A stretch of DNA of 64,000 nt, taken from the NCBI RefSeq assembly GCF_004354985.1, contig NZ_SMSK01000001.1:1116001-1180000 (forward strand), read 5' to 3'. A program made the position numbers and the translations under genes. The notes under the pieces are model-generated. The model ran no database searches. It worked only from the letters and a program-made list of their open reading frames with translations, and was not told where the DNA came from. The first letter of the stretch is position 1. Each line of letters opens with the position of its first letter. This DNA is from Segetibacter sp. 3557_3 (GTDB lineage Bacteria; Bacteroidota; Bacteroidia; Chitinophagales; Chitinophagaceae). Below, one piece after another: positions 1 to 64,000 of this stretch.

Positions 1-115
1 CAGTAAACTCGCTGAATAGCCGGAGAATAGGGTTTTAACATTATTGCTGTTAAACAAGGATCGTGGTTTGCATTATTGGTAGAATACCTTTGTTAATATA
101 AACAGGTTGATGTAA

Positions 116-520
116 GTGAAAATTCTACTCTCCATTATTGGCGTTTTTTTAGCTGGTTCAGGCTGGTCTCAAAAGATCGACAGCATTTACTTTAATCTTT
201 ATACCGATAGCCTTAAGAAAGGAGTTCACAACTACATCAATGTAGATGGCAAGCTTTCCACCGGAAGTTTTCTCCCATTAATGTCGGATGAGGTTAGCTT
301 TAGCAGTTCTGCAGGCAAGTGGGACGGCAATTCAATCATCATCGACTCCTCCTACAAATTTGACTCTGTTGTAATCAGTGTTGCATTAAAGAGTAATCCA
401 CAGGTGACAAAATCAGTCACCATCTATATCAAACGGAAAGAGACCGTTGAAGCACTTAGAACAGAACAGGAAATACTTGATGATCTTAAACGTGGTAAAA
501 AGAAGAATTTAGCGACCTGA
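116..520 (+). CDS. small secreted protein of unknown function
   Basis: 134 aa starting at GTG. Residues 1-18 form a signal peptide ending in a polar GWSQ stretch, so the mature protein is probably periplasmic or outer-membrane associated. The middle (about 25-105) alternates hydrophobic and polar residues as in a small beta-sandwich, and the last 30 residues are highly charged (lysine and glutamate rich). I recognise no family. No neighbour lies in the same direction, so context adds nothing. The GTG start is chosen because it gives a complete signal peptide. Confidence 0.55.
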   Translation: MKILLSIIGVFLAGSGWSQKIDSIYFNLYTDSLKKGVHNYINVDGKLSTGSFLPLMSDEVSFSSSAGKWDGNSIIIDSSYKFDSVVISVALKSNPQVTKSVTIYIKRKETVEALRTEQEILDDLKRGKKKNLAT

Positions 521-717
521 TATAGGTCCCTTCAATAACCGATTCTTACTACAAGTTTTCCTGGTATAAAGTCATCCTGGTTCCTGCAATCTTTTTTTTA
601 ATCAATGATAAAATGGGAATGCATCCGCGCGTAGTTATATCGCGCGAAACTAACTTGTAAGTAGGAAGATGAGTTTGAAGCTAAGGTGTACCATCGGATA
701 CCCGATGAGGTAGGGGC
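521..717. other. intergenic, no gene seen
   Basis: No coding potential visible. Two small hairpins can be drawn: CGCGCG arms near 627-645 and ATCGG/CCGAT arms near 691-704. Neither is followed by a T run in the orientation needed for a strong terminator. Confidence 0.4.
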
Positions 718-820
718 AAAAAAAATGGCAAGTTACTTACATCGCACCGCTACAACCATCTACCCTTGCTGCATTCCTGCCCTGGGGGGTTCAATAGGAG
801 CTGGTCGTATAAGACTTGCC
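718..820 (-). ncRNA. ffs: signal recognition particle RNA, small bacterial (4.5S) type
   Basis: Read on the minus strand, the 5' end (GGCAAGTCT, 820-812) pairs with the 3' end (AGTAACTTGCC, about 737-727), giving the closed rod of a small SRP RNA. The central part carries the conserved Ffh-binding signature: CAGGGC, then AGGAA, then TGCAGCAAGGGTA (about 790-765). The length of about 95 nt fits the Alu-less bacterial form. A run of T residues on the minus strand (725-718) directly follows the 3' stem and would end transcription. The RNA binds Ffh and targets nascent membrane proteins to FtsY and SecYEG. Confidence 0.9.
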
Positions 821-824
821 GCTG

Positions 825-857
825 CGAAAATAGTGGAATAGGATCAAACAAAACAAA
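825..857 (-). promoter_or_regulatory. candidate promoter of the SRP RNA
   Basis: On the minus strand a TATTTTCG box (832-825) matches the Bacteroidota -7 element TAnnTTTG with one mismatch. TTTG copies lie upstream at 857-854 and 852-849, giving spacers of 21 or 16 bp. The expected start is within a few bases of 820, which is the 5' end deduced from the SRP RNA fold. Confidence 0.55.
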
Positions 858-1124
858 GAAGTTGATTTTTATTTTATTTGTTTTTTTGAGTTTGTTTCAC
901 ACAAGTAATATACTAGTCATGTAGGACTTTGTTGTACCCGCCAAGAGCAACCCCTGGGAACATCGTTGCCCGCTGGGAGCTTTGAAACCCGAAAGCAATT
1001 TCGCAACCGAATTGATGATAACCACCGGAATGTAATCAATAACACGTACCCAGGCAAGGATCAACCATTGCATGTAATCAAGCAAGCCCCCGTTAGAAAA
1101 CCCGTTGGTGCACCACCATTGGTG
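858..1124. other. intergenic, no credible gene
   Basis: Lies between the SRP RNA promoter and the dapA terminator. A 62-codon open frame on the minus strand (1085-897) has no signal, family resemblance or start context, so it is not called. Otherwise nothing recognised. Confidence 0.4.
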
Positions 1125-1125
1125 A

Positions 1126-1152
1126 AATAAAAAAGCCGCTTGTCAGGCGGCT
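1126..1152 (-). terminator. Rho-independent terminator of dapA
   Basis: On the minus strand AGCCGC (1152-1147), a 7-base loop and GCGGCT (1139-1134) are followed by a T-rich tail to 1127. It sits only 7 bp after the dapA stop codon. Confidence 0.8.
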
Positions 1153-1158
1153 CCTAAT

Positions 1159-2043
1159 TTAGAATGTAGCGAGGTATCGTTTTACTTTATCGTGGATGTG
1201 TTCACTTAATGGAACCACCGGTAACCTGAAATGGTTTTGTATAAGTCCAAATTCGGTAAGGAATGCTTTGATGCCAGCCGGGTTATTTTCTGCGAACATG
1301 AGGTCGAAGCCTTCGAGCATTTTGTTGTGCAGGGTGCGGGATGACTTGTATTCATCTTTTAGTGAGCAGCGAACAAGCTCACTAAAGTCTTTTGGAAAAA
1401 CGTTTGCCGCAACACTGATCACACCGTCCATACCGAGCGCAATCAACGACAGGGCAAGATGATCATCTCCACTCGTGACCATGAATTCACGCGGGCGATC
1501 CCTGAGGATGTGCATACACTGTATCATGTTGCCACTCGCTTCTTTTATTCCGCTGATGTTCCCTACCTCATTTGCTAGGCGGAGTGTTGTTTCAGCAGCG
1601 ATGTTACTTCCTGTGCGGCCTGGTACATTGTATAGTATAATCGGTTTCGATGTTGCGGAAGCAAGGGCTTTATAATGCTGGAAAATGCCTTCCTGTGAGG
1701 GTTTATTGTAATATGGGCTTGCACTTAGTATAGCCGTTGCCTTGTCAAGCGGGTAAGTCTCCAAATCATTCAACAGTTCGCGGGTGTTGTTTCCACCTAA
1801 ACCAACAACCACAGGCAACCTTCCGCCAACTTTATCGTAAGTGAAGTTGATGATGTCTAACTTCTCCTGTTTATATAGGGTTGGCGTTTCGCCGGTAGTA
1901 CCCATGGTGACAACGTATTCAACACCACCACGTATAACGTACTCAATCAAATTGCCCAGCGCATCAAAATCAACCTGCTGGTTGCTCGTGAAAGGTGTAA
2001 CCAATGCAACACCGGTACCTTTCAAAGTATCTCGTAAACTCAT
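1159..2043 (-). CDS. dapA: 4-hydroxy-tetrahydrodipicolinate synthase
   Basis: 294 aa, the normal length for DapA. The enzyme condenses pyruvate with aspartate semialdehyde in the first committed step of lysine and diaminopimelate synthesis in the cytoplasm. Visible family marks are the GTTGE loop (about 48-52) carrying the threonines of the proton relay, the ASPYYNKP segment (about 108), the YNVPGRTG loop (about 137-144) with catalytic Tyr and Arg, and GIKEASGN (about 165-172) with the Schiff-base lysine. The start at 2043 gives the usual short N-terminus. accA ends only 27 bp upstream on the same strand, so accA-dapA is probably one transcript ending at the terminator downstream of dapA. Confidence 0.97.
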   Translation of the reverse strand: MSLRDTLKGTGVALVTPFTSNQQVDFDALGNLIEYVIRGGVEYVVTMGTTGETPTLYKQEKLDIINFTYDKVGGRLPVVVGLGGNNTRELLNDLETYPLDKATAILSASPYYNKPSQEGIFQHYKALASATSKPIILYNVPGRTGSNIAAETTLRLANEVGNISGIKEASGNMIQCMHILRDRPREFMVTSGDDHLALSLIALGMDGVISVAANVFPKDFSELVRCSLKDEYKSSRTLHNKMLEGFDLMFAENNPAGIKAFLTEFGLIQNHFRLPVVPLSEHIHDKVKRYLATF

Positions 2044-2070
2044 TGTATAGCTTAAAAAATGATAACTTGA

Positions 2071-3051
2071 TTATTCGGGTAACTCTTCCCAAAAGCCCAT
2101 TTTGCCAAATTTTTCGATCCGTTGATTTATGCGGTCCTGCGGATCAATTTGTTTGAGTTCGCGAATAACCGGTATGAGATAAGATCGTAAGATCGAAGAT
2201 GCTTCGTTATAATCCCAATGCGCGCCGCCAAGTGGTTCAGGAATGATGTCGTCAACCAGCCCAAAACTTTTCATGTCGGTTCCCGTTAAGCGAAGTTGTT
2301 CCGCTGCAATTTCTTTCTTTTCCCAACTTCTCCATAAGATGGTACTACAGTTTTCGGGAGAGATCACGGTGTACCAGCTGTTTTCAAGCATGAAAACGCG
2401 ATCGCCTACTCCTATGCCCAATGCGCCACCACTTGCACCTTCGCCAATGATTACGACAATAATGGGCACTTTTAGCCTTATCATCTCGTAGATGTTTCGG
2501 GCGATGGCTTCACCCTGACCCCGTTCTTCCGCTTCAAGGCCGGGGAAAGCACCGGGTGTATCAATCAACGCGATAACCGGTTTATCAAACTTTTCCGCAA
2601 GCCGCATCAGGCGTAATGCTTTGCGATAGCCTTCGGGGTTGGCCATCCCAAAGTTTCGCATTTGCCGCATCTTGGTGTTGGTACCTTTTTGTTGCCCGAT
2701 GATCATTACGGTCTCACCATTGATCTGCGCGAAGCCCCCTATCATTGCCTTATCATCCCTTACATTCCGGTCGCCATGTAGTTCCACGAAGTTCGTGCAC
2801 ATTTTTTCGATGTACTTCATGGTATACGGTCGATCCGGATGACGACTGAGCTGAACACGTTGCCATGGCGTAAGGCGTTCGGTGATTTCTTTACGCTTGT
2901 CAGCTATAGTATCATAAAGTTGGCGGATTGTAGATGAGTAGTCAACCTTTGAATTCTTTTCAGCAAGTTTCTTCGTTTGGTCAATTTGTTCGTATAACTC
3001 TTTAATCGGTCTCTCGAAATCAAGGAACTGTCTGTTCGGGTATTCAGGCAT
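2071..3051 (-). CDS. accA: acetyl-CoA carboxylase carboxyltransferase subunit alpha
   Basis: 326 aa, typical for a stand-alone AccA. It forms the carboxyltransferase with AccD and moves CO2 from carboxybiotin on AccB to acetyl-CoA, giving malonyl-CoA for fatty acid synthesis. Seen are the N-terminal helical region with FLDFERPI (about 9-16), the LSRHPDRPY linker, GDR followed by the crotonase-like core, and the [15 protein letters not shown] oxyanion-hole region (about 204-218). No zinc ribbon is present, which fits AccA rather than AccD. It is the first gene of a likely accA-dapA operon. A TATTTTTA box on the minus strand at 3077-3070 is a weak candidate promoter. Confidence 0.97.
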
Positions 3052-3106
3052 ATGCGACTGTTAAGATGGTAAAAATAAGCCTTGCATTTTTTTTATAAAA
3101 GATTTG

Positions 3107-3135
3107 TTTGAAAAAATCATTTCCCCTTATCTTTG
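3107..3135 (+). promoter_or_regulatory. promoter of the tRNA-Asp array
   Basis: TTTG at 3107-3110, a 17-bp spacer and TATCTTTG at 3128-3135 match the Bacteroidota housekeeping promoter exactly. The expected start is about 3140, giving a leader of about 25 nt before the first tRNA-like repeat. The leader contains a CCAAAAC/GTTTTGG hairpin (about 3141-3158). No comparable promoter is visible directly in front of the intact tRNA at 3497, so this one may serve the whole array. Confidence 0.75.
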
Positions 3136-3166
3136 CAATCCCAAAACGGAGGTTTTGGTTGGTTTT

Positions 3167-3496
3167 GGATCGGTAGTTCAGTTGGTTAGAATGCCGCCCT
3201 GTCATCCCCAACAGGTTGGGGACGGGTTCGAGAAAAATTAGTTCTTATTACATTTTTGAGTTTTTATATCTACCATGGATCGGTAGTTCAGTTGGTTAGA
3301 ATGCCGCCCTGTCATCCCCAACAGGTTGGGGACGGGTTCGAGAAACATTAGTTCTTATTACATTTTTGAGTTTTTATATCTACCATGGATCGGTAGTTCA
3401 GTTGGTTAGAATGCCGCCCTGTCATCCCCAACAGGTTGGGGACGGGTTCGAGAAACATTAGTTCTTATTACATTTTTGAGTTTTAATATCTACCAT
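3167..3496 (+). repeat. three tandem 110-bp copies of a broken tRNA-Asp 5' half
   Basis: Copies start at 3167, 3277 and 3387. Each begins with the first 38 nt of the intact tRNA-Asp at 3497 (acceptor 5' strand, D-arm, anticodon 5' strand and loop with GTC), perfectly matched. From there the 3' anticodon strand and variable loop are replaced by the palindrome TCCCCAAC-AG-GTTGGGGA. Part of the T-arm (CGGGTTCGAG) follows, then a 44-nt AT-rich tail ending in ATCTACCAT. Copies differ by about one base each (AAAAATTAG against AAACATTAG; TTTTTATATC against TTTTAATATC), so amplification is recent. With no 3' acceptor strand these cannot fold as tRNA. Confidence 0.9.
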
Positions 3497-3570
3497 GGAT
3501 CGGTAGTTCAGTTGGTTAGAATGCCGCCCTGTCACGGCGGAGGTCGCGGGTTCGAGTCCCGTCCGGTCCG
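3497..3570 (+). tRNA. tRNA-Asp (anticodon GTC)
   Basis: 74 nt. Acceptor strands GGATCGG and CCGGTCC pair with one G-U, and the discriminator base is G. The anticodon stem CCGCC/GGCGG closes the loop CTGTCAC with anticodon GTC. The T-arm GCGGG-TTCGAGT-CCCGT is intact. CCA is not encoded. This is the only complete tRNA gene seen in the window. It follows three pseudo-copies of its own 5' half and is followed by a terminator that runs into a GIY-YIG gene. Confidence 0.95.
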
Positions 3571-3575
3571 CTTTT

Positions 3576-3603
3576 AAGCCGCCTTATACAGGTGGCTTTT
3601 TTT
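3576..3603 (+). terminator. terminator after tRNA-Asp, abutting the next start codon
   Basis: AAGCCGCC (3576-3583), loop TTATACA and GGTGGCTT (3591-3598), then T residues to 3603. The ATG of the GIY-YIG gene starts at 3604, directly after the T run. Confidence 0.8.
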
Positions 3604-3867
3604 ATGCCCTTTTACGTCTATATCATACAAAGTCAAAAAGACCTCTCCTACTATAAAGGTTTTACAGAAGATCCTGTTCTTAGATTGCAACGACACAATA
3701 GTGGTGAGTCTGCTTACACCCGACATAAGATGCCATGGAAGCTTGTTTACCTTGAGATACTGCACACAAAAAAAGATGCGCTTATACGGGAGAAGGTGTT
3801 AAAGAAATACAGCCATGAGCAGATTGAGCAGTTGATCACTTCGAAATTAAATTCGATCAATGATTAG
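3604..3867 (+). CDS. small GIY-YIG nuclease family protein, copy 1
   Basis: 87 aa, essentially one GIY-YIG domain of the UPF0213/YhbQ size class. The first motif reads VYI (about 4-6) and the second YKG (about 18-20). The catalytic-type Arg lies in RLQRHN (about 27-32) and the metal-ligand Glu in IREKVLKKY (about 60-68). It should be a magnesium-dependent DNA nuclease, substrate unknown. The ATG follows the T run of the tRNA-Asp terminator, leaving no room for a ribosome-binding site. An in-frame GTG at 3592 lies inside the terminator stem. The TAG stop (3865-3867) is supplied by a tRNA-Asp D-arm remnant (TTAGAATGCCG). It is first of three tandem paralogues. Confidence 0.8.
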   Translation: MPFYVYIIQSQKDLSYYKGFTEDPVLRLQRHNSGESAYTRHKMPWKLVYLEILHTKKDALIREKVLKKYSHEQIEQLITSKLNSIND

Positions 3868-3925
3868 AATGCCGCCCTGTCATCCCCAACCCTGTTGGGG
3901 ACGGGTTCGAGTCCCGTCCGGTCCG
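3865..3925 (+). pseudogene. tRNA-Asp remnant 2 (D-arm to 3' end, anticodon arm replaced)
   Basis: The segment begins inside the D-arm with TTAGAATGCCGCCCTGTCA and carries the palindrome TCCCCAAC-CCT-GTTGGGGA in place of the 3' anticodon strand. It then has a complete T-arm and 3' acceptor strand, CGGGTTCGAGTCCCG and CCGGTCCG. The acceptor 5' strand is missing, so it cannot be a working tRNA. It joins GIY-YIG copy 1 to the second terminator. Confidence 0.85.
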
Positions 3926-3930
3926 CTTTT

Positions 3931-3958
3931 AAGCCGCCTTATACAGGTGGCTTTTTTT
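3931..3958 (+). terminator. second copy of the tRNA-Asp terminator
   Basis: Same hairpin as at 3576 (AAGCCGCC, loop TTATACA, GGTGGCTT) and T run, again directly followed by an ATG. The copies lie 355 bp apart. Confidence 0.75.
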
Positions 3959-4231
3959 ATGCCCTTTTACGTCTATATTATACAAAGTCAAAAAGATTTC
4001 TCCTACTATAAAGGTTTTACCCAAGATCCTGGTCTTAGATTGGAAAGACATAATAGTGATGAGTCTGCTTACACCCGACATAAGATGCCATGGAAGCTTG
4101 TTTACCTGGAAATATTGCACTCAAAAAAAGATGCGCTTATACGGGAGAAGGTGTTAAAGAAATACAGTCATGAACAGATGGAGCAGTTGATCAATTCATC
4201 GCTGAACGCAATGGATAGGTCAGTTGGTTAG
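3959..4231 (+). CDS. small GIY-YIG nuclease family protein, copy 2
   Basis: 90 aa, nearly identical to copy 1 over the domain (VYI, YKG, RLERHN, IREKVLKKY), so catalytic-type residues are kept. The frame is open upstream to 3860 through the tRNA remnant and terminator, but the ATG at 3959 matches the start of the other two copies and is preferred. The last five residues (DRSVG) and the TAG stop (4229-4231) are encoded by the next tRNA-Asp remnant, GGATAGGTCAGTTGGTTAG. Tandem duplication of a tRNA-tail plus nuclease unit is the simplest explanation. Confidence 0.8.
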   Translation: MPFYVYIIQSQKDFSYYKGFTQDPGLRLERHNSDESAYTRHKMPWKLVYLEILHSKKDALIREKVLKKYSHEQMEQLINSSLNAMDRSVG

Positions 4232-4290
4232 CATGCCGCTCCTGTCATCCCCAACGGGGTTGGGTACCCATTCGAGTCCCGTCCGGTCCG
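4213..4290 (+). pseudogene. tRNA-Asp remnant 3 (nearly full length, degenerate)
   Basis: Starts GGATAGGTCAGTTGGTTAG, a shortened version of the tRNA-Asp 5' end, then CATGCCGCTCCTGTCA. The decayed palindrome TCCCCAAC-GGG-GTTGGGTA follows, then an altered T-stem and an intact TTCGAGTCCCGTCCGGTCCG end. It cannot form an anticodon stem. It overlaps the end of GIY-YIG copy 2 by 19 bp. Confidence 0.85.
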
Positions 4291-4295
4291 CTTTT

Positions 4296-4323
4296 AAGCC
4301 GCCTTATACAGGTGGCTTTTTTT
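4296..4323 (+). terminator. third copy of the tRNA-Asp terminator
   Basis: Identical hairpin and T run to those at 3576 and 3931, 365 bp after the second. It also abuts an ATG (4324). Confidence 0.75.
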
Positions 4324-4620
4324 ATGTCCTTTTACGTCTATATCATACAAAGTCAAAAAGACCTCTCCTACTATAAAGGTTTTACCGAAGATCCTGGTCT
4401 TAGATTGGAAAGACATAACCGTGGCGAGTCAACTTACACCCGTAAGGAAGTACCCTGGAAGCTTGTTTACCTTGAAATACGGCCCACAAAAAAAGATGCA
4501 CTCATACGCGAGAAGGTGGTGAAGAAGTACAGTCATGAACAGATACTACAGCTGATCAATTCATCACCCAACCTCGCGGGTTCAGTCAAAATTAGTGTCG
4601 TCTGGGGCACCATCGAATAA
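4324..4620 (+). CDS. small GIY-YIG nuclease family protein, copy 3
   Basis: 98 aa. The most diverged of the three, but it keeps VYI, YKG, RLERHN and IREKVVKKY. The C-terminus departs from copies 1 and 2 after about residue 80. Bases 4574-4587 (TCGCGGGTTCAGTC) resemble the tRNA-Asp T-arm, so the tail is read out of a short tRNA remnant and beyond to a TAA. This marks the downstream end of the array. Confidence 0.75.
   Translation: MSFYVYIIQSQKDLSYYKGFTEDPGLRLERHNRGESTYTRKEVPWKLVYLEIRPTKKDALIREKVVKKYSHEQILQLINSSPNLAGSVKISVVWGTIE
4574..4587 (+). pseudogene. possible terminal tRNA-Asp T-arm remnant
   Basis: TCGCGGGTTCAGTC matches the tRNA T-arm TCGCGGGTTCGAGTC apart from one missing base. It lies inside the 3' end of GIY-YIG copy 3, at the place where the earlier copies run into tRNA sequence. 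Confidence 0.45.
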
Positions 4621-4826
4621 CGTGCTGCACCGAATACCCAATTAACACCTCTGATCAGCATGCCCATATGCCTGATGTACTTTAAAAATTCTAATGGTAG
4701 TTTAACTGTTCTAAGCTAAGCTCAAAAATCAGCAAGAAATTAAACTGGTTGATGTTGTCGATCTTTGAGGCCAACATACGGACGCATCCTATACCATGTT
4801 CAACCAATAATATATGTTATAGCCCC

Positions 4827-5738
4827 TTAATTTGAAACTTGCCGATGATTATCCATGATGGTTAATCCGTCGGCGTGGTTTTGGTTGGGCTTATATGCAG
4901 CTGGAACAATAAGCAGAGGAATGGTGGTAACATACGACATCGCCCTTGTGAAACTCTTTGAGAATAGCTTTTGCAGATAGGTTTTATTTCTTCTGACCAT
5001 CACCATAGTATCGTAAGGAACTTCTCTACTAAGGTTTTCAATTGTTTCTTCCACGGAATCGGTCAGTATTGGCTTGAATGCTATCTGGCAAGAACTAAAT
5101 AATTTCTTGATGTGATCAGCAAACCTTTGAAAAAATCCCATTTCTATTTTCAGGGAATCTCGTGTTGCAGTAAGCTCAAAAAAATGGACGACTGTTATGC
5201 CTGCTTCGTATATCTTAGCAAATTCGATGGCAAGCTGCAATGCATGGAGCTCGGAAAAATCGTAATTCGTGGCGAACACGATATCGCGCGGATCCTTCCA
5301 CTCAAACTTTTCAGGTATCAGCAGCACCGGAACTGGGCTTTCTCCGGCGATACGCGAAGCTTCTGAACCCACCAATACCTTCTTTAGTCCGCTGGCACCT
5401 TGGGTGCCCATTGTAATCAGGTCAATTTCGTTTTGTCGGGCAAAACTCAGGATGCTTCCTGTCAAAGGCGAACGGGCAACAATGGTTTCTATTGCGATGG
5501 AACATGGCTCTCCGGCAACCTTCTTCTTTAAACGTTGTAAACGCTTTAATGCCTTATCCTTCATTTGAGCATTGTAGATGCGCCGATCTTGTTCCACACC
5601 AATAAATGTACTGTTTACCGGCGTGTACACGTGATACAAAACAATTGCTCCATCAACTTTCAACGCAAGATTTACTGCGAACCGGAAAGCTTTCTCCGCC
5701 GTTTGCGAAAAATCTGTTGGAACGAGTATTTTTTTCAT
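4827..5738 (-). CDS. universal stress protein, tandem UspA domains
   Basis: 303 aa with two UspA-type Rossmann domains, about 1-143 and 150-283. The first has the classical start KKILVPTDFSQTAEKA and a complete ATP-binding G-2x-G-9x-G-S signature (GTQGASG through VGSEAS, about 114-130). The second domain (DIVFATNYDF and onward) lacks that signature, so only the first half is expected to bind ATP. The family is cytoplasmic and helps survival under energy, oxygen or nutrient stress. It is the last of three usp genes on this strand within 4 kb, separated by gaps of hundreds of bases, so they may be separately transcribed. Confidence 0.9.
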   Translation of the reverse strand: MKKILVPTDFSQTAEKAFRFAVNLALKVDGAIVLYHVYTPVNSTFIGVEQDRRIYNAQMKDKALKRLQRLKKKVAGEPCSIAIETIVARSPLTGSILSFARQNEIDLITMGTQGASGLKKVLVGSEASRIAGESPVPVLLIPEKFEWKDPRDIVFATNYDFSELHALQLAIEFAKIYEAGITVVHFFELTATRDSLKIEMGFFQRFADHIKKLFSSCQIAFKPILTDSVEETIENLSREVPYDTMVMVRRNKTYLQKLFSKSFTRAMSYVTTIPLLIVPAAYKPNQNHADGLTIMDNHRQVSN

Positions 5739-5933
5739 AACTAATATATTTGTGATTCAGAAAACGACTAAGGAGAATAATTAATGATTCGCTTTCTAAC
5801 AATGACCTTCTTACAATACGGTTACCTGTCAAAATACGCGGATGCTGTCTAATGCAAAACACTGATCAATTAGAGAATATCTGTGGAAAACCCTATTTAA
5901 TACTAGCAACTCAAGCCGTCTTTAAACGTCCAT

Positions 5934-6773
5934 TTACTTATTGTGTGCAACGAAAATAGGCATATCCAACTCCCTCATCAATACATCAGCCATACTCATC
6001 TTAAACCATCGGCTCATCTCCGTACGCCGATAAGCGCCTAGCACTACCAATTCATTTTGCTCGTGATTTCTTAAATGACCAAGTATCTGTTCCTCCGGAT
6101 CTCCTTTCGTCACGGTGAAAACGGCATCTGGAAACTGCCTTTTGATAAATTCTCTCATCTTTCTATTGCCGGGAAGATGAAGATCTTCCAGGTCATTCTT
6201 GACGGTAAAAACCTCCACAGGCATATGCGGGAGTGCACAGAAGAGATAATTATACATTTTGATGGCGTATAAAGACGATGGTGCACCATCATAAAGCAAA
6301 ACGATCTTATCTATGATCTTAAAATCATTAGGCGTTACCAGTACGGGACACTGAACATCGCCCAAAAGCTCCTTAATAAACCGGGTTGGAGGCTCTTCTT
6401 TGTGCCTGGTGAATGTTTCATATTCGTTGATGAAAATCAGGTCGGCAAACATGCTCTCTTCCTTGAGCTCCTGCAAGGCGATGTTTTTATCCCGATGAAT
6501 GGAACAGTGTATTCCGGCTTTACTACATGCCATTTGAAAAACCCGTACGGCTTCATCCCTTTTGTGATGATCTTCCTCGTCGAGCTTTGCCATTACCTTT
6601 TCATAATCGTTACCGGATTCCATAACAGCAGCAACATTATAGCTCCGGTATATAAACTCATCCAGAAAAACACCGACTAAATGAGCGTTTACGGCCTTTG
6701 ATAATTGAATTGCATACTGCAGCGTAGAATCGCACATTTTATATCCGTCAAATACGGCTAGAAACTTTTTCAT
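5934..6773 (-). CDS. universal stress protein family, second copy
   Basis: 279 aa with two UspA-like halves. The N-terminus KKFLAVFDGYKMCDSTLQYA is the family start with phosphate-loop residues altered. The second half starts around residue 150 (KIVLLYDGAPSSLYA) and ends GAYRRTEMSR through PIFVAHNK. The final G-2x-G is degenerate (GAYR), so this is probably a non-ATP-binding UspA-type protein. It resembles the gene at 7845 more than the one at 4827. The window gives no direct function. Confidence 0.85.
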   Translation of the reverse strand: MKKFLAVFDGYKMCDSTLQYAIQLSKAVNAHLVGVFLDEFIYRSYNVAAVMESGNDYEKVMAKLDEEDHHKRDEAVRVFQMACSKAGIHCSIHRDKNIALQELKEESMFADLIFINEYETFTRHKEEPPTRFIKELLGDVQCPVLVTPNDFKIIDKIVLLYDGAPSSLYAIKMYNYLFCALPHMPVEVFTVKNDLEDLHLPGNRKMREFIKRQFPDAVFTVTKGDPEEQILGHLRNHEQNELVVLGAYRRTEMSRWFKMSMADVLMRELDMPIFVAHNK

Positions 6774-7205
6774 TGTCTTATGCTAATGATTTAAATAAGC
6801 GTTGTCTGAATAGAAAATAATTCCTTTAAATCTCGTTCTTGATAATGAGCCAAATTAGGTACAGTTTCCGCCTAATTACATGATTGGCGTCACCTGGTAA
6901 AATGATCCTCAACGCCACATTGATAGTAGAACGTTTTCGACTTTCAGCTCCTGAAATCAGGTGTTGATTGCCTTACGTGCACAGTAGTTTTCTCGTGCTC
7001 GTCAAACTCCATTTGTCGGCTACCTTATCAGGTCACCCGAGCTTAAGATAAAGCCGGATACTGATCAGTAACATACGTGGCAACTGGGCTTCGCCAATAC
7101 AGGCTCCAATGGCGATACGTGTGAAAGTATCTATAATTACATTCTTGTCTCTGTGATAATGTATGCAAATCAACCTGTATCGTTTGTGCACCAAACCAAT
7201 GTATC
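6774..7205. other. intergenic, no gene seen
   Basis: 432 bp between the second usp gene and the flavodoxin-like gene. A 68-codon minus-strand frame (7249-7043) overlaps the end of the next gene and has biased composition, so it is not called. A GGCGTCA/TGAGGATC region near 6886-6915 could be an operator but is not clear. Confidence 0.3.
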
Positions 7206-7808
7206 TCACGGTGTAACATAAGGGTCGTGGTTCGCATGGCCGGCTGCAATCGACTGCCCTAATGCATATGCCTGAGAAACCGCAACATCAACATTTGACT
7301 TACTGCTTTGCTCATTATTGGGACGCCAAAGCCAAAACGCTTTTGATACAACAACGTGTCCGCCAGATCGGGCGATCAGCCGTTCAAAGTACTCCTGAGA
7401 AGCTTCGGTTGACCCCGCGCCAAGTGTAATAGCTACAACGGGCTTATTGTGCAGCGAATGTTTGCGCAGCAGCCCCGCGACTGACCAATCCGGTCGCCAG
7501 TTATATGTATTAGCGCAAAAAACATAGAGTGTATACTGGTCAAAAGAGTCAGGGCTTGCGGCAACCGACACCAGGTCGACAGCAAATTCATGGGTAGCCA
7601 GCGCTTTCGCAATAGAGCTGCAAACCTTTGCATCCAGATCGTAAAATGGATCAGGATCATAAACAACTAGTACCCTTGTCTTACTGGAACGATTACCCAG
7701 TTGAACAAACCGGGCTGAACCGGTACGTTCGGCCCACAAGGTGAGTATTCCCCAGCTTAAGCCAATTATCGCGGTAATAACAATCAACCTCCGAAGAAGT
7801 ATTTTCAT
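7206..7808 (-). CDS. membrane-anchored flavodoxin-like protein
   Basis: 200 aa. An N-terminal membrane segment (about 7-26) is followed by a flavodoxin-like alpha/beta domain. A first beta strand RVLVVYD (about 44-50) leads into a helix, then LYVFCANTYNWRP (about 92-104) where flavodoxins bind the FMN ring, and a third strand KPVVAITLGAGS (about 121-132). The usual T/S-x-T phosphate loop is not present in classical form (DPDPFYD instead), so FMN binding is uncertain. It lies between two usp genes, suggesting a shared stress or redox role. The function is inferred from fold only. Confidence 0.6.
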   Translation of the reverse strand: MKILLRRLIVITAIIGLSWGILTLWAERTGSARFVQLGNRSSKTRVLVVYDPDPFYDLDAKVCSSIAKALATHEFAVDLVSVAASPDSFDQYTLYVFCANTYNWRPDWSVAGLLRKHSLHNKPVVAITLGAGSTEASQEYFERLIARSGGHVVVSKAFWLWRPNNEQSSKSNVDVAVSQAYALGQSIAAGHANHDPYVTP

Positions 7809-7844
7809 GATGCTGAATTCGAAGAATTGTAAAAAAAGATGAAG

Positions 7845-8681
7845 TTATCTATGACAAATGAAAACAGGTAACAGGTGCTCCCGAACCGGGTCGGTCACAA
7901 AACTTCTTTTTATAAATTGCGAGATTATCGAGCGACCATAAGCACCACTGACTAAAATCGAAGACAAACTGTTTTCAAGCCATGTCCCAAAATGCAAAGC
8001 GGGATCGATGTTCAACTTAAAAAAAGTAAGATGAACATAATGCTGTGTAGCAAGTTCTTCAATAAAATCCATTTCGGGAATTTCCTTGCTTTCATCTGGT
8101 TGTACATAAACCAACATTGTCGGGTTTCGGGCGAGTTCAGGAAAAATGTAAGCGAATTGTTTGATGGCAAATGCAGACTCAGAACTACCATCGTAAGCCA
8201 GAATATTATACTGTGGAAAGTCATATGCTTCGGGAACAACTACTACCGGGCATTCTGACGTATGTAGTGTGTCCGTAAGATAAGTAAACCGTTGCTGGCG
8301 CGGCAGTTGATTGAGAAACAATTGCTCCCCTAAAACCATGACATCCGAAAAACGCGTCTCCTTTTTCAAGTCGCGAAATGGGAAACTGGAGCAATCATTA
8401 TGCAGCCGGTATTTTAGTAAATTTTGCTCACAGTGCTGTTTAAACCGAAGCTTGTTTGCGTTCATTGCGGCTTCGTCATCATTGTCTGGCGCGGGTAAAA
8501 AAACGCCCGCTTCACCAGGGTTCCCAAGTGCAAAAGCAGACCATTGTTTTGTATCATCAACACGGGGCATACAAACCGCCGTTGCAAGCACCGGCTGTAA
8601 TGCGTTTAATCCTGCAACAAAGCGAAGTGCACCTTCCGAATAATTTGGCCCATCAAAAACAATCAATACTTTTTTCATCAA
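7845..8681 (-). CDS. universal stress protein family, third copy
   Basis: 278 aa with two UspA-like halves. The N-terminus is KKVLIVFDGPNYSEGALRF, the second half begins near residue 155 (NILAYDGSSESAFAIKQFA), and the end is GAYGRSIISQF through PVFICHR. The G-2x-G-9x-G-S motif is partly kept, but the third Gly is replaced by Arg (KRS), so ATP binding is doubtful. It is the first of the three usp genes in transcription order and lies 36 bp upstream of the flavodoxin-like gene, so the two are probably co-transcribed. Confidence 0.85.
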   Translation of the reverse strand: MMKKVLIVFDGPNYSEGALRFVAGLNALQPVLATAVCMPRVDDTKQWSAFALGNPGEAGVFLPAPDNDDEAAMNANKLRFKQHCEQNLLKYRLHNDCSSFPFRDLKKETRFSDVMVLGEQLFLNQLPRQQRFTYLTDTLHTSECPVVVVPEAYDFPQYNILAYDGSSESAFAIKQFAYIFPELARNPTMLVYVQPDESKEIPEMDFIEELATQHYVHLTFFKLNIDPALHFGTWLENSLSSILVSGAYGRSIISQFIKRSFVTDPVREHLLPVFICHR

Positions 8682-9480
8682 TCTATTTTTATCAAGAATA
8701 AGCGAACAATATTTCCACTATGAGGGACAACCGGTTTGTTTATGATTATGATCAGTCTGGAACATGATGCTTACCAGGGCTGCGTGCCAACTGGCATCAA
8801 CAGGACAATGTATACGAGCTTATGCCGAACTTCCCACATTATAATCTGAGAAACGGATGCAGGCGCGCAATAAAGCTTTGTGCAATGGCAATTTTCTACC
8901 GGTCTTATTATTTAACCCGTTATTCCTGAAAAGGGTACGGTTTTAAAGTGCGAAGCTTCCTGGCAATTCCTGTTTTAGATTCTTTCGTCAAAATAATTGA
9001 ACTCCGGACTCAAATATAATGATGTACGTCACTGGTATGCCTGACGCGTAGCAGCTCGCATATACATGAGTTTACCTGAAACTCTTCAGCGTTCACTCCG
9101 GTACATTATAGGGCGTCCGGGCGGGCTATTCCCGTCCGACTGTGTTAACGGGGCTTATACAACCACAAGGGCAATGGTAAGAATAAGAACATCGGAAACT
9201 CAGCGTTAAATTGAGCTACACTTGCTCCAAATCGGCGCCTTAGAGGTATCCAGATAGAATTGGTGTTAGCGAACTTATATCCGTGAATTGCCCGCCCGGT
9301 AATGCAGTTTTATGGGCTTACTTACCGGGCAGCCGGGCACATCACTAAGTCACAATAAATCTCATGATATTTTATAAATTGTTGCAGCCGCGGGTTGAGC
9401 ACAATCAGCCGTCACGATAACTATAGTCAGTAATTTTCAATAGTCTCCACGGTACTTTAGCATAAACAACACCAGGCGTC
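8682..9480. other. long intergenic region, no gene seen
   Basis: About 800 bp. There is no open frame with coding character. Small inverted repeats are present: GGGCGGG-CTATT-CCCGTCC near 9120-9137 and GCCCGCCCGGTAA paired with TTACCGGGCAGCCGGGC near 9290-9336. These could be structured RNA or terminator-like DNA, but I recognise no named RNA family. Confidence 0.35.
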
Positions 9481-10173
9481 ATGAAAAGAAGTTTACACCT
9501 ACTCTTGTGTATGGCAATTTTTGCAAATGCTGCACATAGCCAGCAGCTTGAAGGTATCGGTGCCACAGTTATGGCGGGACATCAAAACGCCCGTTCCTCC
9601 GCCAACCATCTCCTTCAGCTTTCGCCACAAGGAATAAACGGATTTACCGACAACTATAGAAGTGTTGGCATTGAAGGTTTTTACCGCAAAGGGCGTGATG
9701 TATATGCTACGGAGTTGACCTTTAACTGGCAACAGCGGCATCATTCAGGTATCCAATATGCCGAACCGATTTTTAATTCAATAAGACTAAAGTATGGGTA
9801 CATCATAAACAACAATAGCAAGGTGTTAATATACCCGACGTTTGCAGCGGGCGCAACCAAGTTCCTGCTCTCAACCTACTCTTTTGAAAACTTCAAGATG
9901 CTTAATTTGAGCGAAAAATCTCTGGCCATTCCATCATTTGCAATCGGCATCAGCACTGACGTACTTCTATCCCCTTTCAACCACGCTGAACGGTATTACC
10001 TTGGATGGATCGCCGGGCTGAAAGCTGGATATAATTTTAGCCTTCAATCCAAAAAATGGATGATGGAAAGCAGCCGTATCGCAGGTCCCCCATATGCAAC
10101 CCGTGGCTTTTACGTTTCCCTGGCATTCGGGGCGGGTAGTTTCGACTTTGTCAACTCCGGCAAAAACCCATAA
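9481..10173 (+). CDS. secreted, probably outer-membrane beta-barrel type protein of unknown function
   Basis: 230 aa. The signal peptide (1-20, ending NAAHS) is followed by alternating amphipathic strands, rich in aromatic residues and glycine. They end in a strand with a terminal aromatic (GFYVSLAFGAGSFDFV), as in small outer-membrane barrels. Segments such as IRLKYGYIINNNSKVLIYPTF look like hairpin strands. No catalytic motif is seen. It lies alone on the plus strand. Confidence 0.55.
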   Translation: MKRSLHLLLCMAIFANAAHSQQLEGIGATVMAGHQNARSSANHLLQLSPQGINGFTDNYRSVGIEGFYRKGRDVYATELTFNWQQRHHSGIQYAEPIFNSIRLKYGYIINNNSKVLIYPTFAAGATKFLLSTYSFENFKMLNLSEKSLAIPSFAIGISTDVLLSPFNHAERYYLGWIAGLKAGYNFSLQSKKWMMESSRIAGPPYATRGFYVSLAFGAGSFDFVNSGKNP

Positions 10174-10232
10174 GCAGCAAAATCTAACTGTAATCAAGGA
10201 TAATAAAGGTGATCATAATATGCAGAAGCCAT

Positions 10233-10580
10233 TCAATTGCTTCCGAACAGTGGCACAATATCCTGCATGCTGCTTCTAATCATATACATCCAAATGTCAG
10301 GATAATTGTAATACAAGGGGAGCAATTCAAATTCAAGTAGATCGTATAAAGCCCCTGCATCCTGATCATCCTGCAATTCATCCGGAAAGCAACAATCAGC
10401 GGATGGCAATACAAAGCTGTTGTTCCGATCTATAGCAAATTCTGGAAACCAGCCGTCCGGGATGACCATTCATTGCTGCCGACATTCCACTGGTCCCGGA
10501 AGCTTCGAGTGTCCGGCGCGGCAGGTTGAGCCAAACATCCGCCCCTGCTTTCATCTTTCTTGATAATGCCAATTTATTGC
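10233..10580 (-). pseudogene. alpha-glucan phosphorylase (GT35) C-terminal remnant
   Basis: Two minus-strand frames together match the C-terminal part of glycogen/alpha-glucan phosphorylases. The first frame (from about 10575) reads [11 protein letters not shown], then [19 protein letters not shown], the hallmark pyridoxal phosphate region. After a frameshift and a loss of about 10 nt near 10450, the second frame reads [27 protein letters not shown] and LLPLYYNYPDIW. The N-terminal two thirds are missing. The upstream break falls next to a dispersed repeat (10627-10655). It is a dead fragment. Confidence 0.8.
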
Positions 10581-10626
10581 CAGTGGTGGCAGCTATAACA
10601 GAGAAGCTGGCGCTCCCCAAAGATTT

Positions 10627-10690
10627 GCCGATGAACGGAATGCGACGCAACGATGCCAAATGGATGAACCAATGCCCGTACCAAAAGAAT
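10627..10690. repeat. dispersed repeat containing GGAATGCGACGCAAC
   Basis: GATGAACGGAATGCGACGCAAC here recurs exactly at 47951-47972, and both are followed within 50 bp by a similar AATGCCCGTA(G)CCAAAA stretch. The reverse complement core CATCGTTGCGTCGCA also occurs at 29206-29220 and 58875-58889. It borders the phosphorylase remnant. Confidence 0.7.
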
Positions 10691-10699
10691 TGGCTTTGT

Positions 10700-11180
10700 T
10701 ATTTCTTTTGAAACAGGAAATTGTATATCGGCTGGAAAATGTTCATTACTGTTGCATGAACAATGTATTAGGCATTCCACTTTGTTTCATAGTGCGGTAC
10801 AGAATTGCTGCTTTTTGCGATACACACCTAAACATGAGTGAACACACAAATGATAACTCGTTGGGTAATTTATGTAATTTGACATCTTCCATAATTAGCT
10901 GCTCCCACTTTAATTGCCTCTGTACAAGCAGGGGGAAAGAATAAATTGGATTACATCAATTAACGTTGTTACGATCACCAGGTTACCTGTTTAACATCCT
11001 TCAATTGTTTAAATTAATTAGTAACATTTACAACCTCTGTTCCGATGAGCTTAAGGCGGGTGTACTTAAGTTGGAGGTTTGCTGTGGCAAAGATGCACTC
11101 CCGATAAAATAGAGGAGAAATATAATTCACATGTAAATTAATTGTATGAAAACAATACAAGCCCTTTCAAATTGACTGCG
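10700..11180. other. intergenic, no gene seen
   Basis: AT-rich. Open frames on the plus strand (for example 10660-10944) have no family resemblance and overlap the repeat, so they are not called. Confidence 0.35.
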
Positions 11181-12263
11181 TTACTGAATATTATATTGTA
11201 CATCCTTAAGGTAGAACTTTCCATAGGTAAATTTCCCGTCGGGGTAATGCCAGACTGCCTCGCCATAACCGGGCAGATTAAATCCATTGATCGTCTTGTA
11301 GTCGCTCACCGGTGTTGAAAACCGGTACTTCCGTTTTTCGGCGATGGCATACCGGTCATCAGATACAAAGTCAACGAGTTGACCATGATCATTAAAATAC
11401 AATGTTGCTGAGACGGTATTTTCCTTTACAGTGTATGTTGCGTTTACAGCGTTTTCACTGAGCTGCTCCCATTTAATGGAGGGGTCAATCAGCGATGCCG
11501 GCGCCATCAGACACATATCGTTGAAGATCGTAACGGTTTCAGCCTTGTTCAGAACACCGGTAGTTTCATTCACAATAGGAAACAAACCAAACAACTTAAT
11601 TTGCATGCTGGCGTTCCCGTTTTTATAGGCATGGTAGCCGGGTACCGTTACACCAAACATAGTACCCTTCATAAAGAAAAGTCGTGTGGGCCGATCGACA
11701 AAATTGTATTGCTCAGAGGTAAACGGAAACCAATCTTTACCCTTGTCGCGCATCTCGCCCCGAAAGATAATTTTATAGTTGTACACCTTTGGCTTGTTAA
11801 TCACGCCTACATATCGCAGGTAGCGTTGTACAGCCGGAGGAAGGTGATCTAAATCTCTTTCAATCAGCAGGTTTGCGGTGGCTGGGAGCCCTTTAGTATT
11901 TTCCGCCACATCGCGTTTGTATGTGCGCTCAAATATCCAGGTTCCAATGGTCAGAACAGCAGCTACTGCGATGATCACGTTGGCAATGGTGCCGAACTTT
12001 GCATCGCTCCACACCCCGATAATCAGTAGCTGTGAAATCACGGCGGCGGGTAGTAATATCATCCACCAGCTTTCTTTCTTCAACAGAAAAAGCAAAGCGC
12101 CGGCAAGGAAAAGAAGAGCTGCAATTAGCCATAAAATACCTGCCTGCCTTGAGATTGGCCTGGTAAGCTGGGTGATATTACCGTACTGGTAGGCCTTTGC
12201 AAACCCCATGAAATGGATTAACCCGTGTAGTGTAATGATCAACAAAAAGAGCATGCGTAACAT
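11181..12263 (-). CDS. conserved membrane protein, DUF6544/DUF6920-like
   Basis: 360 aa. The first about 115 residues hold four hydrophobic segments (about 1-20, 38-60, 68-85, 92-110). A soluble domain follows, beginning with the line DLDHLPPAVQRYLRYVGV, which I associate with the DUF6544/DUF6920 type of uncharacterised protein. The soluble part is beta-rich and contains GLFPIV, MAPASLIDPSI and a C-terminal GYGEAVWHYPDG. Function unknown. The family name is from memory of the motif. Confidence 0.6.
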   Translation of the reverse strand: MLRMLFLLIITLHGLIHFMGFAKAYQYGNITQLTRPISRQAGILWLIAALLFLAGALLFLLKKESWWMILLPAAVISQLLIIGVWSDAKFGTIANVIIAVAAVLTIGTWIFERTYKRDVAENTKGLPATANLLIERDLDHLPPAVQRYLRYVGVINKPKVYNYKIIFRGEMRDKGKDWFPFTSEQYNFVDRPTRLFFMKGTMFGVTVPGYHAYKNGNASMQIKLFGLFPIVNETTGVLNKAETVTIFNDMCLMAPASLIDPSIKWEQLSENAVNATYTVKENTVSATLYFNDHGQLVDFVSDDRYAIAEKRKYRFSTPVSDYKTINGFNLPGYGEAVWHYPDGKFTYGKFYLKDVQYNIQ

Positions 12264-12639
12264 AATTAGTAGTGGTTTATCTCAGCGTATTGCCAGCCTG
12301 GTTTATAGTCAACAACATTCAAAAGGTTTGTTTAATAAGGACGACAACCATAAAAAAATAAAAGGCATATCAAAGGGTATAATTAAGGAGTCTTTGCAAC
12401 GATCACTTGATCTTCTAATCTTAAACTTCCAGGGCTGTGTGTATATCCTGAGGGTGTCTTGTGGCGGAATATATCGGTCGGCTGGAAGGTGGCGGCATAG
12501 CAAAGCTTTTATCAAATGTGCTACAATTGATGTGGAATTCAGGTGATGGCAATCATTGTAAAAGCTGATTTATCGCAGGGCGAAGCAATAAGCTTATTTG
12601 CATTATAAAAGCATTTGATTGCAGAGGCCGAAGGCGACC
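12264..12639. other. intergenic, no gene seen
   Basis: No credible frame. Plus- and minus-strand frames at 12208-12546 run into the start of the upstream gene and look random. Confidence 0.3.
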
Positions 12640-12796
12640 AATTCAGAACTTATTATTATCACTGAATGAAGGCTATGTCTTGCATAAAAAAAGCTGTGAA
12701 AATCTTCCGAACAACAAGCCCGCGCTCGTATTCTACGACACCGGATGTCCTGTGCGTTTCGTTATAATAAATTTTGGTCCCGAATTAACTGCTTAA
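12640..12796 (+). pseudogene. possible thioredoxin-like fragment
   Basis: One plus-strand frame reads LSLNEGYVLHK, then NKPALVFYDTGCPV and stops soon after. The KPALVFYDTGCPVC-like stretch resembles the strand and active site of Bacteroidota TlpA/thioredoxin-like proteins, but the second Cys is lost and there is no start or full fold. Treated as a weak remnant. Confidence 0.25.
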
Positions 12797-12998
12797 GTAA
12801 AGAAATCAAATCTCTAACTAAAGAAGCGATCATATGTGAGAAGCACTTGAAGACTGCAGTTCGTCATAATACCGTGTAGAATTATAAATTACACCTCAAA
12901 CATTACCATGGCGGGTGCATGTTATGCATAAAGGAAAACATAGAACATTCTTTTGCTACACAAGAAAATTATGTACGCAATTATTCTAAAACAAACCC
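12797..12998. other. intergenic, no gene seen
   Basis: AT-rich stretch downstream of the CRTAC1-type gene. No clear terminator hairpin was recognised. Confidence 0.3.
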
Positions 12999-14894
12999 CT
13001 ACTGCTCCCGCACGGTCGTGGTGCCATTCATGTTGATGCCCGTCGTAACTGCCTGCTTCTTGCCAGATGGCCAGGCAATGTCAATACGATCCACGGAGGT
13101 TGCAGCCCCCAGGCCAAAGTAGAGTGGCATTGCACTCTGCGACAGATAACCAGACTTTCCGTCCATTGCCTTAACGTACTTGGAGCCACCGGCTGTTACC
13201 GTGACGACTGCACCAAAGCCATCTCGATTGGAAGTGGAACCCACCAGCTTTACGTTGATATAGTGAATCGAGGTCTTTGTTGAGAGGTTGCTCTCGAGGA
13301 CCATCGGGACGTTGTTGAATTCATTTGTGACAATGTCGAGGTCGCCGTCGCCGTCTACATCAAAAATTACGGCCGATCGGGTGCTCTTCGAACCCCAGAT
13401 TGACAATCGGCCATTCGCCCCAGCTGCGTCTGGATGGCTCCGGTCCTTGCCTGACGCATCGAGCTCGAACCATGGCATTGTTGTTCCATCTTTCCGCGGC
13501 TCGATGCCGAGCACGAACTCCGCATTGGCAAACCGTTTGCCCCCATCGTTCAGCTTCACGCTGTTGACACTGTAACGAAATGGATAGCTCATTCCAGCTG
13601 CGACAAAGATATCGTCATAGCCATCGGCATTGAGATCACCGATGCTTGGTCCCCAGGGCCAATAGTTTTCGGCGTTCATCTGGTCCGAAGCCTCGTGGAA
13701 CTTGCCGGGCCCATCCCTGATGAAAAGGGAATTGCCCCATATGCTCGTCATGCCGGTGCCACGGAAGGATTTTGGCCACATCATCATTGACTTCATGTGC
13801 TCCAGTTCGGGCCCTACCTCGTGACTCATGTCCGAGTGCATGTCGGTGATGTAGATGTCGAGCCTGCCATCGTTGTTGACATCAAACACTTTGACACCCA
13901 TTGCACCCCAGGACGTACGTGGGAAAATTTCACGACTTTTCCTTACGAACTTTTTGCCGCCGGCGTTCTCGTAGTACTGGTCGTCGCCTTGCATGTTGAG
14001 CAGGTAGATGTCTGGCCAGCCATCCTCGTTGACATCGACTATACTCGCGTCGCCCGACCAGGAGTAGTCGGTTAAGCCTACGGCAGTGGTCACATTCGTG
14101 AACTTATTGCGTCCGTCATTCCGGAACAACAGGCTCGACTCATTTCGCTCGGGATGCAGGTGCCCTTCGAACCCGTCCTCAAAACCTACGTAATACGTGT
14201 ACTTATCTCCACCCAATACGGATGTGGTGTATTTCCCGACGTTGGCGAGGAATAAATCGAGCTTGCCATCGTTGTTGTAATCAAAGAAAACAGCGCCTGA
14301 AGAGTGGCCTTTGTAGTTTAATCCTGAGCTCACCGATATGTCGCGGAATTTGCCATGTCCATCGTTTTCGAACAAGCTATTGCCGCCGCGAACGGCGGTG
14401 ACATACAGGTCTTCGTCGCCGTCATTGTCGATGTCGGCAAACGAGGCCGCAACCGAAACCTTGCCCATCATCGCGGCGCCGGACAGGGCCGTAATATTGC
14501 TGAATTTTCCCCTGCCAAGATTCTTCCAGAGCTGGTTGCCGCCCACCTGGTTGACGAAATAGATATCGAGTAATCCGTCGCCGTCAACGTCTGCCACGGC
14601 GATCCCTGTGCCATGGTCGTAGTGCACGGCCTTGTATGTTTTGCCTGCATCGTCAACGATGTTGCCGCGGAAGGAGATGCCCGTTGCGGCGAGTGCGTCC
14701 GTGAACGTGAAATCATGAAACACGCCGATGTCTTTGGCGTTCGCCAGTTGGACGTGGCGAAGGGAATCGAGCCAGGAGGTATCGGCGAGTTCCGCTGGAA
14801 CGAAACGTCTGGTTTTAAGGGTGGATTGTTGTTGTGAAAAGGTGGTTAGAACCATCAAAGTAAATATCCCGGTAAGCCATGTTTTCTTAACCAT
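12999..14894 (-). CDS. secreted FG-GAP/VCBS repeat protein with C-terminal ASPIC/UnbV domain (CRTAC1 family)
   Basis: 631 aa. Signal peptide at about 1-20. Seven calcium-binding DxDxDG-type repeats are visible (DVDGDGLLD, DIDNDGDED, DYNNDGKLD, DVNEDGWPD, DVNNDGRLD, DLNADGYDD, DVDGDGDLD), predicting a seven-bladed integrin-like propeller. The end (about 550-625) has the ASPIC/UnbV pattern: NRDGFGAVVTV, GYLSQSAMPLYFGLG, IDIAWPSG. The role is unknown; such proteins are often secreted, adhesion- or carbohydrate-linked. Codons ending in G or C are much commoner than in neighbouring genes, suggesting acquisition from a higher-GC donor. It lies 47 bp after the pectate lyase gene, so co-transcription is likely. 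Confidence 0.85.
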   Translation of the reverse strand: MVKKTWLTGIFTLMVLTTFSQQQSTLKTRRFVPAELADTSWLDSLRHVQLANAKDIGVFHDFTFTDALAATGISFRGNIVDDAGKTYKAVHYDHGTGIAVADVDGDGLLDIYFVNQVGGNQLWKNLGRGKFSNITALSGAAMMGKVSVAASFADIDNDGDEDLYVTAVRGGNSLFENDGHGKFRDISVSSGLNYKGHSSGAVFFDYNNDGKLDLFLANVGKYTTSVLGGDKYTYYVGFEDGFEGHLHPERNESSLLFRNDGRNKFTNVTTAVGLTDYSWSGDASIVDVNEDGWPDIYLLNMQGDDQYYENAGGKKFVRKSREIFPRTSWGAMGVKVFDVNNDGRLDIYITDMHSDMSHEVGPELEHMKSMMMWPKSFRGTGMTSIWGNSLFIRDGPGKFHEASDQMNAENYWPWGPSIGDLNADGYDDIFVAAGMSYPFRYSVNSVKLNDGGKRFANAEFVLGIEPRKDGTTMPWFELDASGKDRSHPDAAGANGRLSIWGSKSTRSAVIFDVDGDGDLDIVTNEFNNVPMVLESNLSTKTSIHYINVKLVGSTSNRDGFGAVVTVTAGGSKYVKAMDGKSGYLSQSAMPLYFGLGAATSVDRIDIAWPSGKKQAVTTGINMNGTTTVREQ

Positions 14895-14941
14895 TGTTAA
14901 TCTTTAACCTTTATGATCGATGCGCCCTGGCGACAGGGTCT

Positions 14942-16495
14942 TTAACTGATTGTATCTACGTTATTTCCAAAATTGCGGTAATTGATCCGCTCCTGTGGAT
15001 TTGTTCCATTAAGATACTCTTCCACATTGGAATAACCATCACCATCGGAATCCATAGCACCATCCTTTCCATTTTTTGGATCAAGTTTGGCGTTGATTTC
15101 CCATTCGTCAGGCATACCATCTCCATCGCTGTCAACAGGAACCCGGGCACGATCGTATGTAAGGGTAGGATATCCACCAACCTCTGCTACGTTTTTAATA
15201 ATTCCTGTTGTAGTCATCGGTTTTGCTTTGCGTACCATTTCTGTAACACGGGTGTCAACAGCATCTCGTTTAGGCAAGGTTGCACCCACCTTATCCAGCA
15301 CAGCCGCATAAGCAACGGGGGCTGTGTGGTGTGGTGCCACGGGCCAGCCTTCAAACGGGGTATTTACACGTGCAAGGTTCCCGGGTCCGCGCATACCAGC
15401 CCAGTTGTTGTTGGTGAGCTCATCGTTGCCATGCATGGTGTTGCCGGCAACATACCATTTACCCGGACGGTTGGTTGCTTTGGGGTACCAATTACCTTCG
15501 GACCATGCACTACCCGGGGAATACATGCTTCGCTGTTCGATGCGGGCAAACACTGCCCTTATGTTATCACTCGTCGCCGGACCAGGTTTGTAGTAATTGT
15601 TGATGAGGTTAACCATAGAAGTCTCATCTCCACCATCAATTGAGCGATGACCCCAGTTGAAAATAACATTGTAACGGAAATCGAATGCGCCCGACATCCC
15701 AATAGACGGATTCCTGGCAGTATTACTTGCGAAAAGATTGTGATGGAATGTTGAAGGATTGCCGCCCCAGGTGCCGCCAAAAGCATGTCCCCTGGCGTCG
15801 AGGGCTTCACTTGAAATTGTCCACTGGATGGTTATATTTTCTGCGGGATCTTTAACCTGAGTTTTACCATCAAAGGATGGCCTCATGTGGCGGTAAAGCG
15901 AAATATTTTCGTCCATTCCCCAGCTGGTCGAACAATGGTCGATGATGATGTGATGATGCGGATTACCACCAATATTATCATCACCTTGTCCGCCGGTTGG
16001 AACACCGCGGCGTACACGCAGGTGCCGGATGATTACATTGTGCGTGTTTACGTTCAGCGTACCGGCAATACAGATCCCATCACCAGGGGCAGATTGACCA
16101 GCAATGGTGATATCGGGGTGGTTGACATTGAGGTCTTCCTTTAGTAGTACCGTACCTGCAACACGAAAGACCACTATACGTGACCCTTCTGCTTCTAAAG
16201 CCATACGTAAACTGCCGTCGCCACTGTCGTTAAGATTTGTAACGGCAATTACTTTACCTCCACGTCCTCCGGTTGTAAACATACCTGCCCCCCAGGCTCC
16301 CGGAAATGCAGGGATAGCAGCTTCGGGCAATCTCGGTGGATGTGGAGGTATCTGGCCGGCTTCTGGCTGTGCCGCGGCAGCGTTTGCAGCCTGTGCAACG
16401 GCTTCTGCACCCGTACTTAAACAATTAAGCATAAACAGGCTTGCCGCAAACACAGCAAGAGATCCTTTCCTATTAGTAGAAACCTTGTTCCTCAC
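14942..16495 (-). CDS. secreted pectate lyase, polysaccharide lyase family 1
   Basis: 517 aa. A long basic N-terminus and hydrophobic segment (about 13-36) act as signal, followed by a Pro/Ala-rich linker. The parallel beta-helix domain starts with FPGAWGAGMFTTGGRGGKV, the standard PL1 opening, then VTNLNDSGDGSLR, and includes HIIIDHCSTSWGMDENIS and DFRYNVIFNWG. A C-terminal pair of calcium-binding repeats (DSDGDGMPDEWE, DSDGDGYSNVEEYLNG) resembles thrombospondin type 3 or dockerin-like modules. It should cleave polygalacturonate by beta-elimination outside the cell. The CRTAC1-type gene follows closely. Confidence 0.88.
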   Translation of the reverse strand: MRNKVSTNRKGSLAVFAASLFMLNCLSTGAEAVAQAANAAAAQPEAGQIPPHPPRLPEAAIPAFPGAWGAGMFTTGGRGGKVIAVTNLNDSGDGSLRMALEAEGSRIVVFRVAGTVLLKEDLNVNHPDITIAGQSAPGDGICIAGTLNVNTHNVIIRHLRVRRGVPTGGQGDDNIGGNPHHHIIIDHCSTSWGMDENISLYRHMRPSFDGKTQVKDPAENITIQWTISSEALDARGHAFGGTWGGNPSTFHHNLFASNTARNPSIGMSGAFDFRYNVIFNWGHRSIDGGDETSMVNLINNYYKPGPATSDNIRAVFARIEQRSMYSPGSAWSEGNWYPKATNRPGKWYVAGNTMHGNDELTNNNWAGMRGPGNLARVNTPFEGWPVAPHHTAPVAYAAVLDKVGATLPKRDAVDTRVTEMVRKAKPMTTTGIIKNVAEVGGYPTLTYDRARVPVDSDGDGMPDEWEINAKLDPKNGKDGAMDSDGDGYSNVEEYLNGTNPQERINYRNFGNNVDTIS

Positions 16496-17464
16496 TTTAA
16501 TTTGATTTAGATGGTCATTTCAAGAATGAATAAGATGTGGCTGGCTAACAGGTTGTTGTTTCAAGATTGATCATTCTCAAGTAAAATTTATTTATCTGGG
16601 CTGCGCGCATATGTGGTCGGCCGATAAGCCTTCTAATAATTAAATGATTATTTACGCTGCCGTAGGGCTCATGCAATTAAGTCCTTTAAATTCAACAAAT
16701 CAAAGTTCGCAGGCTGGATTCTTTGGGACGATCATATACTTATCCTAATTATATCAAGGGGATTCGCAACTTTTCCTCCTGCTTATTTTGATGCTGATGC
16801 GTTAGAAGTTTGTTAGCTCTAACCGGGTTATTGCTTTTGTAAATTATTGCCCCTAACAACTTTCAGGCAGATCGCCCCTCAGCATGGCTTAGCCCGGCGT
16901 ATGCAGCAGCGCATTACGGCTGCCGAGCAATTAAACAAATGCTGACTATACGAGATTGATGCAATAATCTCAGCCATAGTCGCTGTTTTTACTCATAGTG
17001 CCACTTGATTGTCAATCACCGTTATCACAACTGCGGTCGGCCCTGGAATCGTCGCTGAGCACAGGATTAGTATCAAAGAAGCCACCTGAGGTTTGCCCAA
17101 ACAGCAGTGAAATCTCAATAGAACCATACTAACCGCAGTGCTTACTAGCTTGAATTTCCGGGCATAAGTGAACCCGGCAGTACATAAGAACCTGTATCTG
17201 TTTGTAAGCTGGTCAAACCCGCTTATCTTAGCACAGGTAGCTGTCAGAGCTGGAGTGGATATATCGTGGGAAAAGGACCAGCTATAATGGATGGCAAGCT
17301 CTTGATCCCTTATGCCATCGGATCTTGTGAAGTTTAACTCGAGCCTTCATTTTTAAAGCGAATGGTGTTACAACTATAGAATACATTCACGCTGTTGTTC
17401 AGGCCGAAATCACCAGTAACAACAGCAAGTTTCTCATTATTACTAAACCTACAAATTGTTGAAC
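16496..17464. other. long intergenic region with possible remnant
   Basis: About 970 bp with no intact gene. Near 17211-17335 one plus frame reads KPAYLSTGSCQSWSGY, then MDGKLLIPYAIGSCEV and stop. This resembles the end of a glycosidase-like beta-propeller, but it has no start and is preceded by stops, so it is at most a fragment of unknown origin. Confidence 0.3.
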
Positions 17465-17743
17465 ATGGCTATCCCAGATTTTCCAAATGGATTTGAATCG
17501 TGGCAGAAAACACACTTCGAAGTAGTAGAAGTACTTGTTTACATGAGAAATCTTGAAGACCACAAGAAACCTCAGGGATTTTACGAAGCGTTAGATCAGT
17601 CTGCCAGCCAGGAGATGTATAACCTAGCTTTAAACCTGACCAACAAATATGAAGAACAAAGCAAGGGGAAGGAAAGAACACGAAGCCTCTTTGATGAAAT
17701 AGAAGACTTCGTTTGGAGCGAGGTACAGAATTCACAATCTTAA
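17465..17743 (+). CDS. small hypothetical protein
   Basis: 92 aa from ATG at 17465 (a TTG at 17456 is also in frame). It is acidic and mostly helical, with no signal or membrane segment: IPDFPNGFESWQKTHFEVVE, then DHKKPQGFYEALDQSASQEMYNLAL. The helical pattern and even composition suggest a real cytoplasmic protein, but I recognise no family. Confidence 0.55.
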   Translation: MAIPDFPNGFESWQKTHFEVVEVLVYMRNLEDHKKPQGFYEALDQSASQEMYNLALNLTNKYEEQSKGKERTRSLFDEIEDFVWSEVQNSQS

Positions 17744-17968
17744 TTCAATGTCGTTTACTTAAGAGAAATCTTTGGTGACCAGCTGTGGGAATTCTATTTG
17801 CCATCGTTGCCCGCCCGGATGAACCCCGTTCGGACGGGTGTCACTCCCTTGTACCGCATCGCTTTATTTACCGATTTCTGCCACTCACCTTAAGTAAACG
17901 ATATTGAATCTTAATTAACGGTTTTACACCCACACCACTTTCGTGAGCTTCCTTATCACCCTCAGCAA
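17744..17968. other. intergenic with palindrome
   Basis: A GC-rich inverted repeat CCCGCCCGGATGAA...CGTTCGGACGGG lies near 17810-17838. No gene. Confidence 0.35.
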
Positions 17969-17999
17969 CAAAAAACCCGTCTAAAACGGGTTTTTTGTT
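17969..17999. terminator. bidirectional Rho-independent terminator
   Basis: AAAAAACCCGT, loop CTAA, ACGGGTTTTTT. A perfect stem with A and T runs on both sides lets it serve the plus-strand gene at 17465 and the minus-strand bestrophin gene at 18255. Confidence 0.85.
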
Positions 18000-18254
18000 G
18001 CGGATGACCTGGCACAATCGAGGTCACTCTCTTCTCAACGAAAAACATCTTTCGAGAATAAGGATAATCAGTCTCGAAAAATTGTTTTGATCGAAGATAT
18101 CCATGTTCTGTTGTAAGTCTAGTTTTGAAATAACTACAATACCTCAGGTTGCGCGCTTACCCCGGATCAAAGCAGTGTCCATTGAAGAAATTAGCCATAC
18201 AACATCCACCCTTGTCAGAAGCATTCGGGTATTAGAGAAGGTTTTTACAACTCC

Positions 18255-19172
18255 TTAATCTATCGCATATCGATTGTCTTCCCGGAAAGAAGGCAAGGGT
18301 CTGTCAGCCATCTCTAACAACGATGACTCCACCGTACGGCAGATTGCATTTAGTGCAAGGTCATTGGGCTCAGTTCCAAAAGGATTTTCAATCTCATCCG
18401 CGATGGCTTCAAGTGCCACAAAGGTGTAAGCTATAAACGTAACGATTACCGGGGTGAGCCAACCAAGGCTGTCCACAAAACCAAATGGCAACAGAAAACA
18501 GTACAGGTAAACAGTGCGATGTAGAAGCACGCGGTAGCTATAGGGTATCGGTGTCGTATCAATCCTTTCGCAACCCCCGATGATTTCAGATAACTTATTC
18601 AGGTTTTCATCAAACGCCACCTGCACCACCGGCTCGATACGGCCCTGGTCCCGGGCTAACTTCACCCATGCTGCCATGTGTTTTACCAGGATAACCGGTT
18701 TAAATTGCTTGTTCTGCAGGTGAACGCATAACTCAGGTGAAAGCAACCGATCAAAATCAGCAGTGGGGTCAGTCCGCCTGAGTTGATGTTTAAGGGCATA
18801 TGCGAAAGCAATAAGCTGGTGAATAAATCTTAACACCTCAGGACTTTTCTCTTCGTAACCACTAAGTGTAATTGCCTGCCGCGCAAGTGAACGACAGTCG
18901 ATCAAAAGCGCGCCCCAGAGTTTCCTGCCTTCCCAAAAGCGCTCGTAGCTCGCGCTGTTTCTAAACCCCAGGAATATCGCCAGTGTGATACCAAACAGGG
19001 TGAACGGGGTTGGATTCAAAGGTATTTTATAGTGGTAGACCGTGCCCCTGAAGAAAACAATAACGCTTGACAACAAAAATAGCAATCCCAGCCGCGGTAG
19101 CAATTGTGGCAACACCGAACCATTCCACACGAATAACATCCTAAACCAATTCTGCGGTTTCCTTCTGATCAT
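18255..19172 (-). CDS. bestrophin family ion channel (UPF0187)
   Basis: 305 aa. The N-terminus RRKPQNWFRMLFVWNGS is followed by a first hydrophobic stretch (about 22-42). The signature region FLGFRNSASYERFWEGRKLWG (about 69-89) lines the pore neck in bestrophins. The TPIPYSY motif (about 206-212) and the segment EIENPFGTEPNDL near residue 265 are also family hallmarks. Bacterial members are pentameric anion or cation channels in the inner membrane. It is monocistronic. Confidence 0.9.
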   Translation of the reverse strand: MIRRKPQNWFRMLFVWNGSVLPQLLPRLGLLFLLSSVIVFFRGTVYHYKIPLNPTPFTLFGITLAIFLGFRNSASYERFWEGRKLWGALLIDCRSLARQAITLSGYEEKSPEVLRFIHQLIAFAYALKHQLRRTDPTADFDRLLSPELCVHLQNKQFKPVILVKHMAAWVKLARDQGRIEPVVQVAFDENLNKLSEIIGGCERIDTTPIPYSYRVLLHRTVYLYCFLLPFGFVDSLGWLTPVIVTFIAYTFVALEAIADEIENPFGTEPNDLALNAICRTVESSLLEMADRPLPSFREDNRYAID

Positions 19173-19412
19173 GGCGGCAAATTTCAGGAATATTTGCTCA
19201 TATTAACAATAACGGCAACGATACGCTTTCGCCCTGCCGGAATTATTCAACGCTGTAAATATGCTGCTCTGCAGGTTCGAGCTTTGTCATTTCCGCCCGG
19301 GTACTGTTAGCCGGAACAATTGCGGACCGGCTTAGGGTTTACCTTCTTCCCGACAATAGAAGGCTTATTGAAATAGAAATAACGGTATTTTGCACAACTT
19401 TAAAACGGATAG

Positions 19413-20294
19413 ATGTACCAGCTTTGCACAATAGGACATATCACACTAGATAAAATACAAACACCCGCTTCTGTGAACTACTTGCCCGGTGGCACCGGTC
19501 TTTATATGTCCATGGCACTCAGGAACCTTAACATACGGTACCTCCTGGTAACCGCTGTAGCTCCTGGTGAGCAGTACATTATCGATAAGCTTAGAACAGA
19601 CGGGGTTGAGGTGATCAGCTTACCGAGCACACATACCGTATACTTCGAGAACATATATGGTGAAAATCCTGATCATCGTGATCAAAATGTTCTGAACATC
19701 GCTGATCCGTTTACGGTAGCGTCACTTCCGGATGTTAGTGCCGGGATTTTTCACCTTGGCCCTTTGCTTTACCAGGACTTTTCAGAAGCACTATTCCCTG
19801 TACTTGCTTCAAAAGGTATAATATCATTAGATGTGCAGGGACTATTACGACATGTAAAAAATAAAAAGGTGTCCTATACCGACTGGAACAGCAAGGAGGA
19901 ATTGCTTAAACATGTGACCATACTAAAAGCAAACGAATTCGAGCTCGAAACCCTTACAGGAACCAGTAACGTAAAAGAGGGTGCAAAGTACCTGGCAGGG
20001 CTTGGTGTTAAAGAAGTCGTGATCACCCTTGGCAGTAAAGGTTCCCTTGTTTATAGCGACGACCTCTTCGTTAACATTCCTGCATTTCCACCAACTGCAA
20101 CGATTGATACAACAGGCTGCGGCGACACTTATATGGCCGGATATTTATTCAAAAGAATTAACGGGGCTTCAATAGAAGACTCAGGCATATACGGGGCAGC
20201 AATGGCTACGCTGAAGATTCAATCGTTTGGCCCGTTTACCGGGAGTTCGGCGGATATCAACGAAATGGTGTCGAGTATGTATGCATTCAAGTGA
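19413..20294 (+). CDS. PfkB family carbohydrate kinase
   Basis: 293 aa. A ribokinase-type fold is shown by an N-terminal glycine segment PGGTGLYMSMALRNL (about 26-40), the core KANEFELETLTG (about 171-182), TLGSKGS (about 210-216), and the PfkB signature with the anion hole and catalytic Asp in DTTGCGDTYMAGYL (about 233-246). It phosphorylates a sugar or nucleoside hydroxyl using ATP; the substrate cannot be told. There is no operon partner. Confidence 0.88.
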   Translation: MYQLCTIGHITLDKIQTPASVNYLPGGTGLYMSMALRNLNIRYLLVTAVAPGEQYIIDKLRTDGVEVISLPSTHTVYFENIYGENPDHRDQNVLNIADPFTVASLPDVSAGIFHLGPLLYQDFSEALFPVLASKGIISLDVQGLLRHVKNKKVSYTDWNSKEELLKHVTILKANEFELETLTGTSNVKEGAKYLAGLGVKEVVITLGSKGSLVYSDDLFVNIPAFPPTATIDTTGCGDTYMAGYLFKRINGASIEDSGIYGAAMATLKIQSFGPFTGSSADINEMVSSMYAFK

Positions 20295-20338
20295 TCGCAC
20301 CATGCTGCGAATGGGTATAATAACTTTCCCCCTACGGC

Positions 20339-21754
20339 TCAATTTAACGCTGCAATGATCTCTGCGAGGAACTGATCTTCATTCAACCTGTTGCCCTGTT
20401 GCAGTGCAAGACGTACCACTACCAATTGTTTAGATGGAATGATCCAGATGGATTGTCCCTCATAGCCATCGGCCCAGAAGCAATCTGCAGGTACCGATGG
20501 GTAGCTACGCCTTGCAGGATCGCCAGGCGCCCCGGCATTTAGCCAAAACTGGGCGCCATACTCGCCTAGTAGGGCGCCCTTCGCAGGTGTAGTGGTATAA
20601 CTGACCCACCCCATCGGCAGAATACGCTCGCCATTGGCGACACCATCGTTCAGGTATAATAAGCCAAATCTGGCCCAGTCTCGTGGAGTGGCAAAACAGT
20701 AAGAAGATCCAACGAATGTACCGCTTGCATCGGGCTCCATAACTGCGCCCGACATTCCTATCTTTCTGAAAAGTTCATCATATGGAAATTGATAGTAAGC
20801 TGAACCTGTTCTCGTTCGGATGATGTAAGCAAGCATGTTTGCGCTTCCACTGGAGTACTCGAAACGGGTGCCGGGTTCAAATTCTAATTCGTAGCTGCTT
20901 GCATACCTGCCCATGTCGGACTGCATAAAAAGCATGTTGGTCGCAGGACTTGGTGTTGCATATTCTTCGTCCCATTTCAAACCACTGTTCGCATGTAGTA
21001 ATTGATCAATGGTGATGTTTTTTCGCTTGTCGTTGCTCCACTCAGGAAAAAGATTATGATCAGTGATATTCAAACGTCCTTGCTTAACGAGTATACCAAT
21101 CAAAGCACTGTTTATACTTTTCGTCATCGACCACCCGGTATGACGCGTTTGTTGATTAAAGCCGTCACCGTAACGCTCCGCTACAATCTTTCCCTTGTGT
21201 AACACGATAACTGCTCTCGACCGTCTTAATGTATCCGTTCCCTTTTCACGAAATGCCTCGCTTACAGCGGTATTAAGTTTGGCGGCTTGTGCCAGTGATA
21301 ACAAACTATCCTTAAGCTGGAAACCTGGGGCCAAAGCTGTATCCCCGTGATTTCCGGAAGACAACAATCGCGGCAACTCCGACCTGATTTGTTCTTCAAT
21401 AAGTTCACTAACAAGTGTACAGCCGAGCCCCTCGCGGTAAATCGCTTTTCTTGGAGCCATTCCCAGCACACTTCCTGTTGCTGATGAGTCGCCATTGTGT
21501 ATCGAAAAACTTCCCAGCGAAAGCGGCATCGCCCCAAGCTCCTTACTGATAACATCTGATGGCGACCGGTTACTCAGGTAAACGCAGGAACAAAGTGTTT
21601 TTGCACCAAACCCACTCAATATGGGAATAGCTTTCGAAACAAAAACAATCCCGTAAACAAGTACTGCCAAAACAATGGTCAGCAGAAAAACCCGGATCTT
21701 TTTACCACCCCCGATCTTACCCATATGGCAAAATAATCTATAATCAGGATTCAT
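20339..21754 (-). CDS. serine hydrolase, class C beta-lactamase-like
   Basis: 471 aa, inner-membrane anchored by one segment near the N-terminus (about 22-43; an alternative start is Met11). The catalytic S-x-x-K is GWSMTKS (about 212-218), the second motif YSS is in EYSSGSAN (about 304), and the C-terminal part has GYEGQSIWI in place of the HxG element. Members act as peptidases or esterases in the periplasm; the exact substrate is unknown. It lies convergent to the kinase gene with a 44-bp gap. Confidence 0.87.
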   Translation of the reverse strand: MNPDYRLFCHMGKIGGGKKIRVFLLTIVLAVLVYGIVFVSKAIPILSGFGAKTLCSCVYLSNRSPSDVISKELGAMPLSLGSFSIHNGDSSATGSVLGMAPRKAIYREGLGCTLVSELIEEQIRSELPRLLSSGNHGDTALAPGFQLKDSLLSLAQAAKLNTAVSEAFREKGTDTLRRSRAVIVLHKGKIVAERYGDGFNQQTRHTGWSMTKSINSALIGILVKQGRLNITDHNLFPEWSNDKRKNITIDQLLHANSGLKWDEEYATPSPATNMLFMQSDMGRYASSYELEFEPGTRFEYSSGSANMLAYIIRTRTGSAYYQFPYDELFRKIGMSGAVMEPDASGTFVGSSYCFATPRDWARFGLLYLNDGVANGERILPMGWVSYTTTPAKGALLGEYGAQFWLNAGAPGDPARRSYPSVPADCFWADGYEGQSIWIIPSKQLVVVRLALQQGNRLNEDQFLAEIIAALN

Positions 21755-21987
21755 TCAGTACAGTCAGGCGGTTTGTTCAAATGATCTGCACAGTTTTAAT
21801 CTGCCCGGGGAAAGCCTTTTGAACGAACGTTCCACCGGCTAACGAATGGGTGAACCCGGCAACGATCCAGGGGAACAATGCAGTTAGGGTGAACTGAACT
21901 GAAACAACAAACAAATTAAAACATATTTCAGCTTAACCCAGCACAGAAAAAAAGCCGAAAACGACAATCATAACGCGCGAATACTGT

Positions 21988-22545
21988 ATGACTGAAAGCA
22001 TGGGCATACTTTTTTTACAGCCTGTGCTTTCCATGCAAATGACCAATCCACCTCTGATCGTTACGTTAGCTATGGGTAAAGAAGCGACAGCTTTGTTTAA
22101 CCAGCTGAGGATAGCACATTTTCCACCGGAAAGAAACTTTATTGATGCGCACCTGACCTTGTTTCACGCCCTGCCCAATGAGCCTGCCATAACCAACACG
22201 ATAAAAGAGGCAGCTACCACACAAAAGCCTTTTGAACTTCGGATTACCGCGCCCGTATCCATTGGCAAAGGGGTGGCGTTTAAAGTCGAAAGCAGCGAGC
22301 TACAATCGCTACATTCCCGCTTACAAAAGCACTGGAAAGATGTGTTAACCGCGCAGGACAAGCAAAAGCTCTGGCCGCATATTACCATTCAAAACAAAGT
22401 ACCACCGGCAGAAGCGAAGGCGTTACTTGAACAGCTATTAGCAGACTTTTCCCCCATGCAAACCATTGCCGCTGGCTTGCAATTGTGGGAATATCTTGGT
22501 GGTCCCTGGGGGTTTGTGGGTGAGTACGAATTCACCGCGACATAG
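21988..22545 (+). CDS. 2'-5' RNA ligase/LigT-like phosphoesterase family protein
   Basis: 185 aa, with alternative starts at internal Met codons (about residues 5 and 16). Two HxTx motifs define the 2H phosphoesterase fold: HLTLFHAL (about 54) and HITIQNK (about 131). Between them are the expected helices and strands. Such proteins hydrolyse or form 2'-5' or cyclic phosphodiester bonds in RNA or nucleotides. There is no partner gene. Confidence 0.85.
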   Translation: MTESMGILFLQPVLSMQMTNPPLIVTLAMGKEATALFNQLRIAHFPPERNFIDAHLTLFHALPNEPAITNTIKEAATTQKPFELRITAPVSIGKGVAFKVESSELQSLHSRLQKHWKDVLTAQDKQKLWPHITIQNKVPPAEAKALLEQLLADFSPMQTIAAGLQLWEYLGGPWGFVGEYEFTAT

Positions 22546-22751
22546 TTGATTGCTCAAAAGCTATTCCGCCGAATTCCGGAATGCACGTCCGTCAACATTT
22601 CGTGCCCTAAACCGTAGTCCCGCCTAAGTACGCGTATTACCTTAACTGCTCGTGTTTTGTAAAAGCTCATATAAGACCATTCACTAGATTTGTTTACGTG
22701 CTTATAGACGAATGCTGCCTATATTCATCTTAAAGAATCAATCATCCCGGA

Positions 22752-25187
22752 ATGCGCTTAACCCCGCTTGCTGTTGCCTTTTTGATGATGCTAATTGTTG
22801 TTAGGGCAAGTGCCCAAAACGACAATAAGCACATTGATTCCATTTTGACAAGAGTTGGCTGGTATGCTTTAAAGAAACCTTCGGCAACGTTGTATGTGCA
22901 CTTCGACAAAAATATCTTTACCAATAACGAAAACGTTTGGTTTACCGGGTACCTGCTCAACAGCAATACGAGGGGTGAGCACCATACCCTTTCGGTTGCG
23001 CTCATCAGGAACGACGACCGATCGATTCTAACTTCAGGTAAATTCGTATTGAACAAAACGCTGGCGTTCGGTAATCTCTTTCTTCCAGACTCTCTGCCTA
23101 CAGGTGACTATAGTTTTATTTGCTACACCAATGTGGTCGTGAATGGAGCACCACCCGCACTTTTTGTTCAACCTGTTACCATTAAAACCACTAAAGCCAA
23201 CGGCTTTATTAGCAACCTCAGCCTGGCTGATAGCCTGAGACCGGGTGCAGACAGCGTGGTGGTACTACTTAAATCTTATACCCAGGAAATCTCACTTGTA
23301 AGAGGTGCCGATGTGACTTATTATGTAGGTGACAGGTCAAAGCCATTGATTTGGGGAAAACTCAAAACAGACAACTTTGGCGAGGCTAAAATTCAAGTGC
23401 CGGTAAAAGCATTAACCGGCGAGAACAATATACTCCAGGCAGAAATCAGCAGCAAAAATGAAATACGAACCTTTAATCTGAGGTTGCCGGTTTATAAAAA
23501 AGAATTCCGGCTAAAGTGTTATCCTGAAGGTGGGAACCTCGTAAATGGATCCCTTGCCAACATTGGTTTTGAAGTAGTGAATGAAGAAGGCAAACCGGAA
23601 CCCGTAAACGGTTTTCTGCTGGAGAACGGGGCACAATTGCACCCGGTACAAACAAATGCATTTGGTATGGGAAAATTTCAATTCATCCCGCAACCCGGCA
23701 AACACTACCAGCTAAAATTAAACAACTCTCCTGCATTATTTCCGTTGCCGCCTGCCCTTGATCAGGGACCAGTGCTTCATGTGGGCACGGCCTTAACTGA
23801 CGACACCCTCGTTATCCAGTTGAAGCATACAGTTGCCGGACAAAACTGGAGCCTGTTGGTCCATAATTACAGGTCGGTGTTCCTGAACGCATCTGTTATT
23901 TCATCAGGAAAAATGATGACCATCAAAGTTCCACTTGATGAAGTGCCCAAGGGACTCAATACCGTAACCATTGTTGACTCAGGCGGAAGACCATGGGCAG
24001 AACGATTGTTTTATGCGCATTTCAATAAAAACGTGCAGGTAAATATCTCAACTGACTCCTCGTCATACGTTGCCCGGCAAAAAGTAAATATTAAGTTTCG
24101 GGTAACAGACACACGCCACCAACCACTAAAAAGCATGGTGTCAATTGCCTGTGTGCAGGATAACCGGCTCGACGTAAAAAAAATGACAGACATCACGAGC
24201 TTTCATTACCTGCGGCATGAACTCCAGTCCTTTCCTTTCAAGACCAATCTCCGAAGCAGTGACAGCGAGACCCGGGAATACCTTGAAAACCTGCTCCTGG
24301 TTAAAGGTTGGAGAAGGTATACCTGGCAAGACCTTTCTACAACGACTGCCACCGATACCTTAACCGAAAACAAATCCCTTGCTTTCACAGGTAAGGCGGT
24401 CTTAAAACGCCGGCAAAGCCCCTTACCATTAGATGTGCTGGTGGTTAAATTGCCCGAGGTAGACCTGGTTGGCACCGACAGCAGCGGCAATTTTACCTTA
24501 CCACAGAGCGTTATGATTGCTCCGTTCGACAAACAACTGCAACTATCTGTAAACGGGAAACAGGAGGACCAATACACCATAGTAACAAATGACCCGTATA
24601 AAGCAATGAACCAAAAGCTTGCGCAAAGCCTGGTGTTCGATGATTTCAGCACACCGAACTTTATGCAGACCAGTCAAAGCGTTGTGCTGAAATCGGAAGA
24701 AGGCGGCAAACGACTATTGGATGTTACCGTGACCAAAAAAAAAGACAACCGGGTTTTTGCCTATGGTGCCAATGTATGTGGCGACTACGTCTGTATGTAC
24801 AACATTCTAAACTGTCCAAATCACCCGTTCGGCGGTTCTCAACCGGTTATGGGCAGGTCTTACGGCATAAAGGGAAGCAGCTCAAGTGTCATCTATAAAG
24901 GTTGCGCTGAACTCGAAAAGGAAAACAGGAGTAAACTGTTCCTGGTTGACGCGGTCTACCGCGCAAAGGAATTTTACGTCGCTGACTATGCTAAATTCAA
25001 TCCCCCTGCAAGTGAATTTTTGTCGACTCTATATTGGAAGCATGCCCAATTGACAAACGAGAACGGTGAAGCAGAAATCTCGTTTTATACAGGCGATATC
25101 CCCGGTAAGTTCAGGGTGGTAATCCAGGGCCTTACTACCGATGACGTACTTTATGGCGAGCAGGTCTTCACGGTTAAGGAACAGTGA
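22752..25187 (+). CDS. large secreted MG2-like protein, Bacteroidota type
   Basis: 811 aa. Signal peptide 1-21 (ends RASAQ). The opening domain contains LYVHFDKNIFTNNENVWFTGYL (about 47-68), matching the Bacteroidota MG2-like pattern (HFDKPxYxxGExIWFKAY) of alpha-2-macroglobulin-related secreted proteins. Several beta-sandwich repeats follow. The end, NENGEAEISFYTGDIPGKFRVVIQGLT, resembles the macroglobulin A2M strand region. No thioester CGEQ motif is seen. Such proteins are often near TonB-dependent receptors, but none lies here. Function is unproven. Confidence 0.75.
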   Translation: MRLTPLAVAFLMMLIVVRASAQNDNKHIDSILTRVGWYALKKPSATLYVHFDKNIFTNNENVWFTGYLLNSNTRGEHHTLSVALIRNDDRSILTSGKFVLNKTLAFGNLFLPDSLPTGDYSFICYTNVVVNGAPPALFVQPVTIKTTKANGFISNLSLADSLRPGADSVVVLLKSYTQEISLVRGADVTYYVGDRSKPLIWGKLKTDNFGEAKIQVPVKALTGENNILQAEISSKNEIRTFNLRLPVYKKEFRLKCYPEGGNLVNGSLANIGFEVVNEEGKPEPVNGFLLENGAQLHPVQTNAFGMGKFQFIPQPGKHYQLKLNNSPALFPLPPALDQGPVLHVGTALTDDTLVIQLKHTVAGQNWSLLVHNYRSVFLNASVISSGKMMTIKVPLDEVPKGLNTVTIVDSGGRPWAERLFYAHFNKNVQVNISTDSSSYVARQKVNIKFRVTDTRHQPLKSMVSIACVQDNRLDVKKMTDITSFHYLRHELQSFPFKTNLRSSDSETREYLENLLLVKGWRRYTWQDLSTTTATDTLTENKSLAFTGKAVLKRRQSPLPLDVLVVKLPEVDLVGTDSSGNFTLPQSVMIAPFDKQLQLSVNGKQEDQYTIVTNDPYKAMNQKLAQSLVFDDFSTPNFMQTSQSVVLKSEEGGKRLLDVTVTKKKDNRVFAYGANVCGDYVCMYNILNCPNHPFGGSQPVMGRSYGIKGSSSSVIYKGCAELEKENRSKLFLVDAVYRAKEFYVADYAKFNPPASEFLSTLYWKHAQLTNENGEAEISFYTGDIPGKFRVVIQGLTTDDVLYGEQVFTVKEQ

Positions 25188-25325
25188 TATGCCTGCGGCT
25201 GAGAAACCAATCCATTCACCTAATTGCTAATGGGATAAACGTTGCCAGGGGTTTTAACAATTTTTGGCTTTATAAATGCAACGGTCTGGTTTGTTGCTAT
25301 GTCAGCATTTCAAAACAGTAAAACT

Positions 25326-25640
25326 ATGAAAGCAATAATCTGTTCTTTCGTCTTTGTTGCAGCTATTACCTTATCAGGCTGCAGTAAAAACAATACGGTT
25401 GTCGTGCCCAAAGAAAATTACCCCTTTGCATTTAAGGGGCTCCTGAAAAAACTGGAGGTGAGCAGTTGGCAATACGGCACCCACATTATTACCGATGAAG
25501 GCAATAAGTACGCACTAAAGAGTTCGACCGTAAACCTGGACAACTTTGTTGATAAAGTGGTCACCATCAAAGGCAGCAAAATCGCAGGCTACCCGGTTGA
25601 TAACGGTCCCGACTTTATTGAGGTGAAAGCGGTGGAGTAA
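25326..25640 (+). CDS. small lipoprotein
   Basis: 104 aa from ATG at 25326 (the open frame extends to 25242, but the signal peptide fits this start). The lipobox is ITLSGC at about residues 15-20, so the mature protein is lipid-anchored at Cys20. The rest is beta-rich with THIITDEGNKYALKSS and VDKVVTIKGSKI, resembling an OB-like fold that may bind small ligands or metals, but the family is not recognised. It lies 138 bp after the MG2-like gene on the same strand. Confidence 0.7.
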   Translation: MKAIICSFVFVAAITLSGCSKNNTVVVPKENYPFAFKGLLKKLEVSSWQYGTHIITDEGNKYALKSSTVNLDNFVDKVVTIKGSKIAGYPVDNGPDFIEVKAVE

Positions 25641-25732
25641 CGGGAATATTGCAGCCGGGTTAAACCGGGTACCAGCAGCGGCCATTGTCGCTGCTCTTTT
25701 GTGCGCTGGCAAACCTGTGGGTCTGGGGAGTT

Positions 25733-25917
25733 GCAGGTGACAACACCTGCATCCGGCGGCATATCTTTGTTTCAGGTGACAACACCTGAAACGGCCATTG
25801 AGAGTTGCAGGTGACAACAGATGCAACGGCGGCAGGTGACAACACCAGCATCCGGCAATTGAGAGTGACAACACCTGCAAGGACAGCCTGTCTTTGTTCC
25901 AGGTGACAACACTTGAA
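25733..25917. repeat. six-fold palindromic repeat CAGGTG-ACAA-CACCTG
   Basis: Copies or near copies at 25734-25749, 25773-25788, 25808-25823, 25833-25848, 25863-25878 and 25900-25915, spaced by about 25 to 40 bp. Three copies have perfect or near perfect palindromic arms; the others have one mutated arm. It lies between a plus-strand and a minus-strand gene end. No transposase. Confidence 0.85.
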
Positions 25918-25924
25918 ATGGCGA

Positions 25925-25985
25925 CCACTCATAACTCTAAATTCATAATTCTAAATTCATAATTCTACACTCATAACTCTACACT
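25925..25985. repeat. short AT-rich tandem repeat
   Basis: A 15-bp unit of the type CATAATTCTAAATT/CATAACTCTACACT repeats four times. The same type is seen at 42220-42342 near nuoD. Confidence 0.7.
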
Positions 25986-25990
25986 CTTAC

Positions 25991-28900
25991 TCACCGCCCT
26001 TTTCTTAACCATGCCACCCACGCCCCTTTAAACGGCGGCTGCACTGCACTTATCCTTCCGCCAACAATCTTTTTATTGGTGCGAACAACTTCGCCCGTAC
26101 CGGGATTGATCCAGTTTAGCGCATAGGTTGACTTATTACCACTAAGATCAATGGTATTGCCACCTAAACTAAATACCACGTAACCAAGGCCTGGTTTGCC
26201 CAACAAATATTGTATGCTGTCCTGGTTTGCCCTAACCACCGGAAGCATGCTCGCCGCCTCGGTAAAAAACCGGGCATCTTTAATATCGGGAAGGGTTGCG
26301 AGCGATCCACCGCCGATAAAGATCGCCCAGTTGGTAAACGGGGCACCGCCGCGCGAATACACAATCGCCTTTTGCGGGTACTGGTTTTTAAACGCTGCTA
26401 CAGCACGGTAGATCTGCCCAAAAGAGGTTTCTCCTACGTCCATGATGCGTGCATACTGCCGCTCTGCAAGGCTCTGCCCACCCTTTGGTGCATAAGCGCT
26501 ACTGTCTTTCCGGTATTGCCATTGTATCACATCTATAGCGTCTACAAGGTGAGACCTTTTCGGGTCAGCAAGAATAACATCCTGCACGTCTTTCGTGCCG
26601 GAGAGCAGTACCATTACAGGGTGATTCTCGCGCTCCCATTCGCCAACCACATCGAGCCAGAACTGCAGAAAGTGTGCAGGGCCGGTATATTCATGCCCGG
26701 GATGGTGCATGATGTTCGTGTTGCCTTTAAATTCATCCAAACTCTTCCGGATGTATAACCGGTGTAGTTGCCTGCGCACAGGATGGCTCGTATCGTAAAA
26801 CTCGTCGGCCATAAACACGCGCTTATCACCTGCATAAGGGGTGTTCTCTGCAAACCCGGTATTGTTGATGTTGTTCGCTGTTCGCCAGGGGTAATCGGCC
26901 CAGTGAGCACCTTCTTCTATAATGTTGTGCTGGAGGTAGTGTTCCTGGATAAACAACAGGCCCTTCTGATCTGCGAGATTTGCAAATTGCTTCAGGCGTA
27001 ACCAATACCAACTGTTCCATTTCGTCAGGTCGTACTTGCTGAGGCGATCAAATGCTTCGCCCTGTCCACTGCGACTAAAAGGCTGCTCATAAAACGGCGC
27101 CCAAACGTCTGCGTCTGCCCTCCGTGTACGCGCATGATCGTCGCGCCTGCGCTCGTACCAGAGAGCGGGAAAATTTTGCATGGCAACAACCCGGTTTCGC
27201 TGCATCTCACTAACCACCGTATCCAGGTTGTCGGTTAAACCCTTACCTACCCTGCCGGGCACAAAACGCACGAGATTTGTCGCTGCCCTGCTCAACTCGC
27301 CGGGGCGGGTGGTGCCACGCCAAAGTGAGGTCCGCCCTTTACGCCCCGTTAATACCTGGCCGCCACGCACAATCCAGCCATTTTGAAGGGAGATCGGCAA
27401 TGCCTTCGAATCATCACCGGCTGCCTTCCCTGCGGTTACATTGCCCATTGTTTTTGCCTGCGACATGTCCGATCCGACGGGGTATTTCCGGATCATCGAA
27501 TCGATCCAGCTTTCCATGACGAGGTCAGGGAATTTGGATCGCTCGCTTACCCTGGCTGCAGTTTCGGGCTGTAATGCCGTGCTCCTGTCCGACTCGTAAA
27601 CAAGTATCTTGTCCTGTTCCGGGCTCCGTTTACCAGTTCGGGCTTCCAGCTGCGCGTAAAAAATACTTTCGGGCTTTAAAAAGCTTCTTGGCATTTCGTG
27701 GCGCCCGTTGCCATATCCCTGCGCCCAACTGCCATAGGCCCAGTTTTGTGCCCCTGGTGGTGCATCCAAATGAAGCTGGGCCGCCCTGGTTTGCCAGCTT
27801 AAAGAATTAGCGGTGCTCCATCCCCCACCCTGCCCGTCAACATCGCGGTAAGCAAGTTCCAGGTTGCCGCCATCAATTGTTAGCTTGTCAAACAATACGC
27901 CTGTCGACCATCCCCCAATCGCACCGCTGAAATGGTGCGGCAAATAAGCGTAACACTGTACAAAGGCATTTGGACCTGCCGCCGTAAAACCGACAGAAAA
28001 ATCGTGGTAACCGTATTCCGCATAACAGCGCTGAAACAACACCTGCTGACCAAGGGTATGAAACGAATAGCGCCGGTGGTTGCCGATCTCTCCCACGGGC
28101 GCCAACGATTTGCAATCTTCAACCGTTACCCGGCTTGCACTTTCCCACACGGCTACTGCTGAGCTCACAAAATGTTCCGCCACTACCCTGCGCACCCATG
28201 CATCACGTACATTGTCCATCGTTATGGCCATCCAGCGATGGTTTTCGTCTTTCTTGTTTGTAGAATCATACGTTGAGATACAACGCAGGTTTTCCACCCC
28301 AACATTTCCGATCCGTCCGTTCCACGTATACCTGGCTACCGTGCCGCCACCATATGTGGGGTCCAGCGAATTGGTAAGCGGCACATCAATCGTAATGGAT
28401 TGTGGGTCAACCCCGGCTACCGTGCGATACCATTTTTGGTCAAAGTCCCCGGCATCCCATTTAGTGAGTTGATAGTCTACGTAAATGCCAATTTTATCAG
28501 CACCTATTTTAGCGATCCATTCTTTAGTCGACGGCCGGGTAACCATAATCTGGTCGCCAGGTTTAAAGCCGTGTGCTGTTTTAAAGTTGAGCTTTGTCGT
28601 GTTTACCGGGTAATAGGCGTCATCAACAGCAATCGCCTTTTCAGTTGCGAGGTCATCTTTACCGGTTATCCTGATAGGTGTTTCCCGGTCGGCCCCGGTG
28701 GCGACCAGCACGGTTTCATCCGGGCCAGACCCACTGCCGCGCAATACCACACCAGAGGCGCTGATGGTCAAACTGCCGCCAATGAGGTACCTGCCTTTTT
28801 CTAATAGCACGGCACCACGAAAGCCCCGGGCATCTATCGGCAACAAAGCTACCTGGTCAATGGCCGCTTGTATACGCGCCGTAGCATCAGTCCCCATTGC

Positions 28901-29134
28901 CGGAACGATCACCTTAACCGCAACATCCGGAATCGAAGTTTCCGAAAGCATATAGCCACAATACGAATAGTCCGGAACACGGTCGCCATTGGCTTCCGTT
29001 TTGTACGACAGCTTGCCGTCAACACCGATCCGGATGGCGTTGTCTGCAGGAACTGGCTGTTGCGTCCAGGCAAACACCGGTAAAAAAATTAGCAGGAACA
29101 AAGAAATGCAGGAGGGCTTGCAACTGGTATTCAT
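25991..29134 (-). CDS. secreted beta-helix plus hydrolase-like protein (DUF6298-like)
   Basis: 1047 aa from ATG at 29134; the longer frame to 29170 lacks a proper signal. Signal peptide about 1-24. The N-terminal half (about 60-470) is a right-handed beta-helix of the pectate-lyase type: IQAAIDQVALL, GAVLLEKGRYLI, VVLRGSGSGPDETV, ENLRCISTYD, HRRYSFHTLGQQ. The C-terminal half (about 580-1045) has alternating strands and helices with MQNFPALWYERRRDDHAR and HHPGHEYTGPAHFLQFWLD, suggesting a TIM-barrel-like hydrolase. I associate this layout with DUF6298 proteins of pectin loci, from memory. The substrate is probably plant cell wall polysaccharide. GH43 is next upstream. Confidence 0.7.
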   Translation of the reverse strand: MNTSCKPSCISLFLLIFLPVFAWTQQPVPADNAIRIGVDGKLSYKTEANGDRVPDYSYCGYMLSETSIPDVAVKVIVPAMGTDATARIQAAIDQVALLPIDARGFRGAVLLEKGRYLIGGSLTISASGVVLRGSGSGPDETVLVATGADRETPIRITGKDDLATEKAIAVDDAYYPVNTTKLNFKTAHGFKPGDQIMVTRPSTKEWIAKIGADKIGIYVDYQLTKWDAGDFDQKWYRTVAGVDPQSITIDVPLTNSLDPTYGGGTVARYTWNGRIGNVGVENLRCISTYDSTNKKDENHRWMAITMDNVRDAWVRRVVAEHFVSSAVAVWESASRVTVEDCKSLAPVGEIGNHRRYSFHTLGQQVLFQRCYAEYGYHDFSVGFTAAGPNAFVQCYAYLPHHFSGAIGGWSTGVLFDKLTIDGGNLELAYRDVDGQGGGWSTANSLSWQTRAAQLHLDAPPGAQNWAYGSWAQGYGNGRHEMPRSFLKPESIFYAQLEARTGKRSPEQDKILVYESDRSTALQPETAARVSERSKFPDLVMESWIDSMIRKYPVGSDMSQAKTMGNVTAGKAAGDDSKALPISLQNGWIVRGGQVLTGRKGRTSLWRGTTRPGELSRAATNLVRFVPGRVGKGLTDNLDTVVSEMQRNRVVAMQNFPALWYERRRDDHARTRRADADVWAPFYEQPFSRSGQGEAFDRLSKYDLTKWNSWYWLRLKQFANLADQKGLLFIQEHYLQHNIIEEGAHWADYPWRTANNINNTGFAENTPYAGDKRVFMADEFYDTSHPVRRQLHRLYIRKSLDEFKGNTNIMHHPGHEYTGPAHFLQFWLDVVGEWERENHPVMVLLSGTKDVQDVILADPKRSHLVDAIDVIQWQYRKDSSAYAPKGGQSLAERQYARIMDVGETSFGQIYRAVAAFKNQYPQKAIVYSRGGAPFTNWAIFIGGGSLATLPDIKDARFFTEAASMLPVVRANQDSIQYLLGKPGLGYVVFSLGGNTIDLSGNKSTYALNWINPGTGEVVRTNKKIVGGRISAVQPPFKGAWVAWLRKGR

Positions 29135-29433
29135 ATTGGTTAATGCATTGAACTTACGATGTACCCACACGATTTTTATGGGCCGGGCAAAGTGCTACAA
29201 TTTAGCATCGTTGCGTCGCACTCTTGTACATTTTGTTCAATATTCAGCCAACTCCACCTCACATTACAGTTGCCGGGTATAACCTTTGATCTGTGGCTTG
29301 CACTTGCCCCGTTGTTGTTCGCTGATTAGTGCCCGGAATTGTTGCGCGATAAGCTAACCGGTCTGAGTCATAGGATGGGCATAAGAAATGGTATCTTGTT
29401 TGTATCTACTCATCTAGTCATTAATACCTGTTT
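29135..29433. other. intergenic with dispersed repeat
   Basis: Contains the core GCATCGTTGCGTCGCA at 29205-29220, shared with repeats at 10627, 47951 and 58875. No gene. Confidence 0.5.
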
Positions 29434-29544
29434 ATGGAAACAAATAGAAGACTGCCTTCAGGTAACCTATGGATTTATCTGCTGCTCGCACTCATAATTA
29501 TAGGAGCAATTGTGGCGTACAGATGGCTTACGACAACAAGATAG
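29434..29544 (+). CDS. 36-aa single-span membrane microprotein
   Basis: ATG at 29434 to TAG at 29544. METNRRLPSGN is followed by about 15 hydrophobic residues (WIYLLLALIIIGAIVAY) and a basic tail RWLTTTR, a clean one-segment membrane peptide with charges on both sides. A strong terminator follows 190 bp later. The gene is short and unknown, but hydrophobicity and position before a terminator suggest it is real. Confidence 0.4.
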   Translation: METNRRLPSGNLWIYLLLALIIIGAIVAYRWLTTTR

Positions 29545-29736
29545 GTTGCATATTGTACGCTTTCATGCCGTATTAACTATACCCAAATAAGGAAAAACAA
29601 TAGACCTGTTTTCGGAACGCTCCGCTGGTTTACCGCCTCGTTGCAAGGCGATTATGAAATCTATAATGTGATTCTAACGTAGCGGAACATGTTGGCAGGT
29701 TAACTTTACACCACTTTTTTCATATTACTGTTTTTT

Positions 29737-29767
29737 CCGCCTGTAATCAACAGGCGGTTTTTTTTTT
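29737..29767 (+). terminator. Rho-independent terminator
   Basis: CCGCCTG, loop TAATCAA, CAGGCGG (29737-29757), then ten T residues. Orientation fits the plus-strand microprotein gene. Confidence 0.85.
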
Positions 29768-29863
29768 ACCCATAATGGGTGGCAATTTCAATTGGCTGTT
29801 AGTGCACTTAAATATTATTGTACCTGGGCACACCTGGCGGTGAGTACTGCGTGCCACATACCG

Positions 29864-31393
29864 CTACTCCAGTTTCCGGTATATAAAATTGTCAAACTGA
29901 ACCACACCTTCTCCAAAGGCAAACAAGCCCGCACGAAGACTCATAAATCCACCAAAAATGTTGTGGTTAAAGCCGGTTGCATCAATGGTACGTTCTACCC
30001 GGTTCCATTGCCTGCCATCGTTACTATAGTAGAAGCTAACTTCATTTTCGTCGTTTAAAATCCTAAGGTAGCCATGACTACCCAGGTGGTTTTTGACACT
30101 GATTTTGCGGTTCTGCTGGTTAAAAACCACAAATTGACCGGAGTCTACCCCGATGCGCATGTTACCCTGGTTGTTGTAGAACAGGGTGAGCCCTGCAGTG
30201 GCATTTGGCGGAATCGTATATTCAACACTGATCTCGTACTTGCGGTCAGCTGCATTTACCAGTAGGGGCGGACTGTTTTCAAATGAGTTGCCCCTTGCCT
30301 GCAACTCAAGCTTACCATCTTTTATAGCAACCCGGTCAGCCGGAACCTGTTTAAATGATTGCCATTGTAAGCCCAGCGCTGGCGTGGAGAAGTCGTCGGA
30401 TAAGATGTCGGTAAATGCGGCAGATGCTCCCATTGGTTTACGAATAGGATTGCCACTCTGTATGCCTCCTGGTATCCGAAACCAGTTGTCTTTTGTCCAT
30501 TCTACGGGTAACATCAGGGTTTGACGGCCGAGTGTTTGAAAATGCTTTTCGTAACTATGATAGAGCATCCACCAATTTCCTTTTACATCGTCAACCAGGG
30601 ATCCATGTCCCTGGCTCCACCAGCGCTCGCTCCTGTTCTCTGTATGTACTATTGGGTTGTACGGGGAATTTTCCCAGGGTCCGAAGGGCGAACGGGAACG
30701 ACCAGACACCACCATATGCGAAGTTGCCGGACCAGCCGTTCCGCCTTCGGCAACTGTTTGGTAAAACCAGCCATCCTTTACTGTAGACTTTGGAGACTCG
30801 AGGCAGAAACATTCGGTACTCCAGCTCTTTGGAAACTGCCAGCCTTTATACCCCGGCTTAGGCGCACCAACTGTTGATAGCCCATCTGCTGAAAGCTGGA
30901 TGATAAACCCGTTTGAAAGGTATAAGTATCGTGTTCCATCCTTATCCACTACATGCCCGGGATCAATAAAACCAGTAAGTTTCAAATCCACAGGAGCAGA
31001 CCATGGCCCCGCCGCATTTTTAGCCGTTACCACCCAGTTGGTTTTGTTTGCAGGAAAATAAATGTAATACAGACCATTATGTTTGATGATATCAGGTGCC
31101 CAAACCGATCCGACATTTTTGGTAAGCGCATAAGCGATCCGTTTCCAATGAATCAGATCAGTAGAATGCCAGATTAACAAACCAGGATAGTATTCAAAGG
31201 ACGAATGCGTCATATAATAATCTTTGCCGTCGCGCACGATTGAGGGATCGGGGTAGTCGCCGCCTAAAACAGGGTTCAGGTAAAACTCACCCGATACACT
31301 TGCTTTATTCTTCTGCTGTGCCGCCATCGTTGTGGGAACCAATAATATAAGTAAAGAAAGCCGGAAAATAAACGTACTGCAGATCTTGTTCAT
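29864..31393 (-). CDS. glycoside hydrolase family 43 protein
   Basis: 509 aa. Signal peptide about 1-25. The five-bladed propeller opens with NPVLGGDYPDPSIVRDG (about 41-57), whose Asp is the general base. WAPDIIKHNGLYYIYF (about 98-113) is typical, ESPKS near residue 199 fits the acid Glu region, and GHGSLVDD follows. A C-terminal beta-sandwich (about 335-509, DDFSTPALGLQWQ through FDNFIYRKLE) matches the family's appended module. It should cleave beta-xylosides or alpha-arabinosides of hemicellulose or pectin side chains. It lies upstream of the DUF6298-like gene in the same direction, but the 29434-29767 plus-strand gene and terminator lie between them. Confidence 0.9.
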   Translation of the reverse strand: MNKICSTFIFRLSLLILLVPTTMAAQQKNKASVSGEFYLNPVLGGDYPDPSIVRDGKDYYMTHSSFEYYPGLLIWHSTDLIHWKRIAYALTKNVGSVWAPDIIKHNGLYYIYFPANKTNWVVTAKNAAGPWSAPVDLKLTGFIDPGHVVDKDGTRYLYLSNGFIIQLSADGLSTVGAPKPGYKGWQFPKSWSTECFCLESPKSTVKDGWFYQTVAEGGTAGPATSHMVVSGRSRSPFGPWENSPYNPIVHTENRSERWWSQGHGSLVDDVKGNWWMLYHSYEKHFQTLGRQTLMLPVEWTKDNWFRIPGGIQSGNPIRKPMGASAAFTDILSDDFSTPALGLQWQSFKQVPADRVAIKDGKLELQARGNSFENSPPLLVNAADRKYEISVEYTIPPNATAGLTLFYNNQGNMRIGVDSGQFVVFNQQNRKISVKNHLGSHGYLRILNDENEVSFYYSNDGRQWNRVERTIDATGFNHNIFGGFMSLRAGLFAFGEGVVQFDNFIYRKLE

Positions 31394-31823
31394 GCCGGAA
31401 ATTAAGGCATTCAGGTTATATTAAAGTGGCCTGAAACATAGCAAGACGACAGCCACACGAACGGGTGCTCCCCAAAGAACAAATTGTACAAGCGAGCGTG
31501 GCAACGATGTCGCCATGAAAACAAATGCCGGTCACCAAAAAACCAGCTTATGAAATATTCGCAAACTGTTGTAATGCACGGGCATAAATGACACCAGTTG
31601 TTAAAATTTCTCCACGTTCCGAAACGTACGTTGCCTGTAACATCCCAAACCCATTGCAGCCATTTTGTGCTTACATACCAGCACAATTGACCAGGCTCAG
31701 CAACAACGAAAAGCAGGACTCACTTTTGTTTTTTTATAACATGATTTTCGATTGCAGTGGCTTCTAATTTGATCAGGTTTATACATGACCACTTTTTAAT
31801 ATATAAACTTTAAAGGGTTAAGG
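31394..31823. other. intergenic, no gene seen
   Basis: About 430 bp between divergent genes. A 91-codon minus frame (31686-31411) has random composition, so it is not called. Confidence 0.3.
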
Positions 31824-32009
31824 ATGGCAGAGCCAAATGCGCGTGAAGCGCAACGACATCAATTAAATTTAGAGCTGCAACACATTGAACAACAATTGCG
31901 GGATTGCCCGGTGATGCAGTTCAGCGACTTACGCTGTAAGCTAAAACAGGTAAACGAAAAGCTTCGAACGCTGGATCAACTGGACAGAAACATGCAGGAT
32001 AAGGGATAG
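31824..32009 (+). CDS. small hypothetical coiled-coil protein
   Basis: 61 aa, highly charged and helical: REAQRHQLNLELQHIEQQL, then LRCKLKQVNEKLRTLDQLDR. It probably forms a coiled coil. AAGGATGG gives a plausible ribosome-binding context. Unknown function, followed by the sensor kinase gene 236 bp later. Confidence 0.5.
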   Translation: MAEPNAREAQRHQLNLELQHIEQQLRDCPVMQFSDLRCKLKQVNEKLRTLDQLDRNMQDKG

Positions 32010-32245
32010 GGGTTTGGTTTTGTTGATGACTCAGAAAAAATTAGCTGAAAATCATGCTGTATTATCAGCTAGGGGGTAAAATCGATTATGGAAAAGGGAT
32101 ACCAGCGTTTTTGATTTAGACGAAGCTAGAAGTGGAGCACGCCATTGGCGTAACTACTATCGACATCAGGCATTATAATATGATTTTACTACGGGTGGAT
32201 ATTGTGTGCATGGTATTGTACATTGCAGCAAAGTTTCAGGTGATC

Positions 32246-33526
32246 ATGGATTTGGATCAAAGCGCAACAAACCTACCCCCGGATGTACTATTGATGCAGA
32301 AAGTATCTATTACTGCAACAATTCTTGATGTAGTTTGCCGAACAACAGGAATGGGTTTTGCGGCTATCGCGAAAGTTACAGAAGATCGCTGGATCACCTG
32401 TAGTGTGCTTGACCGCATTAACTTCGGGCTACGCCCCGGGGATGAACTAAAGGTGGAATCTACCATATGCCATGAGATCAGGCAGAGTTGCCAGGCAGTA
32501 GTAATTGAGCAGGTGGATGATGACAATGTTTATGCCCGGCACCATACTCCCAAACTATATGGCTTTCAAAGCTATATTTCTGTTCCCGTTTTCAAGCGAA
32601 ACGGCAGTTTTTTTGGAACCCTCTGCGCCATCGATCCGAAACCTGCCCGGATTAATACCCCGGAAATCCTGGGGATGTTTAACCTGTTTGCAGATTTAAT
32701 CAGCTTTCACCTCGATGCGGCGGAACAACTTGAAGAAAGCCAATCTGCGCTTACCCGCGAACGGCAAGAGCGTACAGATGTACTCGAGGAGAAGAATGCC
32801 GAACTTGAAAAGATGAACCTTGAGTTAGAGTCGTTCGCGCATGTTGCAAGCCACGACCTGCAGGAGCCGCTACGCAAGATCGAAACTTTCTCCAACTTCA
32901 TCCTGGAACGCGATTACGATAATCTTTCGGGCAGCGGCAAACAATATTTCGACCGTTTAATAAGGTCGGTAAAACGGATGCAAACCTTGATTAAAGACCT
33001 GATCATGTATACCCAGGTGAAGGTGCACGATAAGGTTTTCGAGAAAATTGCCCTGGGTAACATTGTTGAAGAGGTAACGCAAAATTTTGCCGAAGAACTG
33101 CATTCGAAACAGGGAAAAATTGAAGCTTCGAAACTGTGCCTTGCTTCGGTGATCCCTTTCCAGTTCAACCAACTGTTACAAAATATCATTGGCAACTCAA
33201 TAAAATTTTCAAGACCCGACGTAAGCCCTGTTATCACCATTACAAGTTGTATTGAGGTGGGCAATACCACACTGAGCGAACGGCTTTCCAACGATAAACA
33301 ATATTGCCACATAACCATCTGCGACAATGGTATTGGTTTTGATCCCAAACACAGCCAAAAAATTTTTGAAGTATTCCAGCGATTGAATGGGCGGCATGAA
33401 TACGATGGCACAGGTATCGGTCTATCGATTGTAAAGAAAATTGTAGATAACCACAACGGGTTTATTACCGCGAGCAGCGAGCCTGATCATGGCGCGCGTT
33501 TCGACATTTATATTCCACAACATTAG
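32246..33526 (+). CDS. GAF-domain sensor histidine kinase
   Basis: 426 aa from ATG at 32246 (MDLDQ). The frame is open to 32132, but the extra 38 residues have no domain. A GAF domain (about 20-165) contains GFQSYISVPVF and GTLCAID. A coiled coil (about 170-200) leads to the HisKA box FAHVASHDLQEPLRKIETF (about 203) with phosphorylated His, and the HATPase has the N box (QNIIGNSIKFS), G1 DNGIGF and G2 GTGIGLSIVKK. There is no membrane segment, so it is cytoplasmic and senses an internal signal. No response regulator is adjacent; one lies 12 kb away at 45730. Confidence 0.9.
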   Translation: MDLDQSATNLPPDVLLMQKVSITATILDVVCRTTGMGFAAIAKVTEDRWITCSVLDRINFGLRPGDELKVESTICHEIRQSCQAVVIEQVDDDNVYARHHTPKLYGFQSYISVPVFKRNGSFFGTLCAIDPKPARINTPEILGMFNLFADLISFHLDAAEQLEESQSALTRERQERTDVLEEKNAELEKMNLELESFAHVASHDLQEPLRKIETFSNFILERDYDNLSGSGKQYFDRLIRSVKRMQTLIKDLIMYTQVKVHDKVFEKIALGNIVEEVTQNFAEELHSKQGKIEASKLCLASVIPFQFNQLLQNIIGNSIKFSRPDVSPVITITSCIEVGNTTLSERLSNDKQYCHITICDNGIGFDPKHSQKIFEVFQRLNGRHEYDGTGIGLSIVKKIVDNHNGFITASSEPDHGARFDIYIPQH

Positions 33527-33582
33527 CCCCCAGGTACAACCTGCAAGAGATGATTGTAACAGAGTCGTATGCTCCTTACAAC

Positions 33583-33978
33583 TTACCTCTGCTGTTCAAT
33601 TGAATCTTTATAATCAAAATAAGGCACCTCATCATTTGGCGTTGCTTCTTTCTGCTGCCAGTACGAAAGCGTTACCACCTGTCCGCCACTTGTTTTGAGC
33701 AACCTGCCGAAAATCGCATTTATGGGGTTGAAGGTAACGTCGGTTACGGCAACAGTAAAAGCTGGCGGTGCCTCCACTTGCAGTAAAGGAACCTCGGTGC
33801 CCGGCTTTGCAACAGCCGCGGCCTTAGGCGCAGGGCTTGGTTCCACTACAACGGTATACTTGTTTAGCCGGAGCACATGGGCCAAAAAATCGGCCCTCTG
33901 CTGACTGACATTCTTCTCAACTATTGCGCACCTGGTTCCACCCAATTCCTCTACTTCATGATTTTTGTTGATTGCCAT
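33583..33978 (-). CDS. hypothetical protein at the end of the nuo operon
   Basis: 131 aa. Charged N-terminus (EVEELGGTRCAIVEKN), Ala/Pro-rich middle and a compact C-terminal part (TFNPINAIFGRLLKTSGGQVVTLSYW). No membrane segment. It follows nuoN by 61 bp on the same strand and is probably co-transcribed, so it may accompany complex I, but no function is known. Confidence 0.55.
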   Translation of the reverse strand: MAINKNHEVEELGGTRCAIVEKNVSQQRADFLAHVLRLNKYTVVVEPSPAPKAAAVAKPGTEVPLLQVEAPPAFTVAVTDVTFNPINAIFGRLLKTSGGQVVTLSYWQQKEATPNDEVPYFDYKDSIEQQR

Positions 33979-34039
33979 GTTGCGGTTTTAGAAAGGTTGT
34001 TAGAGGCTTAGCCTGGTGAGATGTTGCCAGGTTAAATGC

Positions 34040-35449
34040 CTACAAACCCGTGCTTAAAGCGTGAATGTAGTTGTAAATAAAACGAATGAAGCCAACTGTC
34101 AACACCCCAACCGTACAGGTATACAAGGCAATCCGCGGGAGCAGCGGAATACGGAGTGTTTCAATGGGCTTAGGATTTTCGTCCATGAATATCGCCCTGA
34201 CCACCCGGAGATAATAGTAAAAAGAAATGATCATATTCAATGCAGCTATGGTGATAAAGAGGAAATTTCCCTTGCCTGCACCCGCAAATAACAGGAAGAA
34301 TTTCCCGAAAAACCCGGCAGTGGGTGGCACCCCCGCGAGCGAAAATAAAGCTATGGTAAGGATCCAGGAAAGCAACGGGTTCGTTTTGTAAAAGCCCTTG
34401 TAATCGGTAATATTTTCTTTGCCGGTGAGCCCACTTACCAACGCGATTACGCCGAATGCCGCCAGGTTGGAAAAAACATAGATGAGAACGAAATAGACCA
34501 CCGATGCTGTTCCGAATTGCGAACTACCGCTAATGCCAACCAGGATAAAGCCAACCTGGGCAATGGAAGAGAAGGCCAGGAATCGTTTAAAATTGTTTTG
34601 CCTGATCGCAAACAGGTTACCCGTGATAATGGTGAGCAAGGAAAGTATAAACAGCATGTTGTACCAGGCGGCTGCTAACGGTTTAAATACCGTGTACAGC
34701 ACAGAAATAAAAACAAATAAAACTGCTCCCTTTGAAACCACCGACAAAAAAGAAGTTACCGCCACAGGTGCGCCTTCGTAAACATCGGCTGTCCACATGT
34801 GAAAAGGGGCAACTGAAATCTTGAATGCAAAGCCAGCCAGCAAGAGAATAAATGCAAAGATCTGGAGCGGATCATTGGTCAGCAGTGGTGGTATCTGCGA
34901 AAAGGTGAGGCTGCCAGTTGTACCATAGATCATCGATATTCCAAACAACAATAGTGACGAAGAGAACGCCGATGAGAAGATCAACTTCAAAGCGGCTTCA
35001 GAGGACTGTCGTTTCACCAGGTCGAAATTTGCGGCAGCAGCCAGTGGTATGGTCGACAGCTCGAGGCCAAGATAGAACATCAGCAAGTTGCCTGCAGAGA
35101 TCATAAAAAACATACCCAGCATCGTTGAAAGCAAAAGCACGTAAAACTCAGGAACGTGTTTATGTGTTTTTAACCAAACGGAGGACTGCATCGAAATGAT
35201 GAGCATGGCAAGGCTCAGGATATTTTTTTCAAGCACCATAAGCTCGTTGGTGCGAAACATCTCATTGAAAAGCATTCCTTGCTTGCTACCGATAAAGCCA
35301 GCCACAAGGTTGATCAACAATAAAACATTGACGATGCTGATATAGCTTTCGTTTGACCGTTCGCGGCCAAGTTTCAGGAAGAGGATGAAGAAAATCATTG
35401 CGACCAGCATCAATTCCTGTTTCATCAACAAAAGCACATCAACCCACAT
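34040..35449 (-). CDS. nuoN: NADH-quinone oxidoreductase subunit N
   Basis: 469 aa with about 14 membrane segments, a proton-pumping antiporter-like subunit of complex I. The segment PFHMWTADVYEGAPVAVTSF (about 216-235) and FKRFLAFSSIAQVGF (about 290) are the family core, carrying the lysine channel. It is the last nuo gene. nuoM ends 77 bp upstream. Confidence 0.95.
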   Translation of the reverse strand: MWVDVLLLMKQELMLVAMIFFILFLKLGRERSNESYISIVNVLLLINLVAGFIGSKQGMLFNEMFRTNELMVLEKNILSLAMLIISMQSSVWLKTHKHVPEFYVLLLSTMLGMFFMISAGNLLMFYLGLELSTIPLAAAANFDLVKRQSSEAALKLIFSSAFSSSLLLFGISMIYGTTGSLTFSQIPPLLTNDPLQIFAFILLLAGFAFKISVAPFHMWTADVYEGAPVAVTSFLSVVSKGAVLFVFISVLYTVFKPLAAAWYNMLFILSLLTIITGNLFAIRQNNFKRFLAFSSIAQVGFILVGISGSSQFGTASVVYFVLIYVFSNLAAFGVIALVSGLTGKENITDYKGFYKTNPLLSWILTIALFSLAGVPPTAGFFGKFFLLFAGAGKGNFLFITIAALNMIISFYYYLRVVRAIFMDENPKPIETLRIPLLPRIALYTCTVGVLTVGFIRFIYNYIHALSTGL

Positions 35450-35526
35450 AAGGACAGTCTTTTAAGAGTTCAGGTATCAGTCATTCCGGATATTGCTGAT
35501 GAAAGCACTCGACCGGCAATCTGGGA

Positions 35527-36999
35527 TCACTTACTAAAGCCAATAACCCGGTTCATGATGACCTCGGTACCGGGTGATATCAGCTGGTTAATTAAGAACG
35601 GGGCAAGACCAATCAACAATATTCCTGCAATCAGAAGAGCTGCCGCAAGCCTTTCATTCCACTTTGCATCAACCAGGTTTTCATAGGTACTGCTCATCGG
35701 ACCCATGATGGTTTTACCCGTTGCGCGTAAAATGTAAACCGCTGTAACAACAATAGATGCACACGCAAGTATGGTTGCCAACCGGTACCATTTATCGGGG
35801 TTTTGCCATGCCCCCATAAACACGGTCATTTCTGCTACAAAGCCGCTTAAACCCGGCAGCCCAAGCGAACATAAACCTGCGATCACAAATACGGTTGAAA
35901 TAAAGGGTGTAACCTTTAACAGTCCGCCGAGTTGCGCCAGCATTCTCGTATGGGTGCGGCTATAGATCATGCCGATTGCAGCGAAAAACAGCGCCGTCAT
36001 CAAACCATGCGATACCATTTGCAATACAGCTCCATTGATGGAAGTTTTGGTAAGCATACCGATACCTAGCAAAACAAATCCACAATGACTTACTGATGAA
36101 TAAGCGTTGATGTATTTAAGGTCGGTTTGCATCATGGTAGCGAAGGCGCCGTAAATGATCGCAATGGTTGCAAGTAAGATGATCACCCATGACCAGGCAT
36201 GTGCAGCATCGGGCATGAGGAACGTTGCAACCCGCAGGCAGCCATAGCCACCCAACTTCATTGAAATGCCTGCGAGAAACATCGATGCAGCAGTCGGCGC
36301 CGAAGCATGGCCATCAGGCACCCAGGTGTGAAAAGGAAAGAGCGCCGTAAAAACGCCAAATCCTAAAAACGCAAATGGGAAAAAGATTAACTGCACATCC
36401 CGGGCAATCGGATTTGCCGCAATCGCAAGAAGGTCAAACGTTCCCGTGTTGAAGTATATACCGGCAAGGCCGACAAACACAAGTGCTGAGCCGCCCATTA
36501 GCATTAATGCAAGTTTCATGGCGCTGTATTCTTTTTTGCCACTTCCCCATATGCCGATCAGCAAGAACTTTGGGATAACCGCAATTTCCAAAAAGAAAAA
36601 CAGGGTAAACAGGTCAAGCGAAATAAAGAATCCATAAGCACCAAGACTAAGCAGCATGAGCAAAAAGAAAAATTCTTTACTCAGTGTTTCGGTTGCCCAG
36701 GAAACAAGGACTCCCGCCAAGACAATACAAGCTGTTAATAATATCATGACCATCGATATTCCATCTACACCCACATGGTAGTTTATGGAAAGTGGTTCAA
36801 ACCAGCTACAAGCGTATTGAAAAGCCATCCCCTTAACTGCTATGTCCTCTTGTACAAACAGCAATAGCAGGTATACAACATACCCTGCCTGCAGTGCGGC
36901 ACCCGACAAAGCGATGTTGCGCACCTGTTTAAGACCCTTGCAAAAAAGAATTGCAAGCGCAGTAAGCAAAGGGAATATGATCAGCAGGGATAAAAGCAT
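35527..36999 (-). CDS. nuoM: NADH-quinone oxidoreductase subunit M
   Basis: 490 aa with about 14 membrane segments. The conserved Glu is in FFLEIAVIPKFLLIG (about 136). PFHTWVPDGHASAPTAASMFLAG (about 223-245) and TDLKYINAYSSVSHCGFV (about 293-310) carry the channel lysine and histidine. It couples quinone reduction to proton translocation. A 107-bp gap to nuoL holds a GCCCGATA/TATCGGGC hairpin (37045-37068). Confidence 0.95.
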   Translation of the reverse strand: MLLSLLIIFPLLTALAILFCKGLKQVRNIALSGAALQAGYVVYLLLLFVQEDIAVKGMAFQYACSWFEPLSINYHVGVDGISMVMILLTACIVLAGVLVSWATETLSKEFFFLLMLLSLGAYGFFISLDLFTLFFFLEIAVIPKFLLIGIWGSGKKEYSAMKLALMLMGGSALVFVGLAGIYFNTGTFDLLAIAANPIARDVQLIFFPFAFLGFGVFTALFPFHTWVPDGHASAPTAASMFLAGISMKLGGYGCLRVATFLMPDAAHAWSWVIILLATIAIIYGAFATMMQTDLKYINAYSSVSHCGFVLLGIGMLTKTSINGAVLQMVSHGLMTALFFAAIGMIYSRTHTRMLAQLGGLLKVTPFISTVFVIAGLCSLGLPGLSGFVAEMTVFMGAWQNPDKWYRLATILACASIVVTAVYILRATGKTIMGPMSSTYENLVDAKWNERLAAALLIAGILLIGLAPFLINQLISPGTEVIMNRVIGFSK

Positions 37000-37044
37000 G
37001 GAAGATGAAGTTTGAATACTGGGCTGATACTACTATATCGGTCC

Positions 37045-37068
37045 GCCCGATAGTTGGTGATATCGGGC
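37045..37068. other. perfect 8-bp hairpin between nuoL and nuoM
   Basis: GCCCGATA, loop GTTGGTGA, TATCGGGC. There is no T run, so it may be an mRNA-stabilising or processing element rather than a terminator. Confidence 0.5.
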
Positions 37069-37105
37069 AGGGTGTTACAACCTTGGGTTGATCCTGATCC
37101 TGGTG

Positions 37106-39049
37106 CTACTTCCATAAGTAGATAAATATGATTGCAAGACCGGCGATACCTCCAAAAAAATAAAGCGTATAGTGTTGAAGTCGTCCCGACTGAACCCAAC
37201 GTATCGCGTTTGAGGTGGAGGCGGTGATGTATGCTAAGCCGTTTATGCAACCATCTACCACATTTCTATCGAACCATGCTGCAGGTCTCCCGGCAAATGG
37301 GAATATGATCTTCTTTGTAACAAATAAGTAGAGTTCGTCGACGTAAAACTTCTTGCTTGCAGCTTTATACACCAGGCCAAGACCTGCAGCAATGTTTGCA
37401 GCCCTGCCATCTCCGTGTTTAAACAGCTCTGCTGCAACAAGTATCGCAATTATTGAGAGCAGCACCGGCGGAACAGAAAACAGGGGATTAAAATGGGTTT
37501 CCAAGGGTCTTCCATCTGCGGTAACAAATTTTGAAAACGGCACCAAGCCCGCGGCAATGGTGCAAAGCGCCAATATCACGAGCGGAAGTTGCATGGTTAA
37601 GCTTCCCTCCTGTTGATGTGCCGTTGCCGGCTGTTTTGCATGTGTCGGGAAAGGTTGACTCCAGAAGATAGAAAAGTAAAGCCTGAACATATAGAACGCA
37701 GTAACCGCGGCGGTGAACAACCCGATCCCGTACACAAACAGGTTTTCGTTCCATGCCGTTAGCAAAATTTCCTCTTTGCTGAAAAACCCCGCAAATGGTG
37801 GTATTCCTGCAATTGCCAGGCAGGCTATTAAAAAGCAGGCATGCGTTACCGGCATCAGCTTTCGAAGGCCACCCATGTCGCGCATTTCGTTGCTGTGTAC
37901 ATAATGTATAACCGCTCCTGCGCAAAGAAACAGCAGCGATTTAAAAAAGGCGTGGGTAAACAGGTGAAACATGGAGGCCATGTAGCCCAGTCCATCTTCG
38001 CCGGACGTTTTTGAAAGTCCCTGCGAAAACATCATAAAGCCAATCTGCGACATGGTTGAATAAGCCAACACCCTTTTGATATCGGTTTGGGTACAGGCGA
38101 TAATGGCTGCTATAAGGGCTGAGGCTACACCCACCCAGGTCACCAGACTTAATACGGCGGAGTTCATTGAAAAAATAGGGAACAGCCGGGCAACGAGGTA
38201 AACCCCGGCAACTACCATGGTTGCAGCGTGGATCAGTGCCGATACCGGGGTAGGTCCCTCCATTGCGTCGGGTAGCCAAACATGCAGGGGAAACATGGCC
38301 GACTTACCCGCCCCGCCGATGAACACGAGCGTTAGCGCCCAGGTCAGTACAGATATGCCAAAAAAGGAGGCTGCTGTAATAGCAATAAACTCCGGGGATG
38401 CCGTATTGGTTAATCGTTCTACGAGGGTTGCAATGTCGAGACTGCCACCATAGAAGCCAAGGATCAGGATGCCAATAAGAAATCCGAAATCCGCAAACCG
38501 GGTTACGATAAACGCTTTTTTTGAGGCGGCTACTGCCGACGCTTTTTGGAAGTAAAAGCCGATCAGGAGGTACGACGAAACACCAACCAGCTCCCAAAAC
38601 ATATATACCTGGAAGATGTTAACCGAAAGTACCAGGCCCAGCATGGAAAAGGTAAAAAGAGAAAGGAATGCATAATAGGTGGTAAATCGTTCTTCACCTT
38701 TCATGTACCCCAGGCTAAACAGGTGCACCATTAGTGCAATAAAGGTTACCACAACAATCATCATAACCGAAATGGGGTCAAGCATGATCCCCATGTCTAT
38801 GGAGAGCCCCGGCGAAAATTGGAGCCAGGTATGTTTAAAAGCAGAAATGGGTTCATATACTCCGTTAACGTGGTTGGCACCAAAGAAGTATTGGAAGGCA
38901 GTTAGAAAAGAGAGTAACGTAGCCGCGAGCAAACCAGCTGTGCCGATCATCCCCGACGAACGGCCAAGGTATCGGCCGAACAATCCCAGCAATAGAAAAG
39001 TAACCAACGGAATTAGTGGTACCAGGATGACGTAAGTATAGCCTGCCAT
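37106..39049 (-). CDS. nuoL: NADH-quinone oxidoreductase subunit L
   Basis: 647 aa with about 16 membrane segments, including the long lateral-helix tail. FWELVGVSSYLLIGFYF (about 131), PLHVWLPDAMEGPTPVSALIHAATM (about 234-258), and the channel region TDIKRVLAYSTMSQIGFM (about 310) are all intact. It is the most distal proton pump of the arm. nuoK ends only 3 bp upstream. Confidence 0.96.
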   Translation of the reverse strand: MAGYTYVILVPLIPLVTFLLLGLFGRYLGRSSGMIGTAGLLAATLLSFLTAFQYFFGANHVNGVYEPISAFKHTWLQFSPGLSIDMGIMLDPISVMMIVVVTFIALMVHLFSLGYMKGEERFTTYYAFLSLFTFSMLGLVLSVNIFQVYMFWELVGVSSYLLIGFYFQKASAVAASKKAFIVTRFADFGFLIGILILGFYGGSLDIATLVERLTNTASPEFIAITAASFFGISVLTWALTLVFIGGAGKSAMFPLHVWLPDAMEGPTPVSALIHAATMVVAGVYLVARLFPIFSMNSAVLSLVTWVGVASALIAAIIACTQTDIKRVLAYSTMSQIGFMMFSQGLSKTSGEDGLGYMASMFHLFTHAFFKSLLFLCAGAVIHYVHSNEMRDMGGLRKLMPVTHACFLIACLAIAGIPPFAGFFSKEEILLTAWNENLFVYGIGLFTAAVTAFYMFRLYFSIFWSQPFPTHAKQPATAHQQEGSLTMQLPLVILALCTIAAGLVPFSKFVTADGRPLETHFNPLFSVPPVLLSIIAILVAAELFKHGDGRAANIAAGLGLVYKAASKKFYVDELYLFVTKKIIFPFAGRPAAWFDRNVVDGCINGLAYITASTSNAIRWVQSGRLQHYTLYFFGGIAGLAIIFIYLWK

Positions 39050-39052
39050 TAG

Positions 39053-39367
39053 TTAGAATTTAAGTTCGGCTGCAGATTCGATGTCGATTGATTTATGACT
39101 CCGGTAAAGGTTGATGATGATGGCAATTGCAACAGCGGCCTCAGCGGCAGCGATCGTAATGATGAATATGGTAAAGAATACACCATCCAGTTTACCGGGA
39201 TATAAGTATTTATTGAAAGCAATGAAATTGATGTTTACACTATTCAGCAACAGTTCTAATGCCATTAGCATAGTAATCATATTGCGGCGGGTAAACAGTC
39301 CGTACATACCAATAAAGAACAGGGCAGTACTTACAAAAAGGACATGGCTAAGTGGAACATCATACAT
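39053..39367 (-). CDS. nuoK: NADH-quinone oxidoreductase subunit K
   Basis: 104 aa with three membrane helices. GLFTRRNMITMLMALELLLNS (about 23-43) contains the buried Glu, and AAAEAAVAIAIIINLYR (about 72-88) the second conserved Glu. Nearly adjacent to nuoJ (1-bp gap) and nuoL (3-bp gap). Confidence 0.95.
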   Translation of the reverse strand: MYDVPLSHVLFVSTALFFIGMYGLFTRRNMITMLMALELLLNSVNINFIAFNKYLYPGKLDGVFFTIFIITIAAAEAAVAIAIIINLYRSHKSIDIESAAELKF

Positions 39368-39368
39368 A

Positions 39369-39980
39369 TTAAACCTCCTCGCTTATTAGATCCGGTTCAA
39401 CTACTCCGGGTGTGATCAACCGGGTTCCCGGTACATCCTGCGCAAACAGCATATCGGCCCCGGCGTTTTTGTTTGAAGGCGGCTTCATAGCAATTACAAT
39501 ACAACCTATCATCGCGGAAAGCAAAAGCATGCTCACCACTTCAAAGGGCAGGATATAGCCATTGTTGGTGGTGCTAAGCATTTGCGTACCAATTTCCGCC
39601 ACCGAAACATTGAATGCTTCCCCCGTTGGCGCAGCAAAGCCATGACCATAAACCAGGTTGTACGTAAAGGCAAACCCAAACAAAGTGGCGAGTAAAGCAA
39701 ACACCGTTCGCCTCATTATTGGTTTTGGGAGTTCTTTGCCGGACTCCTGGGTAAGGAAAATGGAAAAAATGATGAGGACGACAATGCCACCGACATAAAC
39801 GACAATTTGAACAGCAGCAATAAATTCAACCTGCATCCAAAAGTATAAACCCGCAATGCCCACCAAACAAAGTAAAAGCCAGATAGCGGATCGAAAAATC
39901 CGTTGGGACGTTACGGCAAGAATACCTGAGCCCAATATAACGGTAGAAATGGCATAGAATAAAACCTGTGATGCAGTCAT
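39369..39980 (-). CDS. nuoJ: NADH-quinone oxidoreductase subunit J
   Basis: 203 aa, five membrane helices in the first about 160 residues and a charged, soluble C-terminal tail. VQIVVYVGGIVVLIIFSIFL (about 57-76) is the family's central helix with the pi-bulge region. In operon with nuoI (54-bp gap) and nuoK. Confidence 0.93.
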   Translation of the reverse strand: MTASQVLFYAISTVILGSGILAVTSQRIFRSAIWLLLCLVGIAGLYFWMQVEFIAAVQIVVYVGGIVVLIIFSIFLTQESGKELPKPIMRRTVFALLATLFGFAFTYNLVYGHGFAAPTGEAFNVSVAEIGTQMLSTTNNGYILPFEVVSMLLLSAMIGCIVIAMKPPSNKNAGADMLFAQDVPGTRLITPGVVEPDLISEEV

Positions 39981-40034
39981 CTAAACTGGTTTATGTTCAC
40001 AATACGTATTCATTCAGGCGACCAGGTAACCGGG

Positions 40035-40511
40035 TTATTCTATTCCCTCCCTGATTTTGGAGCCCGGAAGATTCAATTTTTTGGTTAGCATACTGCGGTC
40101 GTAAACGCTGTGCTCAAACTTCTGTCCCATTTTGATGGCATCAGTAGGACAAGCCTCAACACAAAGGCCACACATGGTGCAAAGTTCAAGGTGATAAACA
40201 AACGTGTCCAGGGCTTTCTTTTTTTTGCCCTCTGGTGTTATGTCGAATTTCGTGACAATTTTAATGGTGGCATTAGGACAGGCAAGTTCACATGCGGTAC
40301 AGCCGGTGCAGGCATGCTCCCTATTCTCGTCATGTGGCATGATCACTTCACCCCGAAACCGATCTGCCATTACCAGGGTGTCCCTGTTATCAGGATACTG
40401 CTCCGTGATGATTTCTTTCGGATGAACAAAGTAATAGCCCGTACGTTTCATCCCGGTTAACAGTGACTTTGTGGCCCTGAAAATATCAACAATATAGTCT
40501 TTTAAAAACAT
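40035..40511 (-). CDS. nuoI: NADH-quinone oxidoreductase subunit I
   Basis: 158 aa from ATG at 40511; the frame is open upstream to 40634, where it would overlap nuoH, and that extension (serine/threonine/asparagine-rich) is not NuoI-like. Two ferredoxin-type 4Fe-4S motifs are present: CTGCTACELACP (about 68-79) and CTMCGLCVEACP (about 114-125). These hold clusters N6a and N6b that pass electrons to NuoB. Confidence 0.95.
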   Translation of the reverse strand: MFLKDYIVDIFRATKSLLTGMKRTGYYFVHPKEIITEQYPDNRDTLVMADRFRGEVIMPHDENREHACTGCTACELACPNATIKIVTKFDITPEGKKKKALDTFVYHLELCTMCGLCVEACPTDAIKMGQKFEHSVYDRSMLTKKLNLPGSKIREGIE

Positions 40512-40621
40512 GGCTAAGCGTATATTAGGTTCCTGATTGGTCGTCGCAGCGATCCCTTTTCTCCAACCGTTCAGCGGTTCGGTGTTATGTTGGTGAACAG
40601 CAGTGTAGCATTGGCAGTACG

Positions 40622-41698
40622 TTAGAAATGCCATTCAAAAATTGCAACTACAGTAGCCAACAGCAGGTTAAATAAACTGATGGGTAGTAAATACTTCCAC
40701 TCCAGGCTCAGCAATTGGTCCACCCGTAATCTCGGGAAGGTCCACCTGAACCACATCATCAGGAAAATCAATAAAAAAGTTTTTACAAAAAACCAGACTG
40801 ATGATGGAATATAATCCATGACATGGTTAAAGCCCTCCCAGCTGCCGATGTGCAAGGGCATCCACCCACCAAGAAAGAGTGTTGCACCAATCGCGCAAAC
40901 GATAAAGATATTGATGTACTCTGCGAGGAAAAACAGGGCGAACTTCATTCCTGAATATTCTGTGTGAAAACCTGCAGTAAGCTCCGACTCCGCCTCCGCA
41001 AGGTCAAAAGGTGCGCGGTTTGTTTCGGCAGTTGCAGCGATCATAAAGATTACAAAAGCGATCACTACAGGGATGTGCCCCTTGAAAAGCCACCATCCGT
41101 TTTGCTGCGCATTGATGATGTCGCCGATTTGCAAACTACCTGTGAGTACTACAATAGTAAGAATAGACAGCCCTGCTGAAAGTTCGTAACTCACAATTTG
41201 CGCCCCGCTGCGCATGGCGCCAAGTAGCGAATATTTGTTGTTGCTTGCCCAACCGGCCATTAATATACCAATAACAGAAAGCGAGGATATTGCAGTGATA
41301 TATAAAACCCCGATATTAATGTCCCATACCTGGAAGCCTCTCGCAAAAGCGATCGGTGCAAGCAAGAGCATGGCTACAATCATCACCACAAAAGGGGCGA
41401 GGTTAAACAACAATTTGTCCGCGCCATCGGGGGTTAGTCCCTCTTTTAAGATCAGCTTAAGCGTGTCGGCAGAGGTTTGAAAAATGCCCATTGGTCCTAC
41501 CCTGTTTGGACCCAGCCGTATTTGCATGTGTGCGGCTACTTTTCTTTCCATCCATACCAGTACAAGTCCGAGTACTGCGAAGAGCGTTATGGCAAGCAAC
41601 ATTACAATAGCACATTCGATTACCAATACCCAGGTGCCGGTAAAATTCCGGACCAGCCAGGTTTGTATCGAATTGGTTATACCTTGTAAACTAAACAA
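40622..41698 (-). CDS. nuoH: NADH-quinone oxidoreductase subunit H
   Basis: 358 aa with about 8 membrane helices. WMERKVAAHMQIRLGPNRVGP (about 49-69) is the classical NuoH signature lining the quinone chamber, and RAPFDLAEAESELTAGFHTEYSGM (about 228-251) the second. It follows the repeat-rich gap after nuoD. Confidence 0.96.
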   Translation of the reverse strand: MFSLQGITNSIQTWLVRNFTGTWVLVIECAIVMLLAITLFAVLGLVLVWMERKVAAHMQIRLGPNRVGPMGIFQTSADTLKLILKEGLTPDGADKLLFNLAPFVVMIVAMLLLAPIAFARGFQVWDINIGVLYITAISSLSVIGILMAGWASNNKYSLLGAMRSGAQIVSYELSAGLSILTIVVLTGSLQIGDIINAQQNGWWLFKGHIPVVIAFVIFMIAATAETNRAPFDLAEAESELTAGFHTEYSGMKFALFFLAEYINIFIVCAIGATLFLGGWMPLHIGSWEGFNHVMDYIPSSVWFFVKTFLLIFLMMWFRWTFPRLRVDQLLSLEWKYLLPISLFNLLLATVVAIFEWHF

Positions 41699-42338
41699 AA
41701 AGGAAAATTAAAAAGTCAAAAGTCAAAATTAAAAATGCAAAATTAAAAACTCGTTTGTTCTCAATATTAAACCTGGTCTCCGATTGACATCCCGCAAGAA
41801 AAAAGGGCGAGTTGCAAATAATTCAAAATTAAAAATGCAGAATGTAAAATTTGGTTTTTGCTCTTCAGTAAACCTGGTCTCCGATTGACATCCCGGAAGG
41901 AAAGGGGGCGAGTTGCAAATAATTCAAATTAAAAATGCAAAATGTGGTTTATGCTCTTCAGTAAACCTGAGCCCCAATCAATACCCCGGCAAACACCAGT
42001 TGAATTGCACTGATAAATTCAAAATTAATAACTTGGTTTATGCTCTTCAGTAAACCTGAGCCCCGATCAACACTACGCCAAACACCAGTTGAATTGCATT
42101 ATGCGGTACAAGTGAGTGACACAACCGGAGTCGAATTATTATCCTCAGCCGGTCCCAAAAAAACTCCCCAAAAAACCCCATTGTTTTAAATTGTCCAAAA
42201 TTATCAATTCTTAACCTTACACTCACAATTCAAAATTCTGCACTCATAACTTACCTCCCATTCAACATTTAACATACAACATAATCAACTCATAACTCTA
42301 AACTCATAATTCTGCATTCATTATTCATAATTCTGCAT
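41699..42338. repeat. nuoD-nuoH junction: about four imperfect repeats where nuoEFG would be expected
   Basis: About 640 bp with no coding frame. A unit of roughly 95 bp repeats about four times from 41742 to 42090: AATGCAAAATGTGG, TTTATGCTCTTCAGTAAACC, TGGTCTCCGATTGACATCCC or TGAGCCCCGATCAACAC, then GCGAGTTGCA or CCAGTTGAATTGCA. Copies 1-2 and 3-4 form two subtypes. It ends in GCGGTACAAGTGAGTGACACAACC (42104-42127), which recurs at 62514. Short TCATAATTCTGCATT-type tandem repeats run from about 42220 to the nuoD stop. Confidence 0.85.
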
Positions 42339-43484
42339 TCACCTATCAATATCCGGGATGACCAGGTCCAAAGTTCCCATTGTAGCCATCAGGTCGCCGA
42401 TCTTACTGCCGCGTACCATATGGTTCAAAGCGGACAGGTTTGAAAATCCGGGTGACCTGAACTTGATCCGGTAAGGTGTTGTTCCGCCTTCACTAACAAT
42501 ATACACCCCCAGTTCACCCCGCGCAGTTTCCACCCTTGTATAAAACTCTCCTTTGGGCAGTTTCAGTACCGCTTTTGTTTTTGCCTGGTAGTCACCGGGC
42601 GGAATATTGTCGATCAATTGTTCAATGATGCGGATCGACTGCTTCATTTCTTTTACCCGAACGAGGTAGCGGCTAAAACAATCACCGCCAGTTTCAATGA
42701 TTTCGTCAAACTGCAGTTGGCTATAAATCTCATAGGGATAGATCTTCCTGATATCGCAGTGCACCCCGCTGCCACGACCAACAGGACCGGTACAGCCATA
42801 GGAAATCGCGTCTTCACAGGAGAGGTAACCTACACCTTTCATCCTGCTCTGGAAGATGATGTTACCCGTAACGAGTTCATCAACTTCGTCGATGTTGGAC
42901 TTAAACAGTTTTATAAAGTCTTTTACCTTCTGCTGAAACGTCGGGTGGATATCGGCCATCACGCCGCCGGGCACCATATAATTCATGGTCAGCCGTGCAC
43001 CACACGTTTGCTCCATTATTTCGTTGATCGTTTCCCGCTCGCGAAAAGCATAAAAAAAGGGCGTAAATGCACCAAGATCCATTGCCATTGCACCCCACCA
43101 GAGTTCGTGCGAGGCGATACGCGTAAGTTCATCCATGATTACCCTGATGTATTGTGCCCGCTCAGGAATGGCGATCTGCAAACCTTTTTCAACCGTCATC
43201 GCACATGCGTGATTATTGATGTGTGCAGAGAGGTAATCCATCCTGCTGGTCACATAAATAAACTGTCGGTAACTCAGGCTTTCGCACATTTTTTCAATCG
43301 ACCGGTGAATATAGCCCAGGTGAGGTTCCACATGTTTGACCGTTTCGCCTTCAAGCGTAATCACCAGGTGCAACACCCCATGCGTTGCCGGGTGCTGCGG
43401 ACCGATATTGATCACCAGCTCACCTTCACTACCGTCAGGAGTTAATAACCTTTCATCTTTTAATATTTCGGTTTGGCTATACAA
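42339..43484 (-). CDS. nuoD: NADH-quinone oxidoreductase subunit D
   Basis: 381 aa, separate from NuoC. INIGPQHPATHGVLHLV (about 26-42) with the quinone-site histidine, HLGYIHRSIEKMCE (about 56-69), and the conserved C-terminal DLVIPDIDR. It shapes the quinone-binding pocket with NuoB. A large open frame on the opposite strand (42618-43445) is a shadow. Confidence 0.96.
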   Translation of the reverse strand: MYSQTEILKDERLLTPDGSEGELVINIGPQHPATHGVLHLVITLEGETVKHVEPHLGYIHRSIEKMCESLSYRQFIYVTSRMDYLSAHINNHACAMTVEKGLQIAIPERAQYIRVIMDELTRIASHELWWGAMAMDLGAFTPFFYAFRERETINEIMEQTCGARLTMNYMVPGGVMADIHPTFQQKVKDFIKLFKSNIDEVDELVTGNIIFQSRMKGVGYLSCEDAISYGCTGPVGRGSGVHCDIRKIYPYEIYSQLQFDEIIETGGDCFSRYLVRVKEMKQSIRIIEQLIDNIPPGDYQAKTKAVLKLPKGEFYTRVETARGELGVYIVSEGGTTPYRIKFRSPGFSNLSALNHMVRGSKIGDLMATMGTLDLVIPDIDR

Positions 43485-44108
43485 CGGGAAAATTCAAAAT
43501 TAAAAATGCAAAATGTAAAATGGGTTCACGATATGCTTACCAACTCAATTTAAAAACGAGATCCGGATGCACGCCAACTAAAATGTATTCAAAGAAGCGC
43601 TCAAGATAATAGCACGACCAACACCCAGTCTCTTTTCCAACCATTTACAATTTGGCTTTCCTAAATACCTTAATACCCTATACCACAATACCCAATACCT
43701 GATTAAATATTTCTCTGCGTGACCTCTGCCGCTCCCCTTCTCTGCGGTTCCGCATTTGGCTCTCCTTAATACCCTATACCATAATACCCATTACCTCCTT
43801 TCCTATTAGCCAAATTGGCTCTCCTTAATACCCAATACCACAATACCCATTACCTAATCAAATATTTCTCTGCGTGACCTCTGCCTCTCCCCTTCTCTGC
43901 GGTTCCGCATTTGGCTTTCCTAAATACCCTACTACAATACACATTACCTAATCAAATATTTCTCTGCGTGACCTCTGCCTCTCCCCTTCTCTGCGGTTCT
44001 GTAAATTAACTCTCCTTAATACACAATACCATAATACCCAATACCTCCTTTCCTATCACCCAAATTGGCTTTCCTTGATCCCCTATACCATAATACCCAA
44101 TACCCAAC
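43485..44108. repeat. nuoC-nuoD junction: low-complexity and tandem repeats
   Basis: About 620 bp, noncoding. A 45-bp block ATTTCTCTGCGTGACCTCTG...CTTCTCTGCGGTTC occurs three times (about 43708, 43863, 43957). Around it TACCATAATACCCAATACC units and AATTGGCTCTCCTTAAT units alternate at least five times. Read on the minus strand this is the GCAGAGAAGGGGAGAGG/AGGTCACGCAGAGAAAT type of intergenic repeat. The nuo transcript would need to pass through it. Confidence 0.85.
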
Positions 44109-44558
44109 CTACAAACGTATCATGTTCACCGGGTCCTCGAAATCTTTGCGCAAGGGAAAACCTTCAAAATCATCGGTCAATATTAATCTACGCAAATCAG
44201 GGTGACCAATAAACTGAACTCCAAACAGTTCGTACACCTCGCGCTCATGAAATTCAGCAGTTCTCCATATATCAGATACTGTAGCAATTTGCGCATTGTC
44301 ACGTACCAGGTTTGCCTTAATCACAATTGTAAACCGATGTAACGTTGACGAAAGGTGGTACACCATCGTCATATGGGTTTTCCAATCGATGCAGGTGACA
44401 CAAAAAAGGTAATCGAATTCATGTTTCTTCCGTAGGAGCAGGGCGATGTCTTTCCAAGCACTGGCATCAACCAATATGTTGATCCATTCACCTGTTTCGT
44501 CGAAGCTCACGGCAGGCTCAATTCCAGATAAGATTGCTTTTACTTCTTCATTGGTCAT
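44109..44558 (-). CDS. nuoC: NADH-quinone oxidoreductase subunit C
   Basis: 149 aa. Family segments are [12 protein letters not shown] (about 49-60), the [16 protein letters not shown] line (about 106-121) and the C-terminal [16 protein letters not shown] (about 129-144). Its start overlaps the end of nuoB by 11 bp. Confidence 0.95.
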
Positions 44559-45105
44559 GGACAGATGTTTGCGCTTTTATCTGCTCCCTGGTAAGCCCGC
44601 TTTTTATCTTTTCCTGCAAAGCAATCAAGGCATGTAAAAGGGCTTCAGGCCGGGGCGGACAACCCGGGATATAAACGTCGACAGGGATGATGTGATCAGC
44701 TCCTTTGACCACCGAATAGGTGTTGTAGAAAAAGGGTCCCCCACTGATTGCACATGCCCCCATTGCTATTACGTATTTAGGGTCGGCCATCTGGTCGTAC
44801 AATCGTTTTAACACAGGTGCCATTTTGTTTACGATGGTACCTGCGATGATGATAACATCAGCCTGTCGCGGGGTTGCCCTTGCAACCTCGAAACCAAACC
44901 TCGAAAAATCATATTTAGCCGAAGCAACACTCATCATTTCGATACCGCAACAGCTGGTTGCAAATGTGAGTGGCCATAAAGAATTGGAGCGTGCCCAATT
45001 GATGATGTCCTGGAAAGTGGAGGCAATTATTCCACCGCCCTGGGTAGGAATCACCTGCCCGGGAAAGGCATTGTTCGTGTCCTGTATTTCTTTTCTTACA
45101 TCCAT
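44548..45105 (-). CDS. nuoB: NADH-quinone oxidoreductase subunit B
   Basis: 185 aa. The N2 4Fe-4S cluster ligands are CCGIEM (about 48-53), the single Cys in [11 protein letters not shown] (about 115-125) and GCPPRPEAL (about 147-155). It passes electrons to quinone. It overlaps nuoA by 10 bp and nuoC by 11 bp, so translation is probably coupled. Confidence 0.96.
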
Positions 45106-45446
45106 TTAAGGGCTCCTTTTTTATGCGCATATAAAAAGCCCATAAACAATATAAAAATGAAAATGAGGATTTCGATCAGCGCGGCAATACCGATCTTTTT
45201 AACCACTACTGCCCACGGGTACATGAAAATAAGTTCAACATCGAAGATGAGAAATAAAAGGGCGAAAAGATAGTAGCCCACATTGAACTGGTGCCAGGGT
45301 GATGTTTTAACGGGGATACCGCATTCATAGGGCTGCCCTTTTTGCTTGTTGATGCTACCCTTATTAAATAGCCTGCCCAACAGGATTCCCCCGGCAGAAA
45401 AGACAATTGCAGCAATCGTTAAAACTATCAACGAGATGGGACCCAT
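45096..45446 (-). CDS. nuoA: NADH-quinone oxidoreductase subunit A
   Basis: 116 aa with three membrane helices. [11 protein letters not shown] (about 36-46) carries the conserved Glu and Cys, and [17 protein letters not shown] (about 62-78) is the second hallmark. First gene of the nuo operon. A possible promoter with TTTG and TAAGATTT boxes lies on the minus strand about 50-90 bp upstream. Confidence 0.95.
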
Positions 45447-45729
45447 ACGAGACAGTATTGTAAGGATCCAATATGAATCCTGATGAAATTTACGACTAAA
45501 TCTTATTTCACCTAAGAATACTTACAAATAATTCGCTTTTACTTTCACGGCTTTGCGAGCCTCAAAGCTGCTATAGTATCGGGTCACGTACACCAGCGGG
45601 GAGCAAGCTTATATGCAACTGGTTGTTGTCGCCCCGGGATGCTTTCAGTCGTCAGAACGACAAATCCGCCCTTCGGAACTCCCGCAAAGTTTTTCTCAAT
45701 CCCGATGGGGTACACGGAGAGACAGAAGG
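45447..45729. other. upstream region of nuoA
   Basis: Contains the candidate nuo promoter (TTTG near 45525, TAAGATTT near 45499 on the minus strand, spacing about 19). Otherwise no gene. Confidence 0.4.
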
Positions 45730-46164
45730 TTACAGCTGTTTCTGAACAACAAACATCTCTTTGAATTTAAGGTTCTCCCTGGGAAGGCCAATGCGGAAGA
45801 AAATCTTTCTAACCTGGGTAACCAGGTCTTTGTAAGAAGGTGGTTTAACAAGGTAAAGGGTACATCCATGTTTATAACAGCAATCTATGTCTTCTACATC
45901 CAATGAAGTTGAATAGATAATGACCGGTGTACACTTCAGCTTTTTCTGCTGCCGCAATGCAACCAGACAGTGAATACCATTCTTTTTTGGAATATTTAAA
46001 TCAAGGAATATCAGGTCCGGCTCTGCATGATCATCTAACGACTGCAAGAATAACTGTCCATCTTTTGAATGAATGATATTGATTTTAGGCAGAACTGTTT
46101 CGATGGCTTCTTTTAGCAATAAGAAGTCTTCTTTATCGTCTTCTGCTATTGCGATGTTTATCAT
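45730..46164 (-). CDS. single-domain response regulator
   Basis: 144 aa, a CheY-like receiver. Acid pocket EDD (about 9-11), phosphoacceptor Asp in PDLIFLDLNIPKKNG (about 55), conserved Ser in IIYSTS (about 83-88) and Lys in YLVKPP (about 104-109). No output domain. It belongs to the class that pairs with GAF/PAS histidine kinases in Bacteroidota. It is intact, in contrast to the remnants just upstream. Confidence 0.88.
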   Translation of the reverse strand: MINIAIAEDDKEDFLLLKEAIETVLPKINIIHSKDGQLFLQSLDDHAEPDLIFLDLNIPKKNGIHCLVALRQQKKLKCTPVIIYSTSLDVEDIDCCYKHGCTLYLVKPPSYKDLVTQVRKIFFRIGLPRENLKFKEMFVVQKQL

Positions 46165-46249
46165 TAATACTGGTTTATTTACGTCTAAAGCGCTTTAAAT
46201 AACTATCGAATACCGGGTACAAACACCGGGAATGCTTTAACAGCCATCC

Positions 46250-46751
46250 TCATTGATCCCGGGATACGAGGGTTGCCGCCTGGTCACCGGAAACATCCCG
46301 GCCACCACCAGCCTGAGGCAAAATCACGAAGGAAGATCGATCATTTTTGTTAGAAAAATGTCCATCCTTCCAACTTTGCATCACCAAACTTAAAAGTGCT
46401 TTTAAGGTGTTGAAATTGTCTGGTTTTGGAAAAGAACCTGCTGCGCCAAGCTCCCGTGCTCTTTCAACATCTTCAGGGTGAGAAGATGTGGAATACATCA
46501 TCACCGGAATAAGTGGTAGCGGTGATGGGCCTTTAGGAAAGTAAGGCATTGCCAGCCCGTCTTACCTGGCATATTAATGTCTAAAAAATAAATTCAGGTA
46601 AATCAATTTCATCATTACCCAGTTGCCGCAGGGCTTTCGTACAATCTTTATATACAACACAATTTGTTTCCGGCGCAACGTCTTGCAACGCCTCACAAAA
46701 TAATTCGGCATCGTCCGAATCATCGTCCAATAGTAAAATATTCTTCAGCAT
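46250..46751 (-). pseudogene. frameshifted response regulator
   Basis: Starts ATG at 46751 with LKNILLLDDDSDDAELF. At about 46588 a T run is one base short, so PEFIF is followed by a stop where FLDINMPGKTGW should continue. A second shift at about 46535 returns the frame to PLIPVMMYSTSSHPEDVERA through SFPKPDNFNTLKALL. Two single-base changes separate it from an intact 150-aa receiver. These may be true mutations or sequencing errors. Confidence 0.8.
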
Positions 46752-46778
46752 GATCAAGCTCTTTTGTCCATTACAGAC

Positions 46779-47675
46779 TTACGATAAAGGCAGTACTATC
46801 CTGAACTGAGCCCCTTTACCAGGCTCACCGGTCGCCGATATAGCGCCGCCATGCCGTTCAACAATTTTCTTACACAACGCTAAACCCAGTCCCGTACCTT
46901 CATATTCGTCTGCCGGATTTAGCCTTGTAAATGTTTCGAAAATGGTTTGTGCATATTCGGGCTCAAAACCGATGCCATTGTCGGAGACTAAAATTGCCAC
47001 AAATCCGGGTTCAACAGCGCGCCTGCTGCTGCTGTTCGGGAGCGTTTTTTGGTTCAACCGTAAGCTGGACCGTGCCAATGTTGTTTCGATAAGTTAGAAT
47101 GGCACTGGGGATTTCGGCAACGGGCAGTACTTCATCAACGAGTTCTGTGGCGATTGCATTTCGCGGCATTTCATTATACTCTGCTTCACGGGGATTTTGT
47201 ACAAAGACTACCCCTCCCAGTTCTTTCACGCGTTTGAGCCCCATAGAACCATTGGCGCCGGTGCCGGATAAAACGACAGAAACCGCCCGGGGACCGTAAG
47301 CTTCCGCCAGGCTCCGAAAAAAATGTCTACAGGGGCGCGTCTTTCTTCTGCCCGCACGTTTTCAGTAGGCACAATAAAGCCATCCTGTAATACAAGGTGT
47401 TGGTTTGGTGGCACCACATAAACATTGTCGGTCTCGAGTTTTACTTTGCCTGTTATTTGTTGAACCCCGATTGTCGTGGTAGCCTGGAGTACCTCCGCCA
47501 GTTTGCTGTCGTAGTCGGGAGGAAGATGCAGGATAACAACATAGCCAAGCCTTGAATCGGTAGGAACATGCTGAAAAAATTCTTTAAGCGCCTGTATGCC
47601 CCCCGCTGAAGCTCCTATACATACGAAAAGGAACCCAGCCGGCTGTTCATCTAAAAACGACTCGATTTTGTCCAT
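46779..47675 (-). pseudogene. CheB methylesterase joined to histidine kinase fragment, frameshifted and internally deleted
   Basis: The first frame (47675-47300) encodes the CheB catalytic start: CIGASAGGIQALKEFF, LHLPPDYDSKLAEVLQ, VYVVPPNQHLVLQDG. At about 47310 a run of 7 T where 8 are needed shifts PVDIFF out of RSLAEAYGPRAVSVVLSGTGANG, which continues in the next frame to NEMPRNAIATELVDEVLP (47244-47011). Soon after, the reading jumps (another frame, 47078) into a HATPase tail, SDNGIGFEPEYA and GTGLGLALCKKIVERHGG. The CheR, PAS, HisKA and N-box parts of a hybrid are gone. Confidence 0.8.
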
Positions 47676-48037
47676 TACACTTTCTGTTTGTGACGCTTTA
47701 AAACCTTATTACTGTTACCTCAGCTATCCGGCAAAACAATTGTGCTTTGTAATACCCGAAACCAGGTTTAATTCAATGAGGTGTCCGCTACGCAATCCCT
47801 TGCCGTGAAATCTGCTTATCCAACGACCGTCATCTTCGCAAACCGGCTGGTTCCCTTGTTTTCACCTCCGGACAACAGGAAAACCAGGAGGTTTGTTGCT
47901 GTTGCAGTTCTATATGTGGGAAGAGTTTTCCGACGCCATGAAAAGATTCAGATGAACGGAATGCGACGCAACAACTGGTGCACAAATAACAAATGCCCGT
48001 AGCCAAAAAATTCACTTCAAGTTTGCTTTCGCAAGCT
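47676..48037. repeat. intergenic with dispersed repeat
   Basis: Contains GATGAACGGAATGCGACGCAAC at 47951-47972 and an AAATGCCCGTAGCCAAAA tail, shared with 10630-10690. It lies exactly between two CheB fragments. No gene. Confidence 0.6.
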
Positions 48038-48403
48038 TCACCAGGTCTCGTTAGCCTGTTCACTAATGCTGTCTTTTGTTAGTTGTTCATGGTTGGTAAC
48101 GATATCGCGTACCGGGTTTGCGCGATGGGTGGCGTCGGCCGCTTTTTTGAAGTACATGGCTGCAAGTTTTGGCTCATTTTTTTCCGCGTAATGGTCCCCC
48201 AGGTTATTAAATAACAAGACGCTTTCTTCTACACCACGAATTGCCCCCCACAGGGTATCTTCAATATTCTCTGTAATGGAAGTGAGCAGGCTTTCGGCAG
48301 AATAAGCGTGCCCGGTATGGCACCTGTACCTGATCATGTTTCCTTCTTTGAGTATGTGAGCCGGGGTATTTTTATGAAATAAGGTAAAATAATTGTTGGT
48401 CAA
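48038..48403 (-). pseudogene. CheB C-terminal remnant
   Basis: An open frame of 121 codons that lacks the CheB catalytic domain. HILKEGNMIRYRCHTGHAYSAESLL (from about 48360) and LWGAIRGVEESVLLFNNLGDHY resemble the C-terminal helical tail of stand-alone chemotaxis protein CheB in Bacteroidota. The first 15 residues are unrelated, so the true start is gone. Confidence 0.65.
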
Positions 48404-48735
48404 GCTGCCAGTTTTTAAAAACCGGCATGAAAAGTTGTTCCTGTGACAACCGTTACGTAACCGCCAGGTTTAGCTTTCGGCAACTGTTCAGGTCGACTGA
48501 AGCAATGAAAATTAAGCTAAGTCGACCAGCTCTGTACAAACGGGATTGCGGAATATTCAGGAGGCTGAAGACCAGGTGAGGGAACTTTTTTTGTACTGAG
48601 CTTCTGTGCTAATATCCGGCAGCCGTTGCGACGCTCCGTTTTAACAGGATAACCCTGTTCAACAACGGCATTGCACGCCCCAAAAGCATTGCGTATATTA
48701 AAGCCCCCAAAGGTTTCAAACCCCTTAAAATTCCG
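48404..48735. other. intergenic, no gene seen
   Basis: About 330 bp. A minus-strand frame overlapping the next gene start (48843-48517) is a shadow. Confidence 0.3.
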
Positions 48736-50460
48736 GTGCAGATGCCACAAACTCACCTTAAAACAACAAGCAGCATTTTGAGCCTCGACATACCCGGGCT
48801 GGCTATGGTGTTGTTCACTATGCTTGTTATCGGGTGCCACCAAAAAGCTTCAGCGCCCACCAAAGCCGAACTGAGCGCGATTGGACTTAAAACGGGTGAC
48901 ATCATCTCCTGTGGAGGCAATGAATTTGGCACCGTCCGGTTTAGTATCTCCTGCAGCGAGCGTCAAGCAGATTTTGAACTTGCGCTGAAACTGTTGCATT
49001 CTTTTGAATACGACGAAGCCGAAAAGGCATTTGCAGCTATCATCCGGATGGAGCCGGGTTGCGCAATGGCGTATTGGGGTGTGGCAATGGCTAACTTTCA
49101 TCCGATATGGGCACCGCCAACAGCAGATGAGTTGGCAAAAGGCGCCAGGGCGTTGAAAATCGCCCGGCAAATAGCGGGGAAAACACAAAAGGAGGCTGAT
49201 TATATCAGTGCCATTGGCACCTTCTACGACGATTGGTCAACGCTTGACCATTACAGCCGTTGTTTAAAGTTTGAGGCTGCAATGGAAAAACTGTACACCA
49301 CCTATCCCAATGATATAGAGGCCGCGCTGTTTTATTCCCTGGCACTGAATGCTGCTGCAAGCCCGTCGGATAAGGCGTTTACCAGGCAGAGAAAAGCGGG
49401 GGCGATCCTTGACAAACTTTATGATATCGAACCCAACCATCCCGGGGTGGTACACTATATTATTCATTCCTACGACTCACCTGAGCTCGCAGCACGCGCA
49501 CTGCTGGCGGCAAGAAAATACGCGGCTGTTGCGCCTTCGTCGGCGCACGCGCTGCATATGCCCTCGCACATTTTCACCAGGCTGGGACTTTGGGAAGATT
49601 GTATAAAATCGAACCTTGCAGCCGTTGCCTCTGCAAAGTGTTATGCCGACGCAAACGGTATGAAGGGGCACTGGGATGAAGAAATTCATGGATTAGACTA
49701 CCTGGTTTATGGCTACCTGCAAAAAGGTGATAACGAGGCGGCACAACGGCAGCTGGCATACCTGAAAACAATTAACGAAGTTCAGCCCGTCACTTTTAAA
49801 GTGGCCTATGCCTTCGCAGCGATCCCCTCGCGGCTATTGCTCGAGAATAAACGTTGGAGAGAAGCAGCTCAATTGAAAGTGCATAATGCAAACATCGTTT
49901 GGAAAAACTTTCCCTGGCAAAATGCAATCATTCAATTCACCCGTGCAATGGGTGCTATCCACACCGGCGACCTTGCTCGTGCAAAGGCCGGTTTGCAAAA
50001 TCTACATACCCTTCACGCCGCGCTGATCGAACAAAAAGATCCGTATAAAGCCAACCAGGTGATGATACAAATAAAAACGGCTGAAGCATGGCTGCGGTGT
50101 AAAGAAGGTAAGCGGACCGAAGCAATTGCATTGATGGAACTCGCAGCCGACATGGAAGACAGCACAGAAAAACACCCCACCACACCGGGCGAAGTGTTGC
50201 CGGCAAGGGAACTCTGCGCCGATCTTTACTTACAGTTGAACAAGGCGGACAAAGCCTTAAAAGCTTATGAACAAGATTTGGAGAAACACCCAAACCGATT
50301 TAACGCCTTGTATGGTGCCGGGGTTGCAGCCGAACAATCAGGCGAAAGCGACAAAGCCGCAGCATATTACCAAAAATTGATTGAAACGGTTGGGCCCGGC
50401 AACAAAGAACGACCCGAGTTAACAAACGCAAGAAGGTTTTTGAAACGAAACCTGGGCTAA
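48736..50460 (+). CDS. secreted TPR lipoprotein
   Basis: 574 aa. A hydrophobic stretch ends in the lipobox LVIGC (about 30-34), so it is probably lipid-anchored. An in-frame ATG at 48805 (Met24) is an alternative start but gives a very short signal. The rest is alpha-helical with TPR-like units: FEYDEAEKAFAAIIRMEPG (about 92-110), DIEPNHPGVVHYIIHSYDSP (about 230), and C-terminal AGVAAEQSGESDKAAAYYQKLI. HSYDSPELAARAL and ALHMPSHIFTRLG are typical of this family of large TPR proteins. Function unknown. Confidence 0.8.
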   Translation: MQMPQTHLKTTSSILSLDIPGLAMVLFTMLVIGCHQKASAPTKAELSAIGLKTGDIISCGGNEFGTVRFSISCSERQADFELALKLLHSFEYDEAEKAFAAIIRMEPGCAMAYWGVAMANFHPIWAPPTADELAKGARALKIARQIAGKTQKEADYISAIGTFYDDWSTLDHYSRCLKFEAAMEKLYTTYPNDIEAALFYSLALNAAASPSDKAFTRQRKAGAILDKLYDIEPNHPGVVHYIIHSYDSPELAARALLAARKYAAVAPSSAHALHMPSHIFTRLGLWEDCIKSNLAAVASAKCYADANGMKGHWDEEIHGLDYLVYGYLQKGDNEAAQRQLAYLKTINEVQPVTFKVAYAFAAIPSRLLLENKRWREAAQLKVHNANIVWKNFPWQNAIIQFTRAMGAIHTGDLARAKAGLQNLHTLHAALIEQKDPYKANQVMIQIKTAEAWLRCKEGKRTEAIALMELAADMEDSTEKHPTTPGEVLPARELCADLYLQLNKADKALKAYEQDLEKHPNRFNALYGAGVAAEQSGESDKAAAYYQKLIETVGPGNKERPELTNARRFLKRNLG

Positions 50461-50547
50461 CTTCACTTTGCTTTCGTTAGCGCTACTTGAATCCCTTATG
50501 GTATATTCGCTGACAATGCGTGATCCGATTGTTTAAAAATTGATCCA

Positions 50548-51009
50548 TTGAAAAGAGTTTCTACGATAGTGTTGGTAATAGTTGCGATTGTTGTGCTACA
50601 AAGTTGCAGCCGGCACAATGGTGCCAATAGCCAGGCTGCCCAGGCTTCGCTTTTTGGAACATGGACGCTGAGTGAAAGTTCGGGTGGTATGCGCCCGGGT
50701 GTTGCTAAACATCCACCCGGCAATGGCAACAACCTTAAGTTTACGGAAACAGATTTTGAAATGTATGAGGCCGGGCAACTCGTTAAAAGTGGTAAGTATA
50801 CTGTAGTGGCAGATACCACGGTTGAGGCCAGCGTTTGCATGGTACTTCCTAAAGGAGAATTTACAAAACGCATCATCTACAACAACGATACAACTGCAGA
50901 CAAGGTATTCTTCAAAATTGAAGCGGAAAAACTTACATTTATTTCGGGCTGTTATGCTTATGATGCCGGTCACCAGGAGACCTATGTAAAACAGAAAACG
51001 GGTCGATAG
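50548..51009 (+). CDS. small lipoprotein, possible lipocalin-like domain
   Basis: 153 aa starting TTG. Lipobox LQSC at about residues 17-20. The domain (about 30-140) is a beta-rich fold with GTWTLSESSG at the start, as in many lipocalin-like stress lipoproteins, then KSGKYTVVADTT and VFFKIEAEKLTF. 88 bp downstream of the TPR lipoprotein gene on the same strand. Confidence 0.6.
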   Translation: MKRVSTIVLVIVAIVVLQSCSRHNGANSQAAQASLFGTWTLSESSGGMRPGVAKHPPGNGNNLKFTETDFEMYEAGQLVKSGKYTVVADTTVEASVCMVLPKGEFTKRIIYNNDTTADKVFFKIEAEKLTFISGCYAYDAGHQETYVKQKTGR

Positions 51010-51258
51010 ACTTGTCGGCGTCCGGGAGACAATACCAGGCCAATTACCGGCCCAAGACTTAGCGTCCTGGCTACCTCATCTTCTAACAATCCCCAATAGG
51101 ACCACCAAAGTTTTTAACAAGCTGGCCAACGCACCCCTGCCAGGCGGAATTCATGGCGCATTTAACCCTTTATTCGTCCTTTTACACCCTTTTAATCGTA
51201 AGTCGTCCGACGTAAACTTGCAGTAATAACTATTCGATACCGCTCTAAAAATTACGTT

Positions 51259-51681
51259 ATGACAAATCAAATTTATCCGTGCTTATGGTTTGATGGCCAG
51301 GCAAAAGCAGCAGCCGATTTCTACTGTTCGGTTTTCAAAGACGCAACGATTATTACCGATACGCCGATGGTCGTAATATTTGAAGTAAATGGAAGCAGGT
51401 TTATGGGATTAAATGGTGGGCCCCAATTTAAATTCGACGAAGCCGTTTCATTTGTGGTGAATTGTGATACCCAGGACGACATAGATTATTATTGGGAGAA
51501 ATTGACGGAGGGCGGACAGGAAAGCAGGTGTGGCTGGTTAAAGGATAAGTTTGGCGTTTCCTGGCAAATTGTACCGACAAATATCGGAGCGTTAATGAGC
51601 GACCCTGCAAGAGCAGAACGTGTTATGAATGTTGTGCTCAAAATGAAAAAGCTGGACCTAAAAGCTATGGAAGAAGCATAA
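51259..51681 (+). CDS. VOC family (glyoxalase/PhnB-like) protein
   Basis: 140 aa. PhnB-type vicinal oxygen chelate fold: PCLWFDGQAKAAADFYCSVF (about 7-26), FMGLNGGPQFKF (about 48-59) and GWLKDKFGVSWQIVPT (about 92-107). The His and Glu metal ligands are not all present, as is usual in the PhnB subgroup, so function may be non-enzymatic. Separate transcription unit. Confidence 0.88.
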   Translation: MTNQIYPCLWFDGQAKAAADFYCSVFKDATIITDTPMVVIFEVNGSRFMGLNGGPQFKFDEAVSFVVNCDTQDDIDYYWEKLTEGGQESRCGWLKDKFGVSWQIVPTNIGALMSDPARAERVMNVVLKMKKLDLKAMEEA

Positions 51682-52232
51682 ATGAATATTTCGTAAAACA
51701 CCCATGAAGTTGAAGCAGCTTGGGAAAGAGTTACATTTACTTTCGCCTGGTCAATATGCTTGCTTTACGAGAAGCAATCGTTCAGCGCACACCTTTGTCC
51801 TGCCTCGTACATAATCCAAATTACCGATAACCTAAACGAAATGGAGTACCGTTGTTGCAACGGTACTCTGTCTGAAGCAAACTAAATAATTACGGTTAAT
51901 GTACCACTATCATTCAGAAGAACCGGTAGCCGTACGGGTTGACGCCTAAAGTACATAGGTACGTAAATTAAGGGGTGATCAAATAACTACAAGGCTTGAA
52001 CCCCTAAGTCGCCGACAAGGTGCTGGACGCACTATACTGCCTGGTGCAAACGCCGGAGCATGCATGCGCAAAATTGCTTTTTAATTTAACAAGTAGGTTA
52101 ATGGAAAAATCAATTTATAATTGTAAGTTAACAGATGATCAACCATCAAAAGCGGGCGCGACTAATGCATCTATGCGTTAATTAAAGTTGCGCTTCAGGC
52201 AGCTATCTTTCCTACCTGTAATTTGATTAACA
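51682..52232. other. intergenic with perfect hairpin
   Basis: A perfect 11-bp stem GAGTACCGTTG-TTG-CAACGGTACTC at 51844-51868. No T run follows, so it is not a standard terminator. No gene. Confidence 0.5.
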
Positions 52233-53213
52233 TTGAAAATTCATGCTTTTGTTTTGCTGCTTTTTTCCGTAGTTCAATGCCACGAAACTTCGGTGCACCA
52301 TACTAATATTAGGCATGAAGCGTCCGGGTATTCCAGCAACTATGTCTGGAAAAGACTTGTGGACAACGGACCATGGAAACCATCGTACAACTTTCAATTG
52401 TTTAGTATTCGTGACACCCTGTGGAGCTTTCATCACGACGGCGCCTGGTACTCGGCTGATGGTATGCAATGGAAGGAATCTCCCCTATTAAATGCCATTC
52501 ATAACCATGGCTTCCTTGACTATGTTTATTTCCGGAATGCCATTTACGGTCTTGGGTTCTTCAAGGGCAATATAGAGCAGTACCACTTTATTCCGGCTAT
52601 ATTTAAAACCGAAGATTATATTAAGTGGGATACAATTACACTCAATAGTAATTTACCTGCACGCTATTTCTATCACCCATTTGTATTTAGAAATAAAATA
52701 TGGATAATTGGTGGCGAAAGAGATGGTGTCATATTTTCCGACGTCTGGAATTCTGCCGATGCTGTTACCTGGTTGAAGGTAAAAGATAGCCTGCCGTTTG
52801 GCAGGCGGAGTAACAGCCAGGTGGTTGAACTGGATGGCAAACTCTTTCTGTTGAACAACGATGTCTGGAGTTCTGTGAACGGCCTGGACTGGCAGAAAGA
52901 AACCGACCAGATCGTTGCTGGTGCAAATATCTTTGGTTATGCAGCTATCGTTTTCGACAATAAAATATGGCTACTCGGATGCAATCGAAATCAGCAATTT
53001 TCAAGTGAGGTGTTTGTTAGTGAAAATGGAAAACAATGGACGAGTGAAGCGGCACCATGGACACCCCGCGGCGGAATTGCTGCAACGGTTCACCAGGGGA
53101 AAATTTTTCTTACCGGCGGCAAATATGGTGGTACGCCGGGGCAACCCCGATTTGTGTATAGCAACGACATCTGGACACTTGAACCATCGGCGGACAACCC
53201 GCGGAAACAGTAA
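52233..53213 (+). CDS. secreted Kelch/beta-propeller-like protein
   Basis: 326 aa starting TTG. Signal peptide about 1-16, with a Cys near the lipobox position (VVQC). Repeated propeller blades with the pattern of a glycine pair and aromatic tryptophan: RNKIWIIGGERDGVIFSDVW (about 151-170), DGKLFLLNNDVWSS (about 205), FDNKIWLLGCN (about 237), QGKIFLTGGKYGG (about 289-301). Each resembles a Kelch/galactose-oxidase blade of about 45-50 residues. The end of each blade reads NDVW or NDIW. Role unknown, possibly carbohydrate or protein binding at the surface. Confidence 0.7.
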   Translation: MKIHAFVLLLFSVVQCHETSVHHTNIRHEASGYSSNYVWKRLVDNGPWKPSYNFQLFSIRDTLWSFHHDGAWYSADGMQWKESPLLNAIHNHGFLDYVYFRNAIYGLGFFKGNIEQYHFIPAIFKTEDYIKWDTITLNSNLPARYFYHPFVFRNKIWIIGGERDGVIFSDVWNSADAVTWLKVKDSLPFGRRSNSQVVELDGKLFLLNNDVWSSVNGLDWQKETDQIVAGANIFGYAAIVFDNKIWLLGCNRNQQFSSEVFVSENGKQWTSEAAPWTPRGGIAATVHQGKIFLTGGKYGGTPGQPRFVYSNDIWTLEPSADNPRKQ

Positions 53214-53970
53214 AATGTATTGCATTCTCCGACGAGAGATATAAACCCATCTACGGTCTTAGATTTTGGGTAATGTACACGCTCATTGAACCCCACTTTT
53301 TTAATGTGCACACTTATTTTTTGATTCCTGAAAAAAAAAGCAATAAAATTCAGGTAAAATGAGCCCTCTATATAAACAAGTAACTTTATTCACTTGAACA
53401 ATGTCAATATGCGATTAAAGCAGACTTGCTTGAAAAAGCCTGATCCATTAAGAGGTACAAGAAAGTCGTTGAATTTTTTTCTAAAATTAAATTACCAACA
53501 ACGTCTTTGATGCTAACTCCGGACGAGCCTGTGAAAACGTTTATTAATTCACTTGATTATGGATTTTAACGGCGAATTAATGCGCCTAATTTTCAGAAAT
53601 AGAAATGACCGGCAAATTGATATTGATTAAAAAAATTTGCACCAGGTAGCAAGATTTCTTTGCGCCGTTCTGTTGATGAAGCCAGCACTCACCAATGTGC
53701 AAAAAAAAATGAAAAAGGGGCTAGTGCGCAAGAAAGTAATAGGGATAAGAACCAAAAACTACCCACACGAAGTGCGGGTTAATGCATAAATTTATTCCCT
53801 TCACTGTATAAATTTTAGTTAGCGATTTTTGCCATTCCAGTCCGTTAACGGCCGTTACCACATTTGTGAAAAGAAAATTGCCGGTGGTGAATAGAATTTA
53901 TGAAGTGCTTTGATTCATTAATAAAGCGCCCTATTTTACCCGCTCATCATTTAAACCAAAATTCATTGAA
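53214..53970. other. long intergenic region, no gene seen
   Basis: About 757 bp, AT-rich. No signal or family resemblance in any frame. No clear terminator after the Kelch-like gene. Confidence 0.3.
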
Positions 53971-55539
53971 ATGGCTACAGTACCCTTTTATGTACTCCTT
54001 GGAGAGTCAAATGCCGGATGGACCCCAATGTCGTTAATGACGGACCAGGACAAACAGACTTACAACAATGTAATTCCATTAACTGATATCTGGAATCCTG
54101 GCCGGGGTGCATTTTCGGCACAGATCGAACCACTTACCCCGGGTGTAAATACGATGTGCGAGAATTATGCTGACCTTACCCAATTCGGACCCGAGGTTGC
54201 TTTTATGAAATGCCTCCAGGACCAGCAGCCCCGTCAGCGATTCCTGTACAAACAAGGACAAGCAAATACATCCATGGTTGTCGACTGGAAACCCGTATTT
54301 CCATATACCGGTGGAGAAGGTTCAAGATTTTCACAATTGACACAATGGTTGCCGATGGCTGTTGAGCAGGCGCTTGCGAAAGGCTACGAACTTGACCTTA
54401 AAGCGATCATATGGGTGGGGGGTGAAAATGACTCAAAGGGTACTGCGGAGTCGCGCGCCAAACAATACTTTGAAGCCTTGTCAAGCTTCTTCTCCGCTTT
54501 TGATACATTATGGAAGAGTATCGCAGAGAAAAACAAACTTCCATTAAATCCGTACAAGCGTGTAATCGGTAAAGTAAATGCCCCCGGCCCGGCATTCCCT
54601 TATCGTGACTTTGTTCGAAATGCACAGATCAAGTACGCTTCGGATCCGGCAAATAACGCTGTGCTGATTGACACCGACAGCTACGGTCTGTTTGATTATG
54701 CACACTACGATGGCAAAGCAATGGTTCAATATGGTGTCGACATCTTCAACGCAGCACAGTGTGAGCAGCCTTCCATAGCGCCGGTAGCCGCCGTTTCATT
54801 TAGTGGCAAGGTCTTCCTCCAGGGCGCCTACAATAGCGCAAGCGGCACCATGAACAATTTTCTCAACAGCGAGGGTATCCTGGAAACGCATGCAAAATCA
54901 CACCCGTTTAACACTGCACCATTTAATTATTCCGGAAACGAGTCGGTAAAGGAGAACTTCTTCCTGTCTAACCCCGACATTGTTGACTGGGTATTGATTG
55001 AACTTCGGGACAGCGCTAATCCTTCATCCGTTGTTGCCCGGAGAGCGGCCCTGCTAAAAAAAGACGGCACGGTGGTAGAAAAAAATGGAACAGATACACA
55101 AATCAGGTTTGAGGGTGTGTCCGCAAGCAAATATTTTGTTGCGGTCAGGCATCGTAACCATTTAGGAATTCGTTCATCGGGTGCAATCGACTTCAGCTCG
55201 GGGGCAGGAAATTATGACTTCACCTCCGCAGCAACAAAAGCCTTCCAAAACCAGTCTTATACATCAACGGTTGAAGCAGGGGGAAGGTGGCTCATGCGCG
55301 CCGGCAACTCTAACAGCAACAGTAATGTTCGGTACGTAGGCCCGCAAAACGACCAGGACCATATCTTAAATGACCTGCTGGGTGGTTCCATCGGCAAGGT
55401 GATCGATAATGTTTATTCAGCCGCTGACCTGAATCTGGATGGAGCAGTAAAAGTAAGTGGCCCGGCAAACGACCAGAACTTTTTATTAAATGATGTACTT
55501 AATGGCTCTACCGGAATGGTCTACACCGAGCAATTGTAA
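53971..55539 (+). CDS. SGNH/sialate O-acetylesterase-like protein with dockerin-like tail
   Basis: 522 aa. The first half resembles the SASA (SGNH) family: VLLGESNAGW (about 8-17) fits the GxSN nucleophile block, WVGGENDSKG (about 148-157) fits the Gly and Asn oxyanion blocks, and DYAHYDGKAMVQYG (about 239-252) fits the D-x-x-H block. No signal peptide is visible. The second half (about 270-430) is a beta-sandwich, and the last about 60 residues hold two dockerin-like calcium loops: VRYVGPQNDQDHILNDLL and DLNLDGAVKVSGPANDQNF. The tail suggests export, but how is not clear. Substrate unknown. Confidence 0.65.
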   Translation: MATVPFYVLLGESNAGWTPMSLMTDQDKQTYNNVIPLTDIWNPGRGAFSAQIEPLTPGVNTMCENYADLTQFGPEVAFMKCLQDQQPRQRFLYKQGQANTSMVVDWKPVFPYTGGEGSRFSQLTQWLPMAVEQALAKGYELDLKAIIWVGGENDSKGTAESRAKQYFEALSSFFSAFDTLWKSIAEKNKLPLNPYKRVIGKVNAPGPAFPYRDFVRNAQIKYASDPANNAVLIDTDSYGLFDYAHYDGKAMVQYGVDIFNAAQCEQPSIAPVAAVSFSGKVFLQGAYNSASGTMNNFLNSEGILETHAKSHPFNTAPFNYSGNESVKENFFLSNPDIVDWVLIELRDSANPSSVVARRAALLKKDGTVVEKNGTDTQIRFEGVSASKYFVAVRHRNHLGIRSSGAIDFSSGAGNYDFTSAATKAFQNQSYTSTVEAGGRWLMRAGNSNSNSNVRYVGPQNDQDHILNDLLGGSIGKVIDNVYSAADLNLDGAVKVSGPANDQNFLLNDVLNGSTGMVYTEQL

Positions 55540-55595
55540 CGAAATTGAGGGCACCCATTCTCAGGACCCAACAACCTGATTGCTAAGTCTATACT

Positions 55596-55625
55596 AAATC
55601 GGCCGCGGATTTCCGCGGCCGATTT
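55596..55625. terminator. bidirectional terminator
   Basis: AAATCGGCCGCGG-ATTT-CCGCGGCCGATTT, a 13-bp palindromic stem with A and T ends, between convergent genes. Confidence 0.7.
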
Positions 55626-55651
55626 ACGTTCTGTTCAATTATGGCGCGATC

Positions 55652-57601
55652 CTATCGAACGATTACCAGTTTACGGGTTTGCCGTTCCTGTTGAGACCAT
55701 GCTGTAATAAAATAAACTCCGGGAGGAAAGTATAGCGGAATACTTGACACTGTTTCCGTCGCCCCCACTTTCCGGGTGTATAATCGCCTTCCTGCAGCGT
55801 CAACCAACGCGATTTCGCTAAACGTCGAAGGCAGAAATCGCGCAACTACAAGGTTTCTTGCCGGGTTCGGCGAAAGCTGCAAACTTAGATAATTGACTTC
55901 TTGTTCAGGTTCACCCATCTGGATGGTTCCGGTCTTGTTCACAATCCAGTTAAAAGGATCTACTTCTAACCCTGAGGGCACCTTGCGGTAAGGTATCTTA
56001 AAGGTTTGACTAAGCTGGGTCAGGTTTAGCTTAACCAGGGTATCGCCAGCATCCGACTTAATTCTAAATTCAACCAGTCCCTGAAACAGGGGTGTTACTG
56101 CTGGCATCGAACTGGTTTGACTCACCCGGATTACCAGTGAGTCTGTTCCTTTTCGGTTGTATACCACGGTGTACTCAGGAAAACCTTCGCCGTATATCCA
56201 TTGGTTGAAAAAAGTGGTAAGGTCACGTCCACTTACTTCTTCCGCAATTTTTTTAAAATGAACAGTTGTAGCAACAGAATCTTTGTAGCGCTGCTGGTAG
56301 CGCTTAAGTATGGTAAAGAAAAGGGTGTCGCTTTGCAGCTCAAACCTTAAAGTATGCAGTACGGCTGACCCCTTGTTGTAAGAAAGGCGGCTGTCAAATA
56401 TCCTCCGTTCATCGTAAAGGTCTTGCTGGGCAATATAAACGCTTCCACCCGGTGCCGACATAATGTGTTGGTGAACATCACTCATCTGTTTTGCAGGGGT
56501 GGTTGAAAAAAGGGGCTGCAGGTATTCCTGCATTAAAACCTGGGCGTATGTGGCAAAGCTTTCATTCAGCCATATGTCGTTCCAGGTAGCACAGGTAACA
56601 TTGTCGCCGAACCATTGGTGAGCGAGTTCATGAGCAACGAGGTGATCATCGAAACTACTCAACGTGGTCATGGTTTGGTGTTCCATACCTCCGCCAATAA
56701 ATGCCTGTGAGTGCCCGTACTTCTCGCGGCTGAATGGATAAAGGCCGAACAGCTCACTCATTTTTTCGAGGAACGGAGGTGTTTTGTCCAGTTGCCCCTT
56801 TACACCCGCGAAATAGCCGGAGGTTTTGCCAAGGTAATGGAGAATGGGCACCGAGTCCGGCGCCATTGCACGTGGTTTTGCATAATTGGTATACGAAAGG
56901 TAGTTGGCGGCTGCATAAGATACCAGGTAATAAGCCATAGGATAACGAGTTGCCCACCGGTACTGCCGCATATTGCCCGGTAGGTTTACCGTCGACTGCA
57001 ATAAGCCATTTGAACCGACGAGGTTGGTGTCGCTGGTAGTAATCCAGATTTCAGCAGAGTCGATTTTATCGGAAAGCACTTGCTTGGCGGGGAACCACTC
57101 TCTAGCCTGGAACGACTCTGAAACAGTTGCCAGGTAAGTAAGCCCGGTAGCCATATTTGTTCCGCTGTGAATGCCATTTTGTTGATTGCCGCGGTAAAAA
57201 TAAGTTACCTCTATAGTGGCTCCAGCCGGAATGGAGGGGCTTACAATCGTATTGATGTGGTTGGGGCTGCGGTCAAAAACGCGCCTTGTGCCGTTTACGA
57301 AAACCGAGTCCACCGTCAAATGATCCCGCAACTCAAGAACGAAGGTATCAAGGGATTGTTTAACCAATGCCCGGTAAGTACAACTACCGCTGATTGCCCT
57401 TCCGGGCGGCTGAACGGTAAAATCAAGTTTAAGATACTTAAGGTCGTACCGGTTCATTTGCGGGCTCTGGTAAAAGCTGGCGGTATTGTCGCCACGCACT
57501 TCCCGGGCAAATTGATTGTTGAGAAATATACGGTTATTCGCGGGTTGAGCAAAGCAACAAAGAGCGCTAAGGAGGAAGCCACACGTCAGCAGGTGATACA
57601 T
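55652..57601 (-). CDS. secreted M1 family aminopeptidase with type IX sorting domain
   Basis: 649 aa. Signal peptide about 1-18. A beta-sandwich is followed by the thermolysin-like catalytic domain: zinc site HELAHQWFGD (about 320-329) with downstream Glu in NESFATY (about 342), and substrate-binding GGMEHQ (about 300) in place of GAMEN, a known variant of Bacteroidota members. The C-terminal about 75 residues (LQLSPNPARN through GVYFITAWSQQERQTRKLVIVR) are a T9SS sorting domain. It should be exported by type IX secretion and trim peptides outside the cell. Confidence 0.93.
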   Translation of the reverse strand: MYHLLTCGFLLSALCCFAQPANNRIFLNNQFAREVRGDNTASFYQSPQMNRYDLKYLKLDFTVQPPGRAISGSCTYRALVKQSLDTFVLELRDHLTVDSVFVNGTRRVFDRSPNHINTIVSPSIPAGATIEVTYFYRGNQQNGIHSGTNMATGLTYLATVSESFQAREWFPAKQVLSDKIDSAEIWITTSDTNLVGSNGLLQSTVNLPGNMRQYRWATRYPMAYYLVSYAAANYLSYTNYAKPRAMAPDSVPILHYLGKTSGYFAGVKGQLDKTPPFLEKMSELFGLYPFSREKYGHSQAFIGGGMEHQTMTTLSSFDDHLVAHELAHQWFGDNVTCATWNDIWLNESFATYAQVLMQEYLQPLFSTTPAKQMSDVHQHIMSAPGGSVYIAQQDLYDERRIFDSRLSYNKGSAVLHTLRFELQSDTLFFTILKRYQQRYKDSVATTVHFKKIAEEVSGRDLTTFFNQWIYGEGFPEYTVVYNRKGTDSLVIRVSQTSSMPAVTPLFQGLVEFRIKSDAGDTLVKLNLTQLSQTFKIPYRKVPSGLEVDPFNWIVNKTGTIQMGEPEQEVNYLSLQLSPNPARNLVVARFLPSTFSEIALVDAAGRRLYTRKVGATETVSSIPLYFPPGVYFITAWSQQERQTRKLVIVR

Positions 57602-57663
57602 AACTACAATTGTATATGCAATTTAATTCTTCCCTATGCCTCATGATCAAAAAACAGTTCATT

Positions 57664-57671
57664 TAACTTTG
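57664..57671 (+). promoter_or_regulatory. possible -7 box near the rlmH start
   Basis: TAACTTTG matches TAnnTTTG, but no TTTG is seen at the right upstream distance. It ends 4 bp before the ATG, so an mRNA from it would have almost no leader. Confidence 0.3.
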
Positions 57672-57675
57672 GAGT

Positions 57676-58149
57676 ATGAAAATTCAGTTGTGGGCGGTGG
57701 GTAAAGTACACGAACCATATGTAAAACCGGGTGTCGATGACTTTACCAGGCGGATTTCAAAATATTACCCGCTCGAATGGAAGTTGATACCGGCCGCAAA
57801 ACAAACAACCAATTCTACCCCCGAAGAGATTAAGAAACTCGAAGCCGCAAACATCTTAAGTGCCCTGCAAAAGGAAGATTACCTGGTTTTGCTTGACGAA
57901 ACCGGTAAGCAACAAAGTTCGCCCCAGCTGGCAGGTTTTATTGAACAACGTGCAAACAACAGCGTCAGGCAATTGGTCTTCCTGATTGGTGGTGCGTTTG
58001 GCGTTCACGAGTCGGTTGCACAAAGGGCTAACTTCGTCTGGTCACTTTCACTTCTTGTTTTTCCTCATCAACTCGTGCGCCTCATCCTGGCTGAACAGGT
58101 ATACCGTGCCTGTACCATCATCAGGAACGAAAAGTATCACCATGTATAA
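57676..58149 (+). CDS. rlmH: 23S rRNA (pseudouridine1915-N3)-methyltransferase
   Basis: 157 aa, the normal length. SPOUT fold with a trefoil knot: VFLIGGAFGVHESV (about 101-114) and the C-terminal SLLVFPHQLVRLILAEQVYRACTII (about 123-147), ending RNEKYHHV. Methylates pseudouridine in helix 69 of assembled 70S ribosomes. The rhomboid gene starts 20 bp downstream. Confidence 0.96.
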   Translation: MKIQLWAVGKVHEPYVKPGVDDFTRRISKYYPLEWKLIPAAKQTTNSTPEEIKKLEAANILSALQKEDYLVLLDETGKQQSSPQLAGFIEQRANNSVRQLVFLIGGAFGVHESVAQRANFVWSLSLLVFPHQLVRLILAEQVYRACTIIRNEKYHHV

Positions 58150-58169
58150 AACCTGTATCTTGGCACCCT

Positions 58170-58808
58170 ATGTTTAGTATTACCGTCATCATCATAGCCA
58201 TTACTTGTATTTTCTCCTTCTTAGCTTTTTCAAATGAACGTCTGACTGCAACAATGATCTTTGATCCACCGGCTGTTTCGGAGCACAACCAGTGGTACCG
58301 GTTTTGGTCGTGTGCGCTCATCCATGGTGACTTTTTTCACCTGCTGTTCAACATGTTTACGCTGTACAGCTTTGGCGAATTTGTCGAGCGGGGATTTAAT
58401 ATTGTGTTTGGAAGTCTTGGGCCTATCGTTTATATCAGCCTTTATGTGATATCGCAATTCCTCTGTCTTCTGCCAACCTATGTTGAACATAAGCACAACC
58501 ATTATTACCGCAGTCTTGGAGCTTCCGGTGCGGTCTCAGCAGTGGTATTTGCAGGAATAATGTTAATGCCGACCGCTGGAATGGGCATCCTGTTTATTCC
58601 TTTTATGATTCCCGGGTTTATTTTCGGCCCTCTGTTCCTGATTATTTCAGCTTACATAGCAAAACGTGGTCATGGAAACATCAACCATTCGGCACATATT
58701 TTTGGCGCAGTTGCCGGGGTCGGGATTTATATAGTGGCCTCATTCGCGCTTACGACCCGTAATCCACTCACCCACTTTTACCTGGAAGTAATGAATTACT
58801 TTAACTAG
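58170..58808 (+). CDS. rhomboid family intramembrane serine protease
   Basis: 212 aa with six membrane segments. Catalytic Ser in GASGAVSA (about 112-119) and His in HSAHIFGAVAG (about 171-181), plus the HGDFFHLLFNMFTLYSFG segment (about 51-68) with conserved HxxxN. It cleaves membrane proteins near their luminal ends. It is downstream of rlmH, likely co-transcribed. Confidence 0.9.
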   Translation: MFSITVIIIAITCIFSFLAFSNERLTATMIFDPPAVSEHNQWYRFWSCALIHGDFFHLLFNMFTLYSFGEFVERGFNIVFGSLGPIVYISLYVISQFLCLLPTYVEHKHNHYYRSLGASGAVSAVVFAGIMLMPTAGMGILFIPFMIPGFIFGPLFLIISAYIAKRGHGNINHSAHIFGAVAGVGIYIVASFALTTRNPLTHFYLEVMNYFN

Positions 58809-59289
58809 TAGCTGTTCGTGGTGAACACATCTTCTTAATCCATTTTTGGTACCTGCATTGGTTTTCTATAGCGTCATCGTTGCGTCGCAATCACTTCATC
58901 GGCAAAGCAATGCGGATCTTCAGTTTTCAATTCAAAGCGGCTCTCCATTCATCCAGGTGTGTAAATCAATAGGGCAATTGCGTGTATCCGTTATACTGAA
59001 TTAGCAATGGGGATATCACCAATTCTGACCGCCCTCGTTTATTCGTCGACCCGAATTGTTTGTTCGTCACACCTTAATAAGGCTGAACATTAATCTACCA
59101 AAAAACATGTTAAATGATGTTTCTGTCACAATTAAATATATCTGTGACAATCTGTTTAATCCAGAACCTTTCGGAAAATTATAGGTGACAAGCTGCGCGA
59201 CCTTAAATGTAGTCCAAACGTTAGCCCTTATACAACCTGTATGTTATTAGCAGTATTCAGATTATCGCTCAACGGGAAAGTCGTTTACA
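58809..59289. other. intergenic with dispersed repeat
   Basis: CATCGTTGCGTCGCAATCAC at 58875-58894 belongs to the repeat family at 10627, 29205 and 47951. A TGTCACA/TGTGACA inverted repeat lies at 59124-59149. No gene. Confidence 0.4.
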
Positions 59290-60630
59290 TCAGTCTTCCA
59301 GCGAAAACCGGATTGCCTTTGAGGTTGCTTTAGTAAGCTTAAAGCGATCGTCTATCCGGTACCCGAGCACCCACACGATCCGCTTATTGCTTTCGAGCAC
59401 CCAGGCATTTTCCTTTTGTATCCTGGAAAGCTTCTGGTCAATAAAGAAACGGCTGAGCTTTTTCTTTTTTTTCATACCGAGCGGATAGAAATAGTCACCG
59501 GTCTTCCAACGCCGGAGCATCAACGGAAACTGGAGTTCCTTTGCATCTACACAGGCAACCTGCTGTGAGCCCGGAATTGAGAACGATGCGTCAACATGGA
59601 TTGGCTGAATGGCTAGCTGCTTTCCTTCAAAATGAACGTTGCGGTCGGTACTTTCGACCAGGAATATCGCCCCGGGGTCCTGCCCAGGTTTTGGCGAAAG
59701 GATAAGCCATTTCCTGTTCAGCAAAATGCGATAATCATCGGACTCGATATAACTTCCATTGCCGGCATCGAGGAGCCGGATAACTTCATCGGTTTGCGCA
59801 GCAGAAAATCCTTTTGTTTTGATGATCTCCCACACCATTGTACGCAGCGGCTGAAACTGCTTCAGCTTCAAAACTGGTATATGCTCCTCGTCTCCCCTGA
59901 CCTCAATAAGCTTCCGTTGCTTTGGCGCGATGGCTTCCTCGTACACCATTTGCGCCTCGTTTAAACGTTGAATATTCCTGAGTATGTTTTCTTCTGCTTC
60001 GGGAAACACTTGCTGCAAAGCAGGTAATAGTTCATTCCTGAAATAGTTACGGGTATAGTTGCTTGAAGCATTTGATGAGTCTTCAACAAACTCGAGTGCA
60101 TGATTTTTCGCGTAGGCTAAAATATCCTTCTTTCGAAAGTCGAGCATCGGGCGGAATACCTGCTGAAAATGCCGGTCCATCCCGGCAAGCCCTTTCAGCC
60201 CCGTTCCCCTGAAGAAATTCATTACCACAGTTTCAATGTTATCGTCGGCATGGTGTGCAGTCACAATAAAGCCTGGAGTACCCTTGTCACTTAGTAAACT
60301 CCTGAACCATGCATACCGCAGGGCGCGGGCAGCAACCTGTGTAGAAAGCCGGTTTTCTGATGCATACTTCCCGGTATCAAATTTCTGGACGAATATTTCA
60401 CGAGAGTACTTTGCTGCCAGTGATCGAACAAAAGCTTCATCCCTCTCGCTTTCGTCACCACGAAGCTGAAAATTGCAATGAGCTATTGCATAGTTGATGC
60501 GCGATTGTTGAAAGAGGTTGCAAAGTACCACGCTGTCTACCCCACCGCTTACTGCAACCAGGTAAAATGGCTGCGCACTTCCGGGCGCAAGCTTGCTGAT
60601 CTCGTGGTGGAATGCTTTTAACAGATCCAT
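59290..60630 (-). CDS. tilS: tRNA(Ile)-lysidine synthase
   Basis: 446 aa from ATG at 60630 (MDLLKAF); a longer frame to 60684 would overlap glnS and adds no domain. P-loop SGGVDSVVL (about 27-35), TAHHADDNIETVVMNFFRGTG (about 120-140), and a C-terminal substrate-binding domain with MKKKKKLSRFFIDQKL. It converts C34 of tRNA-Ile(CAU) to lysidine using ATP and lysine, restricting decoding to AUA. glnS stops at 60657, so tilS follows by 26 bp. Confidence 0.95.
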   Translation of the reverse strand: MDLLKAFHHEISKLAPGSAQPFYLVAVSGGVDSVVLCNLFQQSRINYAIAHCNFQLRGDESERDEAFVRSLAAKYSREIFVQKFDTGKYASENRLSTQVAARALRYAWFRSLLSDKGTPGFIVTAHHADDNIETVVMNFFRGTGLKGLAGMDRHFQQVFRPMLDFRKKDILAYAKNHALEFVEDSSNASSNYTRNYFRNELLPALQQVFPEAEENILRNIQRLNEAQMVYEEAIAPKQRKLIEVRGDEEHIPVLKLKQFQPLRTMVWEIIKTKGFSAAQTDEVIRLLDAGNGSYIESDDYRILLNRKWLILSPKPGQDPGAIFLVESTDRNVHFEGKQLAIQPIHVDASFSIPGSQQVACVDAKELQFPLMLRRWKTGDYFYPLGMKKKKKLSRFFIDQKLSRIQKENAWVLESNKRIVWVLGYRIDDRFKLTKATSKAIRFSLED

Positions 60631-60656
60631 ATTGCCGGGGTGCCTCGTGGCATGAC

Positions 60657-62324
60657 CTAACCTTTCTTGGTTTCTTTCGCCCACGAGTCTTTTAAGGAAA
60701 CGGTGCGGTTAAATACAATTTTATCCGTCCAGCTATCCTGGTCAAGACAGAAATAGCCTTTTCGCAGGAATTGGTAACGTTCATCAAACTTTGCCTCGCG
60801 CAGGGATGGCTCTATATACACGGCTGGTAGCACCGTGAGGCTATCGGGGTTTAGGTAAGATTTGAAATCACCTTCTTCTTTATTTGGATCTTCGACCCTG
60901 AACAAGCGATCGTACAACCTTACTTCGGCGGTATAAGCATCTTTTACAGAAACCCAGTGGATGGTGCCTTTTACATTTATCCCGCTGGTGTCGTTACCGC
61001 TTTTACTTTCAGGTATGTAGTCGCAGTATACCTCGGTTACGTTGCCCGCCTCATCCTTTTTGTAACCCGTGCATTTAACGATGTAGGCATACTTGAGCCT
61101 TACGGTTAGCCCAACACCCAACCTGAAAAACTTCTTTGGTGGGTCCTCCATGAAATCTTCGCGTTCGATCCAGAGTTCTTTGCCAAACGGGATTTTGCGC
61201 TTACCCCCGCCATCTACTGCTTCCGGGTTGTTTTCTCCCATCAGCTCCTCTGTTTGTCCGTCGGGATAGTTATTGATGACCAGTTTTACGGGTTCGAGCA
61301 CTGCCATGCGGCGAAGGGCAGTTTTATTCAGGTCCTCCCGGATACAGAATTCCAGCAGGCTGAGGTCGATAATGTTTTCTCTTTTTTGAACACCGATTTT
61401 ATCGCAAAACACGCGAATGCTTTCGGGTGTGTACCCGCGCCTGCGATAACCCGCAATGGTTGGCATCCTTGGGTCGTCCCAACCATCAACCAGATTTTCG
61501 TTAACCAACTGGAGCAGCTTCCGCTTGCTCATTACCGTGTAGGTGAGGTTCAGCCTGGCAAATTCATATTGCCGGCTGGGGTATATTTCCAGCTGCTCAA
61601 TAAACCAATTGTAAAGATCGCGATGAGGAATAAACTCAAGCGTACATACAGAATGCGTAACGTGTTCAATGCTGTCGCTTTGCCCATGCGCAAAGTCGTA
61701 CATCGGGTATATGCACCATGTATCCGCAGTGCGATGGTGGTGTGCATGTTTTATGCGGTACATGAGTGGATCGCGCATGTGCATGTTCGGACTCGCCAGA
61801 TCAATTTTTGCGCGTAACACTTTTGCGCCGTCGGGAAATTCTCCCGCACGCATGCGTGCAAAAAGGTCGAGGTTTTCTTCGACGGTTCTGTTGCGGTATT
61901 CGTTACCCGTGCCCGGTTGGGTTGGTGTTCCCTTTTGTGCGGCTATTTCCTCTGCTGTGCTATCATCAACATAGGCGAGGCCTTTGTTGATCAGTTTAAC
62001 GGCAAACGCATAAAGCTGTTCAAAATAGTCGGATGCGTACAGTTCATTTGTCCATTCGAAACCAAGCCATTTGATATCGGCCTTTATACTGTCAACGTAT
62101 TCTGTTTCTTCTGTGGTAGGGTTTGTATCGTCGAAGCGAAGGTTGGTTGTACCACCGTATTTGGCGCTTAGTCCAAAATTAAGGCATATGCTTTTTGAGT
62201 GACCGATGTGCAGGTAGCCGTTAGGCTCGGGAGGGAAACGGGTAACAACTGACTTGCGCGCACCCGATGCCAGTTCTTCTTCAATAATCTCCTCAATAAA
62301 ATTCAGGCTCTTTTCTTCGCTCAT
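60657..62324 (-). CDS. glnS: glutaminyl-tRNA synthetase
   Basis: 555 aa, the usual length. Class I HIGH motif in [10 protein letters not shown] (about 36-45), KMSKS variant [11 protein letters not shown] (about 267-277), and a C-terminal pair of beta-barrels for the anticodon ([30 protein letters not shown]). It charges tRNA-Gln. The frame has no interruption. A TATATTTG box lies 20-27 bp upstream of the ATG on the minus strand (62351-62344), a candidate -7 element. Confidence 0.96.
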
Positions 62325-62343
62325 ATATGTTTATCTATACGGG

Positions 62344-62351
62344 CAAATATA
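62344..62351 (-). promoter_or_regulatory. -7 element before glnS
   Basis: TATATTTG on the minus strand, a perfect TAnnTTTG match. The -33 TTTG is not clear, with CTTTAC as the closest sequence. Confidence 0.4.
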
Positions 62352-62449
62352 GGGTTTTGTGCATGCGCCGTAAAGCTGAAAAGCGATCGCACAAGGACAC
62401 GCGAACCCGGTTTTGCTGCTTTTAACATCTTGCTACAACCAGCTTTAAC

Positions 62450-62540
62450 CCCGATATAACCGGGGCAGAACACCAGTTTGCCAGTCGCGGTAAAAAGCTG
62501 AAACAAGCATTGCGGTACAAGTGAGTGACACAACCGGGGC
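62450..62540. repeat. dispersed repeat shared with the nuoD-nuoH gap
   Basis: GCGGTACAAGTGAGTGACACAACC (62512-62535) matches 42104-42127 in full. The preceding CCCCGATATAACCGGGG, then CAGAACACCAGTTTG resembles CCCCGATCAACAC, then CAAACACCAGTTGA. Confidence 0.75.
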
Positions 62541-62573
62541 CTGGCTTTGGAAAAATGCCGGTAACCAAAAAAA

Positions 62574-62885
62574 TCAATAAATCAGGTCCTCGTAGGCCGA
62601 TTGCAATTCATTGTAGGCATGGTGATCGGCTGCCTTTTTTGCAGCGACCATACCCTTTTCGTACCATTCCTTTGCAAGACTGTCTTCCCCCACCCGCTCG
62701 CACAATTTTGCCAGGTGATAATATGTTCCCACATAACCCGGGTCGCGATGAAGAATGGTTTCAAACAATTTTCTTGCTGCAATTTCATCGCCTATCTTGA
62801 TAAGTTCGAGCCCCAGCGCATGCTGAAGAAAGTTATCATCCGGGCTGAATTTTAATAATTCGTGAAGCTTGCCGATCTTATCCAT
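62574..62885 (-). CDS. small TPR protein
   Basis: 103 aa from ATG at 62885 (MDKIGKLHE); a Met two codons upstream is also possible. Two to three TPR units: ALGLELIKIGDEIAARKLFE, then YYHLAKLCERVGEDSLAKEWYEKGM. No signal. Probably a protein-interaction adaptor in the cytoplasm; partner unknown. Confidence 0.75.
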   Translation of the reverse strand: MDKIGKLHELLKFSPDDNFLQHALGLELIKIGDEIAARKLFETILHRDPGYVGTYYHLAKLCERVGEDSLAKEWYEKGMVAAKKAADHHAYNELQSAYEDLIY

Positions 62886-62912
62886 ACACAAAAAAAATAA
62901 ATTATTAAAGCT

Positions 62913-62943
62913 GTTGTAGTAAATAAAACGTCAGTTATATTTG
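62913..62943 (+). promoter_or_regulatory. promoter of etfB
   Basis: GTTG (62913-62916), spacer 19, TATATTTG (62936-62943). The expected start near 62949 leaves a 110-nt leader before the etfB ATG. Confidence 0.65.
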
Positions 62944-63058
62944 CATTTAGTTGCATAAACAACTTTTTTTGAACGGGAGCTTTTACCCTTCGTTACCACA
63001 TCGATTATTGCCATTGATTTACTGAAGTTGGGTACAAAGCTTTGAAAAAATTCAGCAA

Positions 63059-63805
63059 ATGAAGATCTTAGTTTGTCTCAGCAAAACGCCGGACACCACG
63101 GCAAAAATAACCTTCAAAAATGGGAATACCCAACTTGAAGAAGCAGGGGTGCAATGGATCATAAACCCATACGACGAATGGTATGCGCTGGTGCGTGCAA
63201 TTGAACTTAAAGAAAAGGACCCCACCATTGTGCTGCACCTGCTTAGTGTAGGTGGTGCCGACCTTGATCCCATTATCCGCAAAGCGCTGGCACTGGGTGG
63301 CGACGAGGCCATACGCGTTAATACCACTGAAACTTCTGATAGCTTTTACATCGCATCGCAAATAGCGGAAGTGGCCCGCCAGGGTGGATACGACCTGATA
63401 ATGACAGGCAAAGAAACCATCGATTATAATGGTGCCTCTATCGGCGGCATGGTTGCCGAACTCCTTGATCTGCCATATATTTCTGCAGCGTCAAAACTCG
63501 ACCTGAATGGTACAACCGCTAACCTTAGCCGCGAAATTGACGGTGGTGAAGAAGCAAACGAAGTAAGTCTGCCTGTAGTGGTAAGTTGTATGAAGGGTAT
63601 GGCCGACGCGCGTATACCCAATATGCGTGGCATTATGGCTGCGCGTACCAAACCACTTAAGGTTGTAGAGCCGGTGGATGCAGAGAAACTTACAACCTAT
63701 GTTAACTACGAACTCCCGCCCGCAAAGGCCGGCGTAAAGATGGTAAGTGCCGACAATGTGGGTGAACTTGTTCGCTTATTACACGAAGAGGCTCGTGTAA
63801 TCTGA
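63059..63805 (+). CDS. etfB: electron transfer flavoprotein subunit beta
   Basis: 248 aa. The N-terminus MKILVCLSKTPDTTAKITF is the family start. The conserved LIMTGKETIDYNGASIGGMVAELL (about 113-136) and the C-terminal RIPNMRGIMAARTKPLKVV (about 184-202) are the ETF beta signature. It binds AMP and forms a dimer with EtfA, carrying electrons from acyl-CoA dehydrogenases. etfA begins 82 bp later. Confidence 0.95.
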   Translation: MKILVCLSKTPDTTAKITFKNGNTQLEEAGVQWIINPYDEWYALVRAIELKEKDPTIVLHLLSVGGADLDPIIRKALALGGDEAIRVNTTETSDSFYIASQIAEVARQGGYDLIMTGKETIDYNGASIGGMVAELLDLPYISAASKLDLNGTTANLSREIDGGEEANEVSLPVVVSCMKGMADARIPNMRGIMAARTKPLKVVEPVDAEKLTTYVNYELPPAKAGVKMVSADNVGELVRLLHEEARVI

Positions 63806-63887
63806 TCTTCTACCGGGTAAGTTTTACCATGGTTTCAGCATTGAACAACAGTAGCAGCTTCCAATTAATCCCTTAAAAAAAATTGAC

Positions 63888-64000
63888 ATGGCAGTTCTCA
63901 TATTTGCCGACCAGGCAGAAGGACATATAAAGAAAGCAACTTACGAAGCATTATCATATGGCGCAAAGATCGCTGAGCTTACCGGAACCACCGCCGAGGC
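63888..64000 (+). CDS. etfA: electron transfer flavoprotein subunit alpha, N-terminal part (window end)
   Basis: 37 codons to the window end: MAVLIFADQAEGHIKKATYEALSYGAKIAEL, the normal EtfA N-terminus. It carries FAD in the complete protein. Cut by the window edge, not broken. Confidence 0.88.
   Translation, partial: MAVLIFADQAEGHIKKATYEALSYGAKIAELTGTTAE

Follow-up and report, generated by a model that had tools for sequence, protein, structure and literature searches.

Free-standing GIY-YIG nucleases acting on tRNA genes are known from bacteriophages: SegB of phages T4/T6 is a homing endonuclease that cuts within tRNA genes and is required for the tandem amplification of tRNA-Tyr, its own gene included, and it reportedly shows no isotype preference (PMC13096335). 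A comparable strategy has been described in fungal mitochondria, where mobile ORFs in atp6 of Allomyces and in atp6, atp9, cox2 and nad3 of Glomus supply a substitute 3' end, so that the host gene still works, the native 3' end staying downstream; one of these ORFs (atp9) is GIY-YIG (PMC3630166). RAYTs are HUH tyrosine transposases whose cognate REP palindromes carry a GTAG tag (PMC3733652). A search of titles and abstract openings, with preprints and subscription papers outside its scope, turned up no description of chromosomal GIY-YIG elements linked to tRNA genes, and a 2006 survey of GIY-YIG proteins names tRNA three times in its accessible text, in other contexts (PMC1564403). Our analysis of a tRNA-Asp locus in Segetibacter sp. 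3557_3, and of its relatives, suggests a selfish element, for the most part unrecognised, that resides on tRNA genes and spares them.

The locus lies in the 64-kb stretch of contig NZ_SMSK01000001.1 that we analysed (the window, whose positions are used throughout) and consists of three 110-bp 5' units, an intact tRNA-Asp and three GIY-YIG units, in that order (Table 1). This organisation had been proposed from the letters of the window, and ARAGORN, Rfam, repeat comparison and Pfam bear it out. The 5' units are 99% alike, and the downstream repeats, spaced at 355 and 365 bp, each comprise a tRNA 3' end, a terminator and a GIY-YIG ORF. ARAGORN calls the tRNA-Asp(gtc) intact (Rfam tRNA, 68.1 bits), and a count of tRNA-Asp copies, which the sequence-only reading had called for, found a single full-length match in the genome, the one in the array. 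That reading had also placed a common break on the 3' side of the anticodon loop. The pieces do diverge from the tRNA after position 38, where they read GTCA, but they are not simply broken there, since a GC-rich hairpin replaces positions 39-50 and the tRNA resumes at 51. The inverted repeat is perfect in every 5' unit and in 3' remnant 1; 3' remnant 2 has decayed further and its hairpin is imperfect. The 5' units end within the T loop (..GGTTCGAG, position 60), and the 3' remnants reach the tRNA end. Upstream of the array, TATCTTTG is the only TAnnTTTG on the + strand within 3001-3700; it resembles what we take to be the Bacteroidota -7 promoter box and may, on its sequence, serve as a promoter element of the array. 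Five stretches, among them the intact tRNA, gave weak or mixed z values (from -0.4 to -2.8) when folded as single-stranded RNA. In positions 1-20000 of the window Rfam at gathering scores detected the tRNA, an SRP RNA and nothing else. We also considered a group I intron carrying a homing gene, and rejected it: the tRNA-Asp is contiguous.

Table 1. Features of the tRNA-Asp array and its surroundings (window positions).
Feature	Position	Strand	Evidence or remark
Promoter-like box TATCTTTG	3128..3135	+	Upstream of all 5' units
5' unit 1: tRNA-Asp 1-38, 18-nt hairpin, 51-60, 44-nt AT-rich spacer	3167..3276	+	
5' unit 2	3277..3386	+	Design as 5' unit 1
5' unit 3	3387..3496	+	Design as 5' unit 1
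Perfect hairpin TCCCCAAC-AG-GTTGGGGA	3205..3222; also 3315-3332, 3425-3442	+	Replaces tRNA positions 39-50
Intact tRNA-Asp(gtc)	3497..3571	+	ARAGORN, Rfam
Terminator-like hairpin with T run	3572..3603; copies 3927-3958, 4292-4323	+	
GIY-YIG gene 1, 87 aa	3604..3867	+	ATG at 3604; stop overlaps next tRNA remnant
3' remnant 1: tRNA 20-38, 19-nt hairpin (3883-3901), 51-75	3864..3926	+	
GIY-YIG gene 2	3959..4231	+	ATG at 3959
3' remnant 2: tRNA 8-38, imperfect hairpin, 55-75	4216..4291	+	
GIY-YIG gene 3	4324..4620	+	ATG at 4324
Possible last remnant CGGGTTCAGTCAAAATTAGT	4577..4596	+	80% identical to 5'-unit junction; short, may be chance

Each array ORF is a Pfam GIY-YIG match (E from 2.4e-15 to 7.7e-14), with PF01541 scores of 52-57 bits against a curated cut-off of 22.6. 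In an alignment of six copies (the three array ORFs and three others from the same genome) the invariant residues include Y3, Y5, Y16, G18, R26, H30 and E62, so that the catalytic-type residues said to be kept in all three nucleases are indeed kept; we assume the catalytic roles of the conserved Tyr, Arg, His and Glu from what is generally known of the GIY-YIG family. At the DNA level, over 300 nt, gene copy 2 has 88% identity to copy 1 and likewise 88% to copy 3, and protein 1 shares 85% and 79% identity with proteins 2 and 3, respectively. The GIY-YIG genes of the window are under purifying selection (dN/dS 0.15-0.23, 84 codons) and, given this value and their divergence, the array copies are neither assembly duplicates nor decayed. 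An assembly error, which had been named as a possible source of the repeats, can be set aside as unlikely because the copies have diverged and the same design occurs in many independent assemblies. The closest solved structures by sequence are the UPF0213 proteins PDB 1zg2 (E 4.2e-13) and 1ywl (E 1.7e-12), whose entries describe them as hypothetical proteins.

Linkage of this nuclease to tRNA genes extends well beyond the array. All seven matches of the nuclease query in the same genome fall at three tRNA loci, and the chance that three independent loci would all lie within 500 bp of a tRNA is about 2.4e-7 if positions are uniform (39 tRNAs). Across 59 genomes, comprising this one and 58 relatives, an intact tRNA lies within 500 bp of 58 of 93 matches (53 of 86 with the genome itself left out), and the nearest tRNA is on the same strand in all 58 linked cases, at a median distance of 49.5 bp. 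Linkage was likewise seen for 20 of the 29 best new loci of a phylum set, in which 96 of 395 genomes had a match at E 1e-10, and for 22 of 31 loci of a genome-contig set. The tRNA-linked nuclease also occurs in MAGs named Deltaproteobacteria, Nitrospirota and candidate phyla; many loci are on MAG contigs, whose host label can be wrong through binning errors. Decayed members occur among tandem nuclease copies. GIY-YIG genes at unrelated sites with no tRNA remnant, which the sequence-only reading had named as a refutation, are not among the seven matches of the genome itself. Over the 59 genomes, 26 of 93 matches lacked both an intact tRNA (within 500 bp) and a detected remnant (within 150 bp). 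Of these 26, 20 fall in a single separate clade and another is the window array's own third copy, 759 bp from its tRNA. Other RNA genes did not emerge as partners, with no Rfam match at gathering scores in 20 loci that have no intact tRNA.

We find that nuclease lineages tend to follow tRNA isotype, on a tree that is weakly resolved (86 columns, half of the forks open). The 103 linked rows require 41 isotype changes as compared with 67.3 after shuffling, the 37 changes needed without the Asp rows compare with 53.2, and the relatives' linked rows by themselves need 24 versus 40.6; in each case none of 300 shuffles was as low. When unlinked proteins are given a label of their own, 52 changes stand against 91.7. 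The Asp label alone requires nine changes, with Asp-linked members including MAGs named Deltaproteobacteria and Nitrospirota, and the Phe and Lys rows are scattered without clustering. The tree takes in 138 of 153 rows, leaving out four that are too short (L041, L043, G045:C442 and G058:C2) and 11 additional copies no more than 1.5 kb from a retained one, among which G043:C9:90922 adjoins a different tRNA. In a clade of 21 GIY-YIG proteins (support 81) none is linked to a tRNA, versus 88 of 117 elsewhere, a contrast for which the Fisher value of 2e-11 is no fair test because the clade was picked after inspection of the tree; by its motifs this clade seems closer to typical UPF0213/YhbQ proteins. 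Together with the 58 of 93 linked matches, the tracking of isotype strongly supports the view, put forward in the sequence-only reading, of a tRNA-linked GIY-YIG element that duplicates and leaves one functional tRNA.

Hairpins in broken tRNA copies are likewise a general feature. Counting distinct sequences only, at loci whose intact tRNA is no more than 800 bp away, and admitting gaps 10-40 nt long with loops of 3-9 nt, we found arms of at least 6 bp in 56 of 79 gaps where letter shuffles predict 1.4; gaps of one array are non-independent. The anticodon region, at which the sequence-only reading supposed the nuclease to cut, is not the sole place of breakage: in other isotypes the hairpin occupies the D loop, the anticodon arm or the T loop. 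Base pairing within a hand-collected set of 21 Asp hairpins was 0.984 versus 0.820 after shuffling, a weak or mixed signal in a set anchored on its outer bases, with three of six pairs invariant. The pieces are also distributed asymmetrically: with lenient cut-offs (at least 12 nt, no shuffled control), a 3' piece lies downstream at 42 of 73 loci in which the GIY-YIG gene follows the tRNA (3' form) and at 2 of 22 in which it precedes it (5' form), and a 5' piece lies upstream at 17 of 73 and 12 of 22, respectively. The expected leftover piece is missing from 31 of the 73 and 10 of the 22.

We think it probable that the array is a tandemly amplified, chromosomal, homing-like GIY-YIG selfish element specific for a tRNA gene, its cutting and movement being what we infer from anatomy and distribution. 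The small nuclease, the element's single gene, would cut the element-free allele of one tRNA gene, presumably in the regions where copies break (D loop, anticodon arm and T loop). Repair from the donor would then supply the half of the tRNA that is missing, together with terminator and nuclease gene, restoring the upstream tRNA intact and leaving the displaced part as a second copy that carries a GC-rich hairpin; the 5' form would have its parts in mirrored order. The asymmetry of the pieces is as such a model would expect. As the two tRNA copies could act as homology arms, conserved flanks would not be needed and passage between distant bacteria might be possible wherever the same tRNA exists. 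The hairpin probably renders the leftover copy uncuttable, and recutting of the intact copy followed by unequal repair could give tandem arrays on either side. Self-protection is unexplained by this model, because the donor's intact tRNA looks cuttable.

The nuclease has a patchy presence even inside one genus. In nine same-genus genomes accA and tRNA-Asp are found together and there is no nuclease match at that site, an absence that for G001, G004 and G007 rests on the genome-wide search because their tRNA-Asp contigs stop less than 300 bp from the tRNA. A gene that sits where its target presumably lies, and that is missing from nine tRNA-Asp alleles of the genus, has the distribution of a free-standing homing endonuclease gene. 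One same-genus locus (L051) holds a hairpin-bearing 5' tRNA half with no nuclease gene adjoining, and our comparison caught no recent insertion between near-identical strains. Phages and plasmids were rejected as the main vehicle: a viral-contig scan with one alignment (A1) gave 49 pattern matches and no confirmed relatives, and matches occurred in 18 of 50,697 phage records and 4 of 72,556 plasmids. In the one phage record inspected (H1), the nearest 2.5 kb or so are free of annotated tRNA genes.

The elements resemble SegB in placing a GIY-YIG gene beside tRNA genes and in their tandem amplification, the GIY-YIG domain being what the proteins share. SegB is phage-borne, whereas these elements are chromosomal, mostly encode 80-100 aa and track isotype, and they have hairpin-broken tRNA copies, which go unmentioned for SegB in the accessible part of its report (PMC13096335). 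The SegB motif RAWTSGAAC (GTTCSAWTY on the other strand) appears to resemble the T-loop sequence at which the 5' units end, and tRNA-Asp fits it at all but one base. The fungal ORFs, for their part, sit in mitochondrial protein genes, with no tRNA target and no palindromes described in the accessible text (PMC3630166).

Broken tRNAs could instead be att-site scars of tyrosine-recombinase elements that integrate at tRNA 3' ends, the nuclease being leftover cargo. The tRNA-Asp site is used by integrating elements, since phage-integrase genes follow it in two same-genus genomes (L064 and L065). Yet no integrase is found among the GIY-YIG ORFs or the six array-neighbour proteins scanned, four of which match DHDPS, AccA or Usp and two nothing, and fragments occur at just 3 of 28 nuclease-free tRNA-Asp loci (two of them only 15-18 nt) versus 2 of 2 with the nuclease. 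Scars would also leave unaccounted for the upstream 5' pieces, the nuclease genes that precede a tRNA, the hairpins within pieces and the isotype-tracking lineages, and we regard this explanation as quite unlikely. A nuclease useful to the host, for example in repair or defence, that is expressed by read-through from strong tRNA promoters, with tRNA copies as a by-product of local duplication, would fit the purifying selection and the location of the gene a short way behind a same-strand tRNA gene. It gives no role to patchy presence within a genus, tandem copies with decayed members, isotype-specific lineages or hairpin-bearing tRNA copies, and seems to us very improbable.

A nuclease that recognises its own GC-rich palindrome, remnants and intergenic sites being its landing places, would form a palindrome-mobilising system akin to REP/RAYT, which it resembles in that short palindromes, dispersed through the genome, seem to go with a nuclease lineage (PMC3733652). 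The protein is GIY-YIG, however, and the palindromes commonly seen begin with TCCC, TCTC or CCTG, not GTAG, which sets them apart from REP/RAYT proper. A CCTGCCTG..CAGGCAGG hairpin occurs in several members of the Arg/Leu/Glu clade and a TCCGCCAG..GGCGGA hairpin recurs in the Met clade, and the Segetibacter genome holds 116 CCCGYCCG..CGGRCGGG sites (Arg-array hairpins included) against a control of 0. CCTGCCTGnnnGCAGGCAGG is present in 8 of 59 genomes, 6 of 9 with the Arg/Leu/Glu clade and 2 of 50 without it (Fisher 5e-5), a test that is partly circular because the CCTGCCTG pattern was derived at loci in G003, G023, G028 and G043 where its presence had been established beforehand. Among clade genomes outside that choice G049 has sites, G016 one imperfect site and G053 none, and the clade members of G000 and G053 bear other hairpins. 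G040 and G043 alone have three or more Met-type palindromes, and each has a Met-clade gene, but the Met test is weaker (any site in 3 of 7 Met-clade genomes versus 5 of 52 others), the Glu label of the G040 gene comes from a weak remnant match, and many palindromes may be older host repeats. We consider palindrome mobilisation of this kind unlikely. A related and somewhat less doubtful idea is that each nuclease lineage is dedicated to one tRNA isotype and a cognate palindrome, which it seeds genome-wide; if true, this would be a GIY-YIG counterpart of REP/RAYT and a source of the abundant intergenic palindromes of Bacteroidota.

If the homing-like reading is right, recurrent tRNA fragments beside tRNA genes would be accounted for, as possibly would the intergenic palindromes of Bacteroidota. 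It raises the question of how a single-domain GIY-YIG protein distinguishes one tRNA gene from another; lineages tend to keep one isotype, and many small nucleases with distinct natural specificities may therefore be on offer. A selfish element of a single gene (about 80-100 codons) would thus exploit highly conserved cell genes in several phyla, and it would have solved a parasite's main problem, with the host receiving an intact tRNA each time.

The tandem array described in the sequence-only reading, with three 110-bp units, an intact tRNA-Asp and three nuclease units, is real, and its parts are listed in the table. The intact tRNA-Asp gives the only full-length match that we found in this genome. 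Behind it come a terminator-like hairpin and then a GIY-YIG gene of 87 aa, whose stop overlaps another tRNA copy made up of positions 20-38, a hairpin and positions 51-75; the same terminator and a second GIY-YIG gene come next, and a third repeat of this pattern is more decayed. All three proteins match Pfam GIY-YIG and, as had been noted, carry the conserved residues; their genes are under constraint (dN/dS 0.15-0.23), and among solved structures two UPF0213 proteins come closest. In this array and at locus L008 the nuclease frame stays open upstream across the tRNA remnant and terminator, and annotation may place the start of these long chimeric ORFs wrongly. The sole TAnnTTTG box on the + strand between 3001 and 3700 precedes the first 5' unit, so the sole tRNA-Asp may come from a transcript whose leader contains three hairpin-bearing half tRNAs.

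Coordinates of the array and of other features (window unless stated)
Feature	Coordinates	Strand	Description
Small SRP RNA	722-828	-	Bacteroidales type (RF04183, 104 bits)
Whole array	3167-4620	+	
110-bp unit (x3)	upstream of intact tRNA-Asp	+	tRNA positions 1-38, 18-nt perfect hairpin, positions 51-60, 44-nt AT-rich spacer
Intact tRNA-Asp	3497-3571	+	between 110-bp units and nuclease units
Chimeric nuclease ORF	3860-4231		
Genes 3' of array	4827-8681		two universal-stress-protein genes, then two genes without Pfam match (E 1e-5)
Dispersed palindrome	17810-17838		one of the CCCGYCCG..CGGRCGGG type
Chimeric nuclease ORF, locus L008	2720-3085		
Phage-integrase gene, locus L064	1740-2888		behind tRNA-Asp, same genus
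Phage-integrase gene, locus L065	1734-3074		behind tRNA-Asp, same genus
Palindrome cluster, genome G023	C2:1200428-1232722		eleven CCTGCCTG-type palindromes in some 32 kb, dense

The remaining four matches of the nuclease in its own genome lie at two further tRNA loci. Three tandem units stand behind tRNA-Arg(cct), and ahead of both the second and the third lies a tRNA copy that carries an inserted 32-nt hairpin between its variable loop and its T stem; the end of copy 1 is out of frame relative to copy 2, copy 3 is cut short, and an additional decayed copy lies about 1 kb further on. The tRNA-Ser/tRNA-Pro locus holds a pair of broken tRNA-Pro units, each of 114 bp, a single nuclease gene and another two units that have diverged further. 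If positions were uniform, the chance of all three loci falling within 500 bp of a tRNA would be about 2.4e-7.

The tRNA-linked nuclease system is widespread. When the proteins of this genome and of 58 relatives (59 genomes in all) were searched at E 1e-3, 93 matches turned up in 33 genomes, and a tRNA scan covered the DNA surrounding every match. An intact tRNA lies within 500 bp of 58 of the 93, the nearest being on the same strand in all 58, with the gene after the tRNA in 41 and before it in 17; nine others show just a remnant, no more than 150 bp away, and the remaining 26 lack both. With the own genome left out the count is 53/86; within it, five of seven matches have a tRNA at this distance, the third copies of two arrays lying farther away. 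Among the best 29 new loci from a search of 395 genomes of the phylum, 20 have an intact tRNA and four a remnant only. In genome_contigs a tRNA lies within 500 bp at 22 of 31 loci, several of the others being cut by contig ends; MAGs named Deltaproteobacteria or Nitrospirota are among these matches, as are some named for candidate phyla that we take to be Patescibacteria.

Among the linked proteins, nuclease lineages clearly follow tRNA isotype. On a 138-protein tree with labels taken from the nearest tRNA (104 labelled, 34 unlabelled), built from 86 columns and with half of its forks open, the 103 linked proteins with a named isotype require 41 isotype changes versus a mean of 67.3 when labels are shuffled, a procedure that ignores near-copies. 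The corresponding values are 37 versus 53.2 without Asp, which is over-represented since the sets were picked by likeness to an Asp-linked query, 37 versus 58.8 with labels from intact tRNAs only, and 24 versus 40.6 for the relatives alone (23 versus 36.7 without Asp); in each test on linked proteins, all 300 shuffles gave more changes than observed. Clustering is clear for Asp, Arg, Met, Asn, Ser and Val and weak for Pro, Ala, Glu and Leu, and Phe and Lys labels show none on this tree. A clade of 21 of the 34 unlabelled proteins (support 81; chosen after the fact) has no tRNA-linked member, and for 88 of the 117 proteins outside it an intact tRNA lies within 500 bp.

Phage-integrase genes stand behind tRNA-Asp in two same-genus genomes, where this tRNA serves as an integration site, and they are the basis for a rival reading in which the broken copies are scars of tyrosine-recombinase elements inserting at tRNA 3' ends. 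Across 30 tRNA-Asp loci, remnants occur at both that have a nuclease gene (one being the window's) and fragments of any kind at three of the 28 that do not. As judged by eye, nine same-genus genomes keep the window's order of accA then tRNA-Asp, and the nuclease search gave no match at this locus in any of the nine, three of whose contigs end less than 300 bp from the tRNA. At the tRNA-Asp of one of them, genome G002 (locus L051), a hairpin-bearing 5' half with a different hairpin sequence lies upstream, with no adjoining nuclease gene.

If the element supplied its own tRNA half, one would expect a 3' piece downstream wherever the gene comes after the tRNA, and a 5' piece upstream wherever it comes before. 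A downstream 3' piece is present at 42 of 73 loci with the gene after the tRNA versus two of 22 with the gene before, and an upstream 5' piece at 12 of 22 with the gene before versus 17 of 73 with the gene after, the 17 including arrays with 5' units like the window's. Among 5' units extending as far as the T arm, several end in the T loop or at its edge (position 60 in the window, GGTTCGAG at loci L022 and L051, and 60, 61 and 63 in genomes G022, G044 and G055); other 5' pieces end earlier.

Of 79 gaps between adjoining fragments in broken tRNA copies, 56 contain a perfect inverted repeat whose arms measure 6 bp or more (1.4 expected after shuffling), and in 34 the arms reach 7 bp or more (0.3 expected). 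These repeats are placed in the D loop, in the anticodon arm or in the T loop. At Arg-linked loci of two genomes (G023 and G043) a 20-nt palindrome sits exactly between positions 22 and 23 with nothing lost, and in a hand-collected set of 21 Asp hairpins 98% of the six outer pairs are kept. Certain palindromes recur at the same isotype across genomes (Met, Ser, Arg and Asn), and two of these types are also dispersed elsewhere in such genomes. The own genome has 116 palindromes of the form CCCGYCCG..CGGRCGGG (none of a control pattern), a type that includes the Arg-array hairpin.

The anatomy of the array fits a homing-like element in which the two tRNA copies would act as homology arms; cutting, movement and any role of the hairpins are what we infer. 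The nearest biochemical precedent is the phage GIY-YIG enzyme SegB, which cleaves within tRNA genes and is needed for tRNA-Tyr and the SegB gene to amplify in tandem (PMC13096335). An architectural precedent is provided by fungal mitochondrial mobile ORFs, which bring a replacement 3' end while the native 3' end stays downstream (PMC3630166). Literature searches at the level of titles and abstract openings yielded no description of such a system for bacterial chromosomes, and we regard the tRNA-linked GIY-YIG system as a putative variant of the free-standing homing-nuclease kind.
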